DNA from: Tetracentron sinense
Taxonomy: Eukaryota; Streptophyta; Magnoliopsida; Trochodendrales; Trochodendraceae
Assembly (NCBI GenBank): GCA_015143295.1
Contig: CM026565.1
Span: 32,744,052-32,808,051 of the forward strand
DNA length: 64,000 nt
Reading direction: 5' to 3'
Below are positions 1 through 64,000 of the stretch, one piece after another. Numbering within the stretch: position 1 is the stretch's first letter; each line of letters starts with the position of its first letter. The notes under the pieces were generated by a model. It saw nothing but the letters and a program-made list of their open reading frames with translations, did no database searches and was not told the origin of the DNA. A program made the position numbers and the translations under genes.

Positions 1-628
1 TACACATCCAACTCCACCCATGCACAAATACATATGTGCAACCACAAACCACATTATGCATGCACAACAGGTCGTACCATTGCCAACACGTGCAAGCGTA
101 CAACAGGCATGCATACCGACACCTTAGACCCAAACACAACCGTAAACATAGTTACCAAGTAAGGGTACGGGTATAATACGTCAATGATCCGTTCAAGAAG
201 TACGAGTGTTATACGACAAAAATATGAGAAAATTAAAAATAATTAATAAATAAAAATCATGATATTAACTAATAAAAATCATTTAATATGAAATATACGT
301 TCAACAAGGCAAAAATATGCATATTGTACGCGTTTAATACGTAATTCGCATATTAACAGGTATTATACGGCAAGTCAGCAATACGGGTATAACACATAAC
401 ATGGCAAAAGTACAGAGTTTTAAATGCCAACACCCCCCCCCCCCCCCCTAAAAGTATTATATGGGTATAATAAGAATGTTTGGTAACTATGACCGTAAAG
501 ACACAAGGAAAAACAAATATTGCAATTTCCTTCCAATAATAGTGGTCGAATGTGTAAAGTTTGTGCATAAAAAAAACATATAGTACCAAAAAAATGGCTA
601 TAATAAAGAAAAATATTTGCATCCCAAC
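1..628. other. Spatacsin intron, no gene seen
   Basis: AT-rich intron sequence. It holds a C homopolymer of about 20 at 429-448 and several GGTATAATACG-like words between 170 and 470 that may be a degraded repeat. No exon was found. Confidence 0.5.
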
Positions 629-723
629 CTCTTCCAGGCTGCTGCAGTAGAAGCAATGGGCTGCATGCTAATTAACTCTATAGCATCTCGAAATTTTATG
701 CCCGGAACTACATCAAACAGTAC
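629..723 (-). CDS. Spatacsin-like exon 6 (last one visible)
   Basis: This is a 95-bp exon after a TTTTTGTAG acceptor. It encodes VLFDVVPGIKFRDAIELISM and continues through STAAAWKR. It ends AAGAG|GTTGGG in phase 2. I find no continuation between here and base 1, so the next exon is outside the window. It is isolated from exon 5 by an 8.8-kb intron. Confidence 0.86.
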
Positions 724-3700
724 CTACAAAAAAAAAAGCTTTTACAATCCAATATAAATATGGTATGTAATGTGCATACAATTCTATTAATATTTAAATG
801 ATTGCTATTATCCTTTATGCTTTGAAAATGTCTCAAAGAAATCATGGACTCAGAGGGATGCCCGGCAAAGTTTTCTATTACCATAGATACTGACAAGCTA
901 ATGAGTAAGTGGATGCCCCAACAAATAATGGGTTAAAATAGAAAGAATTGTACATAGGGAACACTCGTGCATGATTCTTGTATTTTTTTTTTCTCTGGTA
1001 ATTCAATTTCATCATTTATCATAACAAAATACCAAAAAAAGTTTCGAATTTTAGACTCAAACTTAGTCACCAAACCGTTGCACTATCAAACAAGGCCAAG
1101 GTATTAAACTTCGGATTCGGTACAAACTTCGGTCGCTAAGGAAGTTGACTCAATTCGAGGAAGTTTACGGAAGTGCAAGGAAGTTTTGTAGAAATTAAAG
1201 AAGTCTAGCAATCTTTAAGGAAACATTGGAATTTTAAGATGAAACCTTAAATATTCAATATTTAAGCATAAATACACATCTAGAATTCATTATATTACTG
1301 GATGCAAGCATGTAGAATATCAAATGTGAGAATCATATTAAGTGACATGCGTTGTTTGCTTGTCTGTGCTGTAAGCACATTTTATTCTCTTTATTTTTTT
1401 AATGTTCATCCATGTTAATTATTTTATAAACTTATTTCTACCTGCAATTGATGAGCTTAATGTTTTTACAGGACTAGATCAATATGAGAAGAGGAGAAGA
1501 TGGTTGAATTATCGGAGACCCTACATCAAGAGAAAAAGAAGAGGACTGCAATTTTATTTGAATGTGAAGTGGATGTAATTATGTAAAAAAAAGTTGATGT
1601 AATTTTATTTAAAGAAGATGACTGTAATTTACGTTATTTTATTTTTGATGTAAATAAAAGGACCTCTATGTCTATTGAGAGTTGTTTAGACGATTACAAG
1701 TTTACAAGCTTAATGTAATCAAGCAAGACCTCAATGCCAAAATACAAATTAAAGAGGGTTTTTTTTTCTATCTATAATTTTCTTTAACAGGTTAGAAAAT
1801 ACAAATGTTTTTTTTTACAAATCATAGAGGAGATTTTTTTAATTGCATGAGATGTGACCATGGGAGTGAGGGAAATAAAGAAAACTGTAAATAGCATTAG
1901 ACGTAACTCATGTTGCCCAATCCAGATATTTTGCATGTGCTTCTTGATAAATTGAATTAATTATATCTATCCAAAAAAAAATATCATGATATATATTTTA
2001 TGTTATTAAATCACATATTTAAGCAATATTTAGTAAATTTTATATATAATTGTTATAGTAAAATAAGTTATATCATTTTGGTAGATATCATTATGTATAT
2101 TATTTATAATTATTAGCAATTAATAATGGTAGTACAACATTATTATAATTCATACCTAATAAAATATTCATAAATTTTAAGTACAATCTTTAAAATAAAA
2201 GGGACTTATATTAATATTTTAATAATTTTTTTCATTGTGTGTATGATATAAATCAATATTAATTTTTTTGTCATATAATATTTTTTTTTACATAATATAT
2301 TGTATGTAGAATTTTTTGTACTAAAAATATTATGTTAACTTATAAATTATAACTAATTGATTAGCCAAAATGTTAGTATTTTCAAATAAGCTCCTTTTGA
2401 CATAATCGAATTTTTTTGTTTTTATAAAGGTGCTTAAATAATATTTAATTTATGAAATACTGTTAACAAACTATTTATTTTTTAGTAACATTTATGAGAA
2501 AAATTATGAATTTATAATAAATGATATAATTTTTTTTTAAATATGATTTTTAAAATTATGATTTATATTAAAAGTATCTATGTAATAAAGTATTATTAAT
2601 ATTTTGTTAATACGGTTAATAATAGAAAAAAAAATAGGAGAGAGTTAATACTAGCAACACTCTTGTTTAATGAAACACACTAAAATAGTTTTATTATCAA
2701 ATGACTTTTAGTGGGGTGGTAATAGCATTACCCTTATATTTAGGTTTAAAGCCAAACCCATTTCTCATTTGGGTTTCACGAACACAGTTCTCATTTGGGT
2801 TTCACGAACACAGACAAGCCAAAGAAGAGACTGAGAAAGGAAAGGGAGAGAGGGAGAACGAGAAGGAGAAAATACTCGAGGGTCGACGGCGACGGCGACG
2901 GCAAGCTCGCCTACTTCCTCCAGGTATGTACCCTTAACCTATTCGACTATTCCTCTATTCTCTGCTGAAATTTTTTCTTTTTTTTTCCTTTTTTCCCCCT
3001 TTTTCACTTATCAGTTCTCAATTATCACCGGAATTTTCAGATTTCAGTGGTCCCTTGTCTTAATGGGATTCTTGAGATTTAAAGACTCAATCAGACAACA
3101 AATAGTTTGTAATTTCAATTTTACAAAAAAATTCGTAAACTTCCGTGAACTTCCACCGAAGTTCAGCATTTTTTAAGCCAATTTTTGCTGTTTCCACCGA
3201 AGTCCACCGAATTCCACCGAAGTCCACCGAAGTCTACCGAATTGGGTCAGGAATTCTTGTATTTTAAAAATACATGAGAGTTTCGCTTCGGTCACCACCG
3301 AAGTCGACTCAATTCGGCCGAAGTTGACCGAATTGAGTCGATTTTTGATACCTTGAACAAGGCCCTAAATCTTGTTGCAACTTGCAATGCCAATAAGAAG
3401 TAAATTATACACACCTAATAAATCCTTTACCACTAGTAAAGCGCTATTAAGCAAGTGTCGTAATTAAACATTGTGTGATTATCTCACAAAATAATGTAAC
3501 CTTTGGTAAAATTGCCATTTGGACCTATCAAACATTTAGTTATAGTTTCAATGAGGACAAGTCGAATACATCAACATGTAATATAATGTGAAATATTGCA
3601 TATGCTTTACTAAGATTTGTTGGAGACTTAATTGTGCTTGTGGGGAGCTTACCAGCTAGAATTTGTGAGAGGAAGACAGCTGGTGGACGGATTCCTTATT

Positions 3701-6700
3701 GCCAGCGAATGCATAAACTCAAGGATATGATTGCGTGAGAAGGTATCCTTTGTAAGATCAATCTGGAGAGGCCTATGAACAAGTGATTTGTCTAACCAGG
3801 ATTAAATGTTAATCCGTATGGGTTTTAATGAGAGGTGGAGTTGGGTTTGGGCTTGCATCTCTTAGGAGCGTTAACTCCCCCCAAGTCGCATTCCCAATAC
3901 AAAGAGGGAAAGGGACCCCATTCTACACTCCGATCGAGCACCTCCCCAACTCTGAAAATCTCTCTTTTAGAGATAGTGATCTTCAAATCAGGTGCCACCT
4001 CAAACCATCTAAGGGTGCACCTTAGATATTTCAATTGAGAATAACAAGCATCACAAACACTAGATGTATGAAAAAAAAAATTACAAAAGGCTTTTTATTC
4101 CCACCGCAAAGCCATCATTTACAACGTCCTCTGCCTTACTGATTAGCCTACTCAACGCCTCTAAAATCATGAAGAATAAGAAAGCAGATAAGAAGCCACT
4201 TTGTCTCAGCTCAGGTCCCACAGAGTTCTTAAGTAGGCTAGTAGCCCACAAAAGAACTATTAATCAAAACAAAAAAGGAAACCTCTTTTTATTTTTTGTT
4301 TTTTTGGGGGTGGAAGGAAACCAAGAATAGCATGCCTTCATTTCAACTGCTCCAATTGATGTCAAACCCCATCTTCCTTATAATATACCCCCTGAATCCC
4401 AACTTGCATGGTTGTAGGCTTTCCCAATGTCCAACTTGCATAATATCCCTAGCTTGTCACATTCGATTCTCATTTCTCACATCCACAAATTCATTTGCAA
4501 TAAGGATGTCATCTGAAATTCTCTCCCTCTCGCAACAAAAGCACCTGAGGGCAAGATGTGTCTCCCATAACTTCCTTGAGTCTGGACACCAAGACCTTAG
4601 CCATAATCCCATAAAAGCTTCTCACAAGACCAATGGGGGAGAATATCTTTCAAGGCCTCTGCACCCCCTTGGCTTAGGGATCAAAGCTATAAAAGTCTTA
4701 TTAAGAAATTTATTGAAGTTTCAACTCCATAGAACAGTACAACATTCATAAAATCCTCCCAGACTATGAGCCAACACTTCTTGTAGAAAGAGACAGAAAA
4801 CCCATCCAGTCTTGAATTTTTATCCTCTACCATCTAAACCTATCCGGTCTTGGATCTTTATCCTCTACCATCTCTCTGATCACCTCGTTGACCTCGGTCT
4901 TTCAAGCCAACCACTCTTTCTGGAGATATGTAATCAAGATCCACATAATCAAGCTTCTGCCAATATTGGTGTGATTCCTCATATTTCTCATAAAGAAAAT
5001 TGTTGATTTTCAGACTTACTCATCTTCTTCTACCAGCTGATCCCCCAACCTCCCCAATATATAATTGCATCTCCTAGCATTCACCATTATGTGGAAGAAT
5101 TTCGTGTTTGATCCCCCTATTTCAGCCATCTTGTTCTGGATTTGTATCCATCTTTCACCTCTATTTCAGCCATTTTGGACAAGAAAGAGGAGTTGGCCCC
5201 ATTCTTTCACCTCTATTTTTTTCTTGTACTCCTCAAATAAAGGGACCAACTCCTCTTTCTTGTCCAAAATGGCAATACCCGCCAAAAGCTTAAGCTTCTT
5301 CACAGAAATATTCCCATGCACTTCCTTATTTAACCTTTTAAGCTTCAGTTTTAGGGCCTTGAGGTTTAACCACAACTTTGTGATGGCTTTACCTTTGAAG
5401 CGAGAAGCTTTCCAACTCTCAACCATATATATCCACAAAATCAACTACCTGTTTTCAAATTTCAAAGGCCCATACCCCTCTCTTGCCTTCCACATACCAA
5501 CAAAAATGGAAACGTAATCCAAAGTAGGGCGCGGAAGTGCTACATGTGATTACTAGGGAAAATGGGTTTCCCATTAATCAGAAAAGAGAGATCCGTCAAA
5601 TTTATTCCATGATATATTCTTTTGAAAATCTGAAAAATCCGACCAGGTAAACTGCTCACATTTAGAGGGCAGTCTACATGGCAATGCATGTTCACATATT
5701 CCCCAAAATCCCTCATCATGCTACTTCTACTGTCTCCTCTCTTCTCGTATGAGAATCAAATCATGTTAAAATCCTCACCAAGATGGCAAGACACCAGTGT
5801 AGCCCCACATAGCAACCGAATCCAACTCCTTCCAAAATATCAAAAAAGTGCTATTAATAGTCAGTCCATGAAAATCCCAAAAATACCCATTTGGACTTAC
5901 AAACGTGTTTTGACAAAGACGAAAAGAGAAAATATACCCAACACATTGTCTAGGACTTGTATAGCTCCTTTGTCCCAAAATAAAAGAAAATCCCCGGAGG
6001 CCCCAATGGTTGGTAGTGCAGCTGCAACCCATCCAAAGAACTTTGCCCCACAAATCTCTAACAAAGTTTCAAAAAATTGTTCCAAATTTGTCTCTTCAAT
6101 ATGAAAATGTACAGTTTTGTTTCCCTATCAACTGTCTGATGACTAATCTTCTCTCTGAACTTCCTATACCTAGGACATTCAAAGATAGGACTTTTAGCAT
6201 CATTTTTCACTCTTCTAAATACACCATTTTCTTCATGTTCCTTCCCTCTTTCTTCCCGACAATACAACCCTCGTAGTTGATGTTGCTTACCTAGTTCTTC
6301 AGCCTTCAGCTAATTTCCTTTTTTCTACTTTCCAATTCTTTGAAGCCTCCCCACCCTGATTCTTTCGGCTTCCTATCACAATCACCCAAAACAGCGCCAT
6401 AGTCTGCCTTCATGACCTAAATAGGAGACTCACAAAAGCCTCCCAAAATCTTTTATTTTACTAAGAACACGTTGTGAAATTTCCTCCTGGGGCTTGCGTA
6501 GACTTTCCTGACTTCCTGTGACCTCCTCATTAGTGACTTGACTGCCTTCAACTTCCGATAATTCACTTGTGATACCGCCATGCCTCTTCCTTTGTGTTTG
6601 CTTCTCCCTGACCTCCAAGACAACACCAACCCCCTTCCTCACTGCGTTAAACAAACGAGAAACCTTCAACCATTAACTAAGAATCTTCCTCCAAGGCCAC

Positions 6701-9700
6701 CCATGCCGCCTTTTGCCACTCCTCCTATCCCTGCTGTAAATAGTGAGGGGAAATATAAAGGAGAAAGAGAGGCCGTACTTGACCACGGGATGCATTGGAG
6801 CTTCTCGTTAGAATATAAATCTACCAAGAAGTCTGATTTTTCTAGAACACCAATTACGGGAACATCATGGCACGTTAATATGACCTGAACTAGAACGAAG
6901 GACTTAACTTCATCTTCTTGGATACTACGGCACCAGAAAAATTCTCACCTCCTCCTTGATCCCCTGTCGTCTTCGACCATTCTTGGAGTCCGGCTTGCCA
7001 GGGGATAGCTGAAGAATATCTGAGAGGTGGGTTTCAGCTGAGGTTTTGATGTGTTCTCGACCTGAGGGCTTCCCTATAAAAATAAGACGCCCCAAAGTGA
7101 TTTAAGGGAGGAGTGAGACATCACTGATAGACCAGGCTGATGGTGTATCAACCCTGTCTTTAAGCTTCTTCAAAATTGCAGAATCATCCCTAGTTTTTCA
7201 ATTATTTCTTGGTCCTTCAAGTAATCAATAGCAATACCCTTATTCTGGTCCGGACCATGGACCTGCTTGGATGCCTGATATTTTCCCTAAAATGATACTC
7301 CATGTAATGAAATTGAAATTTTGAATTGATATATCCCCATGACCAATACGTGTGATTAGATCTGCAAGACATTTGTCTCTTTCTGCTTGATACAAAAGAC
7401 CAAGGCCTATAAAAATTTGCCACTTCCTAATGATGTATTATTTTTGTTTTGAAAGATAATTCAAGATATCATTAATGAAATGGAAGACTACAGTTAACAA
7501 AGCAGCAGATTCACAGAATGTAAACAAAAAAGGAAAACAACAATACAAATACTGGAGATGAAACAGCACATACTACAGGACATCTAAACTGAAAACAAAT
7601 CGGTTATTTTTGATTCCTCCTTTTCTCTCCCAATAGAACACCAAAATAATGGTGTATAATAATGGTGTATGCCATTGAAATCAGTAACCAATCTCATTAA
7701 ATCCTTCATCCCACCTAAATTAGCAGGTCGGGCAAACCTGTAAAGGACGCCGTAGCAATTAGAGGTTCCATAATGGAATCGCCAGGTGGAGTCCTAATCC
7801 ACATCTACTCATAGACACCACATCATCATCCATTACCGTGAAGCTATGGTAGAGATTTCCGTAACCCCATTCTCTTCCCAACTCTCTTCTTTAGCTTCTT
7901 CAACTTCCACGATCACAGAGAAGGAAGTACCATGATTGGGAACAGATATTGTTCAAGGGATATTAGGAAGTCCCCTTGCTTGATTTTAATCTTGCTGTCA
8001 ATAAATCCTAAAGGGATAGAGTGCAGGGATCAATATCCAGATTCCCCAGTGACCCAAGCAATAGCTTCAAGTTTTAGACCACAAATAGTAGGGTAAGACT
8101 GTTAAGGTGTTACCTAATCACCTGCTTTTCACTAGAGTCTCCAAAGAGAGCAGATTAAACGATGGGCACCATCGGTGAAACAATAATTTATTTTTCTTTG
8201 TAAAAATAGGAGACTTGATTTCTGTGGTCGGCTTTGATAGTTCCTAAGTAGTTGTGATTTCCAGTTGTTCTTTATGTGCTGGTCTTAAGAACATAAATGT
8301 GTGTGCGCACTTATGTTCTTAATTTCGGGGGTCAACCACAGCTAGATCCAGAATACTGTCTCCATGTTGAAATGTGAGGCTTGTGCTAGAAAGTGATTCC
8401 AAGATTCTCGTTGACGCACAGAATGGTTTATCCATGTTGAAATGTGAGGCTTCTGCTAGAAAGTAATTCCAAGATTCTCGTTGACGCACGGAATGGTTTA
8501 TCCAAACCTCCATGGTTTGCCTGGTGTTGGTGGAAAAAAAAATCCAGAATCAGATCATTGTTATTCAGATCTCCTTTGACCATGTTGACAGAGAAAGCAA
8601 TCATGTTGCTGATGCCTTAACCAATGTAGCTTGTAGTCTTCATTCCAATGGTGCCATCAGAGAAAGATGTGTCTCCCAACTGAATCTTCACCTCTTATGA
8701 GAAGATGGGAATTGAGAGAAGATTAGTTGTGGTCAAGATGGTAGAGCACCGTAGAGGCTATGCGACATCCAATGAAGTGGAAGAAGAGAACTCACATGGC
8801 TTGCAGATTTGTTAGCCGAAGCTCTGAAGGTCAGCGGCAAGGACAGATGCCCAGGAGCCTGATTCAGGAACATGAGAAGTCTGGGTGCTTAAAAAGAAGA
8901 ATGAGATGGGCGCTTATCATAGAGTTGCAGAGATCTTCAAAGATGAGAACCAAGGGTATTGCTCTCCACAAAGACCCAAATGGCAGCGGCTGGAAGAACT
9001 TGGAATACGTCCTTTGTTCATAGATCAAACACCCCCACACCAAAACCCCATTGTACTAGCTAGTTAGACCTCCTGAGAAACAAATGGCCGCTTTTTGGCA
9101 ATGTGACGATGAGAGAGTAGAGGGCGAGGTGGCCACTTATAGGAGAGGAAGTGGTGAAGATGAGCTATTTTGAGGAAGAAAGGAAGTTTGGGAGGTCACT
9201 GTCTGCTATGGTCTGTGACGGTTGCAGAAGATAGTTTGAGATGGGAAGAAGTAAGAAGGTAAACAGAAAGTTTTATGCAAAAATAGATTCCCATTTCTCT
9301 GTTCTTTTATGGAAGGTCAAGAGGCCTTATTTTTTGGGGGGCAAAAGATGAAACTAACCTTGTAAAATTTAGTGTTGGTGGGTCAACTCAAGTGGTGTTG
9401 AGAAAATGCTCAAACATGAAGAAAAAGAAGAAAAAAAAATTATATGACCCAAGACATTGTTGACAGAATTATTGTGAGTACCTGAGTACAAATGCATGTG
9501 TGATAAGCTAATCATGATGCCTAACTGTTCATAAGTCATCAAATTTATAAAATAGAAATATACTCTTACCCGCAAAGGACTCTGAACAGCAAGTCTTTCC
9601 AGCACAAAATTTTCAACAAAAGGGTCTGAATGAGCATCTTCATTTTCATCAACTTTTTGTTCTTTTCCAGGAAACAGTAATGAAGATTTTGAATTCCATG

Positions 9701-12700
9701 ATCGACCAGAATTGACACAGGCAACAAAAGAAGCAAGATCAAGGTGATAACATAAAATATCACAAAGATGCTCCACGCAAGATATCTGCCAAAAGCAATT
9801 ACCAGTGATAATCAAATATTTCTGCAGATATCATAAATGATCTATAATAATGTACCAAACAATGTTGTTTCTCTGATAGCAGTATTCAAAAGGGAAGTTA
9901 CCTCATCTGATTGGTTTCCATATAGAGAAGACTCTTCCAGCCTTAATACCTGCGACTTACTTGTCCACAAAAGTTGCATTAATTTTTTCCGGGACACTGT
10001 TTTACCTGACAATACGTCCCAACCCATTACAGCTACCAGGGGTCGAAGTAGCGGATACAGTGAAAGAATCTGTCAGATAAATAGACACATGTACCCGGTG
10101 AACTAAAGAAAATATCCAGTCAATATAACAGTAAGTGACCAGTTCATACAAGCATAAACACTATAGCTCATACACAATACTCACTTATTCAATTTATACA
10201 GTATACTGGGCACATACATTGCTAGCTTCTTGAAGCTGCTCCCTCTTAACAGCAGCCAGAGCAGTATCCATAATGCACTCCAGTGTATGTAATCCAGAGA
10301 CACGAGCATAGTGGTACATATCTCTCATGCAAGAACTGATTTCCATGCGCCAGGACGAAGCTCTGTCACTTGAATTTGCATGAGGTCCCAATTCCATAAT
10401 ATAATTTTGAAGACGCTCAAGAGGGGGAGGAATCCAGTTGGTATCGGAAGCTCTGTACATCTCAATTCCTTCAGAAACCAATTCATCTTGGATAACCTGT
10501 GGAGAACTAAATGTCAATGAAACTTTCAAAATAAAAACACTGGTTTAGATCAGTTGGGATGATAACAAATCCACAAACAAATTGTATCCGGCAATTTTAA
10601 TCAAAATCTTTTATATGTCTAGTTGAGTTAGATAACATTTTATGATTTAAAGCACATCAGCAGGCAAACTTCCACTCCCACCAAACAATAGGCATTAGCT
10701 TGCAATTTCTTTTGCTGCTCTGACCAGTATGGGTTCATTCATAGTTAAGAGCAATGCTAGGTCAACTTTCATGTCGTTCACTGTCCCCTATTTTTATACA
10801 AGAAGAAAAAGTAGTATGACACTTTTTGTGGGTCCCACCACATATATTTTGTCTTCTTGTTTATAATTAGTAAAAACTACCGGAGAGTGGACAACCGGAA
10901 AGTAGACATAGCATTGCTCTATAGTTAATAATGCAGGGAATAAATCAACACTCAGTCATGAGAATACTGGAATAATCCTAACCCCAAAGGGGTGGACCAG
11001 TGGTTCCTGGGCCTTTCCCCAAGTGGGAGGTCCAGGGTACCATTTCTCACTCCCCCTTTGGGGCCAGCCCCGCACGGGTTTACCCGGACTTACCTGGTGT
11101 GGTGGGTTGCGGGCTCACATCGCACCCTCGGGGATTAGTCCTCACCATAGTTACCAGAGCAAGAAGCGAAAACGAGAAGTAAAGCGAGAAGCGGGAAGCG
11201 AGACTCAAAAATACCTTAGGAAACGGGAAGCGAGAAATGAGATACATTCTCCTTATTCCCATTATGTTATTATGAGTAGCTATATATTTGATTTAATCTT
11301 ACATGAGATTTTTGTGAAAAAGTAGATGTCTTAGGTTCCAAACAGACGATACTTGCTTATGGTCTACACCCCTAGGTTATAGACTATGGTCTGCCCTATC
11401 ACTTCACACATATAACTCCCTTTGATCTTAAATGAGGCGTGATGGAAATGAGCTTCCTAAGAAGCGAGTCCATCCGAGGAAGCGAGCTTCCTAGGAAGCG
11501 AATCTGTCTGAGGAAGCAAGTCTGGGAAACGAGCTTCTCACTCTGTACATAGCTTCCCTGCAACTATGGTCCTCACCCAAAGGGTTGGGGACACCCCGAA
11601 TTCCCAAACAATTACTGGAATAGTCCTTTCTTAATCACTATTTCCCACTCGGTCTTGATATGCGAATCTTCAATCTGAACGAAGGACTGACTCGACCAAG
11701 AAAGATTATATTAAAGAGGGAGCTACTTACATATAAAGAAGAGAAAAACACCAGCCCTTAAAGAAAATGCTAGAAGCAACAAGATGGTAGAAAAAATAGA
11801 CATAATTGTATCAAGAAAACTACACGAATACAGCAATAATCCTTTCTTTATCAATACCAATAAAGATTATAATAAAGAGAGAGAGAATCTACTTACATAA
11901 AAAGAAGAAAAAAACACCAGCCCTTAAAAGAAAATGCTGGAAGCAACAAGATGGGGGAAAAACAGACAATTGTATCAAGAAAACTACAACACAATACAAG
12001 TCCGACCTAAGAACCCCTTCCTTTGCAAGGGAGTCAGCCAAGTCATTCATCGAACTTGACTTCCCGAAAGAAACGAGATACCCATACGAAAGCCGAGCCT
12101 CGGGCTTCTTTAATGACATGGGAGAGTCTCCATCGGCCCTTATTATTTCCTAAATTCCAACAAACTAATAGCTAGAATCCCTCAATATTACAATTTTAAA
12201 AAAAAAAAACAAGCCTTCTTGAGATTATTAATCCCTACCTTGTAAAAATATTATTCACTAATCAAATCCGAGAAAACAAAGATGATTAGACTCTAGCAAT
12301 ATTTGAATCCTGGAGGGGCCAGCCTTCCCTCCCAAACAATGTTGCAAATCTCGTTCTCGGGTTTTTATCAGCTGAAGTTTTTCTCGGGAGATTTTCAAAT
12401 CTGGAGTTTTTTCTGGGGTATTTCTCGCCTAAATATCAGCAATGATTAAAAATAAAATTAAAATTACAAAAATAATAATACAATAATATTGGGTATTTCT
12501 CATGATATTTTTAAAATATCGCCTAAATCTCGTGGTATTAACTTGATAAAAAGAAAAAATCGCGTTTCTCATGAGATTTTTAAAATATCGTGATAAAAAC
12601 GGAGTTTTAAATTTTAGATGTTTTCTCGGTATTTCTCGACAAAAATTAAGTATTTCTCAGGATATTTGTAATAGTGCTCCCAAATACCCCATAAAACGGC

Positions 12701-13416
12701 AAAAAGAGATGCTTTTAATTCTAAAACACTAACTAGGCTAGTAGGCTTTGCCTTCAACAGATCTAATGTTCCTGAAGCCATACACTAAAAGTTCGAGACC
12801 AAAATAACAATTAAAAAATAAATCACCCAAATCTATGAAAAAAATTAGCTAGTGAATATTAAATTATGTGCGAGCCTCCCCCTAACGGGTGGCTCAAGAT
12901 TAATGTTGATGGTGCAGCCTTACCTAATGGCAAGGCAGCTGGTGCAAGTGTTGTGGTGCGGGATCATAGTGGTGTCATTATCTGTCAATTATTTAAACCT
13001 CTCTTGGGCGGATCCGCAAGAGTGGTTAATGCGGAGGCAATCCAACTTGGGCTTCATACTGCAGTTTCAAATCGCTGGGATCACATCATAGTGGAATTGG
13101 ATGCCAAAGCGATTGTGGAGCTCATTTTGGGGAATTCTGATCAGCAACATTGGGACATCCTCGCCACGATTGCCGATATCCATCTTTTAAGAGAATCCTG
13201 TGCTCAGACCGAGTTCAAGTTCATTCATCGTGTGGCCAACTCTTTGGCCCATAACCTAGCACACCAAGCTCTAACTGTTAGCCTTTCAAGGCATCATAGA
13301 ACTGTTGTACCTCTACCGCATTCCATGGGGGCTAGCCTGTCTAGGGCCCTAGGCCTCCATGGGAGCCTAGGAGTGCTCTTTGATTTGCAATGAATATCTC
13401 TTTAACCAAAAAAAAA

Positions 13417-13474
<58 letters not shown>

Positions 13475-16400
13475 TTTTTATGAAGATAGATTATAAATTT
13501 TCATCGTTTGATGACCCTTGCTAATTTTTTACTATAAATTTTAACCATACTATTACAAACAATTTATTCACAATGAGAAGTTAACATGATTTTGGGGGTG
13601 AGCCACGTATGCATTGTCTTGAAAATGGGGTGCAAGAGCGGTTTAGGTGCTCACCTTGCTTCTGATTTAGCAATTGCTAGAATGAATATATTTTTTGTAC
13701 GGTATTCTAGTCTTTGTACAGGACAACTTTCCTTCTAATTTTAAGGTTACATAGAGGGACTCTTCTTTGAGTTTTGGATTGCTAAGATAAATTATACTTC
13801 AAGTGAGATTGAAGAACGAAGATTCTTTTTCACCGGCAGGGCCAAGATTACTTCCTTTTCTGGTAACAATATTGTATTGTATTAAATAAATGAGATGTGA
13901 ACAGAAAGAATGGAAAGAGGATTCCCCATCATAAAGGCATAAAAGAAAACATAATACAAAACTAGAATTGACTTGCAAAATAACACAGCTCAAATGTTCT
14001 CAGAATCCTCTGTTCTGATCCTTTTAAACTCCTTGAATATAGAAGGCCAATCAATCAAATATTGTGTGCTCACAGCTATATGTTTATTTTGGAACTGGAT
14101 GGACCTATTACCATAAGAGCTACTTCCACATTTGGCTTGCATGGGTTTATAATGGTGAGGATGGTTTATCCTACTTTTGGGCAAGTTCTTGCGCTTAGAG
14201 GGTGAAAATGCATTATTGTAGAAAGAAGGTTAATCAAACCTAAATAACCCTTCTTTAAGTAAAGTTATTGTTGCAACTAACAGTCCCTTGGGGACTATTT
14301 ACAGAGAACATCGTTAGGCTAAGCTTGTATTCCAGTTCTTGAAGTCCATCCACTTATTTATTGAAGCTATAATCTCCATGCCTAATTGTTGAAACAGCTT
14401 ACTCCAAGCTTTATTGTACTTGCTAGAAGAACTTCTAATTAAGCTTGTAACGACCCGGAATTTTAATAGAATAAAATTATGTGTTTCTGGGTCCTTAACT
14501 GAGGTTAATTAGTTAAGTGTTTGATAAATTTGTGGAAAGTAGGTTTGAAGGCGAGGAGCTTCACCATGGGGGGTTAATCCTTTTCCCGAACGCGTTGGCA
14601 GTGCCCGTTTTGTCCCTAGACGTCTTGAAAAGCGTGAAAGAGATAAAAACCTCTTCCATCTCTTTTTTTTTCCCTGTTATTTGTTATATTCTTTATGTGG
14701 AATGTATGTACGTTGATGGAAAATGGTCTGAGACCCCGTGAATGTGTTATGGGAAGGTGGTTGTGCGTGGAAATTGAGTAGAGGGGTGTAGCCCTCGGTC
14801 TCGGGTCTCAAAACCCCGGATTTAGACTTAATGTGTAAAAGGCATGGATGGAAAAAAGGTCGGAGACCCTTATGTGATGTTGTAATTTTATGTAGACCTT
14901 CGGGGAGCCCAGATCGAGTCCCGGATAAATTGTATCGTCACCCTGGGGTGTCGAAAAGTCGTTTTGCAGGTCGTATAAAGCTATAAACACATCCATTAGC
15001 CTGGAAACGTTCCCTAACGAGACGGTGTGTTACCGGATTTGATTCACGAGCGCGAGGCCCAAGTATTTCAGTTAACCAAGCGAGACTTGGGTTAACTAGG
15101 GTTAACCTGTGGTTAGAAAACCTAATCAGGGTTAAAGTATAATCCTCCGTGACTGATAGTCGGGAGTGGGTGGATTTGATATTCATAGATCCTCTTTGGC
15201 TAGGTCTGGAGTGGTGGTATTATGTGAGTCCTCAATGACTGATAGTCGAGAGTGGGTGGATTTCATATCCATAGATCCTCTTTGGCTAGGTCTGGAATGG
15301 TGGTGTGATGTAGTCCTCGTGACTGATCGTCAGGAATGGGTGGAGTGTTATCCATAAATCCTCTTTGACTAGATCAGGGGAGAACAGATTGTTGTGTTAT
15401 CTGATAGATATGTCGTACCGACGCTAAGTCAGTAGGTTGTGATACCTCTGATAGATATGTCGTCTGTACCATGGCTAAGTCAGATGGTTGTGTTATCTGA
15501 TAGATATGCCGTGAGGATAGAAGTCTCCACCGTGGCTGAGTCAAATGGTTGTGTTATCTGATAGATATGTCGTGAAGATAGAAGTCTTCACCGTGGTTGA
15601 GTCAGATGGTTGTGTTATCTGATAGATATGCCGTGAGGATAGAAGTCTCTACCGTGGCTGAGTCAGATGGTTGTGTTATATGATAGATATGTCGTGAGGG
15701 CAGAAGTCCCTACCGTGGCTGAGTCAAATGGTTGTGTTATTTGATAGATATGCCGTGAGGATAGAAGTCTCTACTGTGGCTGAGTCAGATGGTTGTGTTG
15801 TCTGTGATCTGAGAGAAATGTCGTGAGGATAGAATTCTTCACCGTGGCTGAGTCAGATTGTTGTGTTATCTGATAGATATATCGTACTATGGCTGAGTTA
15901 GATGGTTGTGTTATCTGATAGATATGTCGTACCGAGGCTGAGTCAGTAGGTTGTGAAGCCTCTGATAGTTATGTCGTCCGTACCGTGGCTGAGTCAGATG
16001 GTTGTGTGATCTGATAGATAAGCTGTGAGGATAGAAGTCCTCACCGTGGCTGAGTCAGATGGTTGTGTTATCTAATAGATATATCGTGAGGATAAAGTCT
16101 TCACCGTGGCTAAGTCAAATGGTTGTGTTATCTGATAGATATGCCGTGAGGATAGAAGTCCCACCGTGGCTGAGTCAGATGGTTGTGTTGTTTGTGATCT
16201 GATAGATATGCTGTGAGGATAGAATTCCCCACCGTGGCTGATTCAAATGGTTGTGTTGTCTGATAGAAATGCTGTAAAGCTAGAGTTCCTCACCATGGCT
16301 GAGATCAGATGATTGTGTTCGTTCTAGTGGGTGAAGATCCAGATTATGTATTGAGTCTATGGACTCAAGGTTATACGGAGTCTAAGGACTCAAGGTTTGA

Positions 16401-19400
16401 TTTCATTGGGTGTAAGTCCGGCTGATCTCGATAGTTATCATGGGGGTATGGGACGTCATGGTAACAAAATTGATGTTAACAAATTTGGAAATGGATAACG
16501 AGTCTACGGACTCTAACTTGAATGTTAAGTCTACAGACTCAAGGATAAAGGTTGAACACGGGCGAAGGCCAGTTGATTGAGTCTGCGGACTCAAGGATAG
16601 AGTGTACGCGGTTGTCTGGGATGGTAACCTAGTGGTGTAGACGATGATTGGATGAACTTGGAAATTGAGGTTGGGAACCTCGAAATAGGATGAAATAGCC
16701 CTGAGTGACCTCGGGTCATGGATTACAAGATTATATATTATTATAATATGAGAATTTTATTGCAATACTATATCGTTATTGATGATGATGATTGTTACTA
16801 GGTGAAAAATAGTCTAGATGGATTGTGGATTTTGCTGGGCTCTATAGCTCACTCCTCTCATTTTATATCTTCAGATTTGGAAGCGGTTGCCGATTGACAA
16901 GGAGTTATACTTGATAGATTCTAAAAGTGTACCGGCGCAGTTGTGGCGCCAAAAGTAACGGCTATGGTAGCCAGTGAGGTCACGTATTTGCTTATGATGG
17001 GTTATTGTGATGACCAGTTGTTATTGCTTATATAAGCTCATCAGAAAAGTTGAAAAATCCCCGCATTTTTGCAGGTAAAGTCTTCCGCATGTGTAGTTAT
17101 GACGAACGAGCACGCATCTTGGAACTTGATTTCCCAGGCACGGGTTCGGGGCGTCACAAAGCTAATCAGGTATGGGACATAGATAAAGTGAACCTTTGTT
17201 GAAGATGGAAAATTTGCAAGTCTATATGGAGGAAGAGGAGTATCTTGTTTATTCCTTTACCCTGAGAAATCCTCATCATAGTTGATGAACCAGTGGGGTA
17301 TATATTTCTCCCTTGTAACTAGAAGACCCGATTAACATAGCCCTTGATAGTTGATACCAAGACATGAATGAGAGTGACCCCTTAATTTCTAAGTAACTTC
17401 AGATCTTTTTCTCGTTTAGAGCAGACCCTTAATTTATTAACTTTAAACTATTTTGTAGGGGTGTCAACTGTCAGCGTGTTGATCCAGTCTGGGGGATTTG
17501 AGGCTTGGTCCGTGTCCACCATCCAGAAGACAGGGCTGAGCCGTAAATGTTGGTCCATGATGATTTCTGATTTTTCCTTTTTGGTAAAATAAGTTCCTAG
17601 GGTTGCCTATACCAAGAGGGGTTTTGAACCCAAACCTTGTGCCCATAAACCAGGCTCCGGCCTAGATATTCAGGCTGATATGACTGTCAGGTGGGCTTAG
17701 ACCTAAACATTTACAAATCAAACTGGGCCCAATATATGACAGGCTCCATTTTAACAAATACTGGACAGGGCTTGAGCCAGATTTAAGCCCATCCTGAGCC
17801 CGGGCTTGGGGATAAGACATACTAGGCCTCGGTTGGACATCCCAGGTTTAGTATGTTGACACTTGACAGGCCTCTTCTCAACTGATGTGTGAGCGCCCCC
17901 ACCACCAACACCCACCCATCCCAAATGATGCAGCTCAAGTGAGAAAGTGTTATATTGTTCACGTTTTTCTTCTCATGTGAAGGATAATTAGCATATTCAA
18001 ATCCCATCAAGCAGACCAAAGCTTAAGCAATGTGTTCTATGCATCTAAAGGGATCCTAGTCATGTTCATTCATCTCAACCCAATAGTGGAAAAGGAATAA
18101 AAGTAACATCAACCAAAGTTGATCAGGATTTCTAACACCTGAACCACATAGCCAAAAAGACACAACAAAAAAGAAAATGCTACAACCTGAATCATCTGAA
18201 CAAGATGTTCGCAGTTTGATGAAAGAGCTTCTCCATAAATAAACAACATTTTTTCTCGTATGGCATGCCAACTATCTCCAAAACCATTTCTTCTTAACCA
18301 AATCCTCTTGACAAGATCTTGCAGAGCCGTCCTGGTAGAAACATCAATAGGGAAAGCAAATAAAGAACTAGGAAAAGCAAAAAAAAGAAAAAGAGCAGGT
18401 ACATAGTTCATTTGCTTTTTTGCAATTTGTATTTTAGTGTCCACGTATGAAAACTGCTAATAGGGAAAAGGTAAGGGGAAAGAGAAAAAAAAAAGATTAA
18501 CACAAACAAGAAGAAGAATATAAAAAAAATGTCACATTAGGACATATCATCACAGTATATTGCATAAATTTTGCCAGCAAAAGCTTCCCAAGTTGAACAT
18601 GCAGAGTTCAAAAAATATGCCATATAAAAAATCCAATCAGTGCAAAAATCCATTCTCTCACAAAAAAAGGTTGCTTCATCACGAGAGTAAGCTTATCTAT
18701 TTTCTATCATATCTTTTATTTGTCAAATAGAATATTTTAGGTACGTACGGATTTAAAAAGAATCTCACTTTATATATCATAATATATTAGTCAACCTTAT
18801 CAAGATCTATAATAGCAAATTTATGAAAGGAATGATAATTTCTTCTTACATTAATAATGAATCCAACAGACGAAAGGGACCAATTATTCATGGAAGGAAT
18901 AAATAATTTACTTCTTATATTAAAAATGAAGATGTATTGAAGGAAAACAAGTACAAGTGAAGAAAGCTCTCTATGTGCAAAATTTCTCGACTTTACAAGC
19001 TTTTAGCAAGAGAGTCTACCGTATTGTTAACATTCCTAGGCATATGGAGATAATAAGGATCCACCCATTAGCCAACTTCATATGTGATCATCAGTGTTGC
19101 AAACCTCTACGAACCAACTCAATCTAAGGAATAAAATGATATCATTCCATCACCAGGTGCAATAATTTCAAGTCATCATCATTATTAGATTCCCAAACAA
19201 CCCTAGGAGTGAAAAAAATCATATTTCTCTTTATCAAAATAAATATACTTGAAAATTGGGGAGAACATGTTCATTCCAGAGAAGCAGCATGCTAGAGGAC
19301 AAATCTAACTCAATTCCATCCTTAGTGCGTCAGGGGGAATTGTACTAGTAAGGGATAAGGAGCGGTTAGGGGTTCTAGAGTCAGAATTGGGGACATTTTC

Positions 19401-22400
19401 GATACCCATCCTATGTCGCTAGAGAGGATATGACTTCAAGTGGGTATTTTTTGGGGTGTGTGGTCCATCTAGAAACACAGATGATATTATCTTTTGGACT
19501 AAACTGGATGATGTGAGTGTTAGGTGGGGTGTCCCTTGGTGCTTGGGGGGCGATTTTAATAGTATCTGGAATTCAAATGACAGAAAAGAGGAGTATGCAA
19601 CAAACGCTAAGATGAGGTTTAGGGCTTTGATTTTTTGTCAGGGTCTGATTGATCTGCCTTTGAAAGGGCTCGGTATACTTGGTCCCATTCCGATTCTAAC
19701 TTGAGGGCAAGCAAACTAGATAGGTTTCTGGTTTGTCCCGACTTGGAAAATAAGTTTCCAAACATTATCCAAACAGCTCTTCCTAGGCCAATATCGGATC
19801 ATGCTCCAATCGTCCTAGAGTCTGGACGTTTCAAAGGGGGGTTCCTATGCCCTTTAGATTTGAAAACTTATGGCTCGAGGATGATCGACTCAGGATATAG
19901 TGGCAGAGGTGTGGTATGCCCCGAGAGGATGGGGTCCCCCCAGTACCCGGTTCGGTCTTAAGCTCAAGGCCCTTAAGCTAAGACTAAAGGTGTGAAATAA
20001 GGAGGTCTTTGGATATGTTCAAGCTAGATTAGCTTCTCTCCTTCGAGACATTGGGGTTTTGGACAGCGTTGAGGAATCGAGACCCATCTCTGATGACAAA
20101 TGTCGTGTTAAGGAAACGAAAAACCTAGAATATGTGAATGTTCTGAGATTTGAAGAGATCAGTTGGAAACAAAAGGCGAGAATGCGTTGGTTAGAAGAGG
20201 GTGATCGGAATACAAAGTTTTTCCATAGAATGGCCAATTCCCACAAAAAAGAAACTTCATCTCTAAATTGAGGGTGGATGGTGCCTGGAAAGAATGAAGA
20301 GGCGAGGTTACCAAGAGTGTTGTGTCATACTATAGGGAATTGTACAAAGAAAAGGAACCATGGCGTCCAAAGTTGGACGGCTTTCCGTTCTCGAGTCTCT
20401 CCCCAAAACAAAGAGATACTCTAGAGGGTCCTTTTGAGATGGAAGAGGTTGCGAGGGTTATGCGAGGCATGGCCGTGGATAAGGCTCTTGGGCCTGATGG
20501 GTTTACAATTGAGTTTTATCAATCTTACTGGGAGATAGTAGGGAAGGATTTCCTAGAAGTGAGGAGAGAATTGTATAATTCGGGATCCTTTGATAGGGTG
20601 CTTAACAACACGTTTGTGGTCTTGATCCCAAAAAAGTAGGGTGTCTCGGATTTGAATGATTTTCGACCAATTAGTCTGGTTAGAAGTGTCTACAAAATTT
20701 TTTCTAAGGTCTTAGCAGTCTGACTCATGATAGTAATGGTTCTATCATTTCGCCGGAACAATGCGCATTTTTGGGCTATAGACAAATCCTAGATGGGAAA
20801 TTGATTGCCAATGAATATATAGATGAGTGCCTCCAGTCGAAGGTGCCAAGAATTTTATGTAAACTCGATTTAGAGAAGGTCTATGATCATGTCAATTAGG
20901 ATTTCTTGGACTATGTGCTTGGTAAGATGGGTTTTGGCATCAAATGACAATATTAGATGAAATCGTGTATTTCCACTATGTCCTTCTCCATTCTCATTAA
21001 TGGGAGTCCAGAGGGATACTTTTCGAGTTCTAGAGGATTAAGACAAGGAGACCTCCTGTCTCCGTTCCTTTTTGTTATTGTCTCAGAGGCCTTGAGTCAA
21101 ATGTTAACCGGAGCCGATGACCCTCTTTTCAATGGATTTTCAATAGGACAGGATCACTTGCACATATCTCATCTTTTGTTTGCAAATGATACCCTAATCT
21201 TTTGCAATGCCTCGAGTTTGAACTTGTTAGCACTTCGATGTTTATTCAGATGTTTTGAAGCGGTTTCAAGATTAAGGGTAAACTTGGAAAAATCGAAAAT
21301 AATAAGTGTTGGCGAAGTGGGGGATGTAGAAGTGTTAGCTTCATGTCTAGGATGTAAAGTGGGGTCGCTGCCATTTGTCTACCTAGGTATGCCGCTAGGC
21401 GCGGGCTTCCAAGCCAAGTCGGTGTGGGCACCGGTGTTGGAGAGGTTTGTCAATCGTCTATCAGGTTGGAAATCGCAATGCTTATCCAAAGGAGGAAAAT
21501 TGACTCTGATTAAGAGCGTCCTTAGTAGCCTTCCCACAAATTTCATGTCCACTCTTACAATCCATCGGTCAATCGCTTCTTCCCTTGAAAAGTTGCAAAG
21601 GAATTTCTTATGGCATGGGATAGAGGACAGTTTTAGATACCACCTAGTCGTTCAGGAATGAATATGTCGCCCAAAGAGTTGCGGGGGTCTGAATATGAAG
21701 TTCTTGTCAATAATGCTTTGTTAGGGAAATGGGTCTAGAGGTTTGGAGAGGATCGAGGGTATTTATAGCGGTCTGTTATAGTGGCCAAATATGGCGAGAA
21801 ATCCTGTTGGACTCCAAGGGAGGTCAAATCTACCTACGGGGTAGGTTTGTGGAAGAGTATCATGGCGATTGCCAATTAAGTGGTGCTGCATTTTCGCTAT
21901 CAGGTAGGCAGGGCTTACGAGGTTAGATTCTGGAAAGATATTTGGTGCGGTCTTGCAATACTAAAGGATGACTTTGGTAATATCTTCATTTTAATGGTTA
22001 ATAGGGACAATCTAATGAGGGATTATTATGAGTTGCATGATTCGGGGGTGGTGTGGTGTGGTGTCCAAAGTTGAGGTGGAACCTCAACGACTGGGAAGTC
22101 GAAGATTTGAGTAATCTTCTTCTGCATCTTGGATCCACCCCTTTGCGGCCTCCGAACATAGATGTTAGAATTTGGTCCAAGGACAACAATGGTCAATTTT
22201 CAATTAGATCACTGATACAGTCTCTAGGGTCAATCCCTTATGCACCTTTCCCTCATAGAATTGTGTGGAACCCAGGAATACCCTCCAAGATATCTTTTTT
22301 CTATGGACTGCAACTTTGAATAAAATTATTACTTGTGATCACTTAAAATCTAAAGGATGGAGGCTAGCTAATCGTTGTTTTTTGTGCCTTCGTGCAGAAT

Positions 22401-24792
22401 AAACGGTGGATCACTTTCTTTTACAATGCCCTATGGAGGGTGTGATCTGAAGGTATATTCTATTCCTAAGTAGGGGTGGACTAGGTCTTTCCTTCGTCCT
22501 TTCACAGCTTCTTATCCTACTGAATTTTGGTTAGTGAGGATAGTGCGCGGAAGGCAATTTGGGCAGTCCTTTTGGAGGTCATCTTGTGGGCAATTTGGAA
22601 ATAACGAAACAAGAGAATTTTCGAGAACTCTCCTTCTTCCATAAATCGCATTTGCTCTCGGATACGCTTATTGGTTTTAGAATGGGTAAGCATTCGACAA
22701 GAGGAAGTGGATCTGAGAGCCATCTTGGGGTGACAGTACATCTCCATCATCACAAAGGATCCTTATGCTATGCTTATTTTCCTGCTTGTTATGTTTACTT
22801 TTATTTCATCTTTGGGTTTACACCCTTGTAAACTCTTTCTTTGTAGCTCTCCTTTTGATTAATATATGTTTTATTGATTTAAAAAAAACAGTATTTAAGA
22901 TCGAATTTTTGGATCCTGTTGGTCATGGTAGCATGATCCATCTCTACGAAGATGACTGTCGTGTGGCAAGGACATTTTGTGAAGGGTGCCAACATTTATA
23001 TAGTGCCCCCCGTCCAAAGAAGCCTTGGTTTTCTGATCTATTCAAAAGGAGAACTGGGGTAATATGGAGCCCATTATTTCACAGGAGAAAGTCGAGGAAT
23101 GCCTTCATCTCCTAGATAGGCTAAATAAAATTATGAGCAATCCGCATATGGAGGATCATCAAATCTAGAAAGGCAACCATAAGGGACCGAATTTGGAAAG
23201 ATGCTCCTATCCCTCCTAAGGTGCAAAACTTTATCTAGACAGCAGTGCTAAATAAGAGTATAAGACCCTTACTATCAATCACCTTGAACCGAGACATGCT
23301 AATTTCGAACATGTGTTGCATGTAGTGAGGCTTATAAAGATGTGTCGCACTGTCGCCCCCTTCTACAGTGTTCGTCGGCTTGGCTCGCGTTGAGTTTTCT
23401 CTTATCCTTTTTTTCATGGTCTCCTGGGTTCTCCTAAAGGAGGCAGGAGAGATCTTTCTCGGCTGGTTTAGAGGTGTTTTTACTTCTTAGTAGAAGGGGC
23501 AACATTATTTGGGAGATGATACAATAATCGATCTAGAATTGCATCTGGAAAGAAGGAAAAAAAAAAAAGATTTTTAAGGGATCCAAGCTTTCTTTTCCTA
23601 AGTTTCTGCTCATCCATCAGATGGAGTATAGGTAATTAGTCTGCATCTCTCCACAAACTTTTTGCTTTGGGTGTTAATAGCTCCGATTTTTGTATAGTTT
23701 GGGTCAGATTGTTTTTTTTTTGCGAGTCCCGAAACTATTACAATATTTTTCAAGAGAATCCACTAATTCTGCTGGATCTTGTATATTCTCTTCTTTCTTA
23801 ATCAAATTCTGGTAATAGAGAGAGAAAGAGACTAATAAGTTACCAACACAGTATAAGAAACCAACGCTGCATTGATATAAACTGCAATAAACTTACCGAT
23901 ACTCAGGCTCCACTACTCCATAATCATCATGAAGAAAGCGCAGATGAGAAATTGCTCCATCCTCATCATCCTCTTTCAAGCATTCCCTCAAAGCATCCAA
24001 ATGTGCCATCTGGACGTTCATCTGTATCAAAGTGAGAGGTTTCAGCTCCTCTTCCGAAGAACTCAAGCTCACCTTTTCTTCAGTGCGCACACTAATCGCC
24101 AAACCCGAATCATATGGATCATACCAATGAACTTGCTTCTGAATATTACAACATAGCGCGTCAAATATTTCTGCCTGATCAAAAATTACCTTCCTCAAAC
24201 ACTGTAGTTCCCCCTCCTCAAGGGAAACGACAACATCAGATGGCCCCATATCATCATTACCTATACCTATATCTCCCTTCAAACGCTGCAAACCTAAATC
24301 AGAAATCCGGTCCAGAAAATTTACAGAATCAACCAAATCACCATTGAAATCCCTCAAATTCGCTCCTTCAGCGAAATCCTCCGTCCGAGATTCAAAATTC
24401 TCAATCGAAACTTCTTCTTTCTCAATGCTCTCCAAATCCACAAGTCTGCGAATGCTTTCTGCAACCCTAGAAGAAATAACTTGTACTAAGAGAATAAATT
24501 CAACCTTCAACCGCAATATTTCCGGATCGAGATTCCAGATCGAGGAGGCGTCATCGAATTTGAGCAGCTCCAGAGCTGATAACCATGCGAGCAGAGAAGG
24601 AGAACCGCAGTTGCCCGACCAAAGGACGCCATTAATTCTTCCTCCTTGAGCTACGATTGTCTGAAGGATTGCTAGGGCAAGCTGAGGCTTTCTCTTTCGC
24701 AAGCTGAGCAACGATGCCCTGAAAGCTTCGAATTGTGCGAGAAATAGATGATTTACAGTGACTCGAGAAAGCAACTCGATTTCTCTCTCCAT
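629..24792 (-). CDS. Spatacsin (SPG11-like) gene, 5' part, six exons
   Basis: Plant homologue of spatacsin (the family annotated in Arabidopsis as 'spatacsin carboxy-terminus protein', At4g39420, from memory). In animals spatacsin works with SPG15 and AP-5 in lysosome and endosome recycling; the plant role is inferred only. Exons: 24792-23897, 18331-18187, 10496-10218, 10069-9902, 9785-9570, 723-629, giving 1799 coding bases (599 codons plus 2 nt) with no stop. All joins are phase-consistent with GT-AG introns. The start is MEREIELLSRVTVNHL at 24792, the first Met of the long open exon and similar to the N-terminus I recall for the family. Conserved blocks include IYGEALSSNCEHLV, MGWDVLSGK, LLWTSKSQVLRLEESSLYGN and VPGIKFRDAIELISMQP. 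The family is very long (thousands of residues), so most of the gene and its C-terminal domain lie left of base 1. Introns of 5.6, 7.7 and 8.8 kb are packed with transposons, yet splice sites look sound. Confidence 0.85.
724..1088. other. Spatacsin intron, unassigned
   Basis: AT-rich intronic DNA between exon 6 and the hAT-type element; nothing recognisable. Confidence 0.45.
1097..3355. mobile_element. hAT-type non-autonomous DNA transposon, 2.26 kb
   Basis: The element starts CAAGGTATTAAACTTCGG and ends in the complementary ATACCTTG. It is flanked by a perfect 8-bp duplication AACAAGGC at 1089-1096 and 3356-3363. Eight-bp duplications are typical of hAT elements. Subterminal zones (about 1100-1180 and 3130-3345) carry many copies of CCGAAGT/CCGAATT-like words, as hAT subterminal repeats do. 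There is no transposase. The interior is very AT-rich up to 2640, then changes composition at 2700-2937 (see separate entry). Confidence 0.8.
2701..2940 (+). other. Possible captured gene fragment inside the hAT element
   Basis: A GA-rich, then GC-rich 240-bp tract inside the AT-rich element looks like the 5' UTR and first exon of a plant gene. It holds two copies of a 26-bp unit ending in CACGAACACAG (2761-2812), a GAGAAGGAG-rich stretch, a CGACGGCGACGG repeat and CTCCAG|GTATGT, an excellent splice donor, at about 2919-2927. The frame is open for 78 codons but matches no family I know. Confidence 0.35.
3364..3825. other. Intronic, unassigned
   Basis: Between the hAT element and the minus-strand LINE. 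No motif recognised; possibly 3' LINE sequence. Confidence 0.35.
3826..6900 (-). mobile_element. Degenerate L1-type LINE (ORF1 tail, endonuclease, RT)
   Basis: Read on the minus strand, frames show in order: an ORF1-like charged region (about 6669-6430), endonuclease pieces in two frames (GASGDFLLFWDKGAIQVLD at about 6000-5930; GCSCT.NHWGLRG), the endonuclease-RT linker (LKALKLKLKRLNKEVHGN at about 5370), RT blocks TFIALIPK (about 4705), DDILIANEFVD, CKLDIGKAYNHASW (about 4430), and an RT thumb-like block FEVAPDLKITISKREIFRVGEV near 4000-3920. Frameshifts and stops are throughout, and the GLRQGD/FADD segment is missing, so it is dead. It lies sense to the host gene inside intron 5. Confidence 0.8.
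6901..8300. other. Intronic, probably LINE-derived
   Basis: The minus strand shows weak ORF1-like text near 7200-6950 (IFIGKPSGREHIKTS). The tract near 7435 resembles a reversed LINE tail (TTTTTGTTTTGAAAGATAATT). The rest is unassigned. Confidence 0.35.
8340..8700 (+). pseudogene. LINE RNase H domain fragment with internal duplication
   Basis: Plus-strand frames read LLESNSKILVDARNGL and then ISFDHVDRESNHVADALTNVA, the end of an RNase H domain of the plant LINE type (RVT_3). The segment encoding the ESNSK strand is present twice in tandem (about 8361-8430 and 8432-8502). The two copies differ at few bases. Not functional. Confidence 0.6.
8701..9569. other. Intronic, unassigned
   Basis: No recognisable coding or repeat motif up to the donor of exon 5; short frames match nothing I know. 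Confidence 0.4.
9570..9785 (-). CDS. Spatacsin-like exon 5
   Basis: This is a 216-bp exon (72 codons) from ISCVEHLCDILCYHLDLASF to VENFVLERLAVQSPLR, with acceptor TTTTGGCAG and donor CGG|GTAAGA. Phase is 0 at both ends. The middle of the exon (KEQKVDENEDAHSD) is acidic and probably variable. Confidence 0.88.
9902..10069 (-). CDS. Spatacsin-like exon 4
   Basis: This is a 168-bp exon (56 codons) from ILSLYPLLRPLVAVMGWD to GNQSDE, with acceptor TCTGACAG and donor GAG|GTAACT. It holds the conserved LLWTSKSQVLRLEESSLYG block. A short 148-bp intron separates it from exon 3 and a 116-bp intron from exon 5. Confidence 0.88.
10218..10496 (-). CDS. Spatacsin-like exon 3
   Basis: This is a 279-bp exon (93 codons) starting VIQDELVSEGIE and ending REQLQEASN at an AAT|GTATGT donor; the acceptor is CTCCACAG. 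The central SSCMRDMYHYARVSGLH block is a family signature. Phase is 0 at both ends. Confidence 0.88.
10749..10919. mobile_element. 171-bp MITE (Mutator-like)
   Basis: Terminal inverted repeats GAGCAATGCTAGGTCAACTT and (reverse strand) GAGCAATGCTATGTCTACTT. Flanks are CATAGTTAA (10740-10748) and TATAGTTAA (10920-10928), 8 of 9 bases identical, fitting a 9-bp target duplication. A relative sits in an MSH7 intron at about 47763-47921. Confidence 0.7.
10979..11610 (+). mobile_element. tRNA-derived SINE, split by a hAT MITE
   Basis: GGTGGACCAGTGGTTCCTGG resembles a Pol III box A region and GGTCCAGGGTACC a worn box B. The downstream part (CGCACGGGTTTACCC, GCGGGCTCACATCGCACC) looks like a common plant SINE body. 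The flanks AATACTGGAATAATCC (10963-10978) and ATTACTGGAATAGTCC (11611-11626) form a 16-bp target duplication with two mismatches. The body is interrupted at 11146-11568 by a MITE. Confidence 0.65.
11146..11568. mobile_element. 423-bp hAT MITE nested in a SINE
   Basis: Ends are CATAGTTACCAGAGC and (reverse) CATAGTTGCAGGGAAGC, with a perfect 8-bp duplication GTCCTCAC at 11138-11145 and 11569-11576. The interior is built of GGAAGCGAG-like words on both arms. A second, inverted copy of the family is at about 59485-59862. Confidence 0.82.
11695..11990. repeat. Tandem duplication, about 165-bp period
   Basis: Two neighbouring copies share AGATTATATTAAAGAG, ACACCAGCCCTTAAAG, GAAGCAACAAGATGG and TTGTATCAAGAAAACTAC. 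On the minus strand it adjoins an RNase H-like LINE piece, so it is probably duplicated LINE 3' sequence. Confidence 0.65.
11889..12119 (-). pseudogene. LINE RNase H C-terminal fragment
   Basis: The minus-strand frame contains MNDLADSLAKEGVLRSDL, the typical end of the RNase H domain of plant LINEs (N..AD.LAK.G). Upstream domains are absent. Confidence 0.55.
12337..12676. mobile_element. 340-bp hAT MITE
   Basis: Ends CAATGTTGCAAATCTC and (reverse) CACTATTACAAATATCC, with a perfect 8-bp duplication CTCCCAAA (12329-12336 and 12677-12684). The interior is made of TTTCTCG/GATATTTT words in inverted arrangement. Confidence 0.75.
12866..13393 (+). CDS. Intact RNase H-like domain from a truncated LINE
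   Basis: A 175-residue open frame of the RNase H-like domain found at the 3' end of plant LINEs and in related host genes (RVT_3 type). Catalytic acids visible: Asp in KINVDGAALPNG (about residue 15), Glu in VVNAEAIQLGL (about 55), Asp in VELDAKAIV (about 80). The usual late NxxADxLA motif reads NSLAHNLA, with His in place of the last Asp. The frame ends TGA, then CTTTAACCAAAAAAAAAA (about 13400), so this looks like a 5'-truncated LINE insertion with poly-A tail. The start at 12866 is the first Met; the domain could begin upstream. It sits in spatacsin intron 2, antisense to the gene. Expression is not implied. Confidence 0.7.
   Translation: MCEPPPNGWLKINVDGAALPNGKAAGASVVVRDHSGVIICQLFKPLLGGSARVVNAEAIQLGLHTAVSNRWDHIIVELDAKAIVELILGNSDQQHWDILATIADIHLLRESCAQTEFKFIHRVANSLAHNLAHQALTVSLSRHHRTVVPLPHSMGASLSRALGLHGSLGVLFDLQ
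13418..13471. repeat. (TA)n microsatellite
   Basis: Near-pure TA repeat of more than 45 bases directly after the poly-A tail of the LINE fragment. Confidence 0.95.
13480..14440. other. Intronic, unassigned
   Basis: No exon or clear element. Short minus-strand frames match nothing I know. Confidence 0.4.
15140..15360 (+). repeat. 88-bp minisatellite, about 2.5 copies
   Basis: Copies share GTGACTGATAGTCGGGAG, GGGTGGATTT and AGATCCTCTTTGGCTAGG; they begin near 15150, 15236 and 15323. Inside the solo LTR. Confidence 0.85.
15400..16330 (+). repeat. 61-bp minisatellite, about 15 copies
   Basis: The unit runs GGTTGTGTTATCTGATAGAT, TATGTCGTGAGGATAGAAGT, then CACCGTGGCTGAGTCAGAT. Clear units start at 15486, 15547, 15608 and 15669, spaced 61 bp; shorter and longer variants follow to about 16320. 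The array lies wholly inside the solo LTR. Confidence 0.93.
17164..18186. other. Intronic, with a possible hAT MITE
   Basis: From about 17456 (TAGGGGTGTCAACTG) to about 17847 (GTTGGACATCCCAG) the ends are complementary as in hAT MITEs, but I found no target duplication. The rest up to exon 2 is unassigned. Confidence 0.35.
18187..18331 (-). CDS. Spatacsin-like exon 2
   Basis: This is a 145-bp exon between a TTTCTACCAG acceptor and a CAG|GTTGTA donor. One base completes the Arg codon of exon 1; then 48 codons run from TALQDLVKRIW through GEALSSNCEHLVQMIQ. The block IYGEALSSNC is strongly conserved in plant spatacsins as I remember them. It ends in phase 0, matching the GTT start of exon 3. 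Confidence 0.87.
18332..19335. other. Spatacsin intron 1, unassigned part
   Basis: AT-rich intron between exon 2 and the LINE. Nothing recognised. Confidence 0.4.
19336..22888 (+). mobile_element. L1-type LINE, 5'-truncated and dead
   Basis: ORF2 remains in order: endonuclease C-terminal half (FFGVCGPSRN, PWCLGGDFNSIWN, SDHAPIVLE; 19440-19830), linker (20060-20270, RMRWLEEGDRNTKFFHRMA), RT (20320-21660: DKALGPDGFTIEFYQ, DFRPISLV, GLRQGDLLSPFLF, YLGMPLGA) and a cysteine-rich 3' region (PSKISFFYGLQL, then CFLCLRAE; 22270-22400). The 3' end reads TTTTATTGATTTAAAAAAAA at about 22880. It is broken by in-frame stops (e.g. 20637-20639) and several frameshifts. The catalytic box reads LLFANDTLIFC, so the first of the two essential Asp is Asn. 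It is inserted in spatacsin intron 1, antisense to the gene. Confidence 0.88.
22890..23580 (+). mobile_element. Second LINE remnant with internal deletion
   Basis: Directly after the first LINE tail, plus-strand frames show a linker-like block (PKKPWFSDLF, 22995-23050) and then a 3' zinc-region block (RIWKDAPIPPKVQNFI, about 23190). RT is missing. An A-rich run ends it near 23570. Probably an older LINE into which, or beside which, the first inserted. Confidence 0.55.
23897..24792 (-). CDS. Spatacsin-like exon 1 (start codon exon)
   Basis: This is an 896-bp open exon from the ATG at 24792 to a donor reading TATCG|GTAAGT. It encodes 298 complete codons rich in Leu and acidic residues, with no membrane segment. 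The N-terminal helical stretch reads MEREIELLSRVTVNHLFLAQ. It ends in phase 2 (EPEY plus CG) and is completed by the G of exon 2. Any 5' UTR lies right of 24792; a 15-base T run (A run on the sense strand) at about 24877-24891 is nearby and no convincing TATA box was seen. Confidence 0.88.
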
Positions 24793-25117
24793 GGATTCAA
24801 CGATCGATTTGCAGAGATGAATATCTGGTTATTCGAATTACGAATCGATGTTGATGATCGAAAACATGGCTTCTCTTTTTTTTTTTTTTTAACGCCTACA
24901 AACGATTCGTGTAGTTCTCTCGACTCTTCAGAAGGAATGAGGATAACTATAATGAAGAGGTAAATACAAAATGACACATCGTTTGTTTAAGCCCCGGATT
25001 TGACTGGTTAGTGAAATTGCCAGACCTGAGTGGCTAACTGGGCGATGTGGGACTAAGTTGGAACGCCAACCCTCCAAAGTCCAAAATATCAGGAAAGAAC
25101 AACCCTTTTGATTTTGA
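24793..25117. promoter_or_regulatory. Presumed spatacsin promoter and 5' UTR region
   Basis: This is sequence upstream of the start codon. A T run (A run on the sense strand) at about 24877-24891 and a GGGACTAAGTTGGAACGCC block (25050) that recurs at 25450. No TATA box or initiator was identified; called by position only. Confidence 0.3.
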
Positions 25118-25375
25118 TCTTTTTGTTTTGTTAATGGTAAACACAAACTCACGCAACCCGGGGGTCTAGCCCAGTGGCCGAAGGACGAACCGTAAAGCCA
25201 GAGATCTCGAGGTTGATTCTTGGGCTCCCCTCAATATCGGTTGTATGGGGTGGGGGTTTTCCCTATGTAACACATGGGAGTAGTCTAAGTCTTTAAGCAA
25301 ACTCATACATATGCCAACACACTGATACACCCGTGACCGACAGAAGGTTGAGCCCAACACGTCTTACTAACATCT
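25118..25375. mobile_element. SINE-like repeat, copy 1
   Basis: Contains GGTCTAGCCCAGTGGCC and CGAGGTTGATTCTTGGG, spaced like Pol III boxes A and B, and on the other strand ends in TTTACCATTAACAAAACAAA. The right part (GGTTGAGCCCAACACGTCTTAC) recurs inverted at 25718 and 25814. Orientation is uncertain. Confidence 0.5.
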
Positions 25376-25709
25376 TATTAAAAGGGCCTAGCTCTTTGTG
25401 AGAGGGAAAAGCCTTAAGTAGTCTTTGGCTAGGAATATCAGTCATGTGGGACTAAGTTGGAAACCCTAATCGTCCAAAGTCTCAAGGAAAGTATAACCCC
25501 CTTACTAGAGACTACTTAAGGGTCCTCCCTCTTAACAAAAGTTTTTTGGTATTCTAACGAAATAAGATTTAAAGATGACAAGTTTGAAATGCCATTAAAT
25601 AATCCACTAAGGGGATCAAGGATTCAAGGACTATACATAAAAGATGATCATGGATTATCATGACATTTGTAGCACCTCCAAAAGATAGTCTCCTGTTGCC
25701 AGAACATGG

Positions 25710-25910
25710 GCTCGGTGTGGTAAGATGTGTTAGGCTCAACCTTTTGTTGGTCATGTGTATAAGTGTGATGGCCTATGTGTGAATTTGTTGTGTTTACCAT
25801 TAACCAAAAAAATGGTAAGATGTGTTAGGCTCAACCTTTTGTTGGTCATGCGTGTGAGGGTGATGGCCTATGTGTGAATGTGTTATCTTTACCATTAACC
25901 AAAAAAATGG
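25710..25910 (+). repeat. Two tandem deletion derivatives of the SINE-like repeat
   Basis: Two 96-bp-spaced copies run GGTAAGATGTGTTAGGCTCA, then AACCTTTTGTTGGTCATG, ending TTTACCATTAACCAAAAAAA. They match the ends of the 25118-25375 repeat in reverse but lack its middle. Confidence 0.65.
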
Positions 25911-25999
25911 CTAACTAGGAACTTGATTGGGCTAATTTCATGAACTCCCCACAAACATGTGACTGTGATATGCAATTTGGCCCTATAATGAGGGAGGCA

Positions 26000-26520
26000 G
26001 CACTCCACATGCTCTACTACTCCATAATATACATATATACTATTATTATTATTATTATTATACTTCACATATTAATACTTTAATAATATGCTTTTTGTTA
26101 GCATTGTATCAAAAAAATACATTTATGTTAGTATTGTGCTAATTTAGATATGTATTAGTACTTAACCTTCATGTTAGTATTGTTTCAAAATTAGATACAT
26201 GCTACTACTATATCCTGTGTCATTATTGTCTCAAAAGCATTATGTTAAAACTTTGTCAAAATTATTACTATAACGTATATTAGCACATTAATAAAATTTA
26301 TACAATACATATAAGATTCATAGCTATCTATATTCTATACTACTACTATAACCCAGTTAGTCTCCACATGGCTCCTCTAGAGGCCTTTATTTGAACTCTA
26401 GATTGTTGTCATGTGTCGCCACTTGATAAAAAGATTAGCAGTGGACCCCACTAAATTAGTAGTAGATTACACTTCAAACCTACTTTATTTATTTATTTAT
26501 TAAAATCCCTTATTTAATGG
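26000..26520. other. Intergenic AT-rich DNA
   Basis: Holds a (TTA)n microsatellite near 26041-26061 and short repeats of ATGTTAGTATTGT (26090-26180). No gene seen. Confidence 0.5.
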
Positions 26521-26538
26521 GAGCCCCTTTTCCTTCTT

Positions 26539-26700
26539 TTTTTTTGGCTTGGTCCTAATCATTTATCTACCTAGGTTAGGGTTAGGGGGTTAGCACTCAT
26601 GGTGGGCGTGAACAACTACACCAAGACTCGAACACAAGTCACACCTCTCCAAAGGGAGATACGCAGCCATTGGGATAGGCCTATGGTGTGTCCCTTTCCC
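26539..26700 (-). mobile_element. SINE-like element
   Basis: On the minus strand GTGTTCGAGTCTTGG matches a Pol III box B and CCAATGGCTGCG lies upstream; the element ends in an A run (T run at 26539-26547 on plus). Flanks CCCTTTTCCTTC and CCCTTTCCCTC could be a worn duplication. Confidence 0.4.
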
Positions 26701-27011
26701 TCACCTCACCTTAATCTTCATCTCCCCAAATAAATCTCTCTCACTCCCTAGTTCTCTCTGTATTCTTCTACTCCTTTTTTTTCGTAGTTAAATTCTAATA
26801 AAAAATAAAGACGGTAGAGATTGTGTAAAGATCTGATGTGGTCACAACTTTGGGTGTTTGCAGCTAAGAGCCTACGACTACTGCTTGTTTTATTAGAGAA
26901 TATATGAGGAGTATTGTCATAATGTGAATGAGATACACTAAATCATTCAACTATATCTCATCACAATATTGGATTAGCATCAATCAAGGATCTGGTTAGG
27001 ATTTGAAATTA

Positions 27012-29341
27012 TGACGCCCCAAAATCTCATCTTTGTCATAATGAGACTTTGAACCCGCGACACCATATGTCCAGTCTTTATCCTTTCAAGCATACCAGAC
27101 ATGCTAAATATGAAACTTAAAATTTCTCATATTCATAAATAATAATTCCAAATGATAATTTCAAACATGTCTGACTAATCATAAATACCAAAGCGAACCT
27201 GATCAATGACTGAAAATAAACCTAAACAATATAATCTGAAAATTTTCTTATTATATCCCTTAAAATAAACTGAAATAAACAACTAATATTCTAAGCTCAG
27301 TAATATGGAAAGTAATCCAGATTTATCCCTCCTTCTTGGAGATCACCACCTGCTCTTCTGTATACTCCTCGTCTATTCAAGGTGGTGGAGCACATATGTC
27401 GAACCCTCCTGGAACTACCAACATAAAAGTACAGTTGAGCAAACGAAAGCTCAGTGTATACAAAGTCTAACTAACAAATATATCATAACATATCCACATG
27501 CTCTTGCTTTAACACAAATAACATATTTTACAATTCATGTGCGGAAATATATAAACATATTATCATGCAAGACATAAAATCAGACTCTTGACATGTGCGG
27601 ACTTGTGAGACTTATGAGGTCCATGTCAGTTCTTTCTAGGTTTCTTGTGAGTAGCATATAGTCATGTCAAGTAGGTCCTTGTAACCACATGTTGTCATGC
27701 TTGTTATAACATTCTTACCACCACATGTTGTCATGTTTGTTACATCATTATTGTCACCACATGTTGTTATGCTTGTTATACCATTCTTGTCACCAAATGT
27801 TGTTATGCTTGTTACATCATTCTTGCCGCCACATGTTACACGCTTGGTATACCATTCTTGTCACCACATGTCGTCATGCTTGTTACATCATTCTTACCAT
27901 CACATATTTTCATGCTTGTTTTTCATTTTTCCATATCTTTTCCATTGTTACCGGGGTCCTACAAATCTTGTTAGTTCATGCAGACTTATGACTCGTGAAC
28001 TTATGAGGACTTATCAATTATCATGCCATTAGACTTGTGCTTGACCAGGTCATGATTAACTTTCATCTAAGTTATCTATTAGATTCTGAGATCAAAACAT
28101 CAAATCCCACCAAAGTCACCCATATAATTGAGGTTAGTGGATTCAGGGCCTTGATATCATCCTCTAAGTATTTACCTATCTGAAACTTAACCATCAAATA
28201 CATGCTCAATTACATATGAATATCATGTGAAATCGTATCATAACTTTATCATACATGAAAAAATAATTCACAACATAAATTCAAGTTTATTAATTGACAA
28301 TGTTAAATCATAGCATCAATAGCATTATCAATTTATTAGCATCAACTATAATCATCATAAATTCATTCTTCGATATGCAATTATCATAGTTCCATAATTA
28401 TTCTCATTCTTCTTATTTAAGAATAAAACATAATATTAACACGGTTATTCACATCCTACTATTCAATCACAAAAATATAGCAATCATCCTTCTATTCCAG
28501 AATTAAAATCATGAAATCAATAGCATAATCATATAATCCATTCTAGATCTTATCCTTGAAACTCTATTCAAATCATGTGAGAAAACATCACAATATGTTT
28601 GATCAAATCATAAAAATATATAAACATATCTAGATCTTGCAACCACTTATCTTATGATAATCATTAGTTAGGACAGTGCATAGTACCTCTCTTGATCACT
28701 TCCATTTGATCTTTCACTTTAGAACGGTCTTGGATGAGATCTTCGAGCTCTCCCTTTCCTCTCCAATTGAAACCCTTAGAAACCCTAGGTTTCCCCCTTT
28801 TTGAATCTCTAAAACTCTTAGGATGTTTCTCTAACCCTAAACCCATTAAATAAATGGTCAATATAGGGTTTGGAACTCTAAAATATTTTTAAAAAAAATC
28901 GGAATCAGCGTTCTTTGGAAAAAATCCCGTTCTCAAACCCTGCTCTGGTATTGACACCTAACATTTGACTTAGCTATCGGAATTGAACGATTCAAGAAGC
29001 GTTGGAAACGTTATTCGAAGGGGAACAATTATTTGTCTAATATAGATGTCCCAATTTTAAGTTCTTGGAGGTCAAAACAGTTCATCGAGTTGGATGAATG
29101 TAGAAGAGAACCCCAAAACTTTTGGGTTAGTACCAAAAACTCAAGATTGAATCCTAGACTCCTAAAAGTTAGAAAATAAATACATTAACCTTGTTATAGG
29201 CAACGAGATGATCCCATATATCCGGAACTTTTAACATTTTTTGCAATTCAATTAATAACTCAAATATTTTTTTGCACAAGAATCAAGGTTCTTCATTTAA
29301 TATGCACAAATTACAAGACATGTAAGGTTTGGGTTTCTACA
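27012..29341 (-). mobile_element. Large LTR-like insertion in the Copia 5' LTR
   Basis: On the minus strand it starts TGTAGAAACCCAAACCTTAC and ends GGGGCGTCA, like the solo LTRs at 14446 and 61017. A 36-37 bp minisatellite lies at 27684-27919. A clean 5-bp duplication was not found; instead about 17 bp of host LTR (ATCAAGGATTTGATTAG-like) appears on both sides. No coding domains, so a solo LTR is the best call. Confidence 0.6.
27684..27919 (+). repeat. 36-37 bp minisatellite, 6-7 copies
   Basis: Units of the type CACCACATGTTGTCATGCTT then GTTATACCATTCTTGT. Two open frames across it are repeat artefacts. Confidence 0.9.
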
Positions 29342-30849
29342 AAAATCAAGGATTTGATTAGATTAGGTTTCCATATTGAGGTCAATGTAATCTTTATATA
29401 AACCCTATTAGAGGTCATTGTAATCATCCAAGGTATTCTCAATAGAATCACTTTTCTATCATGGTATTAGAGTGGGTCGGTCCGACTGTGCTTACTTCTT
29501 TGTCACTTTGTTCTCCTCTAATTGACATTGTCTTGCAGGAGGACGGTATGCAACGTTGCCGCCCGTCAGGTCTCAACTTTCTTATTTTATCAGGTACAAC
29601 TCTTTTCTAGCATTTCAATAAATCCTTTTTTCCCCTTGTAATTCTATCTCTCCCAATACACCCAGTCCACGCAAAAGCAACAATGCTCCATTACATCATT
29701 ATGTTTCCACCTTGTGTTGCAAGTTTGAAATCTCCTCCACTTATGACCGTACAAAACAAGGGTATTTTCATGATAGACAGAATGGTTAAAAGCTTAAGAT
29801 CCACTTCAAGAGATCAACCATATTCTCCTTGTCGATCACTGTTATTTTTTTAGATGTGTTGTTGTTGCCACCTAACCCACCTCCATATATCTTGGGTGTG
29901 TTGAGTATCGTTAGTGTGTAGCTTACATACACGTAGCATTTAATGATTGCTACAAGAGCATTCCCTTTTCTCCCCTTTCATCTTTTCATATGTTCCACAA
30001 ATGGTTAGTGAGTCAACTTACTAGGCCCAGGCCCTTTTTAGCCTAGTTTCAGGCTCATGCCCGTTAGAGGCACATTTTTTCAGCCCATAGAGGTGCATCT
30101 TCTTTTATCCATGTAGATCAACTTATCAAGCCCATAGAGGCACACTCTTAGCTCATACAAGCTCCATATCTTTGACCCATAGAGGCCGGTATTCATAGCC
30201 CAAGAGGCTCATATCTTTGGCCCATAAAGGCTCATTTCAAGCCTTTTTAAATGTTGATTTTTTTTTGCCTCTAGGGGCCATTTTTCAGAACCATTAGAGG
30301 CCCCATCTGTGACCCATTAGAGGTCCTCTTCTTCACCAATCTCTACACATGACAATACATAATAAATATGACAACAAATTGTATTCAAATGTGGTAGCAT
30401 CATGATATGCAATTCATTCAAGCATGACAACCCATTCAAAGCAACAAACATCATGGCACACAACTTCTACTTTGGAAAAATTATGGCACACAACTTTCTA
30501 CTTTGGCAAAATCATGAAAATCGAAGGATTCAAGCGGAGATCAAAAACTATCAAGTGGACTTCCTTTAGCGGCAAATACATGAAGATTTCTCAATCCACA
30601 TATATTTGAGGGGGAGTATTAGGGAATATATGAGGAGTATTGTAATAATGTGAATGATATACACTAAACAATTCAAGTGTATCTCATCACAATATTGGAT
30701 TAGAATCAATCAAGGATTTGATTAGATTAGGTTTCTATCTTAAAGTTAATGTAATCTCTATATAAACCCTATTAGAGGTCATTGTAGTCATCCAAGGTAT
30801 TCTCAATAGAATCACTTTTCTATCATGTTTCTCATATACTTATTCCAAA

Positions 30850-31080
30850 AGTACTTATAATGCTATCAGATGGGTGTGTCGGCATTTGAGCTCGACCTGC
30901 TTTGTATTGGGCTTACACTACATCATGAAGCTAGTGGGCAAGGCAAGTGTCTACCTAGTACATTAATGGGATACTTTGGGTATCAAGTTGGGCTGTCAAT
31001 ACTTATAATGCTATCAGATAGGTGTGCCAACATTTGAGCCCGACCTGCTTTGTATTGGGCTTACTCTACATCATGAAGCC
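30850..31080. repeat. Direct duplication, about 145-bp spacing
   Basis: ACTTATAATGCTATCAGATG and TTTGAGCTCGACCTGCTTTG (from about 30850) recur from about 31000 with few changes, including CATCATGAAGCTAGTGGGCA. Confidence 0.7.
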
Positions 31081-31172
31081 AGTGGGCATGGCAGTTGTCT
31101 AAATTTAATGCCTACTACATTTTTTTTTGTACTAAATGTCTATTACATTAATGGGAAACTCTAGGTCTCAAG

Positions 31173-31775
31173 TAGGACTGTCAATGAGCGAGTTGGCTCG
31201 ATTTGTCTCGAAATAAGTTGAGCTTGAGTTGGGTATTTGAGCTCGTTGAGTCGAGCCAAGATAAACGATTGAGCTTGTTTGTTAATCAAGCCGAACACAA
31301 GCAACAGGCGGGTTGACTTGATTAGTTTTACTGTATTACTTATAATACCCTAATAATATTAATTTTCACATAAAAGTAAAAACTTAAATATAGTCTTTTG
31401 AGGTAAAACTTAAAAGGTAACTTCATCTTTTCAAAATTTATATATACATTCTCTATATCATGTTTCTTCAATTAGACTCATGAAAATAACTATGTTTAGT
31501 TCTTAGGCTTTTTTTGGGAGGGAGAATCTGGTGAGCATTTTTAAGTCTTAGGATTTTGATCTGAATTCTTTTTATTAATATTAAGGTAAATGAGCCTAAA
31601 ATAATAGTGCAAGCTCGTGAGTTGGCTCGAGCTCGATTATCTATAGACGAGCCAAACTCAAACTAGCATTCGAGGGCTCAAATTGAGCTCGAGACAAGCT
31701 TGAACCAACATATATGTCACATATTGAGCTTGAGTAGCACCTGGCTCGGCTTAACTCGGCTTGTTTACACCCCTA
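31173..31775. mobile_element. 603-bp hAT MITE
   Basis: Ends TAGGACTGTCAATGAGC and (reverse) TAGGGGTGTAAACAAGCC. It has a perfect 8-bp duplication GTCTCAAG at 31165-31172 and 31776-31783. Rich in GAGCTCG/GGCTCGA words. Confidence 0.85.
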
Positions 31776-31844
31776 GTCTCAAGTGGAAAGGCAAACCAAG
31801 CATGTCTGAATATATTCACCAAAAACATTGAAAGAAAAAAACTA

Positions 31845-32692
31845 GGGTAAATTACATTGACCTCCTTGAGATTTGGTAAATTTGTAGAAACCTCCCCTCT
31901 AGTTTCAAAAATTACAATAATTTCCCCTGAGGTTTAGAGAAATTGCAGAAACCTCCTCTCTAGTTTTTAAAATTACATTGCCCTCCCTTGAGGTTTGGCG
32001 AAATTGCAGGAACCTCCCCTATGGAGTTTGAATTCACACTACCCTCCCCTACCAAACTTGACGCTGTTAATTAACGGAGGATACAAATTACCTCATTGAT
32101 TTACTCGAGAAAATGACATAATATAACTAAGTTGACTGACTTTAAGAAGGGCATGTCATAATTAAAATGGAAAATGCTAACGGACCACCCCTTCCACTAT
32201 GTAGTGACATGTCGGTCCTCATTAGTCCATGACCCTCTTTAAACACCACTAATTGTTGTTTAGATTCACTCACACCTAGGGTTCATCTATCCAACCTTGC
32301 TTTTTAGGAAAAAATATTGATTAATCTCAATTTAGTTAAGTTTAATAATAATTAAAAGAGGAGAAAAAGGACATGTGGACACGATGGTCTAGTACTGGAT
32401 AGTCGACTGCGGGTCCTCTAATCACTACTCAATCAAATTCCATCTATTTCAGTAAAGGCATACTAACAGAAGGGACCAATAACTAAAGTATAGGGGGGAG
32501 GGTAGCGCAATTTCATAAACAAGAGGTTTCTGCAATTTCACAAAGCCTTAGGGGAGGTCAATGTAATTTTAGAAACTAGAGGGGAGGTTTCTACAATTTC
32601 ACCAAACCCCAAGGGAGTTGGTGTAATTTCATAAACTAGAGGGGAGGTTTCTGCAATTTCACCAAACCTCATGGGAGTTCATTGTAATTTAC
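31845..32692. mobile_element. 848-bp long-TIR element (Mutator-like)
   Basis: Ends GGGTAAATTACATTGACC and (reverse) CGTAAATTACAATGAAC. Each arm of about 200 bp consists of 60-bp subrepeats (GGTTTCTGCAATTTCACC). Flanks share an 11-bp GAAAAAAACTA (31834-31844; 32693-32703), compatible with a 9-bp duplication plus chance. Confidence 0.7.
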
Positions 32693-33327
32693 GAAAAAAA
32701 CTATAAACCGCAGCTCTGGTTTAAGAGTAAATAGAGTAACACAAAATGTGCCTCGATAGGGGTAGTTTGGGAATTATAGCAAAAGATTTTAGCTGATAGA
32801 ATACCCTTCATTTGAACAATAATTTTCAAACTACCCGTGCCACAAGGCATAAATTTGGAATCAGCGTATGTTCATAGTTAATCGCAAGAAAAAAACTACA
32901 AAGAAGAAGAAGAAGAAGAAGATTGCACTAATTTAGAACTTCATATGTCAATTGTTTGGCAATTAGTAAGTACCAGTCTTGACTTAAATGGAACGCTACT
33001 GCACACTGTAGTGTGCTACGTACAACTAAGGAAAAGCCGTTCCTGACAACTAGAGCAACGATATTGGTGGCCATATGTCGTGACCTAGAATCTCACCTAA
33101 AAGTTTTAAGACTTTAGCTCGTGACTTACACATCATACCACATTGTCAAACACACAAGGCATACTAAAGCAGAAGCTGAAAATTTATTTATAATATAAAC
33201 TGTGAATGTATTCCAAGTGTTTTAAACAAGTACTAAAAGTAGACAGTGGACATTCCCAAATAAACAAAATACATCATCTCCCTCACATCACTCAACAGTA
33301 TTCATGATAGGGACACCTATTAAGGGC

Positions 33328-34877
33328 TGATGAGTGTGCAAAAGTACACTCCAAACTAGTTATTATGTAACCCTTTATCACCATTTCTAGTCTGAATCCA
33401 GGATTTAAAGTCCATATTCTAAACTTGTTTCCTCATTTATAGATTATGAATTCTAAGTATTTTTATGTTATTTCATACAAAGAATTCAAGTACAGAAGTT
33501 TTGTGGAAATCAACAGATAAAGCCCAAGTCCAAGAAACCAAGTCTCAAGTCAAAGAGTCAAAGGTCAAGACCAAGTATAGAAATATTCTACCACATGGGT
33601 GGAGAATCTTAGAAAGATATGGATGAATATGATTTTGGCATAAAAAATGATGGAACTATCTTGAATTAGAAAGAAGAAGTGTGCTATATTGATGTTTTTA
33701 TTTTAGGAAAATGAGAAAACTTGTTTTGATCACAGGAACTCTCTATTTTGGGTGGATTTTGGAATTCAAGTAAGAAGCTTAATAGAATTCAATTAAATCT
33801 ATAACAAAAGTAAGAAATTTTGTGGATGGCTAGATGAGTGTTATTATTTAGCAACCAATTCTCAAAGAAGAAGGAGGATTTCCCGGATTCTCGCCTCTTC
33901 TGTATAGTACTTACTAATTTGCTCGTAATTTTTAACTCAAAAATAGGATTAAGGCAAGGTCAGATGTTTTGGAAAGTAGATTCAAATGGGAACAAAATTG
34001 TATTTCACGGAGATCTCCTAATTTGGACATTTAAGGTGTCAAAATATTTCATCAAGTTGAGGAAAATGCAATTTTGGTTGAAATTTTGTAATTAGAAGTT
34101 TCCCTTTTGCTTATTTTCCTTTCTCTTCTTCCCTTTAGTCTATATAAACCTAAAGTGAGAGAGATTTTAGCTTTCTCTAATAATTTTTCATTTTCTTTTC
34201 GCTCTTATTGTTTTAGTTTTTCTTTGTATAGATTGCTAAATCCCTAGCCTTGGCTAGGGAGGAATTCTCTTAATGAGGTAATATTAGTTTGATTTAATCA
34301 AATTAGTGTTTTAACGTTTATGATTTTTATATTAATTGTTCTTTTTGTTTGATCTCTCTTTCAATTAAATCTCTTGGATTTAAACATTTTCATGAGTTCA
34401 GTCAGACTTTTCTTATAGTTGAGTAATAGTTCTTGATTTCTCAAACAAAGAACCTTCATTTTAGCGGATATTATTCTTTGATGCAGTATTGCCTCTGGGT
34501 ATATCGTCGTCCTCGAGTTTTTTTCCGATAAAGTGCGGGTTTGGGTTAAAACTTGTTTTGAATAATTGATTGGAAATTGATTTTAGTTTTTTTATTATAA
34601 TCTAAAATTCTAACTCTTCCGATTGAGGGTTTGAGATGTGAAACCCTCAATTGAGTTATATCTTGGATAATCAAATTGACATTGCACCATTAAGGGGAGG
34701 AAACCCGATGCCTTGACACTTTTTCTCATTGATATTTTTCCTAAATTAATTGAATTTTCTCTACCAAGAATTCTACAAACCCCTTTCTCTACTATTGTTC
34801 CTTATTTTCACTACTCTCTATGGATCGACAACCTTTTTACTGTACTACAAAGAACTGCATATCTTTGAGTAACATCA
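33328..34877 (+). mobile_element. Probable solo LTR nested in the region
   Basis: Starts TGATGAGTGTGCAAAAGTAC and ends GAGTAACATCA, with flanks AGGGC and AGGTC (4 of 5 match). Late sequence TCTCTATGGATCGACAACC resembles the U5 end of Tat/Athila-like Ty3 LTRs from memory. No coding domains. Confidence 0.45.
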
Positions 34878-36090
34878 AGGTCCCTCACCTCTTGAGGATG
34901 ATCCAATGTAGGCTCCTCCTTGATTCATGGTTCCTAAGCACATATGTTAACATGACCTGTCGAAAATAACAATTCGGCTGAACATTAAATAGCTCAGCGT
35001 ATACAACAAACCACTAACTAACAATGTTACCAACATTAACATGCTTTCATATACAGTTGATAGGAACCATCATGCATAACTTTAATCAAGTGTAGAAAGC
35101 ATACTTTCAAATACAAATGTGCGTACTTTTCAAAACATATACTTCACTTTGCTTTCTTCCGAAACTATAGACTTTTACATGCTTCTTCATGTCTTTTACT
35201 TTACATGTATCATCTTTCAGTTACTTTATACATAGCTTATTATAGAAGAGTACTTTCAATACTTTACTAGTGCCCGACCTACAAGGGGCGGAACACACTA
35301 GCATCCTTCATATACTTTTAGGCTTGCCTAGCAACTGTACCTGGTTTGAGTATACTAGCACCCTTAATTAGGCTCATTGTTGGTCATCTTTGCACATCAT
35401 TATACTAGGGATCAGATGAATAGTGCCCAACCTACAAGGGGCGGAACACACTAGCATCCTCCTAATACCATCACTTTTATTTTTGTTCATCTTCTTTACT
35501 TTACTTTCTGGATATCCATACATATACAAAGCTCGATTATGCAATACCTGTGCTCATATATCATGTGTGAGTGACATGATAGACATGTAATCCTTTAAAA
35601 CACATGACAATACTTTTCATATTTCATTCATGATAATAGCATGTACATATACATGAGTTTTTTTTTTATTTTTTATATTTCATTCATGATAATAGCATGT
35701 ACATATACATATACATGGTTCAACACATAATTTCATCAAAACACATGGTTTTCATCTTTAGTCTCATCAATAACATGCTTTTCATTTTTAACTTCAAGTA
35801 TAGAATTATAACAAGGTTATATAGTAGAATCTTCCCTTTTTCATCAAAACAATTGTTTTTCATCTTTACTTTCAATAAAGGATTAGAACAAGATTAGCTA
35901 GTAGAAAGTATCTACTTTTACAAGATCGAATCCATGCGATCTAGCGCTTTAGAAAGCTTATGGAAGTGAGAACTGGACTTCTCTTTAATTTCGATCTTAG
36001 TTCAAACCCTAGAAAACTCGCTTTCTCTCTTCCTTCTTCTCTCAAAATCTTTCTTAGAACTTAGTAAACTTTAAGCATAAGAAAATGACT

Positions 36091-36100
36091 CTATTTATAG
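36091..36100 (-). promoter_or_regulatory. LTR TATA box
   Basis: CTATAAATAG on the minus strand, placed in mid-LTR as expected for a Pol II start. Confidence 0.5.
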
Positions 36101-36530
36101 AGTTTTGGATTGACAAAACCCCAAAAATCCCTTTGAAAATATCTCAAAGCATAAAGTAGGTTGGCCAAGGCATAGAACACTGTAAAGTGGTCGACTGGTG
36201 GCCTAGGGGTCGACCGCTCTAGCAGTCGACCAATCAAGTGGAGGGGTTCTGAAAAAACCTCTCATACATTTAGTGCAATAAACTGGTCAATCGGTCTGGG
36301 GAGCAGTCGATCGCTTGCCTAGTGGTCGACCGGTCATATGAGCGATCGACCGGTTTGGTCTGACTTTGCCCACTTTGGCCTTTTTTCCACCTTTTAACAC
36401 TTAGAACATTTTCTCCTTTGTTTTAAACACTCTAAAACATTCAAATACATACTCATAGATTTCAATGAAATCCTCATTATTATTTAAACAAAACCCATAG
36501 GATTACATGGAAGATCAGGAGCTCTAGACC

Positions 36531-37222
36531 ATAGTTATCAAGGCGACTTGAGGCGACATACCCCATGTACGCTTGAGGCGATGGCCTAGGGCATCACCTT
36601 CTGAACTCTTTGCAACATAAATCCCCCCCACCCAAATATGAGATCTATGTATGCTACATTTTCTTGAATAAATGACTCTATAATTCATATAAATTACAAA
36701 ATCTCCATTGTCAAGATACATTCTAATAGAACCATTCGTAAAGACAGTTCTATGAATGAGAAAGGAGATTTCAAGTATTGGGAATAAAAAAATAGAAAAA
36801 AAAAGTCTACAATGACTATCAAGGGGGGGGGGGGGGGGGGAGGGGACTATGGAGAAAAAAAAGTCCATAATGAATCAGTGAAAGCTGAAAGAGAGAGAGA
36901 GATTAGGACTAAATAAAAAATAAAAAATAGTCTGACATCAAATGTGACCGCCGGACAAGGGATAGAGAGAGAAGATGGAGGAGAGAAAGGGAGATGTCGT
37001 ACCTCTTATTTTCCTTTCTTCTTCTCGATTATACTAAAGAAAGATAAAAAAAATAAGTAAAATATATATAATTATGAGGCTTGTTCTTATTTAAATTATT
37101 AAAAACCCCTTTAAAGATTAGTTTATGAGAGCTTTGGGGGCATAGAGGGAATTTGGGGCATTTAAAGGGTCTTTTGTTATTAGGCCTCCTGAGCCCAACT
37201 ATGTTTTGGTCGCCTAGGTAAT
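36531..37222. mobile_element. Possible hAT-like MITE
   Basis: Ends CATAGTTATCAAGGCG and (reverse) CATAGTTGCTAAAGGC with GGCGA/CGCCT words at both sides, a common plant MITE pattern. No target duplication found. Holds a G run of about 18 at 36823-36840. Confidence 0.45.
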
Positions 37223-37539
37223 GCCTTTAGCAACTATGCAAAAACCAGAGGGGACCATGTGACCATCGACAAATAGAGAGAGACCAGTTGGTCTACCCAT
37301 TGAGCAAAAGAGAGGACAAGTTAACATGAGAGAATATACTTGATACAGTTCGTCTCTCCTTTCTTTTTCGATCTCCAAATCCATTTTTTGTTGGATATAA
37401 AAACCCTAACATATTATATCGTAAAAGATATGAGAATTATAAAAAATAACATGTTTTTCTGTTGACTAAACTATCATATTCAATTAAAATAATTTTATCC
37501 TTTAAGTTCCATTCTTTTGGCGGAAAATTCAAAAGTCCA

Positions 37540-37700
37540 AAACATTAATGTTCTGGAACAATGAAAGGCCAGAACTTTGAATGTTTTAGACCTCTTAAGT
37601 TTGTTGAGAACTTTTTGGCTGATTCCGGAACAATGAAAGACCAGAACTTTGAATGTTTTAGACCTCTTAAATTTGTTGAGAACTTTTTGGCTGAAAATTC
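37540..37700. repeat. Tandem duplication, about 75 bp
   Basis: GGAACAATGAAAGGCCAGAA through TTTGTTGAGAACTTTTTGGC is present twice (from about 37554 and 37628). The GGAACTTT-type words recur at 51890-52080. Confidence 0.8.
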
Positions 37701-38469
37701 GGAACTTTAAAATCCGTTGTTCTTTTGACATGAAACATTAATGTGAAACTTTTGTAACGGAAAAAAAAAGATAGTCTTTATGATAAAAACGAATATCCAA
37801 CATAACTTACACCTGCATATTAGTATCCTGAAAGCATATTGAAAGATACAAAATTATCCAATGGAATGTCAAAAATATTAAATTGAGGTCAAACTAGATA
37901 TTATTTTCTTAAAGAATGAAGGTCTTAGGAGTTAGATCAGATTGGTGATATGCTTCTCCTTCCTGTTAGCAAATTACTTTAGAGTTGTAATATTCCCCAT
38001 TTAGCATGACAAAGCAATTTTCAACACAATGACGTTATTAAAAACCTTTTAACTAAAAAAAAGTTATTAAAAACCTATTATCATGTCCAAATAAACATGT
38101 CAAAAAATCTGGTGCTCCCCAAGCAATTGTGCATCACAGGCAACACAACAAGACCTCTAACGGGATTAATGAAATACCCATCTAGACCCTAATGACCACT
38201 GTTCTTTTGCCCTACTAAACACTCACCCATTTTGTGCTGCCCTAGTTAATTTCCTTTGGGAGATACATGTATGAGATATTGAAAATAGTTTTTTTTAAGG
38301 GTCCACAACCCGATTACACAATAGATTGAATCATAGACCTTACGGTTTGGAGTACATTTGCACAATTCATTGAGTTCATCTATCACATTGTAGAGAGAAA
38401 GAAGAGAGGAGAAGAAAATTACGAAGATTTCTGGCAAAGAGAAAGTCCAGTTTCCACTCAAACATATCA

Positions 38470-38495
38470 ACAGACAAAGAGGGAAGGGATAGAGA

Positions 38496-38526
<31 letters not shown>

Positions 38527-38527
38527 G
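38470..38527. repeat. (GA)n microsatellite
   Basis: Purine GA repeat, mostly uninterrupted from 38490. Confidence 0.9.
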
Positions 38528-38575
38528 GGAGACTTACCAAGTAGTAGCCGGAGAAGAGTTGATGCGTATCTAGAT

Positions 38576-39285
38576 GCAACCACTAATCTCAAAAGTCCGA
38601 ATTGATGGGAAGGGCACAATCTAAGTATTTATCTATTTGGGATTGTAACATACCACCACACTTCCGCAGCTGACGTCCTCGGCAGCTCTCACTCTAGGTC
38701 TGGAAAATTCTTAGGATTTTTTTTCCGTAGCCCTCCAAATTAGCCATTTCCGTGACTCGAACCTGAGACGGGGTATTAGGTTCTGATACCAATTGTTACG
38801 TGTTTCTTTCCCTTCCCAAATAAAAATGAGAAATTAAATGAGGATATGATAGAATTAGTTCTCATTAAGGGGAGATCTACACCTTTTTGGCTCATTCGAG
38901 AGAGTCCAACACCTCCCAAATCTCTCTTACGAAAGAACCCATCTTCATTCATTCATTTTCAAAATAAAGAATTACAACTCTTAAATAGATATAGAAATAA
39001 GTAATAAAACTACCAACTACAATAACCACCCATAATAACTACCCCTTAACAACACCCACTAAACCAACTAAATAAGCACATAACATTCCACCTCCCTTAA
39101 TTTAACATTATCCTCGAGGTTAAGTTAAGAATTCTCTTTTATTTTTTTTCATCTTCATCTTTTGGTGTGCACCATAAACCATGGCCACAAGAATAGTGCT
39201 CAGACGCAACCACTAATCCCAAAAGGCCAGATTGATGGGAATGGCACAATTTAAGTATTTATCTATTTGGGATCGTAACAAGAAT
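38576..39285 (-). mobile_element. Tandem TRIM-like retroelement unit
   Basis: On the minus strand a polypurine tract AATTAAGGGAGG is followed at once by a putative short LTR (about 39092-38798, TGGAATGTTATG...CGTAACA) and then by TTGGTATCAGAACC, a Copia-type primer site. A tract upstream of the LTR and primer site downstream of it on one LTR is the pattern of tandem LTR-internal-LTR copies. A direct 75-80 bp repeat (38576-38652 and 39205-39282, ATTTATCTATTTGGGAT-type) flanks the unit at a spacing of about 630 bp, supporting tandem organisation. No coding capacity. Confidence 0.55.
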
Positions 39286-39489
39286 TATTGCCACCGGAGA
39301 GGCGAGAGGGTTTGGAGTTGCCCTGACACGATCGTAACTTGATTTTTATCGGGCAACGGATCTGGCAGATTCTCGAGATTAACACTTGGGCACCACTCTT
39401 TGCATGACACGTGGGAAGACATTTTAACTAAGGGGAGTGATAGCATGAAATGCACATTCCGTTGAGTGGTAACACACACCTCCCAAGCT

Positions 39490-39760
39490 TGCCACATGTC
39501 CTCTTTGACATCTATTAACCGTGGTTAAGATTCACTCATACCTAGGGTTAAATAATAACCTTAGTTTTTAGAAAAAATATTTTTAAAAAATTAACCTTGA
39601 TTATGATTTCACTCATTCAAGTGATTACTTTTTAAAGATATTTCTCTAAAAACTAAGATTAGATTATTTAACCCTAAGGTGGGTGGATCTTAACCACAAT
39701 TAATGGGTGTCAAAAGCACAAGTGGCAAGCTAGGAAGGTATGCAAACTGTCTAACGGAAC
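39490..39760. repeat. Foldback repeat of the GGTTAAGATTCACTC family
   Basis: Left arm TTAACCGTGGTTAAGATTCA... AACCTTAGTTTTTAGAAAAA and right arm in inverse order to 39700. Relatives are at 32200-32340, 40290-40410, 41800-42030 and 46620-46860. Confidence 0.6.
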
Positions 39761-40000
39761 ATGCGAGATGCATGCTCTCACTTCCTTAGTGGAACACCAT
39801 TCCACGTGAGTGGTGCTCTAGTGTGAATCTCGGGCATCTGCCAGAGGTAATCCGTTTCCTTTTTATCGGGGAAAAGTTTAATTAGAAGTGTGCGGTACTT
39901 AAAAGGTCCGAGATTTAGAATGGAACTTGAAACTTCCATCTTTGTGGAACTTTTACAAATTATGGAACAATAAAGTTCCAAGACATTAGCAAAAGAACAA

Positions 40001-40966
40001 GGGGAATGCTACCCCAGATTCTTTGATTCTCACTTTCTTTAAGAAGCCGACACGTGCACTTGCTTTTCCCGGCTGCTTTTGCAGCCGGTTAAAGCTTTCC
40101 TACCGTACTTATAATGCTCTACCCCTTCTTAAGTTTAATATTTATAAAAGAAACCCCCAAAAGTACGGTGACATCAAAATAAAGGTTCTCCAAATACGGA
40201 CAACATTAATAACTTTCTCTCTTTTGCTGTCTAAACACAAGGAGATTAGATCACAAGCCAATTGCGATTGAACTGGGGAGGGTGCAGTTCAATCGCACCC
40301 ACACGTCAACATGTGATCCTGTTAAATCCTATTAATTGTAGTGAAGATTCGTTAACCCTTAGGATTAAATGATTTAACCTTGATTTTTAGAAAAAAAAAA
40401 ATATTTTTAAACTAACAGGGGTAGAGCAAGTTTAAACTAAAAATATAATTTAAAAAAAATAATAAAAAAAATTAATAATTTTTTTTTTTAAATAATAAAC
40501 TAAAAATAATAATTTTTTAAAAGATATAACAAACTAAAGAGCAAGTTTAAACTAAAAATATTATTTTTTTAAAAAATAATAATTTTTTTTTTAAAATAAT
40601 AATTTTTTTTAAAATAATAATTTAAAAAAAAAATAACAACTAAAGAGCAAGTTTAAACTAAAAATATTATTTTTTTAAAAAATAATAATTTTTTTTAAAA
40701 AATAATAATTTTCTTAAAAAATAATATTTTTAAAAAATAATAAACTAAAAACATAATATTTTTTTTTAAATAATAAAGTAAAAATAATAATATTTTTAGT
40801 TTAAACTTGCTCTACCCTTGTTAGTTTAGAAAACAATACAAGGGGTAGAGCATAATAAATACAGCAGGAAAGCTTTAGTCGACTGCTTTTGCAGTCGGGA
40901 AAAGCAAGTGCATGTGTCGGCTTCTTAAAGAAAGTGAGAATCAAAGAATCTGGGGTAGCATTCCCC
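40001..40966. mobile_element. 966-bp Mutator-like foldback element
   Basis: Perfect outer ends GGGGAATGCTACCCC and GGGGTAGCATTCCCC. Inverted repeats extend about 140 bp (AAGAAGCCGACACGTGCAC; CTTGCTTTTCCCGGCTGC) and are highly similar. A perfect 9-bp duplication AAAGAACAA is at 39992-40000 and 40967-40975. The interior is AT-rich with repeats of GCAAGTTTAAACTAAAAATA (40430-40810). Confidence 0.9.
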
Positions 40967-41393
40967 AAAGAACAAATGTGGAACAATGAAAGTACAGAAA
41001 AGGCGATCTATCGACTTCCTATGATTTTTAACAGTATTTTCATCAACTTTTAACTTCCACGACAGCAAAAGTCTAACTTCCAGCGTCCAAGAAGTCTATC
41101 CATCAGTCAATAACCCCTAAACAAAGCTTCATTGAAAATGGGAACATTCTAAACCAACCATAAACCCTAGAAATTAGCATTCCCCAAAGAACAAATGTGG
41201 AACAATGAAAGTACAGAAAAGGCGATCTATCGACTTCCTATGATTTTTAACAGTATTTTCATCAACTTTTAACTTCCACGACAGCAGAAGTCTAACTTCC
41301 AGCGTCCAAGAAGTCTATCCATCAGTCAATAACCCCTAAACAAAGCTTCATTGAAAATGGGAACATTCTAAACCAACCATAAACCCTAGAAAT
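40956..41393. repeat. 219-bp tandem duplication including the edge of the foldback element
   Basis: Unit 1 is 40956-41174 and unit 2 is 41175-41393. Both start TAGCATTCCCCAAAGAACAA and end AAACCCTAGAAAT. I see one difference (ACAGCAAAAGTC versus ACAGCAGAAGTC). The first 11 bp belong to the foldback terminus, so duplication followed insertion. Confidence 0.93.
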
Positions 41394-42146
41394 CCAGAGA
41401 AGAGAAACAAAGGCTTCTCCTGAATCCTGCACATTGAATATGAGAACCAGAACATAGACTCTCTCTAAAAAATCAAATAAGAAGAGGATTTTGAACCCTA
41501 AAACTAGACACAAGTCCAAAAACAAAGAAAAATTAGAACAAACAGCTAAGGTTTACAGAGAGTAAACCTTGTTATGTATGCGATTGTCGTTGCAATTGCC
41601 TACACTGCACCTAGGGAGGAGAAAGCTTCTCTTCAGTCTCTCTCTTTCTCTCTTATAAGTTTCAATTCAACAACTCGGATTTTGGACTTCGACCCGAATT
41701 TTTTTGGATCACAGATTCACAGCCAATTGCGATTGAACTTGGAGGACCCGAATTTTTTTGGATCACAGCCAATTGCCCTGAGTTCAATCGTATCCATGGG
41801 TACATGTCCCTTTTAATCCCTATTAGGTGTGGTTATTCTTAGGGTTCAACAATCTAACCTTGATTTTTCAGACATTAAAAAAAAATCAACTCAAGCCTTT
41901 AACTACATACCCCTCAAAAAAGAGGGGTGAGGTGGGAGTAGGGTTAACCAATTTTTAGTTTTTTTTCTTCTAAAAATCTCAAGGTTAGATTATTGAATTC
42001 TTAGGGTTAATTTTTTTTAGGTTGGCCACCTTTCCACATGGACTACATTTCTTATACTGATATTTTCAAAAGGATATGGGAGGATGTTGTTACCTCCTTT
42101 AGAATTGTCTTTATAATTTTTGATGGGCATGCATCTAAGATGCTAA

Positions 42147-42290
42147 TTTTTTTTGGGCACAGTCTAGGGTTAGTATTTGCTCTACGAAAGTGTGGGGAAA
42201 TCACAATGCCCACCTGCACGGGACTCGAGCTCGAAACCTCCTTCCTATTGAGGGGACACACTACCACTCGAGCCCGGAACCTCCCTCCCC
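42147..42290 (-). mobile_element. 144-bp tRNA-derived SINE
   Basis: On the minus strand: GGCTCGAGTGGTAGTGTG (box A region), GGTTTCGAGCTCGAGTCCCG (box B), ending in eight A. Perfect 14-bp duplication ATCTAAGATGCTAA at 42133-42146 and 42291-42304. Confidence 0.88.
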
Positions 42291-42663
42291 ATCTAAGATG
42301 CTAACTTTTAAGTGATAGTTTTTTGTGTTTTTTTAATGAAAATTGATTGAAAACTCTTCGATAGTACCTACTATCGAGAGTTGCACTGTCTAATTTAAAA
42401 TCCAAGAGCTCAAAAGTGCACCTGCATGAAATGGTGAGCCCCACCTGATGCTTAGCTTCATTGGATTGTCAATCAAGCGACCTAGCTCTCAATAGTTGGT
42501 ACTATATGGAGTTTCCAGTCACTTCCCTTTTTTAATTGTCTTTGATCATTATGATGATTTTTTAAAATTGTCTTTACAATATGTAAGTTATGCTAATCCT
42601 CTGGATGTTTTAAAATTTACCCAAAACAACTATACTTGGATATATTTATTGTTGCAACTAAAC

Positions 42664-43030
42664 AAATTGAGGAGTGCTCGACCCAGTCGCATTTGATCCA
42701 AATTTTTCCATAGACGCAAGAATAAGTATAACACGTGGATTGTTTGATATTTTGACAGATAAAAAAAAATTATGAAATGTTTGACAATTGTAGCCACCAA
42801 GTTGCGTCTTTGGAAGATTTGTAACTGAGATAGCAATTCTGAAATAGAGAGTGCTTGCCCCAGTTGCATTTACTCCAAAAATTTTTAGAGACACAAGAGT
42901 AAGTATAACACGTGGATTTGTTTGATAATTTGACAGATTAAAAAAATAATAATCAAGATATGTTTTGACATTTGTAGCCATCAAGTTGTGTCTTTGGAAG
43001 ATTTGCGACTGGGGCTAGCATTTTTGAAAC
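42664..43030. repeat. Tandem duplication, about 176-bp period
   Basis: Two copies share GAGTGCTCGACCCAGT/GAGTGCTTGCCCCAGT (42672 and 42848), AAGTATAACACGTGGAT and GTTGCGTCTTTGGAAGATTT. Confidence 0.9.
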
Positions 43031-44155
43031 AAGTTTCCAACTCTTACGTCTCTACTTTTCTACAATCTCTAGACATGGAACAATTATTAATTAGGGGTGA
43101 TAGTAGGTCTTGCTTGGGCTTACATTTTTGTAAATTTTTTGGAGGCTGTGTGTGTTTCTCGGCTCGAATTTGGCCTATTGACACCTAATTATTATGCAAC
43201 TTAAGAAAATTTGATTTTGTTTATTGTGATGGCGGCATTCATTTTACGACCATACTTCATAGTATTTTAGATATGATTCATTATAAAATCAATAATATAA
43301 GTCTTAATGCCTTCCATTACATATAGTTAATCAAAATCTAAATAACTTGATTACAAGCTCTTTATTATTTTTTGTTGCTTTCCTTCATATCTAAAAACCA
43401 ATTGATTTCGTACATAAGCTTTCCTTCATATCTAAAAACCAATTGATTTCGAAATCCCTTGTCCATGTCCAATCATCTCTTCCCTGCAGATACCCCAAAA
43501 TCCTCCAAAGCTGTTAGATAAAAAAACACATAAATCTCGAGACACTTCTCTTCAGTTTAGAGAGATCAAAATCTCGATCCATTCTTCGTCTTAGAAATAG
43601 ATTGACAACCAAGACTACACCAAAATTTTGTCATTAAGAGGTAATTCTTTTGCACCAATATCGAAATAAAGTGATGCTTCTGGACTCTAAAGCCAAAATG
43701 TTCATTAATAATCTGGTTTCAAAATCCAACCAACACTTAAGATGGTCATCGTTAAGCACGCAAACAAAATGGGGTTGTGATTTTTAGAATGTTCGCTTTG
43801 TATATCTTTTTCAAGTTGGATTAGCTCTGGCTAGATTTTGAGTAACATTTGGAGCGGGGCTGTGTATTTTCACTCATTTGTATATAATAAGGGAAATGAG
43901 AATTAGTTACACTTTCATTGTAGAGTAGTTATCTTAGTTTATCAATGTCCCAAGAAAACCTGATAATTTTGATGTACTCAATCTGTCAATTCTTTCATAT
44001 CCAAAAATGTCCTTTCTTCACAAAAGGATAAACAGTTTCTAATCGCTTCAAACAGTACTTGGTGATTCTGTGGTAGAACATTTACAATGTATTGATATCA
44101 TGATTATATAGGGAGATACAGTGAACGAGTGATAGTATAATGCATTAATACCATG
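43031..44155. other. Intergenic, MSH7 3' flank
   Basis: No gene seen. A 41-bp unit (TTTCCTTCATATCTAAAAAC) is duplicated at about 43379-43451. Confidence 0.5.
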
Positions 44156-44638
44156 CTACTCCTTTCGGCTACTCAATCGGTATGAGCTCTTCAGTTCATG
44201 CCACAAGCAAAACAATGTGTCAGAGACATCATCATCCATATTACCTTCTCCTACCCTTGAGACAGCTAACAAGGTCTTGAACCATTCTTCGTGGACAGTG
44301 GAGAACTCCGATCTCTGTTCACTTGACCTGAAGTTTTCTCCAATAGACTCTTTCATAACTTGGCTAGCCTTTGAAGCGGCTTCAACCACCTGTTTTGGGA
44401 TCCCAGCCATGAGTGCTACTTGCAGTCCATAGCTCTCTGGGCATGCTCCTGAGGTGAGCCGGTACAGGAAAACCAGCTCCTGATCACCTTTAAAGGAGCT
44501 ATTGGTTTTTGGCTTAAAGGTACAGGCCATATGTTGCAGTGTCACATGAGGATGAGAAGCAAATTCCTTTGTGAGAGGGTGGTAGTGGGTGGCAAATAGT
44601 AAGCGGCATTGGACTTTTTCAACAAGATGGCGGAATAC
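44156..44638 (-). CDS. MSH7: MSH7 last exon and stop
   Basis: This is a 483-bp exon, 160 codons plus TAG at 44158-44156, after acceptor TTTTCCAG. It begins [20 protein letters not shown] and contains [19 protein letters not shown] and the final [16 protein letters not shown]. No clear polyadenylation signal was identified downstream. Confidence 0.95.
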   Translation of the reverse strand, partial: VFRHLVEKVQCRLLFATHYHPLTKEFASHPHVTLQHMACTFKPKTNSSFKGDQELVFLYRLTSGACPESYGLQVALMAGIPKQVVEAASKASQVMKESIGENFRSSEQRSEFSTVHEEWFKTLLAVSRVGEGNMDDDVSDTLFCLWHELKSSYRLSSRKE

Positions 44639-47600
44639 CTGGAAAATTATTCAAGAATGATTTATTAAAAATGGCAAACATACAGTACAAGGGAAAAGTC
44701 ATGAACAACCAGATGTTTGTGTTGAGAGCTAGCAGGACTGATCTTTGTGCAGAACTTAAACATGTTCTCCCAATAATTGGGCTAATTGATTACTCTCCTA
44801 TGCTTCAAAGATCAGCTATTTGTCTCTGTATTTTCATGTCGAGTATTCTTTTCTGTAGGGTAACAGAAAAGTCTTGTGCTATAGACAAGATAAAAAAGAC
44901 ATTATACCATAATACATTTTCCTCTCTAAGATGGATATCCATTCATGTCGATATACATGGAAAGCAATTAATACCAGTGGCCTATAAATAACAAAAAGGT
45001 TCATATCCCATACATACATCAAAAGATAAGGCATAACATAAAATATAGGAATGGCACACAAAAGATAGGGCATAACATAAAAAATAGGAATGGAACATAA
45101 AATATAGTGCATAACATAAAATATCTTATCCAAATTTTCAGATGGTGAAATGTATATAGGAATGGCACATAAAATATTTTTTACAGGTCAGATGATTATG
45201 AATTTAAAAAAAGAGAAAAGAAAGATCATCTTAAATTTTGACAGACAAGCTGATTTAATCCCTCTAAAAGGTATCCCACAGAGTCTCAGGCTCCCATCCT
45301 CTCTGGTATATATATGCACTTATGCTATTTAGATTCTTTGGAAGCCATATATATGCTCTAGAGCATTTATATTAGAATAGATCTATTAAACACTATAGAT
45401 CATAGCCCAGCTTAATTCTGTTCAGAACATAACCATTAGTTTTCCTCACGTGTGGCAGGCCCATACATGTGATATGCATGCCGAGCAGGTGAGCAAAAAT
45501 TTTCAGTTATGCCAGAAGTTAATTAATCTGATCATCATAACTGATTAAGCTATTAAACTTTTCCAGAGGTTGTAACACTTTTGATTTTCCATACAAATGG
45601 AAAGTGTTAGAACATGAAGTTACAATGATTCAAGTTCAAAAACTTGACTTGACTTGGAAGTTAGCCGGGTCGAGTAAGCTGGAAGACTCGAAAAAAACTC
45701 GACTCAGCCGACTCGGAAATATATATATGTGTGTGTTATAAAACTCTAGATAAAAAAAAATATATATATCTAACATTTCAACAAAAGTATTATCAAATAA
45801 CAAACATTCATGATAGATATTAAAAAACCTCAAACTAAAGCACCACTACCACTAACAAACAAGATTAGCGTCTCTAACAATTTGTGGCAATAATAATTTT
45901 TTTTTTTTTTCAGCCAAACCAGACAAACAATTTTTTTGGAGCATTTTTTCTCCAAGACTAGGTTATGTTATGGTTTTGTTCTTGTAAAACAGAAAAGGAT
46001 CCGTTGTTGATCTGTTAATAACGAACAGAGTAAGCCTACTTTGTTCCGGCCTACACATTTGGGATTTGTTATAGACCATGCTATGATGGTAATGGAAGGC
46101 GGCTACCATGTTGTGACGACTGTGATAGAAGGGGTAATACAAGTCATCGTGATTGCTTTAGTGAAGAAAATTCATCATACATGTGTCTCGTTAAAAACTC
46201 GCTCGAGTCGAGTCAATAAACTGACCCAACTCGGCTTGATTCGTCCGAGTTTTCTTCGATTATTCATAACTGAGTTTTTCAAGCAAGTTGACTCGAAACC
46301 CAGCCGAGTCAAGTTGACTCGGCTGAGTTTCAAGTCAACTCGCCGAGTTTTAGTACTATGGATTCAATAGTCTAATAATCCATCGATGATGAATTTCACA
46401 ATCTGCATGTGCCTCAAGGTATATATTTATGCATGTATTCAGGGGCGGAGCCAGGGGGTGGCCATGGCCCCCCCAAATTTTTTGTAATTCCTTATTGCAC
46501 TAGTATGAATAGTGGGCTCGTCAATTAAAAATAATAATTTTAGTATACTTGCCCCCCCCCCCCCCCCCCCCCAATTGTTTTTTGTCATATATATAGTGGG
46601 CCCCCCAATGGAGTCCCCTTATGCCCTTGAGGTTCCCACATGTCCCTATTGACACCCCTTAACTATGGTTAAAATTCACCCAATCTCAGGGTTCACCTAC
46701 TTATCCTTGGTTTTTAGAAAAAAATATTTAAATAATTTTAACCTTAAGTGTTAGTTAATTTTAAACTAGGGTTCAAAATGAAATTTGATACTTTTTTTTT
46801 AAACCAAGGATAGGTGGGTGAATCTTAACCACAATTAAGGGGTCTTAATAGGGATACGTGGCGACCTCAAAGGCATTACCGGGGAAAAAAAAAATCTCAA
46901 AATAAAAAAACTACCCCAAAAAAATTTTTCTCGGGGGCTACGTCCCTGAACCCCCCAAATTCCATACCCTCAAATCAATTTTTTTTTTTTTTTTATACAT
47001 GTATTTTGGCCCATCCCCCCCCCCCCCCCCAAAGAAAATTCCTGGCTCCGCCCCTGCATGTATTTATGTAGCATGCATGTATCTGTTGCACATGTACATC
47101 TTAAGCAGAAAACCTGAAGAAGTTTAAGATATTTGGAGTTCTGGACTAGGCCCTAGGATGAGTAATGACAACACTTGAGAAGGAAACAGACAGGCTAAAA
47201 AGTTTTAGGAGTAAAAGAAATTGAGTAAATTTGTAAGTTGAAACGATTTATGTTTAGTTATGGAGAAGAAAACGGTAAAGCATTAATAAGTAGTAGTGGA
47301 AAAGGCTCAATACTCACAGCATATGCAATGGCATATCCATCGAAAGTGCTTGTTCCTCGACCTAGTTCATCAAGAAGAACCAGAGAATCTTGGGTGGCAC
47401 TTTGAAGAACTGATGCTGTTTCCATGCATTCAATAAAAAAGGTACCTACAGTGAATGTTACAATGATCAACTTCACAGTTTGAAAAGCTCATGTATAATC
47501 AATATATAAACTCTTGGTCTCATGTGCATACATTCTTCAAAATGGCTGAAGTATCAGAGAAAGACAAGTGTCAGACTCCGACATTCCTTGGGTTCTAGTA

Positions 47601-50600
47601 AGACACTTCAGAATTTCCTTCTTTAGCTTTTATTGAACAGCATAAACTAACAATCACATGTATTGGAATTTCTATGTTTTCTATAGTAAGTTTCTAGGTT
47701 GCAAATATAACAAGAATTTCTTCTGACTTTGTCTATAGGTTATATCATATATGATACAATGGATAATGCTAGGCCCTCTTTCCTTCTATTCCACTTTCCC
47801 CTTTTCTGAACAAGACAAAAAAAAAATGTAGTGGACCCCAAAAAAAACTGCAATATTTTTTGCCTTGTTGTTCAAAAAAGGGGAAAGTGGATAAAAAAGA
47901 AAGTGTACATAGCATTGCCCTAATATAATTCATAAGATAACCATGCTTATCAAATATACATAAGCACACACATAAGATATCCCACTGTATAATAAAAAAT
48001 TATGCTTATTAAAATAATTATTCTCTTCTGCATTATTTAAATATCATTTTATTTCTGTATATTCAACATTTTGGTGCTCACTAGAGGGTATGCATTTCCT
48101 ACTTCTATGAGGATCCAGAAACAAAGATTAGGATATTCCTTAAACAGAAAATTTGAGACCATATTTTTTTTGGGGGGAGCAACAAGGAAAATCTAAAAGT
48201 GGCATAGCATGTGGATGTATCATATATGCTAATGATGTCGGACCCTCCAAGTCAATAGTCAAACTGGATCTCAAAATGCTACAGATCTGCCATTAAAATC
48301 CCTTTAATATTATAGTAAAATGAGCAGTTAAGAGAAAAGGCTGAGAAATTGCAAGGTTGGATGATCAAATTAGTCTGAGGTGTTAGATTTGGTAATACCC
48401 TCCAAATTATAGTCCAAGTAGATGCACAAATGTCCTGTATATTGAATAACATTGGCAGATTATTCTACAGAGTACAGACCAAGATAGGATAATAGATGAT
48501 TGCACAAACCGTCATCCCTTCTCATGGAAGTTGAAGATGTATTGCATGTATGGAGCTCCCTTCTCATGGAAGTTGAAGATGTATTCCATGTATGGAGCTT
48601 AAAACATTGACTAAAACAACTAATGACCCAGCATGTTAAACGTTAAAACAGTCAGCTAATAAGCACATTATTTGGACTAGTTGTATCTAAAAGATGTTTT
48701 AAACAGCCATACGAAATCCACAAATTCTCGATTCAGTAAGGAGAACTCACTCTCGCCTGTCATGATTCGATCAGTAGCACCAAGCCGCGTGAAGATAATA
48801 TCCACAGGTGACAGAACACACATCTCACAAGGCACGTAGCAGCCCAACTGCAAGCCAATGGAAAATTAAAAGGAAAAAAGAAAGAATTAAACATCACAGT
48901 ATCCTAACGCTCCAAATCTTTCAGCTATACTCTGTCCGTGAAGAATATAAATCTAGGTTCCACACATCAAAACAAACCTGGGCCAATATAACAGCTAGAC
49001 ATGTGGCACGCAGCAGGGTTGATTTTCCACCCATGTTTGGTCCAGTCAACAGCAAAGTACGGGGACAATAACAAGTACTGTTCTCACCAAGATGTATGTC
49101 ATTTGGGACAGGAATGCCTCCATTATCGCCAATGACATATGGATGCCACAGCCCTTTGATCTGAAGGATAGGTCCCCTAGTCTCTTGGCACAAAGTCATC
49201 GATTTGGTATGAGCAGGCAAGATAATAGGTCTGCACATAGCCCCGCATGAAGAATTTGCAGTCACTGCAAAGGATCGTAGCACATCAATACAGCTGAGGG
49301 CATGGATGACTTGAGACCATTGCATAGCTTTTTCAATAAACAACTCAATCAGAACAGATAGTGTTTCAGCATCGGAGTCTGTTACATCATGGTCCTGGAA
49401 TCAGGTACAAAGTCAGTAATCTGCTCAGAGTTCTGACATTTGTGTAATCTAAGAACTATGGACCAAGTTCAGATGGAAAATATTTTTGGGGAAAAATAAG
49501 AACACAAAAATATAGAGTTGTTCATATTCAACAAGATATTTAAATATTTTAAGAACCATAACCGTTCAGAATCTTGCATAATCTTGGTAACCACATTAGT
49601 ATCTGTAATGTCTATAAAAAAAAAGAAGGAAAAATAAAAGGAATAAAAATATGCTGAAGAAGAAAAACCAACTCAAGCTTTCGAAATGTACATACGCTGT
49701 AATATGGTAATTTTGAAGCAACTTTTTCGCTTAAGTACAGGATCTTGGAGCGAAGTATAATTAAAAACTTATAGTTAGCTGATTGAACTGAGGGTTTCTG
49801 CAAGAGCTGGAACTTCATACATCATGATTAACTTTATACACTCTTGGAATCTTGCAATGATGGGGGTTTAATAAAAAAAGGGGTCTCCATTCCTAAATTA
49901 TCTTGGAAGTATTTAACATGAGGGAGAACAACTTGTAACTATCACAGGGTTGTGGTTGTAACTTGTAAGTGAGGTTAAATCAAATTGTATCATTTACATG
50001 TCCACCACAAGATTCCATAATTGGTAAAAGAGATTTCTCCATACAATTAACAAAAGAAAGACGTCACACCAAAACTTCCCTAGTATGACCACTTGGTTCA
50101 AGCAACTTAATCTGCAACCCACACATCAAGTCTGTGAGTATTTTTCCAAAGATATTGGGAACATATTGCTAGCCTCTTCCACTCTGTAATTTGTTACAAC
50201 AAACAATTTAAAAACCAACCGTCAGACTTGGCATTTATGTTTTCAATGATGAATAACCTTGAAATTGCAAAATTCTAGAACAAGAGAACGCAGTGAGTCA
50301 CATCAGCACGTGATTCATTACAAAAAAAAAACACACAAGAAATGGCCCAAGGTCTTCTACTAAACCTAGTTATGAATCAACATTTTATATTGAATAGAAT
50401 TATAGCAGAAATTCTCAAACATACTTATATCCAATAACATAGGAATGGTGCCAACCTGGTATTTGGGGAAGTCACTATCAACAGCTGCTTCAAACTGGGT
50501 AAGAAGTTCATCAAGACCATTACTACCACTTAGCATTGGAAGGTCAACAACTATTGATAACGACAAAATTCCATTCTCTTCTTTTTGTAAAATCATTAAC

Positions 50601-53600
50601 AAGTCCATTCCACTTCGTAGTCCTTTAACAAGAGTTCCAAATACCTTCACCTGTATCACAGAAAAAAGACTACATAATTGATAACTTTAAACAAAAGAAT
50701 TGATCAAATGATTTCTTTTTCTTTTTCTATAACTACAAAATGTGAAGTATCTTATTTTTGTAGTTCATAATTTTAGTGTTCCAGTGACGAGTGTAAAATG
50801 TCAGCTACAGACAGCATGCTGAGTCTAAATGCTACAGTAAAGGAGACAATTGCTCAATGAAGGAATACTAGATTGTGTGCATTGTTTGCTTGTGGATTGG
50901 AGTTCCGTCCCATAGATGGGTTCAGAAGTGAGGGGTCTGTTACTCCTTTGGGGAGTTTGTTTCCATTAGCGCTTGCGCCACCCATGTTTATTTCCTTTGT
51001 TTTCTTGCTAGTAGTATTTAGTTTGCATCTCTGTAAACTGCTGTAGCTTCTCTACTTTAATATAATTTCTTATTACCGATCCAAAAAAAAAATGAAGGGA
51101 TAAAAACACTAAAATTCTTCCACTTTTGTGCTACTATGAGGAGGGAGAATAGAATCACAAGGCTTAGGATGGGAGGATCATTTGTGGAAGATGAAAGACG
51201 ATCCCCAAAAAGTTAGTAGATTATAAGAGTCTTTATTCTTTAGAAAGATTCTCTAGAGTCTCCTCAATGGAATTGATTTTCAGGTCTTGGAAGCAGATAA
51301 GAAGGATTGATTGGAAGGAAAGTTTGAAGAAGAGGTGTTGACGGCTAGAAGTCCTTAAGTGATGATAAATCCCCAAGGTCGGATATCAATGGCTTTCTCG
51401 AGAGTGCTGGGAAACCGTTAAGTATGATTTTATGGGCATCCTCTATGAGTTTATTGATAGAAAGCTTCTAATGCCTCTTTTATTACTATAATCCCCAAAA
51501 AGAAGGGCAAAGGAGTTTAAAGATTTTAGACATACAAGTTCAGTGGCAAGGACATAAAAGATTTTTACCGAGAGTCTCACAACCTCCAAAGGCACTCTAG
51601 TGTTTGGAGCTCTGTTTGGCCAAGAGAGGACACTTTCTTCTTCAGAGAGATAGAAGAATATCTTTCCCTCTTTGACAGTCTGAATGGCACCAAGATACAC
51701 CCGGAGAGGAATAATATGAAGTATGAACATCTGGAAGGAAACACAAAGGGAGACTTCAGCTTTAGAGACGTCTATGATACCTTTTTCAGAAGGAAGATGA
51801 GAGGCTCATCAATCAGCCTCTGTTTTGCAAGATATGGAAGGCACCAGACTTCCCAAATTCTCCTTCTTCCTTTAGGATGTGCTCTTTTCGTGGAACTTTG
51901 TGGCTGAACTTTTAAAATCCCGGAACTTCAAAAGTGTAAACCTGTTCTTCTACCCAAAGTTCTGGATCTTTAAAATTCCGTGGAAGTTGAAAATCCGTTA
52001 AAACCGAAACTTTATAGTTCCATGTAAAAGAGCCGGAACTTTAAAGTTCCGTCTAAATGGAACTTTTAATTGAGCGGGAGCCCAGTAAAAACCAAGCCTC
52101 TCATTCCAAATACAGTACTCCCTTCTCACATACCTCATAAGTATAAATGATATTAAGTAGATTATTGGCTTTTATTTAGGGCTGACATATATGATATGAA
52201 TACCTTGAGTCATTAAAAAAAAAAAAAACCAATTACATTCACATCGTATATTAAGAAAATAAGAGGAATTAAATTATATTTTATGATATTATAAGTACAA
52301 TTAAGATATTAAACATGAATGAGTTTTAAATGTTAAATTTCTAATCCCAAAGTTCCATGTCAAAAGAACAGTGGACTTGCAAAGTCCTAGGAATTTAGTC
52401 ATAAAGACCCACATCGAAAAGAACATAACTACAAATCTTTTAGGAATTTCAAAATCCGGATCTTTGATGTTCTAGGAACTTTAAAGTTAGAGTTCCACGA
52501 AAAGAACACAGCCTTAAAGTTCAGAAAGAAGATCTTAAAGGAGGTTGACCTTTTTTTGAGACAATTAAGAATATGGGAGAAGCTCAAAAGATAGAACCAT
52601 CTTTATTGGTTTCTACGGACTTACAGATAGATGTGGCAAGAACTTAGGATCGCAATATGGAGAAGTTGGAGGATAATTATCACAGATAGCTATGGAATTC
52701 TGAATCAGAATTTTGGATTGAATCATAGGCGAGAATTGTGAATAAACCATTCTCCCCAAGATTACTTGTATACTACATCAGGTTTTGATCTTTGTAGAGC
52801 TCTCTAAGATCCTTATGAAACATTTTTTCTTTATGAAAAATATATTCTTGTATTTATATAAATGTACGCTTTGCAAGTATAAGAGGTAATTCCCCCTAAA
52901 AGTAAAATCAAAACCTATGGTCAATACATACAATTTGACTCAAACTATTCCAATTTTTTTTTAACTTCTACAAGAGAACTCTTTAAAGAATGAATGCCCA
53001 ACTAAACAGAGTATATTCAATGCCGCTACAATTCTTCAGGAGAGAGCGTTCCAGCCCCTTCAAAATCAAGATTTCATGGTTTCTATTTTCTCAACAGAAT
53101 CGTCTTAGAGAATTCAGCTTTCTATTCCCAAAAAGACCTTTAGGCCAGCCTAAAAAGGAGACTCGTCACTTGTTGGGTTATTAAAGAGCGTGGGAGAATT
53201 TCTACTATCTGCTTCCAGATCATCATTTTTTTGGGTGTGGAAAGGAAAATGAGATGGTTAGTGAGTTAGTAGGTAAGGACGGGTTTTGAACCCAGGTCGA
53301 TGTTTCAATACTGAACGATTTTACACACTTTATCAGCATATATCAATCAAACTTTTTGCTGGTTCAATCCATGTTGGGTTGGTGAGTTGGTGACCGATCA
53401 AAGGAGTGGTTGTAAATTCTTCAAGCTCCCCTTTTTAAAATAGCACTATCGTCCATAGACCATAAGGTAGAGATCATCTTCTTCGGTGACATGAAAGGTC
53501 TTATGAATCCTCTGTTTAGTCGATAAATTTTGAGCAACCTTCTTCTGGGTTCATACCACTCTTGGAACCCATTTGCCCTTTCTAAAATCTGCAAGTGTTG

Positions 53601-56600
53601 CAATCATGGCCTTGCTTAAAACATAGAAAGCAATACAGAGATAGGAATTTGTAAAGAACCGTTTTCCATCTGCCTCTCATACCCAGCCAAATCCGAAAAG
53701 GATTATCTTTTCAACACAGGCTCGAGCAACACTAAATCTAGAGCATGCTTTTGTTGGGCAATCGATTTTAAGAACCTTCATTACTCCAGCAATTGATTTA
53801 ACAAAGTAATCTGAATGAAGTTAACAGGGAGGTTATGAAAAGATAACCAGACAAGAGAAATCGCCAGTGCCATAATTTCTTATTAAGTATGGGCCATCAA
53901 GCAAGCTAAAATAATCTTCCTCCAGGAATTATCTCATAGGTATATGCTTATGATCCAGAAACCCTAACAAGAAATCAGCCTTAAGATGTCAATGGGCTTT
54001 GATGAAATCTTGACTCGCTTGAATGGAAGGACGACTGGAGGAGCACTTACCTACGAGACAGAAAACTTGAATGGTGCAGCTGAAATCTAGTTCTCCTACT
54101 TGGAAAAAAAAAGGATGTCTAATTTTTCATGGCAGAGCTAGGTTTCTTCAATGAAACAATAGGTTGTTTTGAAATTGAGTGGCTATAACTGAAGCAAAAA
54201 TTGGAGATCAAGAAATGGAACCTACATTGACAAGGGCGGTAGTAGAAGGCTTCCCCATGGGAGCTCCAAAACCCAAGTTTATACCAAATTGTTTGCAGGA
54301 ACCCTAGCTTTTCACCGATATTTAGAACACTTTTTGAGGCCCTGAAGACAAATGAGATAGTTGTGTATGCGGCATATAAAAATCTATTTGCTATAATTCA
54401 GACCATAACAAAAATCCCACAGTAGCTAGGCCACATTATGGAACAGTGTTTCACCACTTACCCCTTTACAACCAGTGTTTTAAAAATTCGAAAATTCGAT
54501 TGGAATCCAGCTAAGAAGACTTTCAATTTAAGCCAGCAAAGAAGATTGCTCGACCCATTACAAATAGGAATTACCTTTTGTTTTCTTAGAAATTAGGAAA
54601 TAACGGGTCGAGAAAGACAAGAAAAGCCTATTTTAGACAATCAAGAAAAGGAAATGAAAACCCAAAAGGGTTGTCCTAAGAATACTGTAGTAAACACACA
54701 CAATATTGAACAAAGCAACACTCAAGATGCCCAGAAAATAACCAGTACTCAACATACAAACAAATAAAGACTTCAGAAACAAGTAAACCAAACATACTCT
54801 CTGTTTCAGAAGAAAACACAAACACTTTACAGAAACATAGCCAACATGCCCAGAAATAATCAGTACTCAACATTCAAACATACAAAAATTTCAGAAACGA
54901 GTAGACCGAACATATAAAGATTTCAGAAACAAGTAGACTGAACATACTCGCTGTTTCAGAATTTTTTTCCCAATATGTGGCAGTAAAAGTGAAGCTGATG
55001 CCCCAACACTAGCCTTAACCCGTCCAAGCAGTCTTTCTATATCAGGAAGCTTGCGCAGATATTGAGCCACGAGGAATGTTATTTCTGAATGTGTGATTAG
55101 TTCCTCAACCACATTAAGCCTCTTATTTATCTCTCCAACATTTTTCAGTGGATGACAAATCCAGCTCCTTAAAAGCCGTTTACCAGATGCTGTTATACAG
55201 CTATCAAGGTATTTGTATAGTGTACCTGAAAATCAAGAAACAAAATCCTTATTAGGATTTAGGAGTAACTAAAAAGGATCTATTGTATCATGGATATAAG
55301 GATTCCACCTCTCTAGGGATCTTGCATGCAACTAAAGACTTGTTACCACTTGCCTGAGGGACCACCATCAGCATTGTTGCTGAAAATCTCAAGATTTACA
55401 AGGGTCTGGCCGTCCATCCTGAGGCAGCCTTTATAGACTTGGTAAGGTAAAATATCCCCATTACGTAAAGCATCATCTAGCTGTTTTATAATGGAAGTGT
55501 CAAATCGCCTTTAAACAGCACATGCATATAGATGCTTTCAACGGAATACAAAACCATAGAAACAAGCTTACCATCAATCTAGACAAGTGACCAACAAGTC
55601 CACCAAGGGCATATACGGCAAGATCGTGGTGCATTACACCATCAAGTGCATAATCCCAGGCATTAGAAGACTCCTTAAAGTATTCCCTTGATTCAATCAG
55701 TTTTCTAACTTCAGAAGGCTCTGCAAAATCGGTGACTGACAGAGCTGGAGCCAATTGCAATGTTGTGGAACCTACAGGGTAAGCAAAACTTGAGCATGCA
55801 GGCCTATGTATCTCATCCTATGATTCCAATGAATTTCTAAATTTTTTTGTTCACCCACTGCTTCGAGGAATTAAGGGATTAGATGCCACAAAACAAGTAG
55901 AAGCATGGAATTCACCACGAACTGATACATAATTAATCCGATAGCAGGCAAAGCAAAGATTATTCAATATAAAATCAAGATCAAGAGCCCTAGATATCAA
56001 TTTAATAGTGTGGATGACTAATGAAGGACAAGAAGATTGACTAGAAGTCCTTAAATGTTTGAACTGGGAGCAAGATCACAAGGAACTAACCTTTCTCAGA
56101 TCCATAGTATTATATTTGATCAAAGATGCAAAATACCCACCAATCTGAGCTAACAATATTACAATAGTACATGTGCAATCCTAGATCACCTCACTCATCT
56201 TCAGCCCTTAAATTGAACTGATTCACTAATTCCAGTATCTATATCAAAAATCTGATGGGTCAACGACTGACTCCCAACACCACCTGGGAGATTTCAGTTT
56301 AAGTAATTATATCCAGGTGTATTCTCAGCTTGGTTTACATGGGTGCTCTTAACTAGACTTCGGGAAAGATGGATGACCCAATATACTAATTTTCTAAAGT
56401 GTCAAATTAACTTTTCACATTGTTTTTAAAGAGGCTAATGACATGTTGAGGCAATTAAACAAGATAAGTTTAGCCATAAGCTACATGTTTTGATGAATTT
56501 TGATCACTGCCACATGGTGCATTGGACGCCACCTAAGCCAATATCAGGATACCACATGACATATAAAACATGATCTCTCATCAACATGGCAGCCTCAAGC

Positions 56601-59600
56601 TGCTATTGATCTAGTTGGTTCCCACAAGGACCTGGAATGGCAATACCTTCTCTAAACCTTGGATAGAAACTGCGAAGGATGTAGGCTTGTAGCAAATCCC
56701 ACATGGTGACATCAAATTGTTATGGAAGTAGTTGTTCCTGTATGGTATAGAATATAGATGCTCTATCCCCGAAGCTTGTATGAGAATGGTCAGAACATAC
56801 AACATCCTGCAAGGGCTACTAACGCCTGGAGGTCTCCAGACCAAAACTCACAGTGTCAACAAGGCATCCTACCCCAAGTTTGGGTGGGACTTTTCCCCAT
56901 AGAACGAATAAGTGGGATGGTGGGCTCAACCTCTGGTATGCTGAGAGCATGTTGAGTGAGGACAATCGCATCCCACTTGGGTTACCAATGCCCTATCGAT
57001 ATGTGGATCTGATCCTAGGGGTGTAAAGGAGTTCTTGTAGTTTGGTTGGTATAGAAGAGGCCAACTTATAAGATTTGACGCCATCATCAAGGAAGTGATC
57101 CTCACTCTTGTACTATCAGGAATTCAAGATGTATACCGTTAATGGACCTTGGCTTTGTCCACCAACCATGAAATGAATAGGCATCAGTGCATCACCTTCG
57201 TCAATCCACTTGGAGAGTTGAGAACAGGAGGGAAGGACGACCGTTGATTTAGAATCCTAGACAATGGTATGTTGACGTGGTGTGTAACTATTAAGTCGGT
57301 CCAGGTGTATGTCACTGGCTAGTCCCATGGGTTATAGCTAAAAGCGTGTTTTAATAACTGGTTTATGTAACACTTAAGGGCTTCTTTGGCATCAATTCTT
57401 GAATTTTCAAAATGAACTTTGTGTTGGGAACTTGTTTGAAAACATTCAGTCATAATCCATTTTGAAGAACAGAAAAAACATAATCACGTTTGGCTGTAAA
57501 AAAAAAATTTGGATCATTGTAGACTAGTGAGGATAGGGGGTGGCAATGCTGATGGTGGTAGCAAGGGTGAAGGTGGAGCCATGGAGGTGGAGGTGGGGAG
57601 AGTGGTCGTGATGGAGGTGGTGAGGGTGGGGGTGGTGGCAATGGGGGGAGGGGAGCGGGTTGTGGTGATAAGGTTGATGGTGGTGGTGGATGTGTTGGTG
57701 GGTGGGATTCTGGTGGTAGTGTCATTAGTGTGTCATAAAATTTATGATTCTGAAGATTGATTCTCAGAAATGACTTTTTATTCCTAAAATTCTGTTCTCA
57801 CAAGTTCTGTTAGAATATTGTTGCTCTAAAATGCATCCAAATGACATTTCCAATTTTCTATTTCATGAGAACAAAAAATCACATCCTTGGCAGTGATGCC
57901 AAATGACCCCTTAAGTTACTAATAACATGTTCACGTAACTACGTAAGTGGTTATGATGTGCGCACATGGGCAGTTATAAACGATGCAATATAATAACTTC
58001 TTCCTTCTTAGGAAAAATAAAAATAAGGGCTCCTCTAGGGCTGTAAACGGAGTGGATAGTGGTAAATCTGAATTCGTATCCGATTATATATTCGAATATC
58101 CAAAAAACGAATAAATATCCAGCGGATAGGGAAATATGATATTCGTATCCGACTACATTTAAAATATTAGAATTCAGATAGCATCTGAATTATCCGATTA
58201 CTTGTAAAAAAATATAAATTAATATTTAAAAAATGTAAAAATATATAAATCTTTATTTTAAAAATAGTAAATTAATATTTTATTTCTATTTATATTAAAA
58301 ATTAAAATTCAATTTATTAAATTATGTAAAAAATATATATTTTAAAGGTTATATTAGTTTTATAAATTTAAAATATATTATATAATCGATCGTATATTTA
58401 TCAGATCGGATATACCAGTATCCAAATTCGTAGCTGATTATAAGCGGAAAGTATAATTACAATCCAAATTCGCTCCGCCGAATACCTGTTCAGATAATTA
58501 TCCAACTAAACGGATTCAGATACGAATCCGATACGGATAATATCTGCAACCGTTTACAGCCCTGGCCATTGAAAAAAATGATTCCAATCTTGAACACCTT
58601 CAATTTCTGAGTTCCCTGCGAGCTGTGTAACCACCACAGCCATCTCACTTATCCCCTCAATAATCTCAAGCTCACCTCAGTCCATCCATCTTGGTGTGCT
58701 CTTTCATTCGCCACACCACTCTCTCTTACTCTTCTCATTCTATAAGGCCATCATTCATCAAGCAATGATAGAGTATGGCTGACCCCTCAATTTAGGTTCC
58801 TGGGCCATCTCTCATTACTCATTTCATTCATAAGTAGCAGCGCCACCTAAGATTCCCAACGTCTACACCTCAAGGTTGTACAAGGTGTAGACCCAAAATA
58901 TTTAATAAATTAGGAAAAATGTAAATATATTTCAAAAATAAAATAGAAAAAATAGAAAGTTCAAAAGTGAATGAATCATTATAAAACTACGTAAGCATGA
59001 GCCATACAGATGTACCAAGCACCACTACCAATCGAGGAACCATTCACCAAATTAACTTCAAAACACATAAGTTCATATGGAGTCAACTCATAAACCATAA
59101 AAAAGGGAAAAAAAAGTCTAAGGTCTCATGCCAAAAGCCTAAAGCCAATATCTAGTACTAATGTTCTAACAAAGAGAATTGAAATCAATCTCTAAAGATC
59201 ACATTCATTCATTCATTCACTACTTGCACCTCATATGGGTAAAAGAATGACTCACCTGAAATCTTCACAATAATGCATCTTTCGCTTCAAAACTACTCAC
59301 CCTGTGATAGGAAAAGCCTCAAATTTACCTATTATAGTTGGTTGTGTATCGGTGGAGTAATTTCAAGAACGAAGACAGATTGTGTGCTAACTTTTTAGAA
59401 CATCTTCAAGCAAGAGAAATAGAAGAAATTTCCTTTGAATTTAGGATTTCAAATGCATAATTTTTTTTTTGAAAGGTTAAATTGTATAGTTGTAGGGAAG
59501 CTATGTACAAGGAGAGAAGCTCGTTTCCCAAGAAGCTCGTTTCTCAGACTCACTTCCTCAAACGGACTCGCTTCCATCACGTCCCATTTAGTCGTCAAAA

Positions 59601-60655
59601 GGAGCAATATGTGTGAAGTGATGAGGTAGACCACAGTCTATAGCCTAGGGTGTAGACTCTAAGCAAGTATTGTCGGTTTGGAACCTAAGGTAACTACTTT
59701 TCCACAAAAATCCCATGTAAGATAAAATCAAAGATATAGTACTCATAATAACATAATGGGAATAAAGAGCCTATATCTCATTTTTCGCTTCCCATTTCCT
59801 AAAGTTTTTTTGAGCCTTGCTTCCCGCTTCTTGTTTTCACTTCTCGCTCTGGTAACTATGCTAAAAGCACCTCTTTGGTTCTTAGTTCCATTGATATACA
59901 ATCAAATTCTAACATCTGGTTGGAAACTGGATCATTTTGAAGAAATAGGCATGACCTTGTGTACTGGAGATTTTAAAGGTAAGTCGCTAACTTAGTATGT
60001 AACCCACAATGATGATTTGGCAAATTATCCAAGAAGTGACAAGGAGCAAACAGCTGATCAAATGTTTTTTATATTTATTTTCATTATCCCCATTAGAGCA
60101 TCTAGTACTTGTCATTGGCTTTGGGCCTTAGGCTTGGTAATATTTATTTTCATTATCTCTATAGCATCTAGTACTTGTCATTGGTTTAAGTAAATACTTT
60201 TTTTTATACCATTAGGCTCGAGGACTTGAAGTTGGTTTTCATTATGGTTTATAGGTTTATGAGTCGCGGACTCCATACGAACTTTTTTTTTACTTAAGTT
60301 TGTGAATGGTACTTTGGTTGGCAGTAGTAATTAGTACCACTGCGCTAAAGTAATTTTCATGCATGATTCATTCTCCTTTGAACATCCATTTTTTTCAAAT
60401 TATTTTAACTTCTAAGAAAATTTGTATTTTTACCATTTTTATGACTCACCTTGTACCACCTTCAATGGAAGATGAGACTACGACCTGGAAATAAAAGGAA
60501 TGTAGGCATGTACAGTTTTCAAGAACTTTTCAAGGAAGTGGGTAGAAGCATTGCACAGACAAGTGCTTTTTATTTGCATAGGAGCTTCCACAGACAGATG
60601 TACTACAGGCCTTCAGTGCTAAAACTTGCCCAAATATATATATATATATATATAT

Positions 60656-60693
<38 letters not shown>

Positions 60694-63600
60694 CCTCAAT
60701 CATATTTCAGGCACATATAAAAAAAGGTGTAATAATTCTCACTATTAAGTACAAAGATTTACCAAATTCCCCAATAAGCTTTGTTACGATAGATTTTAAG
60801 TGAGATCCTAAGACATTTTGTACATCTACATTAAGTGTTTCAGTAGTAGAAGAAAAATCGTAGGAAAACAAATTTCTATGACCTATCAATCGGTGAAGAG
60901 GCTGAGTTTGGTTAAAAGTTCCGTCCATGGGTACACGCCTTAAAACGGCCATACACCAATCATGGGCCGAACACATAAGAGCTTGCTTGAATGCGTTCGG
61001 GATCGCAAAGATCCTTTGTAGAGACCCGAACCTTCTTTCATGCCGTTAATAGAGTTAATAAGGGTAGTTTAGTCTCATGTTTTTATGCATATTTAATTTT
61101 ATCTAAACAGTGTGATGTGGTCTAAGTGGTTTAAGTGTTAATAGGGTGAAAAATCAGAGATGATGATCGGTCGCAGGAGATCGACGATCGATCGCCCAGA
61201 ACCTGAAACCAGGGTAAGCCCCTGTTTTGTGCAACGATCGATCGCACCAACATGACAATCATTTGTCAGAATCAAGAAAATTAGAGAAGTTTCTGTTTCT
61301 TGGACGATCGATCGCCAGCGAATGACGATCGATCGCAACTCGCGAATCAGAATTTTAAAAGAGTTACGGAAATCGGGGTTTTAAACCCCCAGGCTATAAA
61401 TACTAATAGAGGTTATATTTCGAGGGTTTTAGTGTTCTAAAGGTTTCTAACCTAATTTGGCAAAGGGGAGGAGAGAACCTAGGGTTCTAAGGAAGAAATT
61501 GCTTGGAGAGGAAGGAGATTGCTTGAAGATTGCAAGAAAAGCTTGAAAATCAGCATCAACCCTTCTTGGGAGCGATTTAGATCCAAGGGAAGGATCCCTA
61601 AGGTCGATATACTATCCAACTCAACCCTATTATGATGTTTTGTGAATATTAGTATGATAGAAATAGAGATTAGATATGTTTTCCCAAATTATGCATGGAT
61701 TAAGTTGATTAGAGATGGAAATGTGGCTTAATACTATGGATGAAATGTATGGAGAATGAGAAATACTATGGAGGATGAGATGAATGTATGGATGTGGATT
61801 GTGTTTGGGTTATATGGATGGATTACGGTGTGATGAAATGTTGGAAATGGGAAAGGGCATTGTATTACTAAACTACATACCCAAGGTGTTTGTGGAAATG
61901 TTTGAGATAGTAGATTTTAATATGACACTATGGATAATTGTGAAATTGATAATGAATTACGCCAAGGAATCATGATAAGGTATATATATGTGATTGCTTG
62001 TTAAATTATGCCTAATTATTTTGCATGGAAATTGATATTCGGGTAAGCCAATACTTCGAGGAAAATCTTTCAAACCGGGAATTCTCTAACTATTTAGTAT
62101 GAGTCAGTATAGTGGAGTTTCCATGGTGGGAGATCGGAATCTAAGCGTTGACCGATTCGAATGTTAATTGCGACACTTATGCACAAACTCAAGTGTATGT
62201 TAAAATAAAAGTCTCACAAGTCACACATGTGGACCACAAGCATAAACATTGCATACGCCTGATAGACTGAATAAGCCTAATAAGGGATTTGAATAAGTGT
62301 ATGTTCTGAATAAGCTGCTCAAAGACTCATAAGCATAAACATTGCATACGCCTGATAGACTAAATAAGTCTAATAAGGGATCTAAATAAGTGTATGATCT
62401 GAATACGTGCATAAGCATAAGAATCTCACAAGCACGTGGTCTCATAAGCATAAGCATCTCATAAGCATGTTGTCTCGTAAGTCTAAGATTCTCACAAGTA
62501 CACGAGTCAAGGTAATGATATTATGTATATGAGCACATGTTCTTCCGCACTCTGATTATGTTATTATGCTATTGGTTATGATCCTAACTAAGTGCAGGAT
62601 TACTATGTTGTTGGTTGGATTTTATATACACCGAGTGCTTTTGTACTCAGCCAGACTTTTGTCTTGACAGGTGTGGAGCCCGAGTTTGTAGGTGAGCCTT
62701 GGGTGGAGGAGGCTTACGGCGTAGAGGAAGAAGATGATCCTCTGGCTAAGGGAGAGCGAGAGTTAGACAGGTGGCCTTATCATTAGGCTTTTACTTTTGA
62801 GTTCTGAGAAGTTTTGTAATAGACTCTTAGATGATGTTACTTATCAGATTACTTTATAGTTGAGTATCAAACTATTTTGTTTACGGTGGGTTATGTTTAT
62901 GTTGACCATAGACTTGAACAGGATGATTTGGTTTTATATATCGGAATTTTATTACTCTCATTTTGGAGACTCGTGTTGTATGCCTTGTATGTCATGGAAT
63001 TTAAGTAGGTTTAAGAAATATGGCGACCCAAGGTCCTATTTTGGTCAAGGTATGACTTGGGGTTGTTACATCCTTAGCTTACCCGACGAACTGCTGTTGT
63101 TCATCGATACTAGCAGGAAGGATGAAAAAATGTATCTTGCTTTAGTGCATATTAGGTGAACTTGTTTACCGAGCCTAATTTTGTACAAATATGACTAGGA
63201 TTCTTGGAATTAACAAGTGGAGAATTGGTCATATTGAAGCCAAAGCTGAACCTAGAACCACTTTGACTGAAACCTCATCCCACAATATCAGCATTATCGA
63301 TTAAAATGCACAGCTATGGCTAGATCATATCATTCCTCCCATTTCATATGTATTTGCACATCTATATTATTAATTGAACCAATACAACATAAGGCATGAG
63401 ATTTCAAAATGCAACTTCATCGAATTTGACAGTAAAATTGAAACAGCATATAGTAGTCCTACATAAGGAAAAACTAGCTTAATGACACAGTACGGCACAT
63501 AAAAATATTATAATAAGAGTGCATTTAATTACAAATTCACTAATCAGAAAGGTTCCTTTGAATCCGCACCTGCTGAAGAGTACTTCTTGAGTGCCTTGTG

Positions 63601-63985
63601 AGCTTCTTTGGACAGCCCTACAACATAAATATATTTGGTTGGAATCTATGAAGCCAAGGTTTCTGGGAAACTTCCAAACAAAACTCTTACAGAAAAGGGG
63701 AATAATACCTCTGCTTTCATATAGAACTTCCTTAGGTGATACCTGAAATCAAAACCCAATACAGAAAATAAAATAAAAAATTAAAATTAGTGAACATTAT
63801 CAGAATGCACATTTTAAATTTTAAAAATAGGAAGGTGGAATAAAAGAGCTTACTTGCATCAATAAAGCTCCCAAAGCCGCACAAGAAGCATCATCATATA
63901 TGGAACCAACCCAAAATTTTAAAGCAGCACAATCAACGAAAGCAAATCCAAATACAGTTGAACCATTCTCCAACCCACAGCTCCC
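44156..63985 (-). CDS. MSH7: MSH7 DNA mismatch-repair protein (MutS homologue), 3' part
   Basis: MSH7 is a plant-specific MSH6-like MutS protein. It pairs with MSH2 (MutS-gamma) in the nucleus and binds base-base mismatches; this is known for the family. Eleven exons: 63985-63854, 63742-63709, 63617-63570, 55771-55572, 55480-55354, 55225-54948, 50650-50456, 49394-48978, 48847-48751, 47445-47318, 44638-44156. They total 2139 bp, 712 codons plus TAG, with no internal stop. Visible in order: connector region ([16 protein letters not shown]), lever/clamp core ([11 protein letters not shown]), Walker [10 protein letters not shown], the [14 protein letters not shown] signature, Walker [17 protein letters not shown], switch ATHYH, and C-terminal [18 protein letters not shown]. 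The N-terminal PCNA-binding and mismatch-contact domains (about 400 residues in known members) lie beyond base 64000. The length and the [13 protein letters not shown] tail favour MSH7 over MSH6. The gene looks intact. Confidence 0.93.
44639..46431. other. MSH7 intron, unassigned part
   Basis: AT-rich. Repeats of ATAACATAAAATATAGGAAT (45035-45125) and GACTCGGCTGAGT-like words (45640-45720; 46195-46350). Confidence 0.45.
46440..47056. mobile_element. 617-bp hAT element in MSH7 intron
   Basis: Ends CAGGGGCGGAGCCAGG and CCTGGCTCCGCCCCTG with a perfect 8-bp duplication CATGTATT (46432-46439; 47057-47064). Inside are two C runs (46553-46572; 47017-47031) and a nested foldback repeat (about 46615-46880). 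Confidence 0.92.
47318..47445 (-). CDS. MSH7: MSH7 exon with Walker B
   Basis: This is a 128-bp exon, [18 protein letters not shown] through [19 protein letters not shown], with acceptor ACTGTAG and donor GCT|GTGAGT. It carries the ABC signature and the Walker B Asp-Glu. Confidence 0.95.
47763..47921. mobile_element. Small MITE, relative of 10749-10919
   Basis: Ends ATAATGCTAGGCCCTCTTTCC and (reverse) GGCAATGCTATGTACACTTTC, with the GTGGACCCC centre also seen in the other copy. Target duplication unclear. Confidence 0.55.
48751..48847 (-). CDS. MSH7: MSH7 exon
   Basis: This is a 97-bp exon, [19 protein letters not shown] through ATDRIMTGE, with acceptor ACTTGCAG and donor GAGA|GTGAGT. It carries the MutS FTRLGATD block and ends in phase 1. 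Confidence 0.93.
48978..49394 (-). CDS. MSH7: MSH7 exon with Walker A
   Basis: This is a 417-bp exon (139 codons) after acceptor GATTCCAG, from [15 protein letters not shown] to CLAVILAQ at donor CAG|GTTTGT. It holds [19 protein letters not shown] and the nucleotide-binding P-loop [15 protein letters not shown]. Confidence 0.95.
50456..50650 (-). CDS. MSH7: MSH7 exon
   Basis: This is a 195-bp exon (65 codons), [19 protein letters not shown] through [13 protein letters not shown], with acceptor GTGATACAG and donor CAG|GTTGGC. Phase is 0 at both ends. Confidence 0.9.
50840..51090 (+). mobile_element. LINE 3' UTR fragment
   Basis: Reads TTTAGTTTGCATCTCTGTAA, then CTTATTACCGATCCAAAAAAAA, like a LINE 3' end with poly-A at 51081-51091. 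Confidence 0.5.
51400..52000 (+). mobile_element. LINE RT and zinc-region remnant
   Basis: Plus-strand text shows DRKLLMPLL and [14 protein letters not shown] at 51455-51530, matching the RT start block (PKK.GA.E..DFRP) with changes, followed after a deletion by [14 protein letters not shown] (about 51745), typical of the 3' region. Confidence 0.5.
52000..54726. other. MSH7 intron, mostly unassigned
   Basis: GGAACTTT-type words until 52500, then no recognised element. Confidence 0.4.
54727..54961. repeat. Tandem copies of an MSH7 exon end and splice donor
   Basis: ATGCCCAGAAAATAACCAGT through TACTCTCTGTTTCAGAA (54727-54811) recurs as 54846-54961, the second ending inside exon 55225-54948. 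The intronic copy repeats the exon's last bases and donor (minus: CTGAAACAGAGA|GTATGT versus CTGAAACAGCGA|GTATGT). Confidence 0.85.
54948..55225 (-). CDS. MSH7: MSH7 exon (core/lever domain)
   Basis: This is a 278-bp exon starting [20 protein letters not shown] and ending GKKILKQR at donor CGA|GTATGT. It contains [15 protein letters not shown], typical of the MutS core. The end of this exon and its donor have been copied into the adjacent intron (see the repeat at 54727-54961). Confidence 0.9.
55354..55480 (-). CDS. MSH7: MSH7 exon with GC splice donor
   Basis: This is a 127-bp exon, [20 protein letters not shown] through [15 protein letters not shown]. Its acceptor is AAAACAG. Its 3' boundary reads CCCTCAG|GCAAGT: the only in-frame join to the next exon (CTLYKYLD-type sequence after TTTTCAG) uses a GC donor. 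GC-AG introns with otherwise perfect donor context are a known minor class. Confidence 0.88.
55572..55771 (-). CDS. MSH7: MSH7 exon
   Basis: This is a 200-bp exon after acceptor CCCTGTAG, encoding [15 protein letters not shown] through [14 protein letters not shown]. The donor is ATG|GTAAGC. It aligns with the MSH7 core domain I remember and ends in phase 0. Confidence 0.9.
55772..57370. other. MSH7 intron, unassigned part
   Basis: From 56590 to 57330 the base composition is more balanced and short frames occur, but no known domain was recognised. Confidence 0.4.
57378..57910. mobile_element. 533-bp MITE with a GGTGGT-rich core
   Basis: Ends GGGCTTCTTTGGCATCA and (reverse) GGGGTCATTTGGCATCA; TTAA on both sides (57374-57377; 57911-57914). 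PIF/Harbinger elements duplicate TWA, so this is the likeliest group. Core 57535-57720 is G-rich. Confidence 0.65.
58037..58565. mobile_element. hAT-like MITE, AT-rich
   Basis: Ends AGGGCTGTAAACGGAGTGG and (reverse) AGGGCTGTAAACGGTTGC with CCGATT/CGGATA words inside. No clean 8-bp duplication found. Confidence 0.6.
59485..59862. mobile_element. Second copy of the GGAAGCGAG hAT MITE (inverted)
   Basis: Matches 11146-11568 in reverse along its length: ATAGTTGTAGGGAAGC at one end, CTCTGGTAACTATG at the other. Target duplication not evident. Confidence 0.75.
60634..60691. repeat. (TA)n(GA)n compound microsatellite
   Basis: TA repeat 60635-60655 followed by GA repeat to 60690. Confidence 0.95.
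60707..61016 (-). pseudogene. Endogenous mitovirus-like RNA polymerase relic, downstream part
   Basis: This minus-strand frame, open from the solo LTR edge to the TGA near 60707, contains HDWCM, then DGTFNQ..P and a following FSYD.SS. stretch. These are hallmarks I recognise from the RNA-dependent RNA polymerase of mitoviruses (Narnavirales-type, mitochondrial), which exist as old DNA copies in plant mitochondrial and nuclear genomes. Changes in and after the FSYD block and a missing catalytic GDD region show that it is a broken relic. The piece starts at the 5-bp duplication 61012-61016. Below about 60830 the match is uncertain. It lies in a 7.8-kb MSH7 intron, sense to the gene. The alternative is a mitochondrial DNA insert carrying it. 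Confidence 0.72.
61394..61402 (+). promoter_or_regulatory. LTR TATA box
   Basis: CTATAAATA about 380 bp into the solo LTR, following the GATCGATCG repeat cluster; placed as a Pol II core promoter. Confidence 0.55.
62238..62410. repeat. About 100-bp duplication in the solo LTR
   Basis: CATAAACATTGCATACGCCT then GATAGACTGAATAAGCCTAA occurs from 62239 and again from 62334. Confidence 0.88.
63071..63194 (-). pseudogene. Endogenous mitovirus-like RNA polymerase relic, upstream part
   Basis: Across the solo LTR, the minus-strand frame continues upstream in the same register when one copy of the duplication is discounted. It reads a GK.R motif directly at the LTR edge, as expected just upstream of the block seen at 61016. 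It stays open for about 41 codons up to a TAG at 63197-63195; beyond that nothing recognisable remains. Confidence 0.6.
63570..63617 (-). CDS. MSH7: MSH7 short exon
   Basis: This is a 48-bp exon, [16 protein letters not shown], after acceptor GTTGTAG and before donor CAG|GTGCGG. It is followed by a 7.8-kb intron that contains the mitovirus-like relic and a solo LTR. Confidence 0.86.
63709..63742 (-). CDS. MSH7: MSH7 micro-exon
   Basis: This is a 34-bp exon, [11 protein letters not shown] plus one base, between acceptor GATTTCAG and donor GAG|GTATTA. It joins in frame to both neighbours and matches the conserved VSPKEVLY block. It is too short for ORF finding but supported by homology and splice sites. 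Confidence 0.85.
63854..63985 (-). CDS. MSH7: MSH7 exon (first in window)
   Basis: This is a 132-bp exon (44 codons) between acceptor ATCTTAG and donor CAA|GTAAGC. It holds [19 protein letters not shown] and then [11 protein letters not shown], matching the connector domain of plant MSH7. Phase is 0 at both ends. Confidence 0.9.
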
Positions 63986-64000
63986 CTAAGATGAAATCCA

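What the first reader, a model, noticed from the sequence alone, without database searches (positions are those of the whole stretch)
60707..63194. Mitovirus-like polymerase relic in an MSH7 intron, split by a solo LTR
Two minus-strand frames, 60707-61016 and 63071-63194, carry adjoining parts of one mitovirus-type RNA polymerase (GK.R at the edge of one; HDWCM and DGTFNQ..P in the other). The 2054-bp DNA between them is a TG...CA solo LTR with a perfect TCCTT duplication, and the frame register agrees across it. Order of events: RNA virus sequence entered the genome, an LTR retrotransposon inserted, then LTR recombination removed its body. It may have come directly by reverse transcription or via a mitochondrial DNA insert.
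Basis: partly seen in the sequence, partly recalled or inferred. Interest (0 to 1): 0.9.

Follow-up and report, generated by a model that had tools for sequence, protein, structure and literature searches.

The report
Decayed mitovirus fragment in plant intron
A short, broken piece of an RNA virus's polymerase gene sits inside an intron of a DNA-repair gene in the tree Tetracentron sinense and seems to have been cut in two later by a jumping gene; such virus fossils are already known from many plants, so this is one more example.

Summary
The window matches Tetracentron sinense; the minus-strand gene is MSH7, and the finding lies in a 7.8-kb intron, 55772-63569. Frame 60707-61016 holds a genuine mitovirus-type RNA polymerase fragment: Pfam PF05919, E 4.4e-14, 52.8 bits against a cut-off of 25, profile positions 94-170 of 497, no reverse-transcriptase family among the hits. 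Block 61017-63070 is 2054 bp, TG...CA, with TCCTT on both sides and no repeat joining its ends: most likely a solo LTR. Its edge coincides with the edge of the Pfam match, and the reading register agrees at both TCCTT copies. The second piece (63071-63194) has no significant similarity of its own; it is assigned by position and register only. The matched part is about 220 bp: a fragment, not a gene. Whether it came through mitochondrial DNA (the documented route where plant nuclear copies could be traced) or directly is undecided: no plant mitochondrial genome or second Trochodendraceae genome was reachable. Nuclear and intronic mitovirus relics in plants are published. New member of a known kind; interest low.

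The parts
60707..61016 (-). Piece 1: open frame with mitovirus-type RNA-dependent RNA polymerase similarity (matched part about 60797-61018; the 90 or so bases before the stop have no similarity)
   Evidence: PF05919 E 4.4e-14, 52.8 bits, cut-off 25; no reverse-transcriptase family among hits at E<=10
61017..63070 (+). Probable solo LTR of a retrotransposon, 2054 bp, TG...CA; orientation only guessed from a TATAAATA at about 61395 on the + strand
   Evidence: ends, TATA; no repeat joins the two ends; 61018-63070 has one copy in the window; six frames, no Pfam hit; chance
61012..61016 (.). Target-site duplication TCCTT, left copy
63071..63075 (.). Target-site duplication TCCTT, right copy
63071..63194 (-). 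Piece 2: DNA that adjoined piece 1 before the insertion; open in the matching register, no significant similarity of its own
55772..63569 (-). MSH7 intron (GT...AG) that holds the relic, in the same strand sense as the gene
   Evidence: tblastn of the deposited T. sinense protein and of Nelumbo MSH7; splice sites read by hand
44159..63985 (-). MSH7 exons in the window (later part of the gene; earlier exons lie beyond the window end)

Best explanation
It is a non-functional endogenous viral element: a fragment of a mitovirus RNA polymerase gene (77 of 497 profile positions) that became part of an MSH7 intron of Tetracentron sinense, most likely carried in on a piece of mitochondrial DNA, because that is the documented source of plant nuclear copies where it could be traced. 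Later an LTR retrotransposon inserted into it, making the TCCTT duplication; recombination between its two LTRs left one LTR. It is spliced out with the intron and has no protein function. Shown: polymerase similarity, intron location, insert ends and duplication. Inferred: route of entry, LTR recombination, splicing in the plant, lack of function.
For: PF05919 hit E 4.4e-14 with no competing family. Flanked by MSH7 exons; the deposited T. sinense protein matches 100% over 98% of the 80-aa query and its record lies on a contig of 40 Mb, so not a loose viral contaminant. Insert with TG...CA, TCCTT on both sides, no repeat joining the ends, no Pfam domain in six frames, edge at the Pfam-match edge. 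Register agrees at both TCCTT copies. Mitochondria-to-nucleus transfer is documented for plant copies (PMC4393810, parts 1-2 of 4 read; PMC12548735 section 9). LTR elements are abundant in this genome, Gypsy 20.5% (PMC7709256, passages).
Against: No other mitochondrial gene trace: 6 frames of 55776-60301 gave no Pfam hit at E<=0.1, 10 flank ORFs (of the 41 listed) none at E<=10, two more only an unrelated match at 0.22, no Rfam family in 55000-64000, no tRNA in the window. G+C of piece 1 (37.4%) equals that of intron part 55776-60400 (37.0%), so it gives no mitochondrial signature. Piece 2 has no similarity of its own. No relative of piece 1 was found in the protein database. No second copy of the LTR was seen, as the genome search did not complete (and eleven earlier tries).
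Confidence: 0.85

Rival explanations
1. The polymerase fragment entered the nucleus directly by reverse transcription of mitovirus RNA, with no mitochondrial DNA step.
For: No mitochondrial gene, tRNA or Rfam family was found beside it.
Against: Plant nuclear copies that could be traced came with mitochondrial blocks (PMC4393810). A short mitochondrial insert need not carry any gene, so the negative result is weak. I did not search for a poly-A tail or a target duplication of the relic itself.
Confidence: 0.2
2. The Pfam match is a false positive; the frame is a reverse transcriptase or chance.
For: PF05919 is known to draw in reverse transcriptases (PMC12548735, passages). Two protein searches found no relative.
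Against: E 4.4e-14, about twice the cut-off score, with no reverse-transcriptase family among the hits at E<=10. Searches admitted only proteins of about 57-180 and 332-1055 aa sharing short exact words, so they missed the size range around 305 aa, the mean of plant mito-like copies.
Confidence: 0.02
3. The 2054-bp block is not a solo LTR but another kind of insert, or the ends and duplication are chance.
For: TGT...ACA pairs with a perfect 5-bp repeat occur 2.8 times per simulated intron (40 simulations), and 10 of 40 simulations had at least one with 8 or more of 12 inverted end bases, as here. No second copy seen.
Against: The edge coincides with the edge of the polymerase match and the register agrees across it; no Pfam domain inside in six frames; a TATAAATA at 61395.
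Confidence: 0.12

Closest known systems
Plant mitovirus NERVEs / mito-like EVEs (Bruenn et al. 2015, PMC4393810; Brown and Firth 2025, PMC12548735)
   Same: Partial mitovirus polymerase in a flowering-plant genome; nuclear copies known; fragments common
   Different: No paper in the library holds mitovirus with Tetracentron sinense or Trochodendron or with solo LTR; this one is split by a probable solo LTR
Arabidopsis AT2G07749 / ATMG01110
   Same: Nuclear mitovirus polymerase sequence in a plant
   Different: The Arabidopsis copy is a 244-aa protein, 96.8% identical to a mitochondrial copy and reported to have a function (PMC12470139, passages), although the 2015 paper found only the mitochondrial copy transcribed; this one is a short broken fragment
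Soybean mitochondrial rps10 intron insert (PMC3576410, passages)
   Same: Mitovirus polymerase fragment inside an intron
   Different: That intron is mitochondrial; this one is nuclear

Membership tests
Mitovirus-derived endogenous element of plants | Significant similarity to mitovirus RNA polymerase | tested here: met
   PF05919 E 4.4e-14 for piece 1; piece 2 none
Mitovirus-derived endogenous element of plants | Embedded in host chromosomal DNA | tested here: met
   Between two MSH7 exons
Mitovirus-derived endogenous element of plants | Groups with the plant clade of Duamitovirus | not testable with these tools
   No mitovirus sequence was found to compare with
Mitovirus-derived endogenous element of plants | Derived from a mitochondrial copy (co-transferred mitochondrial DNA) | tested here: inconclusive
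   No mitochondrial gene trace; no plant mitochondrial genome at hand
Mitoviridae (intact virus genome) | Whole polymerase frame | tested here: not met
   77 of 497 profile positions; nothing more in the flank ORFs tried
Solo LTR | TG...CA ends and 5-bp target duplication | tested here: met
   by chance not rare
Solo LTR | No second LTR and no internal domain | tested here: met
   None of 11 direct-repeat families joins the two ends; six frames without a Pfam hit at E<=0.1
Solo LTR | Same sequence flanks full-length elements in the genome | not testable with these tools
   Genome search unanswered

The most novel reading that the evidence does not exclude
A mitovirus RNA was reverse-transcribed and integrated straight into the nuclear genome, without a mitochondrial DNA intermediate, which would need viral RNA to meet a reverse transcriptase outside the mitochondrion.
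Probability: 0.2. Interest if true: 0.45.

Novelty: new member of a known kind. Interest (0 to 1): 0.2.

Why it matters
It adds an early-diverging eudicot (Trochodendrales) to the plants with a nuclear mitovirus relic, and the insert gives an order of events that could help date the relic if the site is compared with Trochodendron. It does not change what is known about how such relics arise.

Tried and rejected
Relatives of piece 1: protein search of 103 aa, no candidate; search with the region option so that longer proteins were admitted, 25 candidates, none with E<=1; viral contigs by peptide patterns, 18 stretches, none confirmed; genome contigs with a 72-aa part, 188 stretches, none confirmed; motif patterns in viral contigs: 0 hits, 7 hits on contigs of 9.4 to 104.6 kb, best tblastn E 0.086, none a relative. 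Control that the protein database holds plant proteins: (234 proteins of 344 candidates, best 120 listed).

Fold of piece 1: mean pLDDT 56.1, pTM 0.29; viral fold library 3 matches at E<=10, best E 7: uninformative. PDB by sequence: one match, E 0.21, unrelated. NCBIfam: none. PHROGs: two matches to piece 1 at E 0.2 and 0.23, not significant.

Open frame as a sign of youth or constraint: a 74-codon open frame occurs at 77 of 8614 starts in the flanking intron, so the openness is at most mild evidence of recent arrival; not relied on.

G+C as a mitochondrial signature: rejected, piece 1 37.4% against 37.0% for 55776-60400.

Full report
What was claimed.

Host and gene. A protein search with an 80-residue MutS III exon returned a Tetracentron sinense protein (deposited as a hypothetical / DNA mismatch repair protein) at 100% identity over 98% of the query, then MSH7 proteins of Nelumbo, Tasmannia, Magnolia and others (234 proteins of 344 candidates, best 120 listed). 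Pfam gave MutS II (E 3.5e-4, below the curated cut-off) for 1 of 2 gene frames, and MutS III (3.2e-25) and MutS V (7.1e-8 and 8.2e-18) for 3 of 6 frames; the other frames gave no MutS hit. The best solved relative of one exon frame is MSH6 (E 1.1e-12). Mapping the T. sinense and the Nelumbo protein to the window places the relic between the exon ending near 63570 and the exon starting at 55771, with a GT donor and an AG acceptor (read by hand). The intron is 55772-63569, 7798 bp. Gene and relic read in the same direction (minus).

Piece 1. [quoted passage not shown] The only other family at E<=10 is unrelated (0.19). This profile is known to attract reverse transcriptases (PMC12548735, passages), but no reverse-transcriptase family is among the hits. 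The similarity stops about 90 bases before the stop codon. No further polymerase piece was found in the flank ORFs tried: two and 10, out of 41 listed. HMMER's filters drop weak matches, so remote remains are not excluded.

The insert. 61017-63070 is 2054 bp, starts TGTAGAGACCC, ends GGGTTGTTACA, and has TCCTT on both sides. None of 11 direct-repeat families in 60400-63700 joins its two ends; 61018-63070 has a single copy in the window apart from an internal 78-bp repeat; six frames give no Pfam hit at E<=0.1, though one internal frame taken alone gave FeoB_C at E 0.019, below its cut-off. A TATAAATA lies at 61395 on the + strand. In 40 simulated introns, TGT...ACA pairs with a perfect 5-bp repeat at 1.5-2.6 kb occurred 2.8 times on average; 10 of 40 simulations had at least one with 8 or more of 12 inverted end bases; the real intron has one pair, this one, with 8 of 12. 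So the ends alone are weak. The Pfam match, found without regard to the insert, begins at its very edge; from the same rate, by hand, about 0.0025 pairs are expected to start within 3 bases of that edge. The register of the two frames is the same at the two TCCTT copies, a one-in-three event by chance. Together these make an insertion into the polymerase relic the best reading. That it is a solo LTR, not some other insert, rests on the ends and the missing second repeat; that such ends are typical of plant LTR elements is recalled. LTR elements are abundant in this genome (PMC7709256, passages).

Piece 2. 63071-63194 is open in the matching register and ends in GKLR at the insert. It has no Pfam hit at E<=10 and no PHROG hit. 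If the block is an insertion, piece 2 is what lay next to piece 1 before; how far the polymerase reached into it is unknown.

Route of entry. In plants, mitovirus polymerase pieces are common in mitochondrial DNA, and nuclear copies, where comparison was possible, appeared to come from mitochondrial ones (PMC4393810, parts 1 and 2 of 4 and passages). A later survey found 637 of 640 Cryppavirales-type sequences of DNA source in plants, 170 of the 637 labelled mitochondrial (PMC12548735, section 9). Here I looked for mitochondrial traces and found none: no Pfam hit in six frames of 55776-60301, none in 10 flank ORFs, no Rfam family at 55000-64000 at gathering scores, no tRNA in the window by ARAGORN with the bacterial code, no G+C contrast. 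Plant mitochondrial DNA is mostly non-genic (recalled), so this leaves the route open; prior knowledge favours the mitochondrial one.

Function. None is proposed: 77 of 497 positions, in an intron, cut by an insert. Neither MSH7 protein mapped to the window includes it. In Arabidopsis a nuclear copy is reported to matter for embryo development (PMC12470139, passages), while the 2015 paper found only the mitochondrial copy transcribed.

Novelty. Nuclear mitovirus relics are known, and an intronic mitochondrial one is reported from soybean rps10 (PMC3576410, passages). Pulsatilla, another early eudicot, has a 292-aa mitochondrial polymerase frame (PMC8905907, passages). I found no paper holding mitovirus together with Tetracentron sinense, Trochodendron or solo LTR, within an open-licence library only. 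This is a new member of a known kind.

Noticed in passing
window 51536-54050 (minus): The deposited T. sinense protein (P0001) has residues 673-796 that are gaps in at least 7 of 8 other MSH7-type proteins compared (8 picked of the 119 others listed; residues 376-402 likewise). Residues 673-807 map to 54050-53970, 53820-53680 and 51730-51536, so intron sequence was probably called as exons.
   Followed up: partly
window 39361-39845, 40404-40832, 46621-46876, 47765-47916: Self-inverted blocks (foldback-like); 39486-39598 and 46630-46745 are 75% alike, which suggests a dispersed hairpin element family.
   Followed up: no
window 40956-41393: A 219-bp tandem duplication at 99.5% identity.
   Followed up: no
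window 15385-16319: A tandem array of diverged copies.
   Followed up: no
window 61157-61336 and 62235-62508: Inside the probable LTR, repeats around CGATCGATCGC in a cluster, and 78-bp and 33-bp repeats.
   Followed up: no
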